64,000 nt of DNA, from the NCBI GenBank assembly GCA_015143295.1, contig CM026554.1, positions 51,768,627 through 51,832,626 on the forward strand. Direction: 5' to 3'. The stretch is from Tetracentron sinense (lineage: Eukaryota; Streptophyta; Magnoliopsida; Trochodendrales; Trochodendraceae). Both the position numbers and the translations under genes were made by a program. The notes under the pieces were generated by a model. The model was given only the letters and a program-made list of their open reading frames with translations. It ran no database searches and was not told the DNA's origin. This document shows, in pieces, positions 1 to 64,000 of the stretch (the first letter of the stretch is position 1; each line of letters begins with the position of its first letter).

Positions 1-1356
1 TTCTTCTGGCTTCGATTTGCCATGATTCGTTAAATTTAGGGTTTTGTGAGACCGGTGTTTGATTTGTATTTAAAAAAAAATTGGATTTAGGGTTTATGGT
101 GATGTTCATCTTGTATGAATCGAGTTTGTATTTGTTTGATTTGAGAAATCTAGGGTAGTGGTTGGAATGGAATGAGAGGATAACCAGGGTTTTTGTGTTT
201 GTTGGGTTCTATGATCTATGTCGTTGTCTTGTTTGTTTTCTATTTAGGGTTAGAGCAGTGAACTGCTCTTTAGGATAAGAATTCGGCCTGATGAGTTCGA
301 GTATTTATATTGTCACCATTAAATTTTTATTTTTATTTTTATCAATAATCCAGAGGATAAAAAAAAAATACAACGACAGAAGAAGAGTTTACAAGAAAAA
401 AACTCAAAAAAAGAAAAGAAAAAGAAAATAGTGTATGAAGAGGACCCCCCAAGGAGAGAGAGGCAAGTGCCACATAGCCAAACCCAACCCAACAAATCAC
501 CCAGGTCCACCCTATCCTGTCGGATGGAAACCATTCAACAACTAGTAACCAGATACGAAAACAAATGCGAGATAGAGAAGATGGAGAATTCTCGAAGACT
601 CTTGTTTTGCTATTTTCATATCGATGGCGAAAGAGCTCTTGGGAGAACTGACCAAACAGCCCTCCGTGCACTATCCGCACTTACAATTTATTTCTATTAT
701 TGTGGTTTAAAATTACTGAAGTAGATAGGAGTCCTAATTTTTCTAGCAAGATCTTGTTTTAAGCAACCAGTTTATTGTTGCAGAAAACATGATTTATGTT
801 ATCTGCTAAGGTCTTGGGCAGTAAAATTTTCTTATATTAGTGAATTTATGGTGAATTCCGTCGTTTTTTGTTCTCCTTGATGTTAAAACTAAGCTTATTC
901 ATAGTCATCAATGTGTTTATTCTCAGTCATCAAACATTTTGAGCTTCTAGTATTTCCAGACTGTTATATACCCATTTTAGAAGAACTTGGGATACCATGA
1001 AATCGGTGATTTTATCCACCAATAAAGAAAACCGAAGAATATCAAGGCATATTTTTTTTCATCAACTACTATAGGTTTCTTATCAGAAAAAAGAACAGAA
1101 AAAATCCACAACTATTATAGGTTGAACCTAGTTGGAGTGGCTTATCGATAAAAAAAAACCTAGTTGGAGTGGCTTTCAACAAATTCACGTGTATGACATT
1201 GTTGAAAAGTCATAGCTGGGATGATAAACCTCCATGTTGCTTGAAAAGGTCAGCATGTAGAGTAATGTCCTAAACACAAGAGTTTTATTCGTTTGCTGAT
1301 AATATGCAATTATGATTTGGCACTTGCAAGAACTAAAATTTGGCACCTTTCTGCAG
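1..1356 (+). other. Upstream intron (or leader) of the RIK-like gene; no coding exon seen
   Basis: This AT-rich stretch precedes the first recognisable RIK exon. That exon opens in the middle of a codon after a good acceptor (ctgcag ending at 1356), so an upstream coding exon must exist. I found no ATG-bearing exon with a matching donor here, so the first exon probably lies left of the window. The stretch contains a LINE 3' relic at about 312-700. Confidence 0.5.
312..700 (-). mobile_element. LINE (L1-type) 3'-end relic, reverse strand
   Basis: Read on the minus strand, this segment ends with the layout typical of plant L1 LINE tails: a C/T-rich tract, then wording like 'ttgtaaactc', then 'tcctctggattattgataaa' and an A/T-rich tail at about 312-345. 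No open reverse transcriptase frame remains. Target-site duplications are not clear, so the right boundary is approximate. Confidence 0.45.
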
Positions 1357-4300
1357 AAGAAAGAGAAAATGGGACCAGCCTGCTGAGTCCTTGGTGCCAG
1401 CTGGATTAGCATTACCTGGAGTTCTCCCATTGGGCAACATGGGATCTCTTGTTGGGATTACACTTCCAGGTGTGGCTACGCTTTCTGGTGCTCTTTTGAC
1501 AAGTCCTCTTCCAGCTACTTGTGCAACTGTTCCCCTAGTGTTTCAGGCACCTCCAATCCAGCATCACACAGCTGCAGTGGTCCAAAAATTAAATCAAGTG
1601 AGTTTTATATTGGAACTTTTTTTGCACTTTCACCTTCACGATATATACGTTGCCTTTAATTTGCTGCATCTCTTAAAGATATTGCGTCTGTTATACCTAA
1701 AGATGTTAAGAATTGGTAGGCATCCTCATCCATTATCATCAAAGATGGGATGTTTCTGTGAAATCCTTGGGATTTTCTATTTGTTCATATCTTATGAGTG
1801 GCAGTGAATCTCATTATAAAGCACTCCTGTGAGTTTCAATGGAGGTTTGCATATATTAGTTGAAGCATTTTTCCAATGCGAATGAGATTAATTTTACTTA
1901 TATGACCTGCTTTTGTTGTTCTTTTATTTTTTAAGTATAATTTCATTTCAAAAAGAGAAAGGCCGGACCCTATGTACAAAAACCCTCTCAAGGAAATGAA
2001 GATAGACAAAACTGTACAAGATGCTACTCAGAGCCCCCCTTGAAAAGATCATGTTTTTGTCATCTTGTCGCAATTTGTTTCACATTGTCCATCAGTTTGC
2101 CTTATTAATTTATAATATGAGGTTTGTAGTTTCAGCCAAAGATTCAAGATGAGTTAATAGCACGAGAAATTGTCATAAATGATGCCGAGTCCACTATACG
2201 CTACAAGCTCACGAAACGCCAAACACAGGAGGAGGTAAATCTTATTTTGTTTGGTTTGCAGAACCAAGATTATATATATATATATATGTTGTCTTTCAGT
2301 TTAGGATTTTCTTAAAAATAATTGCCTGAAAGATGATTATATTAACCTTGCAGATTCAGAAATGTACCGGTGCCGTGGTCATTACTAGGTGAGTAGGTTT
2401 TGGATGCAGTTTTTGGAGCCGCTCCTTGGTCTCTTGTTCATGCATATAATGCTTATGCTGAATCATCTCTGTAGGGGCAAGTACCGTCCTCCAAATGCAT
2501 TGCCTGATAATGAAAAACCACTGTATCTTCACATTTCTGCTGGTTCCCATGTAAGTAATAATTCTCACGATTTATAGATTGAACAAATGAAATACTTGAA
2601 AATCCCCTATAAGTTTCTCATTTGTGACTTTGAGTCTATTTCCCCGATAAATAACATTGTGACTTAGTTACTTATTAGCTTGGCTAGCATTGATGCTCTA
2701 GAGTATGTAGCTCTGTATCTTTCTGCAACCTCTGTCGCTGAGTTGTTATGATGGACATTAACCTTATCAAGCTGTATACTGTTCTAATATGATCGTGAAC
2801 AAATGCTTCTTACATGCACATCAGTAAAGTTAATATTATTATTTATAAAGATAATCTTGATCTTGTCTTGGGGAATTTTCGATACGTAACTTGCACAAGG
2901 GAAGTAGAGCAATCACTCCATGATTTGGATGAAAATATAGTACACTAAAAGTGATGCCCATTGTATTTTCTTCTTAGGCATAAGCTAAAAAGCACAAGTT
3001 GAATAAATAATATAGAATTCAATCACAAGTTCTATTTAACTTTGAGAAGGGAGTTGGGCACTACTATTATAAAGGTGAAAATTGAATCCGTTGAGCATTC
3101 TAGATCCCCTAAGAGCATCTCCAACCCAAAAGTTAAAAGTTCTTTATTTTTACTCCAAAATGGAGTGTTAAATTTTTTAGGAACCCTCTTTTTGTACTTG
3201 CAACTCCAACCCAAACTCCCTATTTCTTCCCTATTGCTATTAAATATTAATTTTTTATTTTTTAAATATCATTGAAGGAGTCAAGTGTCAACAGCTTTTT
3301 TGAAAAGTAAAAAAAAAAATATTAAAATATCATTTACGGGAAGAGAAACGCTCGGCATAATTGCCGAGCGAAATCGTTTCCGGCAAAATGGGGTTCCGGT
3401 TTAGGGAGTGCGTTGTTGCAAGTGTTTTGGAAAAAGCTAACTAAAATGCCGATAATGTTGACTTTAGGGAGTGCATTGGAGGTGCTCTAAACGCACTCCC
3501 TAAACCGGAACCCCATTTTGCCGGAAACGATTTCGCTCGGCAATGATGCCGAGCGTTTCTCTTCTTCTAAATGATATTTTAATATTTTTTTTTTAACTTT
3601 TCAAAAAAGTTGTTGACACCTGACTCCTTCAATGATATTTTTTTTAAAAAAATTAATATTTAATAGCAATAGGGAAGAAATAGGGAGTTTGGGTTGGAGT
3701 TGCAAGTACAAAAAGAGGGTTCCTAAAAAATTTAACACTCCATTTTGGAGTAAAAATAAAGAACTTTTAACTTTTGGGTGGGAGATGCTCTAAGGTACTC
3801 AAACTACCATGAAACTTTCATGGTATATTAGAATTTATATTTTTATTCTGCTACATGACATATTGATATATAGTTATGTGCACATAGGAAGATGCAAAGA
3901 ATGTGGGTAACTCCATTTAGTTAATCTGTATAATCTCGTATTTATTTTTCCTTGATTCCAGTGTTAATCTCTTTTCCTCTCCCTCTCTTTGAGGAGGAAG
4001 AAGAAATACTTTTTATTATTGGCAAAGAACCTTGAATTACAGCATTGACGAGTAATTGACAGTGGTATGCAGCATGAATTTCATACTACACTACCTGTCT
4101 ATCGTTCACATGGCGCACATGCAGGAGGCCACAACTTGGATTGGTCATAACAAAAATTAGCCAATTGAATGATTAGCCTTTTGATAGAAAGAATATTTTG
4201 TGGAGGGTGCAGTCGTTTTTAGAAAGGAATCTATTTGTGAGATCGTTACGTGGGTGGGGTCATTGATTGACTGGACCATACCACCATGCATGTTTCCTGT

Positions 4301-7209
4301 ATAAACAGCAGATGGGTTAGCAATATGATGTTTCAAGCTGCACCGGATTGTCAAATGCCACTTCATGTTCATTGGGTTGATTTTTTTTTCTCCGGATGAA
4401 CACATTTTTTAAAAAAGAATAAAGAATTTTTTTTAGCATAGAGAGGAGGAAAAAACAAATAACGAGGGCCTCCAGGAGCACACTCACCGGGGCACCAAAG
4501 AAAGATCGAAAAACACCATAAAGCTAGCACAAACAGGGCCAAGGGAAACTACTGTAGATTGGGAATTTAAATGGTAGTCAAATTACTCAAGAGTATTTTT
4601 TTGGGGGGGGGGGGGGGGGGGGGTTTGAGGATTTTGATAGAAGTTACAATGTCAGGGACCTTAACCTCCTTAATGTGATGTTCACACAGTCTAATTTTCA
4701 GGACAAGCTGGCATAGCAGGATTGGCATGTTCTTGGTCTCATCAGATTGGGAAGAGAAGTTTGGTAGACTTTTTTTGGTCTCATCCGATCGTGTTCCCAT
4801 CCTGCTGTCAACGGATCATAGTTACTATTTTGGGGTTTGGGAATTATTTGTTGAGGGAAAAGTTTGAAAAAAATCGACAAAATTTGCAAAGAAATCGGGA
4901 AAATGTTGGGCAAGGTATGAAAAATATAAAATAAGATTACTAATAATGGAAATTATAAACAAATATGTTTCATATATTAGATATTTATTCAAGACTTTTC
5001 AAAAAGTCGTGAATAATTCGTGTTTAATTTGCGAAATTTGAAAAAGTCACTATTTATCCCTCAAAAGTCATGAATACTTTGTGAATTAATTGTTCAACAA
5101 AAAAGTCAGGTATTATTTGGAACTTAAAAAAAATTGGAGAATGTTGTAACTATGCAACAGATAAGATGATTAAAGGCCCATCCCCTTTTAAATTCGAAAA
5201 CATGTGGCCTTTTCATCCAAGGTTTAAGGAGGTGGTTAGTAATTGGTGGAAGAGTTCCAAGGTTTAAAGGCCACTTTCAAGATTTAAAACAAACACTCCT
5301 TTGGGTATGAAATGGTCCTTAAAAGATAAGAGACTCAACGGAGGCCAAAATCTAGGCACAAATGGGTGACGGAAGCAAATGGCAATACCAGTTTCTTTCA
5401 CTGCTTGGCAAACGGTAGAAGAAAGAATTTTGTCTTTAGATTGATGTCAGGAGATTCTACCGTGGATAAGGATATCAATCTGAAGATGGAAGGCCTAGAA
5501 TGGGGAAGATTGCCTCTAGATAAAGTCGAGTGGATTAAGTGGAAATTTGAAGCGGATAATATCAAAGAAGCTATTGGCAATCTCAGCAAGAACAAAGCCC
5601 TTGGGCTTGATGGTTTCACCCTGGATTTTTATTTATCTTGTTGGGATTTAGTCAAGGACGGCCTGTTAAAAATTGTCAACGAATTTCATGATTGTGGTGT
5701 GGTTAATAAAAGCATCAATGCCACCTTTATTACGCTGATTCCTAAAAAGGAGGGTTTTCTTTCAACGAATTTCTTGATAGTGGTGTGGTTAATAAAAGCA
5801 TCAATGCGATCTTTATTACGCTGATCCCTAAAATGAGGGCGTGCTTTACCCAAAAGGCTTAGGCCATTCAGCTTGGTTGTAAGTCTTTATAAGATTCTAT
5901 CCAAGACCGTGTCCAAAAGGCTTAATGGTCATCAATCTTACTCTATCTCCATCTCAAGGGGCTTTTATAAAATAATAGGCTGAACACATTTTTTACAAGC
6001 ACAGGATGACTTGGCTTCTGGAATTTGTGATGCTGTTAGTGCAAATAATCTAATAGGTCCCCTCTGGGTGTTTTGCTAATAACTATGGCATTTTCTGTGT
6101 GCATTTTATTTTCTATTTTTGGTTAAAATGTGGTGCTCACGGCTCACCTATCCCAAAGAGGTACCTGGGCTTGTTAAAACGTTTGTCAAGGTTTGAATAT
6201 CGTAATGGCTATAACAGCTGATGATCATTAGTCTTTACCATTAGCGTTATAACGGTTGTAGACTTATGGTGGCCATTGTGATTGTAAATTATTTTGAAAT
6301 ACTTTCAGTAGTAAAATTTACTTCTGGTTTTGGTATGTCCTTTTTAATTGATCATATTATTTATTTGTGGGAGAAATTTACTATATTACTTAAATTTAAC
6401 AGCTGTTGTGCTTTTTTCTAGTTTCTTCCGTTGCATAAATTCAGTTCTCATTTCCTTTTAAAAAAATTGTGTATGGCAACATTTCAATAACTACAGCATG
6501 TTACTACAAGGCATGGTTTATATAGGCATTGAAGTTCACATATTGCTATGGTTGATGTATATAATGTTAGTAATCTTTAAAATATAGATTTATTTTTTTG
6601 TTTTCTCTGATTGAGTGTTCTTGATTGCAGAAAATGCATCAGACATGGATTGGCATATCTATTCCAATTATTGACGTTGATTCATTTTATACTTGGGATT
6701 TTTGTTTCTTTTGCTCTCATCAAGCAAGGGAGATTCTGTTATGCTATTGTCTCTCCAATTATAGTGCATTTTCATTTAGAATTAATATATGACAATAGAT
6801 CATTGATGCAGTTAAATGTACATTTTTTAGGAATTTGACTTTGGCTTTCATTAAACAATTTGTATTGCTTTTGCAGCTAAAAGAGACAGGTGAACGGATT
6901 AAAGCAGTTGACCATGCGGCTGCCATGGTTGAAGAAATGCTGAAACAGAGCCAGAATTCACTTACAGCTTCTACTTCTTTCAATTCTCTTGTGAACAATG
7001 GAGGGCAGGTATGTACATGTATTGCAAAGTAAACTTTATTAGCTGCTCAATCAAGAGGATGCCCACAATAAATTCTCTGATTTGGTGTTGAAGCAGGTTA
7101 CTCAACCCCTGAGCACGTGTGTCTTTTTGGGCTTTGACACTGACCCATCATTTAACATTGCTGCTCGTATCCGTGGACCAAATGTGAGCTTTTATTTTCA
7201 ATTTTCCCT

Positions 7210-7248
<39 letters not shown>

Positions 7249-10200
7249 TCTTAAGGTTTTTTTCAGGGATTTGTTGTAGTTTGTTTTCGCATGGTTAATT
7301 TGTTTTGCGTTCATTATATTTCTGATTAAACTTTATTAGACTCATAAATCTGTTAAATGTATGGTAATACATGCTAAATCAAATCATCTCTTCATGTCTT
7401 TTAAATGTTGTTGTTTGGCTCATTTGTTTCCTTTTCTCTTATGCATTCATCTGGAAGTCCAGTGCTTTTTTTCTTCTTGCTCTTTTGTGATTTGAGTTAA
7501 TGCTTTTTGATGAGTTCAAGTTTTTATTACACATGATGAAGATGAGAGATTCTAATGTTTGAAGCTTTCTCTGACATCTCCATTCAATTGGGAGAGATTG
7601 TTTTTGTGCTGGTGGTGGTTGGGATTTGTATATGCAGGACCAGTATATAAATCACATTATGAATGAAACAGGAGCAACTGTCTTACTGAGAGGACAAGGT
7701 TCAGGAAATTTAGGAAGTCCAAATGTTGAAGGTATGGATTTTTTGGGTGCGGTGTGAGATTTACATGAGACTGTTGATTAGTAGAATATTAAGTATATCG
7801 TTTTGGCAGTTGATTGCTTGCTCTCTTACTCTAATTGCAGAAATACAGCAACCTTTACATTTATATTTGTCAAGTAATAATCCAAAAAGTCTTGAAGATG
7901 CAAAGCGTCTGGCTGAAAATCTTTTGGATACGATCAGTGCAGAGTGTGGTGCCTCAAGGTAATTATTTTTAAATTATACTGGGCCCTATGAATGAATTTT
8001 CTAAACTTGCTTGTTACGGATTTAAAAAATTATTTTTGCTTGTATGAGTTTGAGAGAGAAGCACTATTATTAGTCTCTGATTTAGGGTAACAGATTTGCA
8101 TATTCATTTTATAAAAAAAAACATCTTTAGCCTCATAAATTACATTCACACATGTTCTTATAAATTATCTATCTTCTCCTTTTAACTTTATTATATGCCC
8201 CATCAGATAATCTATTATGCCCCTATTATTAAAAAAATGGTATATGTCCAGATTGTTGAAATATGTTGCCAATAATTTTTTACGGCGCTGCTACGTGCAC
8301 ATCAATCTTTGCTTACTATACACAAACTCTAAATTTAAATGATCAAATTCTAACTAGGGCAAATATGCCACTTTTCTTCCACCCCTTCTTCCTCTTTCAG
8401 TCAACTCTAACCAAAGATCCGAAACCCTGTTATCATTGTTTAACTTCACTGAAAAATAATCCTGAATGAGCTCATGGAATGATTGTATCCAATTCTGTGG
8501 ACACCAGCATTAAAGAGTCAATAGTTTTGAACTTATTAAGGGATAATTTGGTGGTGCTTTCTCTCTCTACAGGGATTTACCTTCCTTGTGTTCATCAACC
8601 TCCAAAATAATAGCTTCTATCCTGAAATTCCCCAATAAGTCAGCTGTCTGTTCCAGTTCTGAGGAACTGCTCTAACTTCAAGATCATGGATTTAAACCAA
8701 AACAAACTCATGGTTTTTTTTCCTGTCAAGCTTGGATATATATAAAAACTTGAGATATTGTCTTTTTCTGACAAGTATCAAGACAGTGGAGTTCCATCTT
8801 CTTTCAGGAACCTTTCTTCTGTCAGAAGATTTTGGTTATAACTAAATAGTTTTGGGGGGTAAGTATCTCGGGTTGCCTTGGCCAACAGATAGTTCGGCAA
8901 CCATTTGAAATACCAGGGCTGCAGTCTGACAATCATAGAGGCGGTTGCTGTGTATTTGATAGAGACAGTAGAAAGAGGATGAAGAAGGGGGTTGGATGGC
9001 AGGGTCATTATTGTCCATTTGGAGTATATTTAGAATTTAGTAATACAGATTTTAATGTTGGTGTATAGTGAGCAAAGGTTTATGTGCAGGCGCCTTTTTG
9101 TCCCGTTCACCAACCATGTAGGATTCCTAGTTTCCAACCCCTGTACTGATTGCAGTATTGCTTTTATATTTTAGTATTACACTAACGTATGCTTTTTGCA
9201 TGAATTGGGAAAAGTTTTTTTTTGCAATGTGAGGGAATGCTATTTCCAATCCAGACCGCACATCTAATAGGAACCCTCTGGATCAGCCACTTGTACATTG
9301 CCCCTGTCGACGCCAGTCGCCAACCCTGTACCTTACCGTGAATAGACTCTTCCTCTACATATGGCAGCTGTTGAAGATTTAAAATTTTCAAATAAAATAA
9401 TTGTGAATAGATCTTTGCCACGTGATGGATGGCTATTGTACTGAAACTTCCCACGGGAGGATGAGGTGGCGAATACGTATACACTTTTTGGCAAACCGCT
9501 TCACCTGCTATGTGTAAGAAACCCAGCCCAACCAGAACTCTTCACTGGACAGAACATGTGGAGAACCCACCCCCATGTAGACTTGTAACTAGTTTTGAAC
9601 TTCGCTTTGCATTATAGTCTATTTTAGCAAATAACTTGTGGTTTTTTCTTCCGTCACAGGATCTCATCGTGTAAGGTTTATAATGCTGTTCCACCCCCTC
9701 AGCAGTTGTTGTCTGGAGTTCAGAGCTCTGGGGATGTGCTGAAAGTAAATGCAGGGTATGTTGCTGGTTTGACATCATCAAGTGGGGGCTCCACACCAGC
9801 TCCACCAGTTTCCTTAGCTACAGTCCCCAGTGTCTCTAGTGTCTTCCCCCAAGGAACAGGTGTACAAGCTGGGGGACTGTTCAACCATGGACATCCTCAA
9901 CCAAACATGGTTTCCTGTCCCCAGCCTTCAGTAGCTGGCGGAACAAGCTACAGTGGATATGGTGGGATATTTCCTCAAGCCACACCATTGCAACAAGTTG
10001 CCTTGGCCCTGAGACAATCATCTTCCCCTATCACTTCTACAAGTTCATCTGTGGCGTCGGTTGGAAAAGCAGTACCAAAGGCAAGTTTGTGCTCCTATCC
10101 TGAGAAGGTGAAACAGCCTCCACAGAAACGAAAGTTTCAGGAGTTACCAGTTGCTTCAAAGGGGCCTGCAAAACCCCTCCAGGTATCGCATGCATTTTTC

Positions 10201-12291
10201 CTCTGCTAGTATGCATTCTGTTATAGGAATGAGGTTTTGTATTATTTCATTATAAATTCTCTTAATGTGTTTTATAAGCTTTAAAGGGTAAAAAGGAAAA
10301 GAAAAGCAAAAGGAAGTTGTTTTGTGAAGCTAAGTTGTTCCAAGATGGCCTTAGCTTTTCTTAACCGTCAAGAGTAACAAACTAAACAAATAAAGTATTT
10401 AAACTTTAACATTGTGAAGCATTTTGCAACAATAATTTTCCCAAGAGAACCTTATGCAATGTTTTTGGTTGTTGAAAAAATAGGTGAAAACATGGAAAAG
10501 AAAAGAAAATCTTGGATTTCTAATACAAATTTTAGTTGTGTTTTGCCCAATTTTCTTTTCTTTTCCATGTTTTCACTTATTTTCTCGGCAACCAAACATA
10601 GGGTAACTGAATTGTGATGAGGGGACGAGTCACAAAATTTTCATTAATAAAGCTTTCGACAATTTTTTTCTATTACTTAATTATTTTATAAGGAGTTGCA
10701 ATTTTTTCAGGACCATAGAAGTTGTAGTATCAAGGATTCTTAATTATTATAAAAGGAGTTGCAACTTTTTCAGGAGCAGAAGTTGTTCTCTAGTAGGTTA
10801 TATTAGTTTACCGTGTATGTAGGCTTGCATTCTGTGTAGTTTGGATAAATGTCTAGGCAGGCCAGAAATTGAGTCATAAAGATATTTTTTTGAGACTACC
10901 TTGAGTTATCTTGTTGCCCTACCTTTCTCTGCTCTGCAATTGCAATCTCAGCTACGATATGGAGTTTTCATGATCATTTGTCTTCATGGATATTATAACA
11001 CGTGGCTAAGTATTTTCTTTAAGAACAACATGAATATTTATGTCATTGATCACTTGTTCACTTTAGTTAATATATGTATTTTCTTTTTAGTGTGGCTTAT
11101 CAAGTATTTGTGCTGACTTTTGCTACTTATTATTCCAGGTATTTTCTCTGACCTTCTATGAAGCTGACAGGCTGATACTGGGATCTGTCTATTGGACCCT
11201 TGGTTTGTATTTTCACAGGGTTCTCGATTCTGGAGGCGCCATGAGATGACTGCGCATGCTTTTTAAACCTTCGATCAGAGGCTTATCCAAGATTCTTGCT
11301 ATTTGCTCTTGAGTCTTGTCCCGTGGTGGATAAAACATCCACATGAACACATTCTCTGTTTTGTGTCTTCCTTTATTAAAAAAACCTACATGTCTTTTCA
11401 ACCCATGTATACTCCACTCTACATTTGTCCCAGTACACTTGATTCTAAGCTACATCTCAACCTTTCTCCCATCCTTTCCATTTAATCATCTTCAGGAGAT
11501 GAACCTCTTTATTCTAATTATATCTATGTTGACTTCTTTTTTTCTTTTCTTTTTTTAAAATAGGTGTGAGTATTTTGTTTATGTAGCATTTTGATTCTCT
11601 TGAATGTGTGAATCTTTTTCTATATTTAGTTAACTACTATTGTGGAATGAGATTTGGACTTGTTTTCTCAGAACTCATTACAGAGATCAGAATTTCTTAA
11701 GCCAGGTGAATTTTCTGAGGATTCAGGCATGAGAAGTATTTCAACCATGCCGGCTCCGAAGAAGTTGATCAATCCATCATCCAGTGGGATGCCCCCGCCA
11801 AAGAACATGCTCCCACCTCCACCACCACCAAAATTTGCTTCCCCAGCTCCTGTTTCGCAAGCAAATGGCAACAACAGTATTTTGATTAAATCAAAATCTG
11901 TCCCCGTCCCAGGTAGTAAAAGAAGCTTTTCTGTTTGGTTTGTCCCACTATTTTAGATGTAAAATTGATTATCTAATAAAATGTGACTTGCATTTGGTAG
12001 AGAAAATGGGAAGAAGTCGCCTTCCCTTCCTATACAGTGGGTACTACGAATCCTCCTTGTATGGGTACAGACAGGGAGGAGGGCTGCTTCCCAGAATGGT
12101 GCAAATATTCCTCATATTTACTAGCTCACTTCAGATTCAAGTGTATAATGTATCGGACATGATATGTGATTATTTCAGATACTTTGATCAAGCTCATGGA
12201 ATATGGAGATGATGATGACGATCCCGAGGGAACAGATGAATGCCCCACGAGCAAATCTAATGTGACTCCGAAGCCATTCTGGGCCTTATGA
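1357..12291 (+). CDS. RIK: RIK-like KH-domain protein (RS2/AS1-interacting KH protein), 5'-partial
   Basis: RIK proteins are plant KH-domain proteins related to animal KHDC4/BLOM7. They bind the MYB protein AS1/RS2 and are linked to keeping KNOX genes silent in the nucleus. Exons with GT/AG borders and consistent phase: 1357-1597, 2136-2234, 2354-2388, 2475-2550, 6877-7008, 7097-7183, 7638-7731, 7841-7958, 9660-10182, 11672-11912, 12179-12291. They give 585 residues ending FWAL-stop. Visible order: a basic RKRKWDQPAE start; a KH-like region (about residues 81-194); a second KH domain with an IRGPND loop (about 195-293); a Ser/Pro/Gly-rich middle; a PPPPPPKF tract; and an acidic tail of five Asp followed by KPFWAL. 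Intron 4 is 4.3 kb and full of transposon relics. The 5' end is missing: the first exon starts in codon phase, so roughly 20-40 residues lie outside. Family assignment is by recognition of the exons. Confidence 0.85.
3113..3790. mobile_element. Large foldback MITE (PIF/Harbinger-like), 678 bp
   Basis: Ends are perfect inverted repeats (gagcatctcc / ggagatgctc) flanked by TAA at 3110-3112 and 3791-3793, matching the 3-bp TWA target site of PIF/Harbinger elements. Inverted arms of about 300 bp run inward to a loop near 3425-3490. Each arm also holds a small inner palindrome (gctcggc...gccgagc) near 3350-3370 and 3536-3556. It has no coding capacity and lies inside RIK intron 4. Confidence 0.85.
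4603..4623 (+). repeat. Uninterrupted run of 21 G
   Basis: Seven T are followed by 21 consecutive G in an otherwise AT-rich intron. It could form a G-quadruplex. Homopolymers of this length are often miscounted in assemblies, so the exact count is uncertain. Confidence 0.9.
4686..5110 (+). repeat. Dispersed repeat, related to 39,060-39,400 in opposite orientation
   Basis: The segment contains 'ggatcatagt', then a G-rich 'tttggggtttgggaatta' and AT-rich 'aatttgc' / 'gtgaataattcg' phrases. The reverse complement of 39,060-39,400 has the same phrases in the same order. No coding sequence or terminal structure is visible; the family is unknown. Confidence 0.4.
5340..5960 (+). mobile_element. LINE ORF2 reverse-transcriptase relic
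   Basis: Translation between about 5366 and 5740 reads like the start of the plant L1 reverse transcriptase: GNTSFFHCLANGRRKNF, later NKALGLDGF (decayed KAPGPDGF), CWDLVKDGL, and NATFITLIPKKE. A shifted frame after 5850 continues with RPFSLVVSLYKILSKTVSKR. It is broken by frameshifts. About 70 bp (5682-5750) is repeated with changes at 5767-5834. It lies inside RIK intron 4. Confidence 0.75.
7210..7248 (+). repeat. Compound microsatellite (CT)n(CA)n
   Basis: A CT run passes directly into a CA run, just downstream of the splice donor of the 7097-7183 RIK exon. It is likely length-variable and might affect splicing context. Confidence 0.9.
10465..10596. repeat. Short near-perfect hairpin in RIK intron
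   Basis: Arms of about 46 bp (10465-10510 and 10550-10596) are near-perfect inverted repeats. The left arm starts ttggttgttgaa and the right arm ends ctcggcaaccaaa. The loop is about 39 bases. Size and layout fit a short MITE or a miRNA-precursor-like foldback. No clear target-site duplication was seen. Confidence 0.6.
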
Positions 12292-12880
12292 ATCTCACGG
12301 GTGCTTCAACTGGTTGTTTGCACGCTATGCCGGTACACAATGGGCACTAGTGACATTTTTTCTGGCAACATGCAACTCCCCGATGCATTGGCAATGCCTG
12401 GTGGGATAAAATCATTGCTGAGATGGTGAAAAGTACTCCAAATGTATCTGGAGCTGCCAAACTTTTGAGCTTGTAGATCTCTGACAATCGTTCCAGTGGC
12501 GGGTTCTGAAGTAAGGGAAGGGGCTGTATTGTAGTATTAGGTCTAGGAAGTGAGGATGAGGAGAGCTGTATTTATATTATTATCGTTCTTTTTTATTTTT
12601 TCTACTATCACCTTGCTCAAGGTATTTGGAGTTGTTCTGACAGATGAATAACCAATTTCCATCTGGTGCAATATAAAAAAAATTGCTGAATGTGCTTTAG
12701 ATAGGATTATAAATTAAACGAGCTTCAGTGAAAATGTCTTTCTAAACTTCTGCAGGAAAACAACTTGATGAAATATCTTGAGAGATAATATGAGGGCTTC
12801 AGAGAAGCAGTATATACCTGCGAGGAACTGACATTATATGCTTCTCTTTAAGAGGATAACTGTGCTGAAGATGGACTTGA
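12292..12880 (+). other. RIK: RIK 3' untranslated and downstream region
   Basis: Non-coding sequence after the RIK stop. I see no canonical AATAAA close to the stop. A pyrimidine-rich stretch near 12,585-12,605 and an AT-rich zone around 12,660-12,720 are plausible ends of the transcript. Nothing else is recognisable here. Confidence 0.35.
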
Positions 12881-12882
12881 TC

Positions 12883-13104
12883 AGATGCTGAGGAAGTGTG
12901 TTGTGTGTGTGTGCTCATCCTTTTAGTCCCACATCGGTAACCGATGTCCTCCCCTTGTGGCTTATAAGGTTCCTCCCTCTTTGCAAGTGACTGGCCCTTT
13001 TGTAATGATGCGTTGGACCCAAGTCTCGTAAACCCATGTGTTGGCTAATTGTGTGTGTTTATAATTTGCCTAACCAAAATATTAAAAAAATTAGATGCTG
13101 AGGA
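12883..13104 (+). mobile_element. Short retroposon-like insert carrying an snRNA-type promoter (USE + TATA)
   Basis: A 12-bp direct repeat (agatgctgagga, 12883-12894 and 13093-13104) flanks an insert of about 198 bp that ends in an A-rich tract (aaaatattaaaaaaatt), as expected of a retroposed copy. Inside, 12926-12936 is gtcccacatcg, an exact match to the plant U-snRNA upstream sequence element. A tataag box at 12963 follows after 26 bp, the shorter spacing associated with RNA polymerase III U6/7SL-type promoters. No known small RNA sequence follows. The same USE-like word also occurs in plant repeats and LTR ends, so activity is unproven. Confidence 0.55.
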
Positions 13105-13567
13105 TCGCTCAAACCTATGCCTCCATTGCTATTTTGTAAAACCTACTAGGGAAAGTGTAAATCTAATTGCAAAGTTTAAATAATTTTTGGTATACAGCCT
13201 ACAAATACCAATTATTACTCATTAATCTTAAGTTTTTTGTTTATATATTTATTTGGAAACTCTTATAAATTTAAAATTATAAAAATTTATCTCCATATTA
13301 TAATATCATTATTCTAAATGTTAAAAATTTAGAGAAGAATGTAAGGTTAAAATTTAAAAATTACAATCATGCCGGTACTAACACCATAACTTAAGATGTT
13401 GACATAAAGATGATATATTTTTTTTTTGAGGAAAGACATAAAGATGATATTAATGTCGGCATAAAGATGATAATATTAGTACGCTTGTGATGACCTAACT
13501 TAAGACGTGGGCATAAAGCTACTAATATCTATATCTATAATTATTTTTAATTAATGTTGATATATAT

Positions 13568-13735
13568 ATATTTTTTTTTTGTGAACTCAATTATACCGCA
13601 AGGCAAAGACAAGGGAATACTCACACCACTCAAGCAAACACACACACACTACACACATGCAGCCCATGTAAGCTTCACCCTAGATTTCCTCAAAAGAGGT
13701 ACCAACCGGTTGAGGCACTAAGGAACTTATATCTA
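13568..13735 (-). mobile_element. SINE-like retroposon, reverse strand
   Basis: On the minus strand the element begins gttccttagtgcctcaaccg, resembling a tRNA-type A box, and ends in a T-rich/A-rich tail (poly-T on the plus strand at 13568-13580). It is bracketed by a long direct repeat, 'tatctataattatttttaat' plus following bases, at about 13,528 and 13,730. That repeat is longer than a usual SINE target duplication. No convincing B box was found. Confidence 0.45.
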
Positions 13736-13805
13736 TAATTATTTTTAATTAATGTTGATATAACTAGGATTAAGATTGAAGCTTAAGACGTTAGCATAAA
13801 GCTAA

Positions 13806-13925
13806 TAATATCTACTAGCAGGTGACACGTGCGATGCACGTGAGAGCGAGGGGAAGGAGTTAACCACAGTTAATAGTAGTTAAAAGGGACACGTGTTAAC
13901 TCGTGGGTGCGATTGAACTCTCCTA
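13806..13925. repeat. Partial MITE with G-box palindromes
   Basis: This segment shares the phrases gttaatag, ggacacgtgtt and gtgggtgcgattgaa with the left end of the foldback element at 24,173-24,437, in reverse orientation. Only one half of the element is visible. It carries two or three CACGTG cores and lies about 0.7 kb upstream of the phosphatase gene. Confidence 0.5.
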
Positions 13926-14535
13926 GAATTTGCTATGATTCTATTCTTTAAATAAATAAGGGGTTGTTTTGGAATTATAGTAAAACATTAACACATTAAA
14001 GTAAAACATTGAATCAAAATTTTGTTTTATATAAGAGTAGTTTGGGAATTTTGGAAAAATTAGGTTACGTCTCCTCTCACATTATAATAGTAATAATAAT
14101 AAAGATAAAGATATCTAAATTATTTTTAATTAATATTAAAGTAATTAGGATTAATATTGAAGCTGAGTGGCTAACGAAGTGGTAGTGGGGGTTCAGGAGG
14201 GCGCAGCAGCTCATTCATTATCTTTCTACATCACCGTTTTTTTTTTTTTTTTTCTTTCATGTAGGTCTCCTTCCGAGCCCGAGGTAACTGGGGAGCCTTG
14301 GCCTTGAAATTCCACTCATTCTTTGCTATTTAAGACATATTGACCACCAAAATTTACAACAAACAAAGAACATTTCCTTAAATTTCAGGGTATTTATGTC
14401 TTTTGGTACTTTTTTTTTTTTCTTATTTTACCAGCACTGATCTATATTTGATTCAAAATTCAAACTCACCACCGATCTTAAGGGAGGCTGATTTCAATCC
14501 ATAACTATCGGAGTATTAGTGGAATCTTCTTTCTT

Positions 14536-14543
14536 GAATATTC
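14536..14543. promoter_or_regulatory. P1BS-type PHR1 site (GAATATTC) in the phosphatase promoter
   Basis: GAATATTC matches the GNATATNC consensus bound by PHR1-type MYB factors in phosphate-starvation genes. It lies about 65 bp upstream of the TATA box of a purple acid phosphatase, a common target class. A match to this short consensus is expected by chance every few kilobases in AT-rich DNA. Confidence 0.45.
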
Positions 14544-14600
14544 TAAAATTCTTGTTGCACAACTCATAAACTATTGACTGGAAATTCTGGGACTCCTCTT

Positions 14601-14609
14601 CATATATAT
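14601..14609 (+). promoter_or_regulatory. TATA box of the purple acid phosphatase gene
   Basis: Catatatat lies about 30-35 bp upstream of a probable start near 14,635. Next come a short leader exon ending at 14,703 and the donor GTAAGTT. The position relative to the leader intron supports the call. Confidence 0.55.
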
Positions 14610-14703
14610 CATTCTAAGCTAAGATAAGAAACTCAAACAGAAAAGAACTTCACTTGCTTTCTGCAAATGAACACAAGCATTCCATTTCTTGTTGTTGCTT
14701 GAA

Positions 14704-15411
14704 GTAAGTTAGGGTTTGATTTTTTTTTTTTTAGTACTTTTTGTTTTCATTATTGTTGATCTTTTGGTCCACCTTGAGAGCCCAGTTCTTCTTAGAGGTC
14801 ATTTCTATTTCTTCTCTGTTATTAGTGTAAATCTTATATATATATATATATAATATAAATTTTCAGATACCCAGGTGCTTTTTTCTTTCATATTATGATT
14901 TATGTAGTATAATATAATTTTTCAGATACCCAGTTGCTTATAATCAGTTACTTTTGACACCCAGTTGCTTTTTTCTTTCATATAATGATTTATGTAGTAA
15001 GAGCTGTAGATTAAGCTAGTATTTGAGGTTTCTGAAAACCTCTTTTGATTAGTTTTTATTTTTCCTGGAAGGAATTTATGTATAGTCTTAGTACTGTATA
15101 AATTATGTGGATAAGTGGCAATAGTTGAATCAATAATTTTTTTTTATCATGGTCACATGGATCTCATTTCTTTAATCTTTATCGTTTTGTTTATGGGAAG
15201 AGAGAAAATCCAATACTTTACTGTTTTTTAGGTTGATTTGCTTTTGATGTTTTCTTTGTCATTTCCACAAAGTAAACCAACTCAGCAACACACATGTAAT
15301 TTGCTTGTTCTTATGTTTGCTTATACTAATGTGATCTGTTTTTGAAGTTGGAAGTTGGTTTCAGAGTTTGAATTTGAAATTCTTTTATATTTCTTTTGTT
15401 GGTTGATTGCA
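14704..15411 (+). other. Leader (5' UTR) intron of the phosphatase gene
   Basis: The donor GTAAGTT starts at 14,704. The acceptor ttgattgcag ends at 15,412, about ten bases before the ATG pair. The intron is T-rich (typical of plants) and contains a (TA)n run near 14,838 and the repeated phrase 'cagatacccag'. Leader introns often raise expression in plants; that is inference here. Confidence 0.55.
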
Positions 15412-15421
15412 GATTTTGGGT

Positions 15422-18400
15422 ATGATGAAGTTCTTTAGGTTGATTTTGCTGGCAACTTTTTTGGCTCTTGCAAGCCTTGAGGGGACGAGGTCACACGGGG
15501 AGCAGCCTCTCTCACAAATTGCTATTCATGAGGCAACATTTGCTCTTCATGATCTGGCTTATATCAAAGCCTCTCCGACAATTCTTGGATTGAGGGTAAC
15601 CTTCAATTGCACTGTGCTTGTAGTCTATTTTCTGGTATTCCTTTTTTCCTTCATACTGAAATCATCAGGAGTAGTATAGTAACTAGAAAGGTAGCCAATG
15701 TGTTATTGTCCCACATATAAAATTTGGGAAGCATGGTTTCCTGTGAATTAAACTAATGGCCAATGCTTTGCTTAAGGTATGTTTCCGGACTGACAAAGGA
15801 TCTCTTCATTGTTTCAGGGGCAAAACACAGAATGGTTGACTGTAAAATATAGCTCTCCAAACCCTTCCAATGATGATTGGATTGGAGTATTTTCTCCCGC
15901 GAATTTCAGGTCAATTGGTTCACTACATGTCGTTGCAATTTAAGATAGAAAATAATGACTACCTTGTACATAAAATATGCATTTGATAGGAAATTTGAAA
16001 TGCTTATTGATGACTTTTAGCTCGAAATTTTTTACTGTATTTTTTAATTTTAATGTTCTTGATATAATAGAAAGTATCAAATTGGATTACAGTGCTTCCA
16101 TCTGTGCCGCTGAAAATAAGAAAGTTTATCCTCCAGTATTGTGTACTGCACCTATTAAGGTTTGTGCCTGCACTGCCTTGCCCCGTGTTCACCCTACAAT
16201 TCTGTTCAGATGCAAAACTATCTAGTGGTTGTATTCTTACTGTTGGAATCTAACAGGCTGCTTTGGTTTAAAGCGTAGAAAGAGCTTACAACTGTGAAAT
16301 TGAACTATCATGTTTCACTTGCAGTACCAATTTGCAAACTACTCCAATTCAGACTACAAAGACGCGGGAAAAGGATCATTGCAGCTTCAGTTGATCAACC
16401 AGAGAGCGGACTTCTCTTTTGCATTATTTTCGGGTGGACTCTCAAATGTACGCTTCCACGTGTTTTGTTTATATGTATATGTGTGTGTGTGTGCGTGCGT
16501 GCATGTGTGTGTGCAAATATATATATATATAGTGAGAGAGAAAGAGAGAGAAATGCCAAAGGTTTTTAGCACAAGAGAGTAGGTTTTGATTGCTATTGAA
16601 AGGAATTAGTTTTATCTTCTTCTGGTATGTAGTCAAAATTAGTTTCTAAAGGTGGTTCAGATACGCTGACCGTACTCAGTTTGTGATGATTCCAATGCTT
16701 TGTTATATATCTAGTTTGGATCTGTTTCCAGAATTGGAAATGTTTGCAATTGTCAGGAATTTTGTATATGCTTTTTCAGAAGTATATTTCTTTTTCTCTA
16801 GAGAGAGAGAGAGTGAGATTTCTAATTACTCCCAGGGAAAATAGCAGGCTTCTACTGTTGTATATGATAAATTGTACTTTTAAGAATCTCACAATTATAA
16901 TAGGATTTAACTAATATCCCTGCCTTTGTTTTAGTGTTATGTGTCTGTAATTTATCGTTGACAAGCAATATTTTTCTTTTTTTTCACACACACACACACA
17001 CATATATATACCAAATTTTTTTTAAAGGATTGTGTTCCTTTCTGCATTTCCACTTTGATCAGCACTCACTGCAATTTAAATGTTTTCCTGAAAAAAAAAA
17101 CAGCCAAAGCTGATTGCGGTATCAAATACAGTAGTCTTTGCAAATCCAAAGGCACCAGTTTACCCACGCTTAGCCCAAGGGAAGACATGGAATGAAGTAA
17201 GGAATTTTCTCTGTTGTTTTTACATTGCATTTGGCACTACTGAATCCAGTATTGTTGTGAAGAGCTTGTGTTATATTATACCTTTGAATGTGTATTCCAA
17301 CACAAATTCTAGATTTAACTTTTTTTATTTTTTCTCAGATGGCGTAGTGCCTTTCTATTACACACAAGAGGAAACTGCTTTTATGTTATTTTATTTCTCT
17401 TTGATTTTGTCTGGGGCTAATGATTTGTTGAAGACATGATCATCTTCTCATGCTATATTGTTTATTTAATACTCAGATGTCTGTAACTTGGACAAGTGGA
17501 TATGGGATCAGTGAAGCAGAACCTTTTGTTGAATGGGCTCAAAAAGGAGAAGAACGAATGCGTTCTCCAGCTGGGACATTGACTTTCAACCGTAACAGCA
17601 TGTGTGGTGTGTGATTTTTTATTCTCATAAATCTTGTCTCAAATAATTCAGAAATTGGCTGAAAATGTAGGGCTGTACGACGAATGATCAATCATGTCTT
17701 GTTGATGGGTATCTACATAACCTGCACATGGACACGTGGCTGGGCCACAGCCAGACTTGTATACTTAATATTAGACTCAAAAGACCTCAATAAACCTGAA
17801 AGCATGAAAATTGTGATATGGTATATAAAAAATAGTTGAAATTAAGAGACAAAGAATAAGAAGATTTATCCGAATATGCATGTGTCTAACATGAATAGAA
17901 ACGAGATCTTTGACATGACCAAAATTCAGAAAATGGAGTTTCCTTGTTACATAGATCATCATCATCAATTGCTTTGTCCCAAATACTTGGGGTTGGCAAC
18001 ATGAATGACAAATCTGTTTTGCCATCCGTTCTACTAAAATCCATGACTTTGTTGAATGGGAGTTATGGAATCTTTTCTCACCATCTCCTTTCACATCATT
18101 TCTGGCCTTTCCCTCACCCTTTTTAGAGCCTTTAAATTGCACCGATTCACTTATATAGACAAGTTCCCTAAATAAGTATTGATTGATGCACATAAATAGA
18201 ATAAGGATAGCAAGATGCATTAACATTTAGTAGATACATCATATACAAAGTAAATGTAAATATAAAACCAAGAAGTGTTGTTTCGTTGTAAGCTGAAGTG
18301 TAAAGAGTTCGTGCAATTGAGGAAGATTGGGATGGATTTGAGCTTCTTATATATTTGGGAGCATTATCCTCTGATGACTTCTATAGGTGGAGTACTTTGA

Positions 18401-21400
18401 TTTAAGAGTTTGAATCCAACTTTAAGGGCGTTTTGCCTGCAGGGATACAGGTCTCTTGTACTGGACACTGGAATAGGTCCTATTCGTAAGGCGTGCTTAT
18501 TATCGAAATATGTGCAAATTCACCTTTTTGTTTAAAGCACATCTCTTACCCATATTCCCTGAAAAGCCAAAACAATGGCTAAGCTCTTATCCTGGTTTTA
18601 CTTGATCCAGGACAGAGCTACACCTGCAGCATAGCAAGACTATTCCTAAGAGTGTTCATCCAATTTGTATAGCTTGTAATCTATACTTATTGAATTCCTA
18701 TGTTAAATTGAAGTTTCACATGTATTTAAATCCTTTCATATTACCTCAATTGCATCTTGTGAATATATTCTGCTGGTGATTTACAGAATAGTGACAGAAA
18801 TCCTTACGTGAAAGCAAGGACAAAAGGATAATGACCTATAGACAATGTACATCGTTCTTTATTCAATTAAACCTTATTATTAACTGTCATCTTTGATTGC
18901 AGAAACGCATGGGACTGAACAGGGATTGCTTTTTTTTTTTTATTACAGTGGGGCTTGTGATTACTGGTTAATTTGTCCATATTTTTTTTTGTGGGAAGAA
19001 AATCACTGTAGGTCAAATCTCTGGAAATGTTCATGGTTTAACTTCTTATGGCAGTTAACACCTTTTCTTCAATGTCCATATACAGGTCCACCAGCAAGAA
19101 CAGTGGGGTGGCGTGATCCTGGATTCATACATACAAGTTTTCTAAAGGATTTGTGGCCCAATTCAATGTATGTAGTTTTTCTGCTCATAGATGAAATTTT
19201 TTGTTCGTAGCTCTGTGCAATCTCTTCTAGCATTCATCATTCTAATTTTTCTGCGCATTCAAGAAACAAAAAGTGTAATATTTATAATTAACTGGGCTAC
19301 TATTATGTAAACCAACTTTGATTTTAGTTTTTTATTTTTTAAAACTCAACTCCAAATGTATGTTTTTATTTATTTTATTTGGACTAGGATCTGGTAATTT
19401 AACAAGGATTGTGGAATTTTTAGAACAGAACTTCTGGTAGAACCAACTCGGCAACTCCGAATGTGAAACACTATTGTAAATTTTCATATTCTTACCTTCT
19501 CCTACAATGAAACTTGTAACACCAACCCCATTCCAAAATACCCAACAAGCATTAGCTTCTCTAGGAAAATGAGATTTTATTTAATAAGAAGTGAAATGTC
19601 TGAGTAGACTAGATCAAGGATATCATAGCATTCCTTGTCGTTTTAGTTGATTTATACACCAGAAGGAATTTCTAGTTATAATGAGTTTTAGAGCATCAAA
19701 CTCTTCCGGGCACAAGTTGGTGCCTTTGGGAGGAGCGGAAGAAAAGGGTTTTCATGAATTAAACTCTCCTGTGAGACCCAATTTGGATGTTAATCACGAA
19801 ACGTATCCTTGCTTGGTGTGCCATTAGGAGGGAGTTTGATCTTCTTGATGCGATGAAACTTATTATGGGATAGTGTCTAGTTCTTTTTGTGGGGTTCACC
19901 TGAACTGGGAAGTGGGAGGGCATGGTAAGGGGCAGTAGGAGCCTTGTTCGCTGTGGACACTCTTGCCTCACGCACGTAGCGCTCTTTCGTGTGATTGCTT
20001 TGTTTGCTTTCCTTGCTAGTTAGCAAGATTGTTCTGTGGGCTCCTTTTTGCATTGTTGTATAGCTGGTTCACTTCTTTGTAAATTTTCTCCCGTACTTTT
20101 CTCTCTCTCTCTCTCATATACATATTTCTCTTCACATAAAAAAAAAAAAGAGAGCTTTGTAGCATCTAGTCCATTAAAACTACAAGAGAGAGTCCATGTT
20201 AGTGTGAGTGATTGGATTGGGAGCAACAATGTAAAGAGTGTGGGCATCAAAAAATGCATTTTATATATTTGCTGGTAAAATACAGAACTGATACATATTT
20301 AGTGATTGTGGTCAGAGATAAGATAATAACTAGATTAAAAAATGACCAAAAAAATATAAACTTGGTCAGGTGTGTTTGGTGGACCATGGCTACATTAGTT
20401 GGCAGGAAATAGGGCTAGGAAGCGGGCAGGAGTGGTACACGAAGTGGATCGGTGCTTCCATAATTCAATGATAAAGCAATTCATTTTCTGTCGTTAAACA
20501 ATGCACCAAATACAATAGTTCATGTATGGTTTTCTTCAAGTAGGGTTCAATTTGAAATGTGACTATTCCAATAAAATTTGAGTCGGACCATGAGAAGTGA
20601 TTCGTAAATCAGTGGACTAACATCAGGTTACTTACAGCTTAACATTACATATTGCTGATGCAGGTATACCTACAGGCTGGGGCATAAATTTTTCAACGGT
20701 ACATATGTATGGAGTAAGACATACCACTTCAGGGCATCTCCTTATCCTGGTCAAGACTCTTTGCAACACGTGGTCATTTTTGGTGATATGGGAAAGGTGT
20801 GAAATCTTTTGGCAAACTCTAGCATGCACATTCAGGTGTAATCCTGCTTTGCTCAATATGATGGTCATGGATTAAAGAACCATCCAATATAATACCTATT
20901 GTATCTTTTACAATAATGAACCAAATATAAAACTGTATATGATTATATGCTTAGAAATCCCATTTTATGGCTACAAAATGAAAAGTTATATTTATATTAT
21001 TACTATATGTACATGGTCATATTGATGTTATAGACATATTATTTAATTCTTTCATATCCATTTCATTTAATTTATTCTTTTTCACCAGTTACTTTGCTTT
21101 ACAACAATATTCATATCTTGTGTACAGATGCATACCTGATATATATGGGATGAAATATATTGGTTTCTGTAGAGGCTGTGATGTGCTCCACTACAAATTG
21201 CACATCATGGCTCTGTTTTCTCTTCGATTTTATTAAGCCTGATCTTAACCATTACATAGGTGCAGCTTCTGATATATTTTCTTATTCCTTTTTCTTTTAT
21301 ATCTTTCAGGCTGAAGCTGATGGTTCCAATCAAAATAATAATTTCCAGCCTGGCTCCCTTAACACCACAAAGCAGCTTATTCAAGACCTAGGGAATATTG

Positions 21401-22614
21401 ATATAGTCTTCCATATTGGAGATTTATGTTATGCAAACGGATACCTTTCACAGTGGGATCAGTTTACTTCACAGGTTGAGCCCATTGCCTCGACTGTACC
21501 TTACATGGTTGCAAGGTTTGTCTTATTTACTTACACTACTTGTTGGAGCGTGTAGTCCACGTCTTCTGGTACATCTTAAACAGCATTTGGTTATTTGTCC
21601 TTACAGTGGTAACCACGAGCGTGACTGGCCTGGAACAGGATCCTTCTATGGGAATATTGATTCAGGTGGAGAATGTGGTGTCCTAGCCGAGACCATGTTT
21701 TATGTTCCTGCTGAGAACAGGGATAAGTTCTGGTAAGTGGTATTACGATATTGAGAAACAAGTCAATAAATTTTGGTGTGGTTTGGTATATGTGCGTGTC
21801 TGAGTAAATGTGTATATATATGTATGTATGTACGTATACTAATACAGGTCAGTATGAGTTATGACCACATCATAAATTGTAGCACCAAAAAAAGAAGCAA
21901 TCAAAAAGCATCCCACCTACATAGTTATTTTCTCTGTTTCTTGTTCTTAGATTCACAAGGTATCTGACTAGAACATTATTATCCCTTCTTTCTCCAGGTA
22001 TTCCACAGACTATGGCATGTTCCACTTCTGCATTGCCGACACGGAACATGACTGGAGAGAGGGCACGGAGCAATACAAGTTCATCGAGCACTGCCTAGCA
22101 TCAGCTGATAGGCAAAAGCAGCCATGGCTGATCTTCCTTGCGCATCGGGTACTGGGTTATTCTTCCAATGGCTTTTATGCTGAACAAGGATCATTTGAAG
22201 AACCAATGGGAAGAGAGAGCCTTCAAGGGCTTTGGCAGAAATACAAGGTCGACATTGCTGTCTATGGCCATGTTCACAACTATGAAAGGACATGTCCTAT
22301 CTACCAGGTACTCCTACAACTTTTATGAAATGGTGAAGCTTTACACTGTTCATGTTTCTTTGTTGCATTTGCACCAATCTTGAAGTCAATTCACAAAATT
22401 ATTATGTTTTAAAGGCATGTTTAATTGTATGGATTTTTCTGTCCTTTGCATACTATGAATCAGTCCAATGATCAAAAACTTGCTCTTGAGTTGAAACTTG
22501 CCCAAAGGTTCAAGGAAATCTACTAAGCCTGATAGAAAAATCAATGAAGTTGTGGTAAATCAGACAGATCAATGAGAAAGCTCAAGAGTTTATAGGGTAA
22601 ATTTTTGATATTTG

Positions 22615-22658
<44 letters not shown>

Positions 22659-23280
22659 TCAAAAAGATATGGACAATAATATTTGATAAATAAATAGCTA
22701 TTTTTACCAGCCCCAAACAACCACACTGCCACCACAACCAACTATAGTTTTCATGGCGCAAGAATATGGGCTTGAAAATGTGATTTGGAGCCATTTCCAA
22801 GTTTGAGGCATACTCTTGACTTTTCGTTAGTTGGCTTTTTTCAGGGCACAAGTATAGTACTTTTATTTGGTGGAACATTCAATCTCTTACAAATGAAATG
22901 TGTATCAGATAGCATCAGCTATTCTGCACCTTGTAAAGTAACATTCTAACTGTTGTTCTGTTCTGTTGTTGCAGCATATTTGTACAAATGAAGAGAAGTC
23001 ATACTATCAGGGTTCCTTGAATGGTACCATTCATGTAGTTGCTGGGGGTGGAGGTGCTAGCCTCGCAGAGTTTACCCCACTCCAAACCAAATGGAGTCTT
23101 TTCAAGGACCATGACTTTGGATTCATAAAACTTACAGCATTTGATCATTCAAACCTGCTCTTTGAGTATAAGAAAAGCAGCGATGGGAAGGTCTATGACT
23201 CGTTTAGAATTTCACGGGATTACCGCGACATCTTGGCCTGCACTGTCGATAATTGCCCAAGAACTACCTTGGCTTCTTGA
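15422..23280 (+). CDS. PAP27: Purple acid phosphatase, PAP27/PAP1 type (metallophosphatase)
   Basis: Predicted secreted metallophosphoesterase. Exons: 15422-15595, 15818-15909, 16093-16159, 16325-16447, 17104-17196, 17477-17606, 19086-19167, 20664-20796, 21310-21515, 21607-21732, 21998-22307, 22975-23280. All borders are GT/AG and phases agree, giving 613 residues, close to Arabidopsis PAP27. Residues 1-27 form a signal peptide (MMKFFRLILLATFLALAS...). A fibronectin-III-like domain precedes the catalytic domain. GPPARTVGWRDPGF is typical of this subgroup. Metal-ligand motifs are all present: GDMG (D295), GDLCY (D336, Y339), GNHE (N369), LAH (H458), GHVHNYER (H500, H502). The histidine pair that normally follows the VxxH motif is not evident (NGFYAEQ instead), which fits the 'probable inactive' label given to this subgroup. 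Start: two adjacent ATGs, 15422 chosen. Substrate unknown. Confidence 0.9.
16483..16513 (+). repeat. (GT)n microsatellite
   Basis: A GT-rich run with a few GC steps in the phosphatase intron after exon 4, followed by short TA and GA runs up to about 16,550. Confidence 0.8.
17944..18140 (-). mobile_element. RTE-type LINE 3'-end relic
   Basis: On the minus strand the segment ends 'gttgccaaccccaag', then tttgggacaaag, followed by a GAT-repeat tail (gatgatgatgatc). This is the hallmark 3' end of plant RTE LINEs. Upstream, decayed coding sequence (LVERMAKQICHSC, frame broken) resembles the end of the RTE ORF. It lies in phosphatase intron 6. Confidence 0.55.
22615..22658 (+). repeat. Compound microsatellite (TA)n(GA)n
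   Basis: A TA run of about 24 bp is followed directly by a GA run of about 20 bp in the last phosphatase intron. Confidence 0.9.
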
Positions 23281-23370
23281 TATGGAAATAGCGGAAATCT
23301 TGTCAATAAGGACTTATTGTTGAATTTTACTTCATGGGGTGGCCCTATTGGATGTTCCCACTTCAAAAAA

Positions 23371-23376
23371 AATAAA
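23371..23376 (+). terminator. Poly(A) signal AATAAA of the phosphatase gene
   Basis: The AATAAA lies 91 bases after the stop codon in an otherwise T-rich 3' region, a usual distance for a plant near-upstream element. Confidence 0.5.
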
Positions 23377-23399
23377 GTAGGCAAAATCTTGTGTATTGG

Positions 23400-25462
23400 T
23401 TCCATGAAGAGCTTTTCTTTGGAAGTTGAAATATATAATGCTCATTATTCTTCCTTAATCCTTACTGATGGTAGCTGTTAACAGTATTGTTGATTTGGAA
23501 ATTCTTCATCTTCCCCATATGGGTATTGCTTATACCTATTGTTTTCCAATATTAGATTCCTTTTGCATTTGTTCAGGATCTGGGTTGGATCCAGAGGATC
23601 CTATAACATTCTTGAAATAAGTTTATGCAAGCAATCAAAGTCATTTCTGTTGAAAAGCTGATTTGGATATGTAATTTCTTTTGTTATAAACATATATGCC
23701 TACAAGATTAGCCCATGGACTGTAATGATCCAATCCCCCACATAGATTGGGCCTTTGAAAACAGATTGTGCTAATTTGGATCATCAAACAAAGTCATTTC
23801 ATACAATCACATTGATCATTGATCTACATTACAAGCCATGGCACTGATTTTTTTAAAAGTGCATTCTGATTTTGCACATGATATACACCATTATCAAAAA
23901 CTCATGCTTTTATCTCTACCAGTTCTCATTGTTTGAATAAGAGGCATTGTATCACCATCATTCTAAGTGGTCTCTACCTACCAAAACATTCTCTATCCAT
24001 GGTGCACCAATGAGATAGCCCACTCACCACTACTGACCCTCAGCCTGACTACTAAATGAAAAGGCAAGATTAACATAAACATCATTATTTATTCCGATAA
24101 ACCCCTTTTTTTTTTTACAATTGATGAAGTGGCGCATTTCCAATCGGATCACAGTCAATCACAATTGACCTCAGGGAGAATTCAATCGCACCCACATGTC
24201 TACACGTGTCATTGTTAACCTCTATTAATTGTAGTTAAGATTCACTAAGCTTTAGGATTCAACAATTTAGTATTAGTTTTTAGAAAAAAATATTAACATT
24301 AAGGGTTAAATTTTTTTAACCAGAATTAAATATTTTTTCTAAAATCAAGGTTAGATTATTGAACCCAAGATTAATGAATCTTAACTATGGTTAACATGTG
24401 TTAATAGGGACACGTGTTGACCTATGAGATAGCCCACCTCTACATGTTTGACACGTGGAACCAAAAAGGATAGATTAGGTGGCAAAATAAGCCCTTTATA
24501 GTAACATCAACAACCAAACATTGTTTTATCTTGTTTGCAAGGGCGTTTATTTCAAAGATCACAATAAAAGCAAGACCCTTATATATGCATGCACCTATCC
24601 CCAAAATGACCCTTTCTCTATGATCCCCCAAAAAATATATATGATGCCCAAAAAGATAATTAAAAAAAAAATCCAACACGGAAAAAAAAAATGCTAAAAA
24701 ACATAGAAGAAAATGCATCGTTGTTTTCTTAGGGTTATAACCTCCTCTTCTTAGTTCCAAGTAGATAATAGAGCAATGGGTGTTGTTCTTCCGAGTTTTC
24801 CAATCTACAATATATTTGGTTCGTCTCACAGGTTGTAAAAATGGGAGCTTTTCATGTGGGTCAAAAGCAGTAAGCCATTCTCTTTCATTTTCTTGCAGCT
24901 TATCAACTGCAGTTCTGATGAAGAAATGGGTTCTTTTCATTGATGGGTTTTGCAGTTGAGAGGTTTCTTTCAATTTGGTTGAGTTTGGGTTCCTGATATC
25001 TATTGCCCCATTGAGTTTTTTTTTTAGATTGTTCCTGTTTTTGCATTGGGCGTGATAGGTGGAATGATATAGAATACTTTAAAGTTTGCTTTTGAGAGGT
25101 CTGGAATCTGGATGGGTTTTCTTCGTAGATAGTTGATACTAATCCTTTGTTTTTTTTTTGCCTTTTCTGATTTTGAGTTCATGATTCTATCATTTATTGT
25201 TTTTTATTGTATCATTCGGTGATTCCTTTAATAGGTTTTGGTTTTTTTTTATTACTTGAATTGATTATAATTATTATTACACTGAGATTTTTGGAGTTTT
25301 TTGCCCCTGGGGATTCGAGTTCAGGCGTTGTTTTTGTTTACGGATTCATGGGTTATTTGCTTTCTGGGTTTTTTCATACTGGGAATTGAAACATAGAGGA
25401 GGATTCGATTTGGGAAGTTTGGCGAACTGGGGTAGTGTTTTTCTGTGGAAGGTAGAGTAAGA
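23400..25462 (+). other. Intergenic region and leader of the POLAR-like gene
   Basis: I see no gene between the phosphatase 3' end and the POLAR-like ATG. The interval contains the foldback element at 24,173-24,437. From about 24,900 on there is T-rich and G-rich sequence consistent with promoter and long 5' UTR, possibly with a leader intron. No clear TATA box was identified. A 177-codon reverse-strand frame at 24,440-24,973 shows no recognisable domain. Confidence 0.4.
24173..24437. mobile_element. Foldback MITE with ACACGTGT palindromes in both arms
   Basis: Left-arm phrases (acacgtgt at 24202-24209, gttaacc, gttaagattca) recur inverted in the right arm (tgaatcttaac, ggttaac, acacgtgt at 24410-24417). 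The centre is AT-rich. It has no coding capacity. It belongs with the segments at 13.8, 43.8 and 49.6 kb. Exact ends and target duplication are uncertain. Confidence 0.55.
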
Positions 25463-28400
25463 ATGGATTTATGGGTTGTTGCGGCAGCTGCTGGTGCTGG
25501 ATATTTAGCTAAGTATTGGAACAATTTGTTGAGGGAGAGGGAAGGCTTATCGGAGTCATTTTCTGGAGGTTGTGTTAATGAGAAACCCGAATCCCGGCCT
25601 TTGTTGCAACAACTTTGTGACAAGAGCTGTCCCTTCCGTCGATTGGCACGAAGACAACTAGGCAAAGATGTTTCTTCAGGTAGAGAACAGGTTTCTGAGG
25701 GTACATTTTCTGAAATCGATCGTTTTGGTGCTTTAACTACTGAAATGGCTACTACTAGTGGATCTGATGGTGAAGCGGTGAAATTGGGGAAGTACAATGA
25801 TTTTAATGTACTTTCTTTGTCGAGTTTACCACCAGGGTTCTCTAGAAAGAAAAATTCTCAAGTGAATGGAGATGAAATAAAGGGAAAGAGTGAGTTCGGT
25901 GACAATTCTGGTGATTTACTACCTGAACTTTCCACTGGAGAAATGGATCTTTTCCACCAATCCACCAGAAGCAGCAGAAGCTCTCTTAGAAGTAAACTGT
26001 CCCATGTGTATTCTGTTAAACCAATAAGTTCTCAAGAAAGTTGCATCATAGCTCAGCTGTATAAGGAGCGCGTTGAAATGGAGGAATATGTTACTATTTC
26101 ACTTCCATCACCGTCTACCCCAACTATGAGGCCATTGTCTGTAACCAATGGGAGCCAAATAATCAGCAGAGAAAGGAATGGTTCTTTCAGTGTATGGCTT
26201 GAAAGTGGGGAACATAAACTGCATAGGGAAGACGGGGTATACTCAGAAAACAATAATCCAGTGTTGGGGGTTCCATCGCTTCCAAAAATGGAACCTATGG
26301 AGCTCCCAAGGAAATTGAGACAAAAGAGAGGAAAGGGGCGGCTTGGAAGATTTAACAGTTCCAGTACAAGGGTCACTGACCAACACTTCCATTCACAAGG
26401 TAGGTACTCTGTTTACATGTTCTTGATGACCTTTTTTTGCAAATTCGACCTAAATTTTTTTCTGTATTGAATTTGTGTTGTCACTGTTGCAATTACCAGA
26501 TTCTTCTTTTGCACGAACACATGTCAAGAAATATATGCTTGTTTTATTTCATTGAATTATTCTTCCGGTCCCAGCATTATTTATTTGTCAAACTTACCAT
26601 GGTTGTGAGAAAAGCGAATGAGTTATCCAATTCATGGGATTAAGAAGAGATTTATATGTTAGCTTTATTGACTGGGATTCTCTATCACTGTCATAATTCA
26701 CTTGTAAATTGTTAATTAGAGAAAAGAAAAACAAAGGTTCATTATGTTTATGAGAATCTAAAGGTGGTACTTACCACCATCAAAATAAAAGTTTATATTC
26801 CCTTGTAGAGCTTAGTATCTGTCGTCATTTTTCTTCACTATGAAGTTTGTCACTTTAATAGATCCTCATCAATGTCTTTTGGCTAGATATGCACTTACTC
26901 CATATAGCAAGAGAACTCTTATTTTCTTTTTAATGCTGTGTAGAAAGCATTGGAGTGCTGATTAGGATACCTTGATTTTTGGGTACACTCCCTAGTCCCT
27001 ATAAGAGGTACCAATATGCAGCTCTAGATCGATCCGTTGGTCAGTCATTTTTATGATATTCATATTAGACACATGGTTTATGGGAAATGATTAATTTAAG
27101 GTTAATCTTATATCAGTCCATTTGTGAATTTAGAAGTTTTCTAACCAGAAACTTATGCTTTTATGTATAAGTATAATTGTATATTGTATTTAGACACATG
27201 GTTTATGGGAAATGATTAATTTAAGGTTAATCTTATATCAGTCCATTTGTGAATTTAGAAGTTTTCTAACCAGAAACTTATGCTTTTATGTATAAGTATA
27301 ATTGTATATTGTATTTTCTCTGTATTGTATTTTCAATTACCTGCACTTGTCATTTATCAGTGAACCAGGTTTTCCTATTTATCTGACACTTCATGTGATT
27401 TATAATTATATGACTGTTATTTTTAATTTGTCAATATTTTATCACGTCTAACAGTTATCATTCTCATCAGAATTACTCAATGGAATGCTTCTTTTCTGTC
27501 TTGGGATCACTATTGGTGTAATGTCTACTGTCGTAGCAGATAAAAGAGAAGCAGACAAATTAAATGAGTTGTTGAAGCAGACTGAGAACTTGGTTCAAGA
27601 TCTACAAGAGGAGATTGAAATGAAAGATTCCCTAACTGTGAAGGAGCTAGTTAATGAGGGTTATGAATTGCAGGAAACAAATGGCTGTTCCTTACAAAAC
27701 AGTGCACCAAATGCAATTTCCCCAGAACAGGAACTGGATGAATCCACAAAACATGACACTAAAGAACCAGATGATCAGAAGGCGGAGAACTCAGAGTCTA
27801 TGAGTAAAATCGAAGCGGAGCTCGAAGCTGAACTGGAGAGGTTGGAACTAAACATGAATGCATCTAGTTTGGAGAAAAGATTGTCTGGTCTTGTTGAGGT
27901 AAGCATGTGATTTTAGCTTAGAAATTCTTATGCATGGAAACTTGAAAACTTAGCTTAACAATGGCGAACTATGGTCATCATAGGATATTATGTCGACTGC
28001 AATTGTTGCTAAAATTCTACAATTTACGCTCTAAATCCTGAGATTCAAATTGAAGCTTAAGCCAAACGATCTGTATCCTAGGTTTGAATTCCCTCTTGAA
28101 AAAAAAATCCTATGGTTTTCATTCAAATCTTATGATTCACTATTTGAATCTTAATCCTGTCATTCAAATTTGACAATTTGAGGTGAGAACAATTGTCAGT
28201 GTTTCAAGTAAAACAATGTATAATTTTATTGGATATATGTGATTTTCTTAATGGAAAAATGAACATCATTTTGAGAGCGTTACTGTTAACACAAAGGACC
28301 TGCAAAACTGGTAATAGAGATTTACAAACCAATTGTGCTTTTTAGATTGAAACTTGCCTTAGTAAACAGTTCAAATGGCGCGTTGTTCATGCATGTCTGA

Positions 28401-29002
28401 ACAATGTGATATAAGGATTAAAAAAGATTTACTGAATCATAGGAAAGATATATAAAATAAGGGTGAAAGAAATGAGAAAGCAGAAAAAAATGGAAGAAAT
28501 TAGGATGAGATTTTGGGGAAAAATAGTAATTTTTTTAATTGATGGAAAAGTTGGAATTTTATTTTGATGAGATGGTTTCCATACTTTTTCTAACTTGTTT
28601 AAATAATGGATTGACGATAGTTTGCTTTGTTGAGAAGCTGTTATTAGTATTTAGTTTAATTAGATTCTTAATTTGCATATGAAATAAACTTAGGGCAATA
28701 AAATGTTGTTATTCAATGGTAGAATAGATGCAATATGGTATTACAACATGGATGATGACAGGATTTGGGGTATTACCTTTTTATTTTTAAGTTTTTCACT
28801 TTTTTATCTCAATTTTGGAAGAAATTTATTCCAATTCTATGGTTTAGGTTAAATTACAATTTGTTCTCCCCCTTGAAAACTCGCCCAAACGAAGACACGA
28901 GGACCTCAAATCTACTGCTAATGCTTTTAAGATTTTATTCGATTTTGACAATACTGCTTGTAATAAATGAACACACTTAATTTAGCAGGAAATATGATCT
29001 CA

Positions 29003-29038
<36 letters not shown>

Positions 29039-32000
29039 AAATTAAAGGATAATTTATAAATTTGTTAGTTCTGGATTTTTTCACCTTTCAGCTATTATTA
29101 TATATATGCAAAGGGCCAAATGAATATTGATTTAAGTCCAAGTTGTTAGAACCAAATTGAATCGAGGATATTTTTTATTCAAGTCGTAAAGCATAGTATT
29201 CATCTTGAATTTTTTATAAAGATCTTTAGAAAATTCAAAAACAAAAATGAAGTGTTCTTGTTACACACAGTCTCATATATATATATATATATGCATGTAT
29301 GTGTGTGTGTGTGTGGATGTGTTTAGTATATATATGTGTATTATACATTTTACTCAATTTTTTCTCCCACTATAATGGCAATAGCAGTGATGTTTGTGGT
29401 GGAAGATGCCAGGTTGCTAAAGTTAGAGAACTCTATGTATTTCGATACCAAAAAACCTGGTTCAAAACCCCTTTTCCTTCACTAACCCACATGTCTACTC
29501 CCCCCCCAACCAAACCACCCACACCCCCACCAAAAGGAAAAGAAAAAGGAAAAAAGTAGGATAATGTCTGTAAATTGTGATGCAATGTGGCAACTGCAAG
29601 TCTGCAATTAACAAAAATTAGGCCTATAGTTAACTATAAGTTCTCATCTAACTTATGATAATGTTTATATCTCCATCAAGCAATCATTGGGCTTGTCTAC
29701 TACTTATCCAGTATCCACTTTATAGACCGAACTCCCACTCTTACATTATTACATGTGGTCCATGTGGATAATGCGTTGGTTGTCAGGTACTGTCCCTCTA
29801 ACAACGGCCTGGATCACGAATTTGACTTCCAATTAGAGTTCCAATCTTGCTTTGGAATTTCATGATTTCTTAGAGGCCTTAGATTATAGCTCATTTTTCC
29901 ACTTTGTTGCCACTCGGCCCACTCTTGCTTCCTCAACCATATTCTAGTGCCCAGAGGGTGTCACATATGAACATGCTATCTTGCATAACCTGATAGTTGA
30001 GAAATGGTGTCTATAGCAGGCAATATTATAAGCCAAACAAGATAAAATATCTTCAATCTTGTATTACTGGTCTATATATTTTTGGATCTTTTTCTTCTTA
30101 TCAAAATCCGTGGATTTTTTGCTTTTCTAAGCATATGATAGTAACATCTATCTTAGCCCAATTAGGAATCTATCGTAATTTATGACCATGGTTTAAAATA
30201 TCAGTGTCAACATGTGTATTAGTGAGTTCAATTTTAGAAACATATCGTGGATAGGCACGGAAACGCCTTAAAAAGTTGAAAATGAAGGAAATGCATGGAA
30301 CACACATGGAAACCTTAAATAAAAAAAAAGTTTTAATTTTAAGATGAGGTAAAGACATGCTAGATAAAGTCCAACAGCTATCATTATAATCATTCACTCA
30401 AGGTACACAGACACATTATATCATAAAATGTGAAGATGCAACTTCGTACATGCACTAACATATCAAATAACATGTCTAATCAACTACAAGTGCAATTCAC
30501 TAGTAAGAACATTGTGGTTGGGGAGATATACAAAGATATAGTGCTTAGGTATCTAACTTCTTAGTACCTCATTTAGTATAAATGTTGGACTCAAAATCAT
30601 TGGCGTTATCTGTTCTACATCATATATGTGGTTGCAAAGCCCAATTCTGCAATTGTGATACCCAGGTGGTACTCCTTCATATGCATGCTTCAACTGCATG
30701 CATGTAGAACCCCCCTTAGCTATAGACCAAGATAAGGATGTATGGTTGCCATATGTGTATATCCATAGAAATCGGACATATAGGATTTAGTATGCCCAAC
30801 CCACATGCTGACATGCGTGGCTGTTCGAATGAGAAGACCATAGTCATACCCACTAGGAAGAATAGGGATGCTGACATTAATCATATCCATTCCCTGTATG
30901 GTCACATTCATTGCCTTATGGATTCCGAGTGTTATGAAGTTTTTTGTTGTCAAACCATTTTTTTTCTCAACTTTAAATTATAAAATAAAAACATATAATT
31001 CCAAAAATTACAATTAGCTAATCTCATATATTTAAATAAAACCTTATATTCTTAGTTTCTTCGATAAAAAAAAAAAAGACTTATTTTTTATATTCTAAAA
31101 AAGAAAATGAAGCTCACTAAATTCGAAATCCATGCATTTTAGATCCTTGGATTTGTTTTAAAATCCATATAAATGTCATTTCAGTGGTTTATTCTTTATT
31201 GTAAGTTTAAAGTACGAAAACTAAAATAAATAAATAAATAAAATGAGAAACTACATACTTTGAAATATTGAAAAGAACATTCTTCAGTCTAGATTTGGCA
31301 ACCAAGTAGGTAATTTTTCTGTCCATTTTTCACAAAATTAACATCAAACTTTGTTCAAAAATAGTTTGGGTTGATATTTCAAGAGGAAAGACGGGGAGAA
31401 GAGGTTATAAAATCGGTTCCCTTACGATCAGTTTGGAAAGTGGGATTGCCTTCAAAAGTATCCTTCTTCCTTTGGACGACGGCCTTAGGTAAGATTCTCA
31501 TATGTGATCACCTCATGCGAAGAGAGTGGGCAAATGACTATTTCTTGTGCCTTGATTTGGAGGGGTTCGTAGACCATCCATCTCTTGCTGCACTGCCCTT
31601 TTGTTTTTAAGGTTTGGAATTATTTCCTATCTCGCCTAGGGACATACTGGATCTTCTCTCGCTCTTTTTGAGACTTCTTATCTTGTTGCCTCTCGGTTCA
31701 TTTGGGTAGTGGGAAGGGGGGCAATATCGGGGCTTTGCTCGTGCTTGCGATATTCTAGTCATCATGGAAGGAAACGAATTCCAGGGCATTCGAGTGAGTT
31801 TCCTCTCCCATCCCTAGTATTTGTCACACGAGTAAGTTTCCTCTCCCATCGGCCATCCCTAGTGTTTGTCACATGATTGGACAGCTTTTGTTGCTGTGGT
31901 GCTCAATTAGAGAGGGTTTTGATATTGCTGATTTATACTTTTTGCTATAACCTCTTGGTTTCTTTACTGTTTTTTTAGTGATTCTTGTGTGGTTCTCTAA

Positions 32001-34979
32001 TGAGCACACTCTCCTATCACCCCTTTGTATTAGCTATCCCCCCTTTATATATAAATATCTTCGCAGGTCAAAAAAAGAAAAGAAGAGGTTATAAAATGGA
32101 GAAATGAGTTTGATTTGACTTTTAATCAAACCTATTTAGCATCTAGTCATATCAGTGAGTATTGGTACGTATCACATTGATACCAGGAAACTCACATTAT
32201 GTTACTGATCACTGTAATATATATACTACATATCCTTTGTATTGGTAACCTCAAGTATCAATACAAGTGATATTTAAACTATTCTTATGACACGACCCTA
32301 AATGTTTGGTAGTTGATATACTTGAAGTGGTTTATGGTTCAATATTCCTTTTGCACAATATGAGCATAATGCACTGTTAATCTTCCTTGGATTGTCCTGA
32401 CTGCATGATCAAATTACTATTCGATATGTCAAAGCATTGTGAAACTCCATGTTCTCTAAAAATAAAATAAAAAGTGTTTGGTTCTTCACCCCAAGAGTTC
32501 AATTTTGTAGTAACATGTCTGTAGTGTTCTTGGGTCGTGCCCTTAAATCAATCGGGTAGTAGTTGTAACATTGAAGTAGTAGATCCGAACAATGCCTTCC
32601 AAAAACATTTAACAGATTCATTGGCTCTTGAAAAAAAAGAAAAGAAATTTGTCAGCATGTAGCCATGCATGTGCTAAAGTTCCTCAAAATGTTTTAAAGG
32701 GTCAAGGAATAGAATGCCAACAATCAGTTATCCTATGATGGATTTTTTTCCTCCCTTGAAACCTAAGAGATTGACAGATATGGAGTTTTGAGTGAGAAAA
32801 TCAGAAGGCAGATTTTACTTAGTTTAGTTTCAAATTCAACCTACTGCAACCTAAAACTTGAAAAGGTTGCTTGGAACTTGAAGTTCATCTTCAGCTTTCA
32901 CTTGAAGTATTTTTCTTTCAAAAACCAAGAAAAACATAATGAAGTTTGTAAGAACTTGCAGAAGTTTTCATTTACTTGATGTCTTGATCACATTTTGCTC
33001 CAAGTCCTAATAAGATGTCCTACTTGGTTGGGATAGCATTGTCGAAGGTATTTGTTTAGCTTCCATGATAATGGAGACTCGATGTGATTTAAACAATTAC
33101 CAAGGACAGATTGAGCTACCATTTACTATGGTGGAAGCTAGTAAGACTTGGACAATTATTCATCTGAATCTCTTTCAAGTAAGAGTATCTTCTTTTTCAG
33201 TCTTATTGAGACAGTCCTCATCTAAAACCCATTTTTTGGGTTCAATGATAAATCACTTCATTATTGCCCACCACCACCACACACACACACAAAAGTTCTG
33301 AATCACCTCCACTCCCCAACCTTGACAGTGTTTCTTTTAGTTTATAGTCCTTCACAGACTGGCCTTTCCTCTGCCATATAGATGAATTTTGGCATGGTTT
33401 CCATAATCATAAATCATAATGATTTTATGGAAAGAGAGGAATCGTAGAGTGTTTGAAGATGTTTCGTCATCAGTGCCCCGTCTTTGTGGTGTTACCCGGT
33501 TGGCAGTTTTGGAGTGGGCTGGGGTTCTTTGTGCTAGGGAGGAAATCCAGGATATTTTGCTTTAGTTTGTGTTTTCCCTTGGGGGGTTTTATTGTGGGTG
33601 GCTAGCCGGTGTTTGAGTTTACTTGCTTGTAAAATCTGTGGTCGTTTGTATCTTTCTCGTTTTTCTTTTTCTCCTGTTTTTAATAAATTGCACTATTGAT
33701 AAAAAAAAAAAAATGATTTGAGATCTTTACCGTATTTGTGGTGCTCGCACACATTAATCTTGGTTATCCTATCAATGACTTCTCTCTTTTGGATGGGTTA
33801 TAGTCCAAAATTACAATATGATGTTTCTAGCCATCTAACCAAAAAAACACTCAGTTCATGGTCTTTAACGGTCCAAGAGAATGCAATTGGTCATTTAAAA
33901 AAACATCTAGCTGGTGTGGTTTTCAGGCCATGTGATTGCTGCCGATCGCCCTGTTAGTTTTTTGTTATTTGATAGGATGTCACCTTTCATAAGATATGTT
34001 TGCCTGTGAACAAGTAAAGTTTCTTTTCTTGAAGAAAAACATGTCAAAGTTCATGTAGATATACTATTAATCATCTGTCGACAAAGCCATTCAGAGTTTA
34101 GTTAAAAATTTAAAATGTATGTGAAGTGATCTATTTGAAAATGAAGTTTGCTTATGGGATTTGATAGTTTCAGATGCCTGATTGCAGATTGATCCAGATT
34201 TCACGGTTGACATCGTTCAGGGAGAACTCAGAGCAGACATAGTCAAGAAAAGAGCTGGCAGCCAAGCCGACTTGGACCAAAATGTGAGTGGCACCTCCAC
34301 TGCTCACACCCACACCTCAAATTACGCAGTCTCGCCTCAAGACCTAAACTTGCGTCTACATGAAGTCATCCAGTTGAGACTTGAAGAGCGTATCATGGAG
34401 CTCGAGACAGCACTCCAACACAGCCAGAAGAGGGTACACTTCATGGAATCAGAACATACGAACTTACGGAGGAACCTCTTGAAGAGTGAAATGGGATCTT
34501 CATCTACCCAAGAAAGCCCAATCATTATAGAAGAAAGCAACAACATAGCCCAGCCTTTGGTTCCAAATCTATCGGGGGAAACTCTAGATGCATATAATGA
34601 GGCCTATGAAGAGTTCATGAGGATAACCGAGATAAAGGAAGGGGACCCACCGTCAAGAGTGTATAACAGTAACCAGAATGAGAAAGAAGAATTATGTCCA
34701 TTTCATCGAAGCCTGGGTCAAAATGGTGAGGATAATGAGCCCATTTCACATCTTCAGATCATCGAAGAGAGGCAGTCAAGGAATTCAGTTCATGATGAGA
34801 TCAGGACATGGGAAGAGCTGTCCACCTCAAGGAGTCGGGGATCAAATGAGATCAGTGAGTGTGAAGATGAAGATGATGACGAGATGGGGAAACTATTAAT
34901 AGAGCATATTGTGGAGAAAATCAGGCAAAGATCTGCCACCTTAAACGCTCTAAGGATGTTTTCAATGGATGGAAACTAA
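25463..34979 (+). CDS. POLAR-like protein (stomatal-lineage polarity scaffold family)
   Basis: POLAR proteins are plant-specific coiled-coil proteins. The founder scaffolds BIN2-type kinases at the cortex during asymmetric division in the stomatal lineage. Exons: 25463-26399, 27471-27898, 34188-34979; phases agree and give 718 residues. Visible parts: an N-terminal hydrophobic helix (WVVAAAAGAGYLAKYW); a serine-rich region with PSPSTPTMRP; a second hydrophobic stretch (GMLLFCLGITIGVMS, about 317-331); a coiled coil (ADKLNELLKQTENLVQDL); the conserved SKIEAELEAELERLELNM; then DPDF...GELRAD and a Glu-rich helical C-terminus (LRLHEVIQLRLEERIMELE). Start: first in-frame ATG before WVV. Intron 2 is 6.3 kb with LINE relics. 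Members of this family are often listed as uncharacterised, so a direct role in stomatal polarity is inference. Confidence 0.72.
27065..27314 (+). repeat. Perfect 125-bp tandem duplication
   Basis: Units 27065-27189 and 27190-27314 read identically base for base, starting 'ttagacacatgg' and ending 'tgtatattgtat'. It lies in intron 1 of the POLAR-like gene. Confidence 0.95.
29007..29032 (+). repeat. (TA)n microsatellite
   Basis: An uninterrupted TA run of about 26 bp in POLAR-like intron 2. Further TA and GT runs occur at 29,275-29,315. Confidence 0.9.
31397..32097 (+). mobile_element. 5'-truncated L1 LINE with 17-bp target-site duplication
   Basis: A 17-bp direct repeat (agaagaggttataaaat, 31397-31413 and 32081-32097) brackets an insert of about 667 bp ending in an A-rich tail (aaaaaaagaaa). 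Its 5' part encodes the reverse-transcriptase zinc-binding (zf-RVT) signature: GLPSKVSFFLWTTALGKIL, with later WxxC-like residues decayed. The remainder is 3' UTR. It lies in POLAR-like intron 2 in the sense orientation. Confidence 0.85.
33420..33712 (+). mobile_element. Short 5'-truncated LINE 3' end
   Basis: It starts with the frame LWKERNRRVFED, typical of the ORF2 C-terminus, followed by a T-rich 3' UTR (about 33,590-33,690) and an A13 tail ending near 33,712. An 8-bp repeat (aatgattt) at about 33,418 and 33,711 may be the target duplication. Also in POLAR-like intron 2. Confidence 0.7.
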
Positions 34980-36107
34980 ATATTGGAATTATGTCAATAT
35001 ATATATATAGATGAGAGAAGGAATAATTTGCCCTCTTTTCTATTCTTTTTCTGTTTTTCATTACACCTGCTTTCTGTTCTAAAATTTTCACCCTCAGATC
35101 AAAACTGGAAACAGATGATTGACAGTTGAAGGGAGCTCATGGATGCCCGATTCAACATATTTTGATGTTGGAGAACTGCAGAACTGCTGTTTTGTGTTCA
35201 AATTTTGTTTTAAGTTTCCTAGGATCCAACCCCTACAGTGAACTGACGATGTTCCTCTTCTAATCCCATAAAAGATGCAGGGTTTTTTCTTCTTTTTTTG
35301 GCAAGGTATTTGGATGTGCATTTCTTATATGAACATCTCTCGGAGAGAGCGCAAAACCATTCGTATTGTATTTTCGTGTTCCCTTCATAATATTACCATT
35401 GTTGACTACTTAAGGAAGCTGAAAGAGAAATCCACCTCCTTGATAATTAATGGAACTCTTACGGGTATCATCAGTCAAATTTTAGGAGCTTGAGAAGTGA
35501 TTATAATCTTTACCAAAAGGATAAAAAATGGTGGCAAGTGACTATGATCTACTCTTTTTTTTGGTTCAAAGAGTGGTATTTAAATTTCCCCAAGGAAGTA
35601 AACATGTAAGTAATTGTCTGCTCCGCCTGCCGCAGATGCCATTCTGGCTCCTACCTTCTACAACCCGACACTTTAGAGGATCAAATGGGGCATATCAAGA
35701 TACCCTAGATGTTACCAAATGCTTCTTAGTGCCCTAGAGGGCACCGCCGCCACATTGCTGCTGCTGTTGCCGTCAAATAATTAACTACCCAAAAGATTAT
35801 TTCTGCACAGCACATATTAAAACAGCCACAATATCAGAACAATTGTAGGGTTATGATTGTTGATTGAGAATCCTAACCCATTTCCTAGGAACAAATCATA
35901 TATATAGACTGAGAAGGGAAGAAACTATTGGTTGACTGTTGACATCTAATTCAAGTTTACAAAAGCCAAATCCATCATTAATTGCCCCCAAGGTTCAGAG
36001 ACTTGAAAAAGGGTATTAAAAGGAGGAAACCAAAGGAGAGAAAGAAGAGAAAAATTAACTAAAATTGTAACAATGGAGGTCTCTCTACCGGTAAACTGGA
36101 GAATCAG
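34980..36107. other. Intergenic region between convergent genes
   Basis: This holds the 3' end of the POLAR-like gene and, from the other side, the 3' flank of the RNA-binding protein gene. There is a short TA run at 34,997-35,010. No open frame with recognisable content was found. Confidence 0.5.
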
Positions 36108-36113
36108 TTTATT
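36108..36113 (-). terminator. Poly(A) signal AATAAA of the RNA-binding protein gene
   Basis: TTTATT on the plus strand gives AATAAA about 80 bases past the stop codon at 36191-36193 on the minus strand. Confidence 0.5.
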
Positions 36114-36190
36114 TCTTTCCCCGTCATATATATCAATTAAGGTCTCCTCCAGTTTCTTTCTCTACTATTTCCTCCATGAAAAGTAATTTA

Positions 36191-38019
36191 TCAGCTTCTC
36201 CTGTTCGCATAGTCATCAGGCTCATTGTTGTCGTCCTCGTGATTCCCATCTGTTGGATTGTCCTGGTCATAACTACCAGCACCAGTGCTGCTGCCTTGGT
36301 TGCTAATAAATTGGTCACCACCGCTATATGGAATTCCTGTGCTCCCACCGAGTCCGCCACTTGCAAAGCTGCTGTCACTACCAGCACCACCACCAACATA
36401 GTTATCATTACCACCAGCACCAGCACCAGCACCATAACCCCCACTACTGTTTCCACCACCATAACCTCCGCCACTACCATAGCTACTGCTGCCACCGTAG
36501 CCACCACCACTGCCTCCACTTCCATAATTATCACCACCATAACTGCCCCCTCCACTTCCATATCTATCACCACCACCGCCATAACTGCCGCCACCACCGC
36601 CATAACTGCCGCTGCCACCGCCATAGCTGCCTCCACCCCCGCCATAGCTTCCGCCACTCCCACCATAGCCACCACCACCTCCAAAGCCACCACTACGGAA
36701 TCCACCAGTCCTTTCTGTTGCATAATTCACCCTTACCATTCGGCCGTGAAGATCCTGGAAGAAAGATTAAAAGACCAAAAATAGTCAACCAATAGAGTTC
36801 CAGGAGCCATCAATACATGTACCAAGATCCTTATAAGTATTTCTGCTTCTTTGTGTTTTGGTTCCCTAGGGGTGTCAATGGGCTGGCTCGCAGCCCATCC
36901 CAATTTAAATAGTTGTGAGGAATTGGAGTCTTAGGACCAAGGCAATTTTAGTATACTTCTAACCAGGCTTAGCCATGTCCAGCAAGCCCGCTTATTTTCA
37001 AAACCCCAAAACAGGCCTTTCCCCCTCTTGATTCCTTAGGTGGGCTAGGCCAAGCCTGAATGAATAATAAACGGGCTAGCCCAGTCCATTTATTAATCAA
37101 GCCTGGTCAGGTCCAGGCCAGCCCATTGACAACACTAATTTTCCCTCCTATTAATGCATGATCTTTATTATCTATAAACAAATGTACCAAGACCAACCGA
37201 TTCCTGGAAAGATATCCCGAGTTTGGAGTCTTTGGACACATCAGAGTATCCGAATAGATTCAGTAAATTGAAAAGCGAGTAGGCCCGTGTGCCAAACCAG
37301 GATAGCACTGGCACCCTAATTAGGGCACTAAACCAGTTCAGTCCTAGATTGGCATGCAGTCTGATAACAAAAGCTCTTCAGTAAAAACTACAACATCAGT
37401 AATTCTGTATCTAATACTAATTTGCAATTCATAATGGGTGATCTGCATTGCATGTCGGAAACATTAGCACGTCCATAGATATAAAATTTCATTTTCTTTT
37501 CACACAAATATTTGTAATGCAGAGGAATTGTAGCCCCTACTGGCACAAGTAGACTTAGCCACATAGCCACACTGATGTGCTGACACAAGACCACTAAAGG
37601 TGTTTCCATAATTTACACAGGATCTGTTTATTCATCTGAATGTACTCCGGAAAAAAAAAGGTACTCAGCCATAATTGCTTTGTTTCTGCAGAAAGCTTCT
37701 ATTTTCCATTAGTTTTCTGGTGTTTGTTTCATCCGAACATGCGTTGTCTAGTTTCCACCCATAAAACTCAAACATTTCATATTTCTGAATAGAGTTATTC
37801 TTAACTCTGCACACAAAGACGGTGAGAGGGAGAGTTTAAGAGAGATTTGAGGAAATTATATGGGCCAGTGCTTGATAGAGAGAGGACCTTACCCATTCTA
37901 ACTGTTGGTTCAGCAAAGACGGAGAAGGCGATGGAAATCAGCTATAGAAATGTTGAACAGTGCTCGACTACAAATAAAAATAGGCGGGAGAGAGAGTTTA
38001 TAAGAGGGTATAAGGCATT

Positions 38020-38055
<36 letters not shown>

Positions 38056-41000
38056 GAGAGTGGGATTTTATGGAGATTTACAGAAAGAGATTGGTTTTTA
38101 GAAATATGCAGATAAGAGTAATTGGAGTCTCTTGCACTTCAAAGGAAATTTATGCTAAAATTAATCAGAATTTTTTTCTTCCAAGCTGCAGGAGGGATTT
38201 AGGAAGAATTTCTGGCAGAAAATGTGCTTCTAGTGTGCCAAATGCATGGAAAAAGATTTTACTACCAGAAATTGTTCTTTGCAATCTTTTACCATTAAAA
38301 CAAGCATGGGATGCTTAATTATCAGAACAACCTCTAGTGGTCATTGCAGCACAAAGGCACAAATGACAAGTTTGTCTATCATCTATCGTTAATATATTTG
38401 CATCAATCAGCACCATTTTCTATATTGTATGGACAGGAAAGCTCAGCAGATTGTTATCCATTTCCATGGCCATCCTTCACACAGTTGCACCTTACAAATA
38501 CCAAAGAAGCTACAAGTCAATAGTAATACCTGTCCATCCATGGCCTGGATAGCACTAGAGGCCTCCTCACTAGATGTGAAACTAACAAAGCCAAAGCCTC
38601 TGGATCTACCTGTCTCACGATCCATGATAACTCTTGCTGCATAGGATATCAAGATGATCAGCACTAATAGGTAAAAGTCACAACCTTTACAACAAGAACA
38701 CTCCATCCAAAAATTGTCTTATAGACCACATGTAACGTGTTGAATACAACCTGATAAGCATACATAATTTTAAAAAACAACATATTTCCTTATGTTTCCT
38801 TCAAATATCTGCTTCATAGATAGCTACATAAAACCTATACGCAACATGAAAATTACAATGTTTTGTATAAATACGATGTTTTGGTCAACATTTATGGAAA
38901 TGTTGATCGAACAATAATATCTTGGTATCCAAGCATGTATAACTCTTGGTCCATATGGAAGGAGCGGAATCGACAAGTTTTATAAAGATCTGGTGTTTTC
39001 ATCTCAGTGGGTCTGTGGAGGGGTTTGCTGCCTTACTTAGATTGGTGTTCCGTAAGTAGGGATCTTGAGTGCTATAACAAAAAATTCCCTTTTTTTCAAA
39101 AATTCACACATTTTTTGGGTTGCTAAATTATTCTCTGGATTATTCGCGAATTATTGGATTCCCGAATTATTTGCAAATTTTCCGAATTATTTTCTCAAAT
39201 TTGGCAAAAAAACTAATTATTTTGTATATTTTTTAAATCAAATTGTTCGGTATGTTTATTTATTTCCAATTTTTTCCCGAATTTTTCCAAACTTGACACC
39301 TGTTGAATTATTCCCGAACCCCGATTTTGTCACTATGATCCTGAGATGTCAGACATGTCCGCATTGCTATGACCTAGTCGAGATTGGTTTGACATCAAGT
39401 CTTCAATTTTTATTTTATCTGGTGGTAGTTTCATTGTAAAATTTTGTTTCCTTTTTTTTTTGATCGGTAAAGGCGCAAAATATATTAAAAAGAAGAACCA
39501 AATTACAAAGGTCAGCGAGAGTTTACAAGCAAATAAACTCAAATGCAATTAAAAGAATGGCTATCATGGCCTCTTAGCTTTATACACGAATTTTGTTTCT
39601 TAGGTCAGCAGCAAGGTTCACATTCTTGTGATCCATTACTTTCTCGTTGTGTATATTCGCTTTCTTGATTTACATTATTTCTAATTTACCAATCAAAAAA
39701 CGGTTCATATTCTCCCTTAAAATTAGGATAGGTGACAACTCTTTTTTTTTTTCGATTTTCCATTCTTTATTAGGGTTTTCCCAATTTAAAATGCTGCTAA
39801 ATTCCATGTCCAAAATATGGATGAATATTTACGCACTTTGACAATAATACATAACCAAAAAGAATATCTAAATTGAAAAGCAATATTTCGAGCCACGTCG
39901 TAATTCTGGATATGGGTCTTATGATTCATGCAATGTGCTCATATTATGTTCTTGGGATGTATTACTTTGTGACCAGGACTGCAGATCAATTATTATGTGT
40001 AATTTTGACTTTGAAAGCTTCAAACACACACAACGGATTATATTGCCTGTATTTATGTCACTCTTCCTATTCTAAATGGTGAGCTTCTGATATATAATGA
40101 GTTTGAGAGTGCGATTAATGCTTATTTTATTGTTTTCTGAAATATCAATGCATACTTCTATGATTTCCATAATGTTTCCTCGGATCCAAACAGTTAATAG
40201 TATTTCCATAGACTGCCACAAATCTCCATGAAACATTTCCACTTCCTAATAGACCAAAGTTTATGCCTAAACCAAAGTTTAAAACCATGTTCATATGGGT
40301 ATTTTTCTTGTTAATGATTTACACAAGGAAACCATGCAATATTTTTACTTGATGTTTAATTATTAGAGGCATAATGGTTAAATCAAAGTGGGCACATACT
40401 TAAGAGGAAAAAGTGATTCTTAGATAATTGGTAAATAATTGGTGGGCAACTAGTTTTTAGACACTCCGACTTTTGCATCCATCTTGCATCTCAACAAGGT
40501 TGAGTAAGAGTTAAAATAATGGTGGCCAAACTAGTATTCGACACTCAAGCTTCCAAATGTACAATGTTACCCACAAATATCATCTAGACTTTGCAAAAAG
40601 TCAGATTAAAAAAATCACAAACCAAGACAAATAGACAAACAGAATCAACGCAACTCCCTGTCCTATTAAATGTATAATAATATTATTTATCTATATATTT
40701 TATGTTTGCATTATATTGAAACAATGTCTTTTTTCATCAGTTTAATATAGAGTACAAATACATCAACATAAAAGGATTTTAGTACACTTGTATGACAAGT
40801 GCATATGTCAGTATCCAAGTTATATCTAACAACATAAAAAAAAAAAGATAAATCATAACATATACCTTCAATGACTTCCCCATACGAAGTGAAAGCTTCT
40901 CTTAGACTTGTGTCATCTGTGTTATATGAGAGACCTGCGACAACAAATCTGAACGCATCATAACATGCTACTCACGGGCATGAATCTTAATTGTAATGAG

Positions 41001-41154
41001 AAAAAAAATTAGTTGCACCTCCAATGAAGAGTTTTGAGGATGACATGCATCTTATTGCTTGGTAAATAGATGGTTTGGATGCGGACAATTCCGAATTAAT
41101 GTGCTTGCTTACAGTCTGCTTAAGTATATTTCCAACTCTACTAATGAAGGCCAT
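36191..41154 (-). CDS. Mitochondrial glycine-rich RNA-binding protein (RRM + Gly-rich tail)
   Basis: Class IV GR-RBPs bind RNA in mitochondria; some (ORRM-type) act in C-to-U editing, others in cold response. Minus-strand exons, 5' to 3': 41154-41019, 40934-40866, 38636-38530, 36754-36191. Phases agree and give 291 residues, similar to Arabidopsis RBG5. Residues 1-36 look like a mitochondrial presequence ([17 protein letters not shown]..., basic, no acidic residue early). The RRM follows from [16 protein letters not shown], with RNP2 LFIGGL (42-47) and RNP1 RGFGFVSF (81-88), ending [12 protein letters not shown]. The tail is repeats of SYGGGGG/YGSGG with Tyr and Ser, then an Asp/Asn-rich end (DDYANRRS). 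Start chosen at the first ATG of the presequence. Several open frames on other strands over 36.1-36.8 kb are shadows of the Gly-rich repeats. The 3' half was partly tandem-duplicated (see 55.6 kb). Confidence 0.88.
36867..37137. mobile_element. hAT-like MITE in the last intron of the RNA-binding protein gene
   Basis: Ends are taggggtgtcaatgggctgg and, inverted, ccagcccattgacaacacta, a TIR type common for plant hAT MITEs (TAGGGxTGTCAATGG). Flanking bases (tggttccc / attttccc) may be a decayed 8-bp target duplication. Confidence 0.6.
38021..38050 (+). repeat. (AG)n microsatellite
   Basis: An AG run of about 30 bp within the duplicated segment. The paralogous site near 56,349-56,363 has a shorter AG run and a rearranged neighbourhood. 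Confidence 0.9.
39060..39400 (-). repeat. Dispersed repeat related to 4,686-5,110
   Basis: Read on the minus strand it contains 'ggatcatagtgac', 'ggggttcgggaataatt' and 'attcgcgaataatcc' in the order seen in the copy at 4.7-5.1 kb. It is absent from duplication copy 2. Unknown family, no coding capacity. A LINE-like frame fragment ([12 protein letters not shown]) lies just left of it near 38,955-38,990. Confidence 0.4.
39446..39560 (-). mobile_element. LINE 3' tail fragment, reverse strand
   Basis: A poly-T run (39,450-39,459) followed by gatcggtaaaggcgcaaa and 'gagtttacaagcaaataaac' is, on the minus strand, the usual 3' UTR and poly(A) end of a plant LINE. Similar tails occur at about 44,740 and 55,530. 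Confidence 0.45.
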
Positions 41155-41785
41155 TGTTCAAACCTTGAAAACAAAATAAAAAAAAGTACAAGTTACAATT
41201 TAATGTGCATATATAAAATGTGCATGAATATGACAAACCATATAATCTCATTCTCAACTTCTATAGATATAATTGTAGCAGATAAAATTCATAGAATGGA
41301 AGGAAGATCCTGCATATTCATTCACCACAAATACTATCAAACACAGCTCAAGAGGTAAATGGCAAAAAAAGAGAGGAAAATTTGAGCATGATTCATGAAT
41401 TCACAAAAATGAGCATATGTAATGATATAACACCACAAATTCCCTTTCAATGTACACAAACAAGTGTATAAAATAAAACTACTGGATCGTGCATCTATGG
41501 CCACTCATATGGTTATATGAATGTTTTTATGCATGCCTAGAACAAACTCGGACAAATATACCACAGTATCATGGATCTCTAATAAAAGAACAACGGATAT
41601 GCACATCACATCCGAGTAGCATACTCTATTTTGTTGGAATTCCTCCAAGAAACATAAATACTCAAGACTACATAGTATGATATAACATAACTTAAAATCA
41701 GGTATTGCAGCTGTAATGGAAGAATATCTTTCAGAAAAGGGGGAAAATGGTCAGCTTCTTTTTCCCTTCATTGTTGTCTGATCCT

Positions 41786-42390
41786 AAGTAACCAAAGCGG
41801 GAGTGAGAGTGGGGAGTGAAAGCACGGGAGCGTCAAATTTTAATTTAGGATAGGGTTGAGAGCGCTTCCAGAGCGCCCATATATATATATATAGAGCCAA
41901 ATTTTAATTTAGGATAGGGTCGAGAGCGCCGAAATATATATATATGAAATAAATTAATTAAATCCAATTAATTAATAAAATATATATAGAGGATAAATTT
42001 TCTTTATTTATTTTTAATGTATTAATTAAAAAAAATAGATCCCACTTTACCTGCAACCCACGCTCTCACTATTATCTAATATTTACTTATATGACGATAA
42101 AAGAGTAAATACGTAAAAATAAAAGTAAATGAATTGAAAAAAAAAAAAGTTGGAAAGACTTATTCGGATTACACACTTCTCTTACCTTGTCACTATTAAC
42201 CCTTACCTTGTCACTATCAACCCTCTTTAAGAGTGGAATATAACGAAAACAGCCTTTTTGAAAGCAAAACCGCCTTGAAACCAAAATCGGTGCTCCACAA
42301 AATCTGAAACCGTGCTCCAACGGCGAATCCGCTTCAAACCGTGAGAGCGGGAGCGGCAGGGTATTCCCACAGTTTGGGTTACTAAGGTCT
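41786..42390. mobile_element. Insertion of about 600 bp private to duplication copy 1
   Basis: Copy 2 runs straight from 'ttgtctgacc' to 'tgatacacagctgac' (57,105-57,130), whereas copy 1 has about 600 extra bases here. The insert starts gtaaccaaagcggg and ends with the inverted tttgggttac, flanked by TAA on both sides. This suggests a PIF/Harbinger-like element. Inside it is AT-rich with a tandem 'attttaatttaggatagggt' repeat (41,838 and 41,901). Confidence 0.55.
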
Positions 42391-43340
42391 GACCCTTGAT
42401 ACACAGCTGACTTACTTCATAAACATTGAAGAAATGTAACATAAGCATGCCTAGGAACACGCAACCTTAAACCACCATTGTATGGTAAAAAAAATTTCTA
42501 AAAAGAAATAACCAACATGTAAAAAATAAGAAGAGCAAATCAAAGTAGAAGGGAATGGGGTGGATTGGGATGAGGTAGGCCGTGGGGACAACAGAACCTT
42601 CAGTGGATTAAACCCTTACTTATAGTTAGCTACTGATTCCTAGAAAAGCACGAACTGTTTTGGGAAAATAAAATAATTCTCATGAACATAATATCAGATT
42701 AAAGTCACAATCCATCTTCACTCAGTACAACCCCAAGAAAATCAGCATCTACCATCCCTTTCCCCGAAAAAAGAAAAAGAAAAAGGAAAGTGTAAACTTT
42801 CAAAAACCCTTTGATGTGAAGTACTAGTCGCAAAAAACACACATATACTTTCCTTCAACCAAACATCTAGTCATCTAGATTACAGGAACTAAAACAGCTT
42901 GAAAAAAACTTGAAGAAAATGAAATTACACATGGACAGAGACGATCGAACTTTAAGAAATTGAGACACCGTTTAACTTCAACATCATCACTATCAACCAA
43001 CAGCACTACTAGGTATCTATTTTTCTTTTTCTTTTTTTTCTTAATTTTTTTTAGCGGTAATCAGGATCTCATTAAACTTAGCAATATTACAAAAGAAATC
43101 AGGTATCTAACAGAGAAGAGAAATGAATAGAATTATAACATTTACATACACGATCGATCTCTAACCAAATCAAACCCTAGAAATTATAGTCGTCTTCAGA
43201 AGAGATTTAAGCAGAGTAGAAAATCTACGAAGAGAGATGAAACACAAATACCCCGATACTTGAAGAAAACAAGAAGAATCAGAAACTAGAAAAATGAAAT
43301 CTAGGGTTAGGGTTTTTCGACACTTACACTTGAAGAGTAC

Positions 43341-43440
43341 CTTCGTGAGCTTCGTCCAGTACTTCTTATTCTCCCCCCGAGACGAAAACCCCTATTTGAG
43401 AGAGAGGGTTTACGAATTGACGGGTGGGCTATTTACCAAT
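43341..43440 (-). promoter_or_regulatory. Leader exon and promoter-proximal region of the RNA-binding protein gene
   Basis: On the minus strand 'gctcacgaag' ends at 43,341 at a GT donor (gtactc). No ATG precedes it, so this is a probable non-coding first exon, joined to the ATG exon across a 2.2-kb intron. Just inside the intron (43,300-43,318) are telo-box-like aaccctaaccctag words. Upstream is a CT-rich tract (ccctctctctc) but no TATA box, a common layout for such genes. The segment is conserved in copy 2 at about 58,050-58,150. Confidence 0.5.
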
Positions 43441-43637
43441 GTTTGAAAAATGAACATCGTCCGTCCGATTTCATTTAGAGTGATCGAGATTCGAGAACCA
43501 TTGTATTCGGGTCGGGTCGGGTCGGGTCGTTTTGTCTAAAGTTAGAATTACCCTAGCCTAGCCTCATAAATCCAACCCGTTTAAAAATAAGATAGAAAAG
43601 AGAATCATGACCCAACAATACACCTAAACCCCCCGGT

Positions 43638-43790
43638 GTAGCCCGTGGCCGAACGACGATCTGTTAACCCCGGAGGTCTTGAAGTCGATTCCTCATCTCT
43701 CCTCAATGTCGGTTGTATGGAGTGGGGGCATTTCCTACGTAACACATGAGACTAATATAAGTCTTTAAGGAGGTGATATCCACATTTATT
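43638..43790 (+). mobile_element. tRNA-derived SINE-like element
   Basis: Starts tagcccgtggccgaac (A-box-like) and contains gaggtcttgaagtcgattcc (B-box-like, cf. GGTTCGANNCC) about 40 bp later. It is absent at the paralogous site in copy 2. The 3' end is not well defined. Confidence 0.5.
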
Positions 43791-44062
43791 GGATTTGGTC
43801 CGCCCTGGCCAGACCAAAACCGTTGGTCGACTCACAAAGTCCCTTTAAATGTTCTTTTAACCCAGGTTATGAAATTTAAACTCCCGTAGTATAGTTTTTT
43901 TTAATATTTTTTTTCTAAAAACCAAGGTTACACAGTTGAACTCTAAAGGTTAGTGAACCTTAATCACAATTAAGGGGTGTCAAGAAGGAGACTTGTTGAC
44001 CTGTGGGGTGGAATCCGGACAAATTTTGTCTGGCAAGGCTAGACAAAATCCATTCCCATCTA
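43790..44062. mobile_element. Foldback MITE
   Basis: The left end ggatttggtccgccctggcc recurs inverted at the right end (aaggctagacaaaatccatt). The arms share the gttaa / ggtgtcaa / gttgacc core of the elements at 24.2 and 49.6 kb. It is absent from duplication copy 2. Target-site duplication was not resolved. Confidence 0.5.
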
Positions 44063-44314
44063 AACCCTAGCCGAATCAGTGTAAACTAAATAAATACAAA
44101 TTAAATATTTAACAAATCATTTATTAATTAAGTAAATAAATAAATTATATTTTATAGATAAATGTATTTTTATTAATATTTTAAATTATAATAATAATTG
44201 AATTTAAAACTAATATTTAATAGAGTCTTAATATCATATATCCCCTTTCCTATTGAACTGATTGCAGTTTTGTAATTTTGAGAAAACAAAAACAACCACT
44301 ATCTTTCTCCCATA

Positions 44315-44710
44315 GGGTGTGTTCGGTTGAGGGGTAAATGGGTGGGAGAAAGTAAAGTGAAGTGAAGTAAAGTAAAGTGAAAGAATTGTATAAATTCTCT
44401 TGTGTGTTTGGTTTGAGAGAAAAGTTTAGGGGAAAGTATAAATTTTTCTAAAATTACCCTTTTCTCTCTTTAGGAATAGGGTTCAACAAAAGGATAGATT
44501 TGGAATTAAAAGTTTTTACTTTACTTTCTTTCACAATTTCAGCTTTTTGGTGGAATAAGGTTTGGGTGAAAGTGAGAGAAAGTTATACACTATTGAGAAA
44601 GTTCAAGTTTTACTTTACCTCAAAATCCCTCAAACCGAACAGGGTGAAAGTGGGAGAACACACCCACTTTCACCCACTTTCTTTCGCATTCCCCTCAACC
44701 GAACACACCC
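44315..44710. mobile_element. MITE with GGGTGTGTTCGG termini, 396 bp
   Basis: Terminal inverted repeats gggtgtgttcggttgagggg / cccctcaaccgaacacaccc are perfect over 20 bp and flanked by ATA on both sides. The paralogous site in copy 2 (near 58,800) reads through without it, giving an empty site. Confidence 0.85.
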
Positions 44711-44972
44711 ATAATTACATAAACTTTTAGAACATTGCATTTTTTTTTTTCGAAATCGGAGTTTTCATTTAACAAACTACAAAATAACCAATAATTAGAG
44801 TTATCATAAACTTCTAGAACTTTACATTGAAATGGTGAGCTGGTCCGCTTCACGTGTGGAAGCTGAGCTCAGAGTCTCGAACTCATATTTAAACACTATT
44901 TAATAAATATATTGTGTACATTAATGTAGGTGTAATAGCGATATACATAACGTATCACATGTTCCTTCAACC

Positions 44973-45369
44973 TAGGGCTATCAATGGATCGGATCATGAT
45001 CCGATCCGATTAGCCGGACTTTGGACCCTATATGTGATCCGCCGGATCGGATTTGGATCGGATCGGTGGAATCCGATTATAATCGGATCGGATCTGGATA
45101 TAGGGTGATCCGATCTTATTATAATAAATTTTTTAAATCATTTTAAATATATTACTTAGATTTTCTATGTATAAAATATTAATTTTAAAAAAATTAACAT
45201 TAATTAGAGTTAATTAAGGTATTATTAGATTTTATATTATTAAAATAGATTTTTTTTAAAAAAAAATTAACCTTATTCGGATCAGATCGGATTGGATCAG
45301 TTTCGGATCAGACAAAATGTAATCGGATCGGATTCGGATCGGTCCGAATCCGACCCGTTGACAGCCTTA
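44973..45369. mobile_element. hAT-like MITE, 397 bp, 8-bp target duplication CTTCAACC
   Basis: Ends tagggctatcaatgg and (inverted) taaggctgtcaacgg; exact 8-bp flanks cttcaacc at 44965-44972 and 45370-45377. The interior is rich in repeated cggatcggat words in both orientations. It is absent from duplication copy 2. Confidence 0.85.
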
Positions 45370-45379
45370 CTTCAACCCT

Positions 45380-48300
45380 AATCGGCTAGCTTTAATCCCG
45401 ATAGTTAATGTTGACCTAAGTTTTTAGAAAACCCTTTAAAAAATTTAGCAAATAAAGGCCTTTTATTTGGACGACAAACACATGACTTGATGATGTGAAA
45501 AGGGAGAGATATCCTAGAAAATAAGGAATGCTTTATCAAATGTTAGTTTAGAATTATTCAACCTCCAATTTTTTGTGAACTTTTTTTGTTCATTTTATAA
45601 ATTATTAGTTACGTATTGCTTATTAGATTATTTTTGAATGAGGAACCTGTGAAGAAAAACATAGATGCTTTAGTAAGGGGCGTTTGACAATATTATTAAT
45701 TAGTTTGTTTGGTAAAATTAAATAAGTAAAAGTGATTTAGACCATTGCCAAAAACAAGTTTCCTAATAGGTACTTGTTTAAAAAAATACTTATAAATAAG
45801 CTCAAACATCTCTTTTTGTGAGACATTTTTGTCCCTATTTTTTATCATAAACTTTCAAAATAACCCTCGTCTAGCTCATACCGACCATAATAAAAACATA
45901 TCCATACTTACCCTTGAAAAAATAACTTATTTATTTGAGTTACCAAATGAACTTTTTGTAAAAAACAGAAGACTTATTTTAAAAAGAATTTAGTTGTAAA
46001 AGCACTTATTAGCTTATAGTAGTATTTGCAAATGCTCACCGTGTTTCCCTTGCTTAATTCGAAACAAGGGCCGCAAGAAAACGAGGAATATTTGTATACA
46101 CTTTTCTCAGATACTAAAAATATTTGCGTTCTTGATGTAGCCCAAGATTTGGAAGCCTACATTTTGAGATGTATTATGTTATGTGGGAGTGAGAAATATG
46201 ATATTAAGACCCATGATCTATTTAACCATGACCTATCACCCATGTTTTAACTATCCATTTAATCAATCCATAAATCATTCAACAAGTCATGGACTTTCCA
46301 TCTTTACATTAATGTTACCTAGTGTTTAGTTATAGAAAATGATGTTTTCCCATATATTAGTTGTAGTGAGTGAGGTTATTTAATGAGTTTAATGTTTTCC
46401 CATAATAGTGAGTTTTGTAGTAATTTTGCATGTGAGATCTTGTTCTTTATATATCCTTTAGAAATGAAATGAAAAGTAGCCCATTTTGAATGAATATATG
46501 ATATTATAAGCTTGTTAACTTATTTTAAATTTAGTTATTCTCTTGAGATAACTTGCTAAATTTGGGTATTGAGGAGTCCACCTTACTGAATTTGGGTCGT
46601 TTTTACACTCTAAAAAGATTAAGTCTTTCGTGATTTTCCTTCAAATTATTTGAATCCTCAACCAGATATTTCAATTGTTATTGTAATAATTACATACTAT
46701 AATAAAGCATAATGAATTTCATTAGTAAGTTAAGTCATTAAATTTAGGTTTCAACATATTTATGGTCTAACACTTCCAGTCAAAAACCTTATTTGTGAGC
46801 AAAACCGACCTAACTTGCATCGACCCAAGTTGAGCCTACAATTGAGAAATGAATCATTGGGTTACACTATTCCTGATTATTTTGTCCTTATCTCATTTAT
46901 AGAAAATAAATCAAATCCTAAATCCATATTTATTGTTCTGGTACTCAATCGAATTGTAATATCATAATAATAGGTGAAATTAGACAACTTTTGTTTTGAT
47001 ATTCTTTATAAGACTCCACAAGTCTAAGTGACAGAATTTGGTTTCCAAATGTGTTATCATTTCCAAATTATCTTTATTCCTCGCTGTATTTCATAATAAA
47101 ATAGAAATGTTTTATCATTTCTTTCTTTCAATTTTTATAATAAAATTATCGGACATTATCTAAACTCAAATATTTTAATCGGAGTTAGAAACGAATAATC
47201 TATTTCATTATCCATCAAATATTTAATCAAATTCCGACAACCTACCTATTAAAATATACAAACCACTATCCACTTTTAATTCGCTCGTTTACGCTCTATG
47301 CACTACTATTGAGAGTTTTTCTACACAAACGTAGTCTAGAAGCAAGGATATGACATTAGAATTCAAGTTTAGCATGTCCAGAATCCAGATGCAACTTCAT
47401 TTGATTGCTTGTGTGGTGAATGGTGGATGAAGAATGCTAGCCACTGAGGTGTTGGCATTGACAGGCCCTGTTCCCGGCTGTTCGTGATGCACTCAATTCA
47501 GAAAATTTCCCTGTATCTTGGAAAACATCATGCAGAAATAGTGATTAGTTTGCTGTTGGAAAAATGGTTGTTAGTACAGATGCCATTTCATAGGATCAAA
47601 CTTCATTCTGGATCAAAATTTATTGTAGACCTTCAGAAAGTTGGCTGTTAAGCTGTTAGAATCATACTACTAGATTTTTATTAATGTCAGAAGTGGCGCA
47701 TTGTTTACATGACTTGGGATGATGAAATTGTGCGCCGAATTGACAATGAACCATATTTGTGACTAGAGCCTAGAGGCCCCGGAAAACCTGTACTCGCACA
47801 TCATTCCTCCCACTAAGCCCCCATTTGTTTGCCACTTTGCTCAGGTCCTTATTTCCTCAAAAATGTAGGGGATGGTCCGGCACGTTGCAATAATTGTCAT
47901 TTGACAATATATATTTTCTTTTGAGAATTAGATGCATCTTGCTTTTCATCTATTAAATTACAATTCTAATCTATTAAATTACAATTCTCGTCAGACTTCA
48001 AAGGCAACAAAATGAATAATTTCAAATCTCATAAAAACGATAAAAACGATAAGACTTGAAATCTCATGACACTAAGAATTACTTTTGTTAGAAACCTTGA
48101 CAAAGTGACTCAAATTTCCTAACAACTACCATGATACGTGTAGAGTGCAAAGATTTACAAGCCTCAACAAACAGACCCTAAGCACAATATTACAAGCACG
48201 GGTGCAATTGATCATTGCCCACCAGCATCCACACATATAGGAGATTACCTGGGACAAAGTTCAATGCCAATTGATGATTGAAACATTCAATTCTATATAT

Positions 48301-49115
48301 TCCTTTTATCATTCTACTGTTCTGGTCTTCTCAACTATCCAAATGATTGGAACATATTAAATGGTGAGATCATAAAACACCACTGATCAATTTTTGATAT
48401 ACACAAACATAGATTTTACTCTTTTGATCGCATTTGGTAGAATTTAGGAGTAGCTCTAATAGTTGACAAAATAAGAGAAAATTGATTGAATGGTTTGAAC
48501 AAGTCCAGCCAAGACCAATAACATTTGCAAGTGAAAAAATGATTGAATTGATGTAAGTTCAAGGTTCTAAAAGAGTCAAAGAAAGCCACAAACTATTTGA
48601 ACAGAGACAGTAAGGAAGATTTAATCCCACACGATTGACCAAAGCTTCGGCTTTTAACATAACAAAATGACTGAACAAGATTAGTGTTTCAGAACAGAAG
48701 TATTTGGGTAAGTCACATCACGCTGGCTTGTTCAGGATTTTCTCTCCATCTTGGAATTCTGTTCCAATAACATGTGATCGTAATTATCAAGTACATTACT
48801 AGTCATATGAAATAGTAAATACATTCAGATTGTCCCACCAATGCAGGTAATATGGCTCCCAAATATACTGCGATAATAATAACAATAAGGTAAATATTTT
48901 CAAGACCTAAACCTAAATAACAAAAACCAATTATATCCTTTCCCAACATGGAGAGAGCACAACAGAACAACTCAAAATTTACTTAAGCACAGAGATAACA
49001 CAAACAAATTATTTGATGTTGAGAACTAACCCAATTCAAACGAACAAAAAAAATCCAAACTTACAGCATAGAAAGTAGAGATACAACATCCCCAAGAAAG
49101 CTTCTAAGTACAAGC
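45380..49115. other. Intergenic region, duplicated at 59.6-64.0 kb
   Basis: AT-rich non-coding DNA between the RNA-binding protein promoter and the aldolase 3' end. No open frame here has recognisable content. Blocks around 46,030-46,130 and 47,330-47,700 are well preserved in the second copy without a coding pattern that I can see. Confidence 0.5.
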
Positions 49116-50926
49116 TCAGTTTTGTACATCAATTCTTCTGTGTCTAAGAATCTTGATTCCTAAGTAGTCGACAGGGCCATGAACAGCAACATGAGGTTTC
49201 CCAACCTTCACACGGATAGCAGATATCTGAGGGAACTTGGTTAGGGTGGTGGATGCAATGAGATGAGCCACGGACTCAAGGAAATTCTGAGGGGGTCCCT
49301 CCAAGACTTCTCTGACTATGCTGCCACTCCACCAAAGCGAAGTGTGTTGGAAGGTACAAATACACAGAGACCATGAATGTATTGATTAAATAAAAAAATT
49401 GAAAAACCATGCATGTATATACACAAAAAACACCACCTACAAACACCATACATGAGACTTCTACTGTTCTACATACAAAAGTATGTGCACGATATATATA
49501 TTAAAAAACAATTGTTACACATTCAAATGGAGGAAAGATGAATGTGGTCTGCCCAGACGTTAAAAAAAAACTATAGGTTATCAATGCTAATCTCGCCCCC
49601 TTTTTCTCGCCAAGTGTCCCTTTTAACTGTGGTTAATACTTTTAACCATATTTATTTTTCTCAAATCCAAAGTTAAAAATATGAATTTTAAGGTTAGTGA
49701 ATCTTAACCACAGTTAAAGGGAGTTTAAAAGGGGACACATGGCGAGAAAAAGCGGGCAAGACGCCATCCTTGGGGCACCCCGCGACGATGGGATTATTTT
49801 CCATTTCTAATTAGGCATGGATTTGTAACTACACATATCACATACATTTACTTTGATATTGACGGGCTCAAGTGGTCAGCATCAATCCTGTTTTTTTCTC
49901 CTTTTTCCAATGGATAACCTGATGAAACCCCATGCCCATGGCTACAGTGCAGAACATTGCATAATTGTAGAGCTACAGGATCAATCCCGAGTAATCTTCT
50001 TCACCTCTTTCCTAAAGGTGTTCCTATGTTCTATGTGAGAAAAAACAGTAGTGATGCCTTTACAAGTCTTACTAGGTAGAATCCATAACATATAGAGCTG
50101 TTTCTAAGTGGGAAGTTTCATAAAAGACATTGCTTAGGAACAACGGAAGTTGGAGAACTCTAATAAACTAAGGATGGACCTTTTTGGAATCAATGATGAA
50201 TAGATCACTTTTCCCTCTTCACGGACATTTTCCTTCTGTTCTTAAATGAATTGCCCAAGTGGACATAGAAAATCCTATATTTAATACACAAAAGTATAAA
50301 TATATATTCAACCTATAGCATTGATAGATTAAATTATGACATATAAGGAAAAATATAGAGAGAGTATCCTTCGTATCAAGGGCAAAGTCGATTTTAAGTG
50401 TCTTGACTGGGTATCCACCAATATAGATTCAGCTTAGCTAGATCTCTAAACCTTGAGGATGGTTAGGCTTGCACTATTTTTCTCGGTAAGCAAATAATCA
50501 ATCACCATTCTTAGATAAACTAACCGGATTTTTGAACTATTATCTAAAAGAGCTAATAATCAATCATGCATAGAGAACTAAGCAAAATGTTTGTACTTTC
50601 TAGTGAACCACCATATGGATTTTTAAAAGCCAAAGCATTTATGGGTAATCTCTACCTTCTGTAACAATAGTAAAATAGTCTGCTTCTAGTATTATAAGAG
50701 CAATGAAGAAAATTCAAGTTATTACTCACTGATAAATTTCAGTATAACTGATAGTGTCGGACAAGTTATCAGATTTACCGGCGGCACGGAGATCTAACCA
50801 GGCATCTACATCTACCAAGAACTTCTTACCCAACTTTCTCTCTTCTGGTTTCACCCGATGAGAAACATGGAACTTCAATCCTCTCAAAATGAGTTTGTCT
50901 CCCTTTATAATGTGATCATCATTCAT
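49116..50926 (-). CDS. FOLB: Dihydroneopterin aldolase (folate biosynthesis)
   Basis: Cytosolic enzyme that cleaves 7,8-dihydroneopterin to 6-hydroxymethyl-7,8-dihydropterin and glycolaldehyde. Minus-strand exons: 50926-50730 and 49320-49116, split inside the codon after EIY, giving 133 residues, the normal length for plant FolB. Recognisable segments: GDKLILRGLKF, KPEERKLGKKFLVDVDAW, SDNLSDTISYTEIY, LEGPPQNFLESVAHLIAS, VRVKVGKPHVAV and DYLGIKILR. The Glu of KPEE, the Tyr of SYTEIY and the Lys of GKPHV are present at the usual active-site positions. Odd: the conserved GFHG-type stretch after LKF reads HVSHRV. Start is the first ATG after a probable leader-intron acceptor (ttaattcag) 9 bases upstream. 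The 1.4-kb intron holds a MITE, and a pectinesterase inverted repeat begins about 43 bp upstream of the start codon. Confidence 0.9.
49585..49768. mobile_element. Foldback MITE in the aldolase intron
   Basis: Left-arm words (ctcgccaagtgtccc, aactgtggttaa) recur inverted on the right (ttaaccacagtt, ggggacacatggcgag). About 180 bp in total, no coding capacity. It shares the GGGACAC(A/G)TG...TTAACC layout of the elements at 24.2 and 43.8 kb. Confidence 0.6.
50505..50566. repeat. Outer inverted-repeat block, left copy (aldolase intron)
   Basis: The reverse complement of 53,675-53,734 matches this block with about three differences over 60 bases (for example ccattcttagataaacta and gaactattatctaaaagagc). 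It lies outside the pectinesterase arms at nearly mirror-image distance from the centre. Confidence 0.85.
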
Positions 50927-50969
50927 TGATACACCTGAATTAAGGCACTAATTGCATTAGGCGAAAACT

Positions 50970-52027
50970 TGTATTTGCACTTTTGTGGAGTATCCAAGGT
51001 TGTTTCATGCTTCAATTTGACGTGATTGTGGCTCAAGATGGATAAGAGAATTTCACTACAATTTTTGATGCCGTATCAACCGCTCCTAACAATGGCTAAC
51101 ATTGATACTACATACAGATTAGAACTGAAGTCTATTGCGAGAGAGTATTAATTACAAACCAGAAGACTAATGTTGCACTAATTGGTGATGACATGGAAAA
51201 AGGCAGTCATCATAGGGAAAAGAAGTGTTTGCGGAGGGTCCACTACCTACAAATCAACAACTGACAGTAATTCTCAACTTACTTCCAAATTAGGTCTAAT
51301 CTTATAGATGCTTATGATTCTTTAATAATGAGTACATATTTTCAAAATAATAATAATATTCAATAAACAACTAAATTATTTTTTCTTTCTGAATAGGCAT
51401 GTTCGGGGATGGTTTCATTGCAAGAGATATTACATTCCAAAATACAGCTAGAGCTAATATGATGCAGGCGGTTGAGCGAATCAAACTACTCGGCCTACTA
51501 CAGATGCAGCTTCCTAGGGTATCAGGACACTCTCTATGCTAAACAAAGCACATAATTCTATAGAGAATGCGAAATCTATGGTACAATGGATTTCATTTTT
51601 GGGGATGTACTAACAGTTTTACAAAATTGCAATATCTAAACCCACAAACCCCTTTCAGGTTAGACAAACATGATAAATGCCCAAGGAAAAAAATTCCCTC
51701 TTGATGTAAGTGCAATCGGCATGCACAATCATGGCGACTGAATCTTCAAAATTCAACAATTAAAACATACCTCGGCAGACAATGGAGAAAATACTCCACA
51801 ACGATAATAATGCAATCGCAACTAGGTAATCTTATTAACCCTAAGGATTGGAGCAAATGGGAAAAAAGTACACCTAACCTTGACACCATTTATTAGGCTG
51901 AGTACCAGAATAGAAGACCTGGTGCTGACACAAAAGACAGAGTCACCTGACAATGATATAAAGTGATAACCAGCTCTACTAAAGCTGTCTAGTTTACAGT
52001 AATAAATTTAATCCATGACGACACATG
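50970..52027 (+). pseudogene. Pectin methylesterase pseudogene, left arm
   Basis: Plus-strand reading gives decayed but ordered PME catalytic-domain motifs: VAQDG...NFTTI.DAVSTAPNN near 51,030-51,090; an AT-rich intron ending ctgaatag near 51,396; GDGFIARDITFQNTA from 51,405; YQDTLY at 51,520-51,537; ECEIYGTMDFIFGD near 51,570-51,610; TYLGRQWRKYS from 51,766; AEYQNRRPGADTKDRVT near 51,900-51,950. Stops and frameshifts break the frame, so no functional enzyme is expected. Intact PMEs de-esterify cell-wall pectin. Confidence 0.85.
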
Positions 52028-52059
52028 AATACCAACAACAGTAACATAAGGCTGTGATC

Positions 52060-53125
52060 CATGTGTCACCGTGTATGAACTTTCTTACTGTAAACTAGGC
52101 AACTTCAGAAAAGTTGATTATCACTTTATATCCTTACTAGTTGACTCTGTCTTTTGTGTCCACATCGGATCCTCTATTCTGGTACTCAGAATAATAGAGG
52201 GTCTCAAGGCTAGATGTGCTTCATTCTCATTCGCTCCAGCCCTTGAGGTAAATAAGACTACCTAGTTGTGATTACATTATTACCATCCTGAAGTATTTTC
52301 TTCATGGTCAACCGAAATATGTTTTAATTATTGAATTTTGAAGATCTAAAGCCGCTGATACAATTGTGCATGACGATTGTACTTGCATCAATAGTGGATT
52401 CTCTTTTTTGGGCAGTTATCATGTTTGTCTGCCCTGGAAGGGGTTTGTAAGCGTAGATATTACAGTTCTCTAAAACTATTGATACATCCACAAAAATGAA
52501 ATCCACCGTAACATATATTTCGCATTCTCTATAACATTGCGTGCCTTTTTTAGCATAAAGGATATCCTGATACCCTAGGAAGCTACATCTATACTAAGTC
52601 GAGTAGTTTGATTCGCTCATTAGCGCAACCGTTGCATCATATTAGCCCCAGTTGTATTTTGAAATGTTATAACCTTTACAATGAAGTCATCCCCAGATAT
52701 GCTTATTAAGAAAAAAAATGCAATTTTGTTGTTTATTGAATATTATTATTATTTTAAAAATATTTACTCACTATTAAGGTATCATAAACATTTATAGGAC
52801 TATACCTAATTTGGAAGTAAACTGACTTACTGGTAGTAATTGATTTGTAGGTAGTAGACCCTCCAAGAACACTTATATTTCTTTGTAATGACTTTCTTTC
52901 TCATGTCATCACAAATTAGTACATCATTGATCTTTTGGTTTACAATTAATATTCTCTCGTCAGACTCCGACTCAAATCTGTATGTAGTACCGTTGTGAGT
53001 CATGGTTAAGAGCGGTTGATACGACATCAGAAATTGTAATGAAATTTTCTAATCTATCTTGAACCATAATCACGTCAAATGAAAGCACGAAACAACCTTG
53101 GATACTCCACAAAGTGCAAATACAA
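52060..53125 (-). pseudogene. Pectin methylesterase pseudogene, right arm
   Basis: Minus-strand reading shows the same motif order from 53,125 leftward: a decayed NFITISDVVSTALN; an AT-rich intron; FIVKVITFQNTTGANMM; YQDILY (52,555-52,572); ECEIYVTVDFIFVDVSIV; LPGQTNMITAQKRES; AEYQNRGSDVDTKDRVN. It is frameshifted and interrupted by stops. It lies tail-to-tail with the left arm. Confidence 0.85.
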
Positions 53126-53415
53126 TGGTAAGAATGGGCATTGTCTTCTCTTGCAACAACGCAAGTTCTTAGTCTCTGCTTTCTCTAGAATAGTACCCTC
53201 AACCTGTACAATATAAATCACAAGAATAAGTATCTATCTTTCGAGTAGTACAATTCGTCAACCGAATTAGTTTAAGAGTAAAACAGAACATGGAAACCAT
53301 ATAAAAAAGCATGCCTCACAGACAGCAAGAAAAATAAAAAAGTTAACAGGTTCATATCAAGAATCAAATTTTAAAAAAGAGGCTAATAGATTAAGAGCAA
53401 TACATAAAACTATAT

Positions 53416-53673
53416 GATGGAACATGGCCGAGCACCCTGATGCAACATGACCGAGAGCCGAACACCCTGATGCAATATGACCGAGAGCTTGATGCAACAT
53501 TGCTGAGCACCTTGATGCAATATGGCCGACTACCTTGATGCAACACCGTCGAGCACCCTGATGCAACATAGTTGAGCACCCTAAAGCAACATGGTCGTGC
53601 ACCCTGATGAAACATGGCAGAGCACCAAGATGCAACATGGCCAAGCTCCCTGAAGCTACATGGCCGAGAGCTT
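53416..53673 (-). repeat. 23-bp minisatellite, about 11 units
   Basis: Degenerate tandem units of gatgcaacatggccgagcac plus cct (23 bp; one unit of 30 bp). Unit length is not a multiple of three, so the open frames across it are incidental. It sits between the right pectinesterase arm and the outer inverted-repeat block. Confidence 0.9.
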
Positions 53674-53674
53674 G

Positions 53675-53734
53675 TTTGATTATTAGCTCTTTTAGATAAT
53701 AGTTCAAAAATTCGATTAGTTTATCTAAGAATGG
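53675..53734. repeat. Outer inverted-repeat block, right copy
   Basis: Inverted match to 50,505-50,566 in the aldolase intron, with about three differences in 60 bases, so better preserved by eye than the pectinesterase arms. It directly abuts the minisatellite. Confidence 0.85.
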
Positions 53735-54144
53735 AAACCTTATATGTGAGCCTTCACACCCTCTATCAGGGCCAAGGCTCCAATTGAGCACCTTGATAGA
53801 ACAGACCTTGTCCAGCATTGAATGGCTTGATAATTTGCATAATGCATCACATCAACATGATTGCACGTGTGAATGCATTTACATTTCATGACAAGTTGAA
53901 GTTTCAATTGGTTGTAGCGTTAATACTTAATACCAATACTGTTATAAGTGGAGAACTGAAGTAAACGTAAATTCTGGAATTTATGAAGTAAATGTACATT
54001 CTGAAACTTATGATAATTTCAAGATTTATGTATGTGAAAATATATCATGTAACTGCTCAATAGACTACCTTGTTTGTACAGAATTTCATTTCCATTACAA
54101 CTGAAGATATGTAATATTATTCATTACAAATTATTAAGTTAGAC

Positions 54145-54559
54145 CAAGGTTTTAAATTTCGTGAAATTTCGGTTTCGGACAACCCCACCGACATCAAAAC
54201 TGGGTTTATTTCGAAAATCAGATTTCGACCGAATGTTTGAAAATTTCGGGTGAAATTTTGGATTTCGAAGATTTTGGAATTTCGGCCGAAATCTTTTTTT
54301 TTTTTTTTAAATAGTTTTTTTCCTTGTTTTTTTTATTAAAATTCCAAAACATTTCGAAATTTTTACTGAAATTTTGAAAATTTATATAAATATATAAAAA
54401 TTTAATAAATTATTATTATTTTTAATATATATATATATATAATTAATAAAATATTAATATTTCGAATTTCAAAATTTCGCCGAAATCCCGCAATATTTCG
54501 GGATTTCGGTTCGGGTTAGCTGGCCGAAACCGTCAAGAATTTCGAAATTAAAAACCTTG
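54145..54559. mobile_element. hAT-like MITE, 415 bp, 8-bp target duplication AGTTAGAC
   Basis: Ends caaggttttaaatttcg and (inverted) caaggtttttaatttcg; exact 8-bp flanks agttagac at 54137-54144 and 54560-54567. The interior is built of repeated 'atttcgg' words. No coding capacity. Confidence 0.9.
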
Positions 54560-54605
54560 AGTTAGACAGCTAATCATACTCATGTAAGATCAGGAAGAAA
54601 TGGTA

Positions 54606-55045
54606 TACGGCTCGTTTAGGGCTTAGTTTGGCTTGAGCTCGGCTCAAAATAACATGTATATAAACAATATTTTTTTATAATATTATTTATATTGATATAA
54701 AATAATATTTGTAACTTTATTTATCATATACTGTAATAATTTTTAATTTATTATATATAATTTTAAGAGATAATAATAATAATTAAAGTTAAGAAGTCAA
54801 AATCAGAAAGTCAGATCTAACTCTCTACTCTTTGGGCTGAAAGACTACCCCAAAATCTTTTTTTTTTGTATGAATGTATTTACTTTTTATAATTTCTTGT
54901 ATTATAAATGATCAATAATCCTTTTATTAAAATCATGTAAAATAAAATAAAATAATTTCATGAATCAAACTTGAGCCAACCCAAGCTCACCTCGGCTTGA
55001 ATAAAGTTCGAGCTCGAACATAGCTCGAGCTCGATCAAACCAAGC
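54606..55045. repeat. Probable MITE with GAGCTCG-rich ends
   Basis: The left end (cttgagctcggctcaaaat) and right end (ttgagccaacccaagctc, then cgagctcgaac repeats) form an imperfect inverted repeat around an AT-rich core. Boundaries and target duplication are unresolved. Confidence 0.45.
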
Positions 55046-55261
55046 TCAAGGCAATTTCTAAGGAAGTGCAACATTTCACCATCACTTAATTCACCAGGCA
55101 AAAACCTAGGTGAGTAGTCATTTCAACATCTCGGCTCACAAGTTTTGACAATGGTAGTAAGAATATTACTTACTATGTGAAAGCGCCATTGACTGAAGCA
55201 TAAATTCACATTTCGCTCCAGTAATTTGCTTAGGGCAGTAAAAAGAAGATAAGGTTTGATC

Positions 55262-55375
55262 AGGGTGCTCTGTCATGTTGCATCAGGGTCTCGACCATGT
55301 TGTATCAGGGTGATCGGCCATGTTGCCTCAGGGTGCTCGGCAATGTTGCATCAAGGTGCTCGGCAATGTTGCATC
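55262..55375 (+). repeat. 23-bp minisatellite, about 5 units, opposite orientation
   Basis: Units of agggtgctcggccatgttgc plus atc are the reverse complement of the minisatellite unit at 53.4-53.7 kb. A stray partial unit lies at about 55,455-55,475. Confidence 0.9.
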
Positions 55376-55604
55376 ATGCTCTCAATTGGAAATTACAAGG
55401 GCTATAAATCACATCAAGTTATGACTTCCTTAGGAAGTACATCTACTAGTGATTCAGGCCATATTGCATCAGGCTTCTAAGAACCATAAGAAATATAGTT
55501 TACTAAAAAAGAGTTTGTCAGCATCCTTTTTTTGATCGATAAACAAGTGAATTGCATACATAGAAAGAATGTACAACATAATACAACTAAGACAAACTCC
55601 AGGA

Positions 55605-58150
55605 CCGCACTGGTTTGGCACCCTAATTAAGGCACTAAACCAGTTCAATCCTGGTTTGGCATGCAGTCTGGTAGCAAAAGCTCTTCAGTAAAGGCTACAA
55701 CTGCCATTTTATATTTACTATCCAACATCTGTAATTCTGTATCTAATACGAATTTGCAATTCATAATGGGCGATCTGCATTGCATGTTGGAAACATTAGC
55801 ACAACCATACACATACAATTCCATTTTTTTTTCACGCAAATATTTGTAAAGCGGGGGAATTGTAGCCCCTACTGGCACAACTAGTCTTAGCCACACTACC
55901 ATGCTGACACAAGACCATTAGAGGTGTTTCCATAATTCACACAGGCTCTGTTTATTTCATCTGAATGTACTCCGGAAAATAAAATACTCAAGCCAGAACT
56001 GTTTTGTTTCTGCAGAAAGCTTCTACTTTCCATTAGTTTTCTGATTTTTGTTTCATCAGAATACACATTGTCTAGTTTCCAGCCATAAAACTCAAAAATA
56101 TAGGTGCTCATCGTTCATTGGTGGGAGGTGAACCTTATGATAATGAAGATAAAGAAGAACCTGGATACAGAAGTATATACTTTAGGTCAACAATGTTTGT
56201 TTCATCAGAATACACATTTTCTAGTTTCCAGCCATAAAACTCAAAACATTTCATACTTCTAACCAGAGTTATTCTTATCTCTGCACACAAAGACTGTGAG
56301 AGGGAGATTTAAGAGAGATTTGAGGAAATTATATGGGCAAGTGCTTGAGAGAGAGAGAGAGAGAGGACCTTACCCAATTTAACTGTTGGTTCAACAAACA
56401 CAGAGAAGGCAATGGCAATCAGTTATGGAAACGTTGAACGGTGCTCGACTACAAAGAAAGCTAGGCAGCAATAATGGGGGGAAAGACTTCATGGGAAGGT
56501 ATAGGGCATTTAGAGATCGAGAGAGACAGATTGGGATTCTACGGAGATTTACAGAAAGAGAGTGGTTTTTAGAAATTTGCAGATGAGGAAGAGTAATTGG
56601 AGTCTCTTGCTCTTCAAAGGAAATTTATGCTCAAATTAATCAGGATATTTTTCCTCCAAGCCACAGGAGGGTTTTAGGAAGAATTTCTGGCAGAAAACAT
56701 GCCTCTAGTGTGCCAAATGAGTGTGAAAAGATTTTATTACCATAAATTTTTCTTTATTTACAGTTAAAACAAGCATGGGATGCATTATTATCAGAACTTC
56801 TAGTGGCCGTTTCAGCACAAAGACACAAATGATAAGGCTGTCTATCATCTCTCGTTAATAGTTAATACATTTGCATCAATCAGCACCATTTTCTATGTTA
56901 TGCGGACAGGACACCTCAGTAGATTGTTATCCATTTCCATGGCCACCATTCAAAGTATCAGACTCTAGTTTGTTGGAATTCCTCCAAGAAACATAAACAC
57001 CCAAGACTACTATAGTATGATATAACATAGCTTAAATTATTGCAACTGTACTGTAAGAATATCTTCCAGAAAATGGGGAAAATAATCAGCTTCTTCTTCC
57101 CTTCACTGTTGTCTGACCTATGATACACAGCTGACTTACTTCATAAACCTTAAAGAAATGCAACATAAGCATGCCTAGGAACACGCAACCTTAACCCATC
57201 ATTTGTATGGTTACAAATATATCTAAAAGAAATACCCACCAACAGGTGAAAAAAAAGGAAGATCAAATCAAAATAGAAGGGAATGGGGTGTGGAGTGGGA
57301 TAAGGTAGGCCGTGGAGGCCACAGAAACTTCAGTGTATTAAACCCTTACTTCTAGTTAGCTACTGATTCGTAGAAAAGCATGAACTATCTTGGCTAAAAA
57401 AATAATAATTCTTATGAACATAATATCAGATTAAACATAATCCATCTTCACTCAATACAACCCAAGAACATCAGCATCAACCATCCCTTTCCCCGGAAAA
57501 AAAAAAATTTGAGTGTAAACTTTCAAAAACCATTTGATGTGAAGTATTAGTCGCAGAAACACGCATATACTTTCCTTCAACTAAACATCTAGATTACAGG
57601 AACTAAAACAGCTTGAAGAAAATGAAATTAAACATGGACAGAGACGATCAAGCTTTAAGAAATTGATACACCGTTTAACTTCAACATCATCACCATCAAA
57701 AAACAGCAGTACTAGGTATCTATTTTTCTTTTTCTTTTTTTTCCTTAATTTTTTTTTTTAAATCAATAATCAGGATTTCAAAATTTTAGCAAGATCACAT
57801 AAGAAATTAGGTATCTATTTAACAGAGAAGAGAAATGAATAGAACTATAACATTTACATACACGATCGATCTCTAAGCAAATCAAACCCTAGAAATTAAA
57901 GTCGTCTTCAGAAGAGATTAAGCAGAGTAGCATAATCTACAAAGCGAGATGAAAAACAAAAGACCACGATACTTGAAGAAAACAATAAGAATCAGAAACT
58001 AGAAAAGTGAAATCTAGGGTTATGGTTTTTCGACACTTGAAGAGTACCTTCGTGAGCTTCGTCCAGTACTTCTTTTCTCCCCCCCGATACTAAAACCCCT
58101 ATTTGAGAGAGAGGGTTTACGAATTGACGGGTGGGCTATTTACCAATGTT
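55605..58150 (-). pseudogene. Duplicate of the RNA-binding protein gene without coding exons
   Basis: This part matches intron 3, the leader intron, leader exon and promoter-proximal DNA of the 36.2-43.4 kb gene. The three exons encoding presequence and RRM fall in the 3.1-kb gap, and the Gly-rich exon lies outside the duplicated segment. What remains could be transcribed from the retained promoter (about 58,050-58,200, minus strand) but cannot encode the protein. Confidence 0.75.
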
Positions 58151-58361
58151 TGAAAAATGAACATCGTCCGTCCGATTTCATTTGGAGTGATCGAGATTCG
58201 AGAGCCATTGTATTCGGGTCGGGTCGTTTGTGTATTTTATAAATACCCTCGCCTCGTAAATCCAAACATGACCCAACATGAGACCCCTATTCTAAACCCA
58301 CCAGCCAAATCAGTGTAAAATAAATAAATACAAATTAAATAATTTACAAATCATTGATTAA

Positions 58362-58580
58362 AGAATTAGTTTAGAGATACTCCTAAGGTGTACTCTCAAA
58401 CATACTCTCAAATCCTAACCGTTCATCTCAGTTGTTAAATGGTTATGATTAAAGTTGACGTGGCATTAGAAAAGACAAAATAAGTTAACTCAAATCCTGA
58501 CCTTTAGTGATTGGTTATAAACGGTTAGAATTAGGGAACTAATTTGGGAGTATATTTGAGAGTACCTATAGACTGACTCA
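58362..58580. mobile_element. Foldback element, copy 2 only
   Basis: Inverted words (gtgtactctcaaacatactc ... gagtatatttgagagtac; cctaaccgtt ... aacggttag) and 7-bp flanks tgattaa at 58355-58361 and 58581-58587. The paralogous stretch near 44,120 lacks it. Same family as 60,555-60,765. Confidence 0.6.
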
Positions 58581-59158
58581 TGATTAAATAAGTAAATATA
58601 CTTATTTTGTATATTTAATAGATAAATGTATAATTTGATAAATATTTTAAATTATAATAATAATTAAACTTAAAACTAATATTTAATAGAGTCTTAATAT
58701 GACCCAAAGCTTTGTTTCACTGCATTGAAGCGGATCTCCTCTTTTCTATTGAAATGATTGTCATTATGTAATTATGAAAAAACAAAATTATATTTTTTCC
58801 CATAGTTGCAAAACTGCATGGCCGGCCTACATTAAGCCATCAAAGTCTTTACTTTAGGTCCCATTAAAAAAAATAAAATTAAAAAGGCCTCATTTAGAAT
58901 ATTTTTAAAAAATAAAAGGCCTATTTACAATATTAAAAATGTCTCATTTATAGTTAATTTTTTTTAATAATATTAAAAAATAAAAAACCTCATTTAAAAT
59001 TTTTGTTTTAGGCCTGCAAATGGCTTGGGCCGCCCCAAAACTGCTACTAAACATTGCATTGAAATGGGGAGCTTTGCTTCGTGCGTGGAAGCAAAGCTCT
59101 TGTTTTATTAAAACACTATTTAATAAATATATTATGTATAGGTTATAAACGGTTATGA

Positions 59159-59334
59159 TGGCCAGGACCACGCCTCACGAAGCGGAGGTCCTGAGTTCGA
59201 TTCCCTACTCTCGTTGGCCACCCTCCGGATTTATCCCGACTTTCCTGGTGCGTGTGGAGAGAGGGCTCTGCACATGCCCGGGGGAACTAGTCGGGTGCTC
59301 TAAGAGGCGCAGATACCCTCGTCACCAAAGAAAA
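59159..59334 (+). mobile_element. tRNA-derived SINE, copy A
   Basis: Starts tggccaggaccacgcctc and has a B-box gagttcgattcc at about 59,191-59,203. The body ends with an A-rich 3' part (ccaaagaaaag). Shares its whole length with the element at 59,668-59,848. Absent from copy 1. Confidence 0.7.
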
Positions 59335-59667
59335 GTGCTATACATATGGGAAGTGATCGGAAACTCTCCATAGGTACTATCGAGAGCTAAGACACTTGAT
59401 TCACAAACTAATTGACCTAAGCATTAAGGTAGCGCATTCCATGCATGTGTGCGTGTGGATGGTTGGATTTAAAATTTAACGGCACAGCTCTCGAGTCTCG
59501 ATAGTATGTACTATTAAGAGTTTTTAATAATTTTCCTATACATATTATAACCCTAATTGGTCAGCTTGCCCAACCTAGGTTTTTAGAGGCCTTTTATATG
59601 GACGACAGACACGTGGCGTCATGGGCGAGAGATATTATTTGGCAACTTTTAGGCGAGGGGTTGGGTT

Positions 59668-59848
59668 AGTGGCCAAGACCACGCCTCAAAAAGCAGAGGT
59701 CTTGAGTTCAAGTTCCTTCCCTTGTTGGCCACCCTTTGTGATTTATCCCGATTTTCCTGATTGTGTAGTATAAGAGGATTTGCATAGCCTGAGGGACTTA
59801 GTCAGGTGCTCTAAGAGACCCGGATACCTTCGTTCAAAAAAAAAAAAG
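59668..59848 (+). mobile_element. tRNA-derived SINE, copy B
   Basis: Same family as 59,159-59,334 (gtggccaagaccacgcctca, then gaggtcttgagttcaagttc) with an A12 tail near 59,836-59,847. It is missing at the paralogous site near 45,515 in copy 1. Confidence 0.75.
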
Positions 59849-60554
59849 AATTGCTATACAAAATAAGGAATGTTTTATCAAGTGCTAGTTTAGAAATTAT
59901 TCGACCTCTATTTTTTTTGTGAACTTCAATTTTGTTCATTTTACAATTTATTAGTTAGGTATTGTTTATTAAATTATTTCAGAATCGAGAAACCAGTGAA
60001 GAAAAACATAGATGCTTGAGTATGGGGTGTTTGGCAACACAACTAATAGGTACTTAATTAACGTATTAAGTTTGTTTGGTCAAATTATAATTGTAATCAG
60101 TAAAAGTGATTAAGACCCTTAAAACAAGTATCCAAATAGGTAATTGTTTGCAAATTTACTTATAAATAAAGTCCATTTTGGAAACATCGTTAGGATCAAC
60201 TTTCAAATCATCTACTTGGAAGAAAGTTGTGAAAGAGTTACCTTCAAACTAGGTTGAAATATGATCAACAACAGCTAAAAAATCACTGGGACATAATTAG
60301 TGTTGCAAACAGTCCAGTGATTAATTCGAAACAAAGGTTGCAATATGCCTTTCTTGGATACTAAAAATGTTTGCATTCTGTTTATTGTTTTTAGATTGAA
60401 TGAGGATTCAAATGAATATTTTGTTTAGATACCAACATTTTTTTAGAATTCATTGTAATTGTGCTAAATATTTTGGTTGTTATTGTAATAATTACACACT
60501 ATAATAAGGTTTAGTGATTTTCTTTAGTTAAGGGTAGTGTATCCCCTGCTTTGG

Positions 60555-60765
60555 GGGGAGGTACCAGGTTCCAAAGTGTACTCCCATATATACTCCCTAA
60601 TCCTAACTGTTTTTCTCAATTATTAAACGGTTAGGATTCCAACTGATGTGGCAATAGAAAAGACAAAATAAACCAACTAAAATCTTGGCCCTTACTGGTT
60701 GGTTATAAACGGTTAGGATTAGGGAGTATATTTGAGAGTATAATTGGGAGTACCCATAGACGGAC
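60555..60765. mobile_element. Foldback element, second family member in copy 2
   Basis: Inverted words (gtgtactcccatatatactc, aatcctaactg ... ggttaggatt, gagtataattgggagtac) match the element at 58,362-58,580. The paralogous stretch near 46,840 lacks it. Ends are approximate. Confidence 0.55.
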
Positions 60766-61345
60766 TCGGTTGGGTATACTGTCTTTATCTCATTCATAAA
60801 GAATAAATCAAATCATGAATCCATATTTATTGTTTTGGTACTCAATCGGATTGTAATTTCTTAATAATAGGTAGAAATTAGATAACTTTTGTTTTGATAT
60901 TCTATATAAGACTCCACAAGTCTAAGTGGCAGAATTTGGTTTCTAGAAATGTTTTTTCATTTGCGTTCCGGTCCTAGTTGTATCTGGCAAATTTGAATTT
61001 GAGGAGAAAATTATCTTTATTCCCCGACATATTTCATATATTATTAGGCTTACCTTGGGTTGAAAGTAGGGCCTAGGTATGTCATGTTCATGATGTTCTG
61101 TTCCTGGAGTTGGCTTAGGTTGGCCCCTAACCCAACTCGCTCAAGTTGCACATGTCTGCTCCTCTCGTTTTGGATATTAGCCTACCCATTGAGTAGGGGT
61201 GTCAATGGATACAAATTTAATTGCTCAAATAATTATCCCAATAGGTATCCAATGGGGTGAACTCAAATAACACTATTATTATCCATTTATAATCGGATAT
61301 ACATTTGGATATCGATATATCCGATTCGATAAATATCGGATGGAT

Positions 61346-61372
<27 letters not shown>
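61346..61372 (+). repeat. (AT)n microsatellite
   Basis: AT run of about 27 bp inside a hAT-like (ggggtgtcaatgg) repeat remnant that begins near 61,195. Confidence 0.9.
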
Positions 61373-61377
<5 letters not shown>

Positions 61378-61692
61378 TATATAATTTTGTAAATTTACAA
61401 CACTAAAATACCCTCATTAATATGTATTTTTTACATTATTTTTAAAACATTAAATTGTTATTTTCAATATAAATGGGGATATAATATTGATTTATTATTT
61501 TTTAAATAAAATTATATTATTTGCATTTGCTTTAGCATTTTTCCGTCTTCAAGTTTTTTTAAAAATAAAATTATCGAAACTCGAATATTTTAATCAAGGT
61601 CGGATACGAATAATCAATTTCATTATCCATAAATATTTAATCAAATCTAGATAGCCTACCAATTTGGATATACCAACCACTATCCACTTCGA

Positions 61693-61771
61693 ACTGCCAC
61701 TCGGACTCGAACCGAGATGCTCTGGCACTGCTTCCTGAGAGCAGCGTGTCTACCGATTTCACCATGACGAC
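61693..61771 (-). pseudogene. trnL-UAG: Plastid tRNA-Leu(UAG) relic
   Basis: Minus-strand features are those of plastid trnL(UAG): atggtgaaatcggtagacac, the long variable arm, and the T-arm word cggttcgagtccgagtgg. The anticodon loop reads ctcagga, so the anticodon is CAG rather than UAG. The acceptor stem (GTCGTCA / TGGCAGT) has at least one mismatch and two wobble pairs. Not expected to work as a tRNA. Confidence 0.85.
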
Positions 61772-61930
61772 TTACTCGAAATCATAATAGCCCATCCATA
61801 TTCAATCGTCGAGATTGAAGGAGTCAATTCAATGCAATATTTTTTAGGAACCATTCGAATCAATGAATAAAAACTTATTCAAATTACTATTGGAATGTCC
61901 AAGAATCCTAGTATAGAATGGTGTCCTCGT
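61693..61930 (-). other. Nuclear plastid-DNA insertion (NUPT) around trnL
   Basis: The block of about 240 bp is absent from copy 1, which reads straight from 'aaccactatccactt' to 'tcgtttacgctct' near 47,265-47,300. It contains a plastid-type trnL(UAG) relic followed by sequence consistent with its 5' plastid flank. The exact right end is uncertain. Confidence 0.65.
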
Positions 61931-63363
61931 TTACAGCTCTACTATTGAGAGTGTTTCTACAGTGTCTAGATGCAAGGATATGACATTAGAAATCAAGTGT
62001 AGCATGTCCAGATGCAACTTCATTTCACTGCTTGTTTGGTGAATGATAGATGAAGAATGCTAACCACTGAGGTGTTGGCATTGGCAGGCCCTGTTCCCGG
62101 CTGTTCGCGATGCACTCATTTCGGAAAATTCCCCTGTATCTTGGAAAACATCATGCAGAAACAGTGACTAGTTTGCTGTTGGAAAAATGGTTGTTAGTAC
62201 AGATGCCATTTCATAGTATCAAACTTCATTCTGGATCAAAATTTATTGTAGACCTTCAAATAGCTGGCTATTGAGCTGTTAGGATCATACTGCTATTTTT
62301 TTTTGGTTACTTCACGCCTAATGTCGAATGTGGCGCATTGTTTGCATGACTTAGGATGATGAAAATGTGCGCCAAATTGAAAATGTACCATGTTTGTGAC
62401 TAGAGGCCCGGAAAACCTGTACTCTTATATCAATCCACCAACTAGGCCCCCATCTGTTCGCCACTTTGCTCAACTCCTAATTTCCTCCCTAATGTTGGGG
62501 ATGGGAATGCTCTGTTCTATAAGGGCTGGCTCTTTTGCTGAGACTTGTAAAGTCCAGCACGTTGCAAGTCTTGTCATTTGATAATATATATTTTCTTTTG
62601 AGAACTAGGTGCATAGTGTTTTTCATCTCGATATAATTCCCGTCAGATTTCAAATGCAGTAAAATGAATGATTTCAAATCTCATAAAAAACTATGACTTG
62701 AAATCTCATGATGACAATAATTACATTTGTTAGAAACATTGACAAAGTGACTCAAATTTCCCAACTACTACCACAACAAAAGTGTAAGGTGCAAAGATTT
62801 ACAAGTCTCAGCAAAAGAACGGACCCTAAGCACAGCATCACAAGAGCGAGTGCAATGGATCATTGCCCACCAGCATCCAGTGAAACACATATAGGAGATT
62901 AAATGGGACAAAGTTCAATGCCAATTGATGATTGAAACCATTCAATTCTATATATTCCTTTTATCATTTTACTGCTCTGATCTTCTCAACCGTCCAAATG
63001 ATTGAAACATAGTAGATGGTTGACAGTTGAGATATACAATTTCATTGATCAATTCTTGTTATAAACGATCACAAATTTCACCCTTTTGAGCGCATTTAGG
63101 AATAGCTCTAATAGTTGATAAAATAAGAGAAAGTTGATTAAATGGTTTGAAGAAGTCCAGCCAAGACCAATAACATTTGGAAGTGAAAAAAATTACAGAA
63201 TTGATTTAAGTTGAAAATTCTAAAAGAGTCCAAGAATGCCACAAACTACGTAGATGGAGACAGTAAAGAAGATTTAATCCCACATGATTCACCAAAGTTT
63301 CGGCTTTTAACAGAACAAAATGACTAAACAAGATTAGTGTTCCAGAACACAAGTATTTGGGTA

Positions 63364-63758
63364 GGCTCAGGATTCTCTCGAGTTCATTCTCTCGAGTTCA
63401 GACCGGGGAGACTCTCTCTGGTTCGAACCCCTAGAGGTCGCCACGTGTCTCCTTTGACACCCCTTAACCATGGGTAAGGTTCACCCACCCATCCTTGGTT
63501 TTTTTTTTTTTAATATTAGTTCTTTTTTTTAAAATTAAAAACTGTTTTTAATATTAAAAAAACTCTAAAAACAGTTTTTTTTTTAAATTTAAAAAATAAT
63601 AATTAATATATAAAAAAAAAAACCAAGGATGGGTGGTTGAACCCTAGGGGGGTGAACCTTACCCATGGTTAAGAGGTGTCAAAGGAGACACGTGACGACC
63701 TCTAGGGGTTCAAACCGGAGAGAGTCCCCCCGGTTTGAACTCGAGAGGATCCTGGGCC
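63364..63758. mobile_element. MULE-type MITE, 395 bp, 9-bp target duplication ATTTGGGTA
   Basis: Exact 9-bp flanks atttgggta at 63355-63363 and 63759-63767. Termini ggctcaggattctctcgag and (inverted) ggcccaggatcctctcgag; inverted arms of about 150 bp around a T/A-rich centre. Copy 1 (near 48,705-48,712) has a single uninterrupted atttgggta, the empty site. The 9-bp duplication is typical of Mutator-like elements. No coding capacity. Confidence 0.92.
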
Positions 63759-64000
63759 ATTTGGGTAAGGCACATGACCCTGGCTTGTTCAGGATTTGCT
63801 ATCCATCTTGGAATTCTGTTCCAATAACATGTGATCGTAATTATAAAGTACATTACTAGTCATATGAAATAGTAAATACATTCAGATTGTCCCACCAATG
63901 CAGTTAATATGGCACCCAAATATACTGCGATAATAATAATAATTTACAAAAAGGTAAATATTTTCAAGGCCTAAACCTAAATAACAAAAAATAATTATAT

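Follow-up and report, generated by a model that had tools for sequence, protein, structure and literature searches.

Does a kilobase-scale inverted pair of pectin methylesterase (PME) sequences mark a young locus for small RNAs directed against the genes it was copied from, or is it what remains of a gene that had died before it was rearranged? The question is raised by a locus in the window C4:51768627-51832626, that is, the whole stretch of 64,000 bases analysed here, taken from a genome of 1.16 Gb in 1479 contigs. Positions without a contig name are those of the window.

Geometry and parentage of the inverted pair

The initial annotation described two inverted arms of about 1.06 kb separated by a short gap, and this is borne out by local alignment, which places the left arm (L) at 50969-52030 (1062 bases) and the right arm (R) at 53125-52057 (1069 bases). 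The alignment comprises 1075 columns with 862 matches and 19 gap columns in 10 gap events, equivalent to 81.6% identity over 1056 ungapped columns, and its score of 638.5, where 100 shuffles reach no more than 28, confirms the inverted pair as real and far beyond chance. The centre of the pair, earlier given as 32 bases, measures 26 bases in the arm alignment (52031-52056), or 15 bases (52042-52056) if L is extended to 52041 according to its match with the gene on C12 described below. The PME origin proposed for both arms is upheld by a profile search, in which Pfam PF01095 (Pectinesterase) matches the forward strand at C4:51819645-51820645 in three pieces and the reverse strand at C4:51820691-51821264 in two pieces. 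The PME motifs ascribed to both arms are clean in the left arm but degenerate in the right, where the GRPW region contains stop codons at the equivalents of C12 codons 241 and 243.

The PME family is large in this genome (141 profile matches); together with introns and with dihydroneopterin aldolase and RRM exons it gives the gene content a plant character. The closest relative of the arms lies at C12:5252703-5253789 (77% identity). Its exons, at positions 5682-6000 and 6126-6821 of locus L027, encode an uninterrupted protein of 337 residues, whose start is hydrophobic and which lacks a PRO domain in that frame; Pectinesterase, at residues 25-322 (E 1.9e-129), is the sole family reported, and the best solved relatives are the pectinesterases 1xg2 and 1gq8, both of plant origin. 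PMEs of the C12 subfamily are also present as several copies on C20. Two of these relatives show no stop or frameshift against C12 within the compared stretch; the two TAA triplets in each of their profile-matched stretches presumably come from reading into the intron, because these stretches begin before exon 2.

Measured against C12, L (50969-52041, forward strand) extends from about codon 8 to about nine codons before the stop, with one intron, frameshifts and stops; its match begins only at 50969, leaving it without the start-codon and upstream part. R faces it on the reverse strand (52057-53125), again with one intron, frameshifts and stops, and this copy runs about 290 bases past 53125, through the start-codon region into upstream DNA. 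The continuation (53126-53415, reverse strand; 83% identical to C12) is absent from L, and R as a whole matches C12 over 52057-53415. That the intron is common to both arms, as first described, is seen in the arm alignment as well as in the comparison with C12. With the intron kept and the reading frame disabled on both sides, as in duplicated (non-processed) pseudogenes, both arms are by these features pseudogenes of a short PME gene with one intron.

Decay, age and rearrangement of the block

Tree calculation with IQ-TREE groups L and R as sisters with support of 100/100; because the input alignment was used in full, with parts outside the arms in which L has no homology, the branch length of L is inflated. 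In the C12 frame each arm carries 11 stops (12 were counted for L, one of them past the end of the arm). The stop at codon 312 is common to both arms as an identical triplet, codon 298 is a stop in both through different triplets, and each arm has private frameshifting indels. A 3-base gap is also common to L and R, which is weak evidence given that the C20 genes are gapped at the same place. On this evidence L and R go back to a single common ancestor, a relative of the intact C12 gene.

The differences between L and R are spread evenly over the three codon positions (57/64/62, p=0.79), unlike those between the intact relatives C12 and C20a (37/36/112), so that both arms have been free of coding constraint since they split, a loss to be looked for in a pair of pseudogenes. 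Private changes (84 in L and 96 in R) account for most of the 202 L-R differences and fall by codon position as 25/21/26 in L and 25/37/27 in R; on the stem common to both arms the figures are 16/13/18, against 7/7/24 on the C12 branch. Relative to the latter, the share of position-3 changes differs for the stem (Fisher p=0.030), for L (p=0.009) and for R (p=0.0008). The ancestor was thus probably non-coding already before the split, although with 47 coding changes behind the stem test there is room for a functional ancestor along part of the stem. Two PME genes that were both functional on becoming convergent, and died only afterwards, would suit a subfamily with several copies on C20, but the L-R differences without codon-position bias and the stop codon common to the arms render such a history very unlikely.

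The PME block (50940-55615) is flanked by two copies of a tandem duplication, both on the forward strand. Copy A (37309-50939), with a dihydroneopterin aldolase exon and an RRM exon on its reverse strand, ends 29 bases before arm L; copy B (55616-64000) extends 2002 bases beyond the end of the window, to 66002. A homologous stretch on C7 continues to match copy B for about 55 bases beyond the boundary of copy A with the PME block, which makes 50939 probably the new junction. The duplication covers approximately 10-14 kb; the RRM gene region is missing its 3' part in copy B, and in copy A the DNA that once lay upstream of the dihydroneopterin aldolase exon is probably gone. Copy B also contains a tRNA match (Rfam RF00005, 39 bits; 61692-61771, reverse strand), and elsewhere in the window a 125-base tandem repeat at 27065-27316, with two copies at 100%, is either very recent or an assembly artefact.

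The tandem copies provide a yardstick for the age of the pair. Over 6815 bases in 11 chosen collinear pieces, the DNA between the pieces being uncounted, they are 91.0% identical (K2P 0.097), whereas the arms differ by a K2P of 0.217 (0.231 on the five-sequence alignment). A locus at which arm divergence is about twice that of the neighbouring duplication, and at which both arms have been unconstrained since their split, lends no support to the description 'young' that it had received. We read the L and R copies as older than the tandem duplication and their layout as the product of later breakage, the present arrangement having arisen with the duplication or near to it in time; however, as K2P ranges from 0.062 to 0.208 by segment and coding parts are included, the order of events is uncertain. 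If the copies predate their present layout, the hairpin would never have been perfect.

The DNA to the right of the arms is consistent with such breakage. R is followed by a 23-base tandem array (53415-53674), whose repeat is dispersed through the genome (at least 175 matches), and by an inverted 65-base patch of the neighbouring tandem unit (53670-53734, reverse strand; like 50505-50569), and both sit between R and the 3' flank of the same PME gene. This flank (53793-54608, reverse strand) carries the last codons and the stop at its right end and is interrupted at 54144-54556; a more distal part of it (55082-55260, reverse strand) is 91% identical to C12. A second 23-base array, at 55254-55383, has the opposite orientation to the first, and both lie near break points. 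A search with 53675-54143 returned, besides itself, only C12, four C20 places of the PME subfamily and the 65-base tandem-copy piece. In each pairwise comparison among the patch and the two tandem copies, 4/65 bases differ. L ends at L027 base 6791 and the inverted flank piece starts at base 6792, with the stop codon inside the flank, so that one break separated them. Among the best candidates scored, MITE-like terminal inverted repeats carrying the PME sequence were not found: the 65-base piece otherwise has matches solely in the local pair of tandem copies and at the homologous C7 place (73%), on which ground we reject a transposon framing the pair with 65-base flanks (50505-50569 and 53670-53734).

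In the initial annotation the pair had been attributed to an inverted duplication at the DNA level. Copying at the DNA level stands, given the retained intron; a single step does not fit the break points or the patch, which suggest several rearrangements instead. Against a single fold-back event, which we consider less likely, stand the inverted position of the PME 3' flank to the right of both arms, with its exact boundary, and the apparent age of the patch, which matches that of the tandem duplication. As the route, an inversion of once-direct copies would fit, and so would template switching at a break. We consider it quite probable that the locus is a decaying PME pseudogene pair in a repeatedly rearranged block, most likely silent DNA. 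The ancestor would already have been a pseudogene when copied, and later breakage, perhaps together with the tandem duplication of the neighbouring DNA, would have flipped or template-switched the copies into their tail-to-tail layout, with one break inside the last exon of L. RNA running across the pair would form a long hairpin with about 18% mismatched positions, for which Dicer products are conceivable as a by-product of any transcription.

Folding, target sites and mutation spectrum

Arms too diverged to form a stable duplex would have told against a hairpin, and on prediction this is not the case. The minimum free energy predicted for the pair is -1160 kcal/mol in sense and -1264 in antisense orientation; 11 control pieces taken from the window give -435 to -562. 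Every one of the 904 pairs predicted in the sense fold connects one half with the other, the longest uninterrupted helix has 28 bp, and of 1054 windows of 21 nt, 939 have at least 16 paired bases and 187 at least 20. The pair is thus predicted to be a long inverted repeat able to fold, as a hairpin-siRNA locus would be. In that alternative DCL2/3/4 would dice the folded spanning transcript into siRNAs that direct methylation in cis or target the PMEs of C12 and C20 in trans. Given the strong predicted fold, a rice pair of 83% identity that makes small RNAs (PMC2708354) and mismatched or G:U-containing tobacco hairpins reported to induce RNAi (PMC9263138), hairpin siRNA from this locus is possible if it is transcribed.

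Candidate target sites were sought with 21-mers in 29 loci, flanks included, on both strands and with one shuffled-arm control, 18 further places and weaker PME matches being left out. Among these loci, 21-mers with no or one mismatch occur only at C12 (L027), C20 (L028-L031) and a C13 fragment (L033); those with exactly two mismatches reach further PME loci (five for L, four for R), with 1-4 per locus, and the control gave none at 0-2 mismatches. A perfect match to the C12 coding sequence is found for neither arm (L 0/1042, R 0/1049). L contributes 40/1042 21-mers with one mismatch to this sequence and 77 with two, R a single one with one mismatch, and 48/1042 of L lie within two mismatches of both R and C12. 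Perfect 21-mers are confined to the C12 intron, where R supplies 10, and to PME fragments on C20, where L supplies 6 for each of the two copies.

Selection for pairing has left no clear sign in the arms. Their longest identical run is 28 bases (p=0.32 against random placement), runs of at least 16 number 9 where 6.1 are expected (p=0.11), and the summed squared run lengths give p=0.06; these run-length tests detect neither a clear slowing of arm divergence, which further weighs against an siRNA locus, nor a locally conserved patch. The latter bears also on the suggestion of a proto-miRNA gene born from inverted duplication of its target. Gene-derived inverted arms with an intron would be suitable material, and adjacent inverted paralogous pseudogenes are described as a possible source of MIRNA genes (PMC3237417). 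However, the arms are long and diverged throughout, C12 offers no perfect target site in its coding sequence, and a scan of the window at gathering score matched no Rfam miRNA family and only the tRNA, new families being unlisted in Rfam, so that we regard this origin as highly improbable.

The C20 contig holds a second PME-derived inverted repeat of the same subfamily (L030 4860-5215 and 5250-5650; C20:2385.9-2386.6 kb), itself present in a further copy (L031 4725-5110 and 5150-5540; C20:2398.2-2399.0 kb). Its centre lies inside exon 2; the arms are about 75-78% identical, and the two copies 96-97% identical arm by arm. Comparison of the copies gives no support for pairing selection, with 26 of 340 columns changed in one arm and none in both; 13 of the 26 changes broke a match, 6 made one and 7 did neither. 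Sister status of these arms is likewise without support (L030 arm a against arm b 76.8%, arm a against C20a 75.3%).

The mutation spectrum is dominated by C>T/G>A, which outnumbers the reverse by 43:20 in L and 59:14 in R and affects 13-27% of sites in CG (5/19, 5/20), CHG and CHH contexts, compared with 2-5% of sites in the arms for A>G or T>C. Such dominance is usual in methylated silent plant DNA; as the arms show no CpG depletion (observed/expected ratio 0.46 in L, 0.67 in R, 0.47 in C12 and 0.48 in the window), the excess alone is no proof of methylation, and we do not claim methylation as its cause. On the forward strand G>A exceeds C>T (65 vs 37, p=0.007, uncorrected, several asymmetries having been looked at). 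An inverted pair serves as its own composition control for strand asymmetry (50969-53125). The G>A excess underlies the larger number of differences that could pair as G:U in reverse-strand RNA (84) than in forward-strand RNA (55). Together with the stronger antisense fold it hints weakly at processes acting on one strand, for example transcription, and we do not treat the asymmetry as evidence beyond that. Selection for antisense pairing should favour A>G on the reverse strand too, but the forward strand has 17 A>G and 17 T>C changes, a balance that points to mutation rather than selection as the cause. An siRNA locus is in our view unlikely, though its chance is not negligible.

A bolder variant holds that the pair is a hairpin-siRNA locus peculiar to this lineage and transcribed from the minus strand, which trims expression of the small PRO-less PME subfamily (C12, C20), and that inverted repeats formed repeatedly in this subfamily as self-made silencers, the two C20 copies being invoked for the repetition; we give it very little credence. 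Any regulatory function of the pair is unlikely and unproven, and the decaying pseudogene pair is the reading we retain.

Relation to known inverted repeats

The case illustrates how a striking palindrome of kilobase size can be given an age and examined for function on DNA evidence alone: spectra by codon position, trees of the sister arms and break points allow a fossil to be told from a young silencing locus. Should small RNAs be found, the pair would become a useful siRNA case, in which a hairpin with about 18% mismatched positions is set against a subfamily of cell-wall genes, with the C20 repeat as a replicate. Searched at the level of titles and abstract openings, the literature yielded no PME inverted-pseudogene hairpin.

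The rice pairs are alike in consisting of two paralogous pseudogenes in opposite orientation and close together. For the pair of 83% identity (PMC2708354, Table 3) small RNAs are mapped, and its stem of 185 bases encloses a loop of 1283 bases; here the stem is about 1060 bases and the loop 15-26. The soybean GmIRCHS repeat (I locus) likewise is an inverted repeat of a gene-derived pseudogene (pseudo-CHS), presented as a candidate for the silencing of seed-coat chalcone synthase (PMC13051633), whereas the arms here are far from identical. Both differ from the present pair, which is known from DNA alone. Tolerance of mismatches is illustrated by tobacco GUS hairpins built with 1 mismatch in 4 bases, since mismatched and G:U hairpins are reported to give uniform RNAi, and the G:U hairpins abundant siRNA (PMC9263138). 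Teosinte Pollen Drive (Tpd1) resembles our case in centring on a long non-coding hairpin; there 22-nt siRNA acts against Tdr1, while here the hairpin is a prediction from the genome sequence, and the example maize precursor in the same report, with near-complete reverse complementarity over 73 nt, is unlike the present arms (PMC11390486).

The inverted repeat PAI1-PAI4 of Arabidopsis is a further related system (PMC3203196). Its likeness to our pair lies in the tail-to-tail arrangement of gene copies. The PAI copies are generally described as near identical and transcribed, whereas the present arms are pseudogenes with 18% mismatches. Seen beside these systems, the inverted PME pair is most likely an ordinary though elaborate genomic fossil; its kind is known, and the chance that it serves in siRNA production is small.
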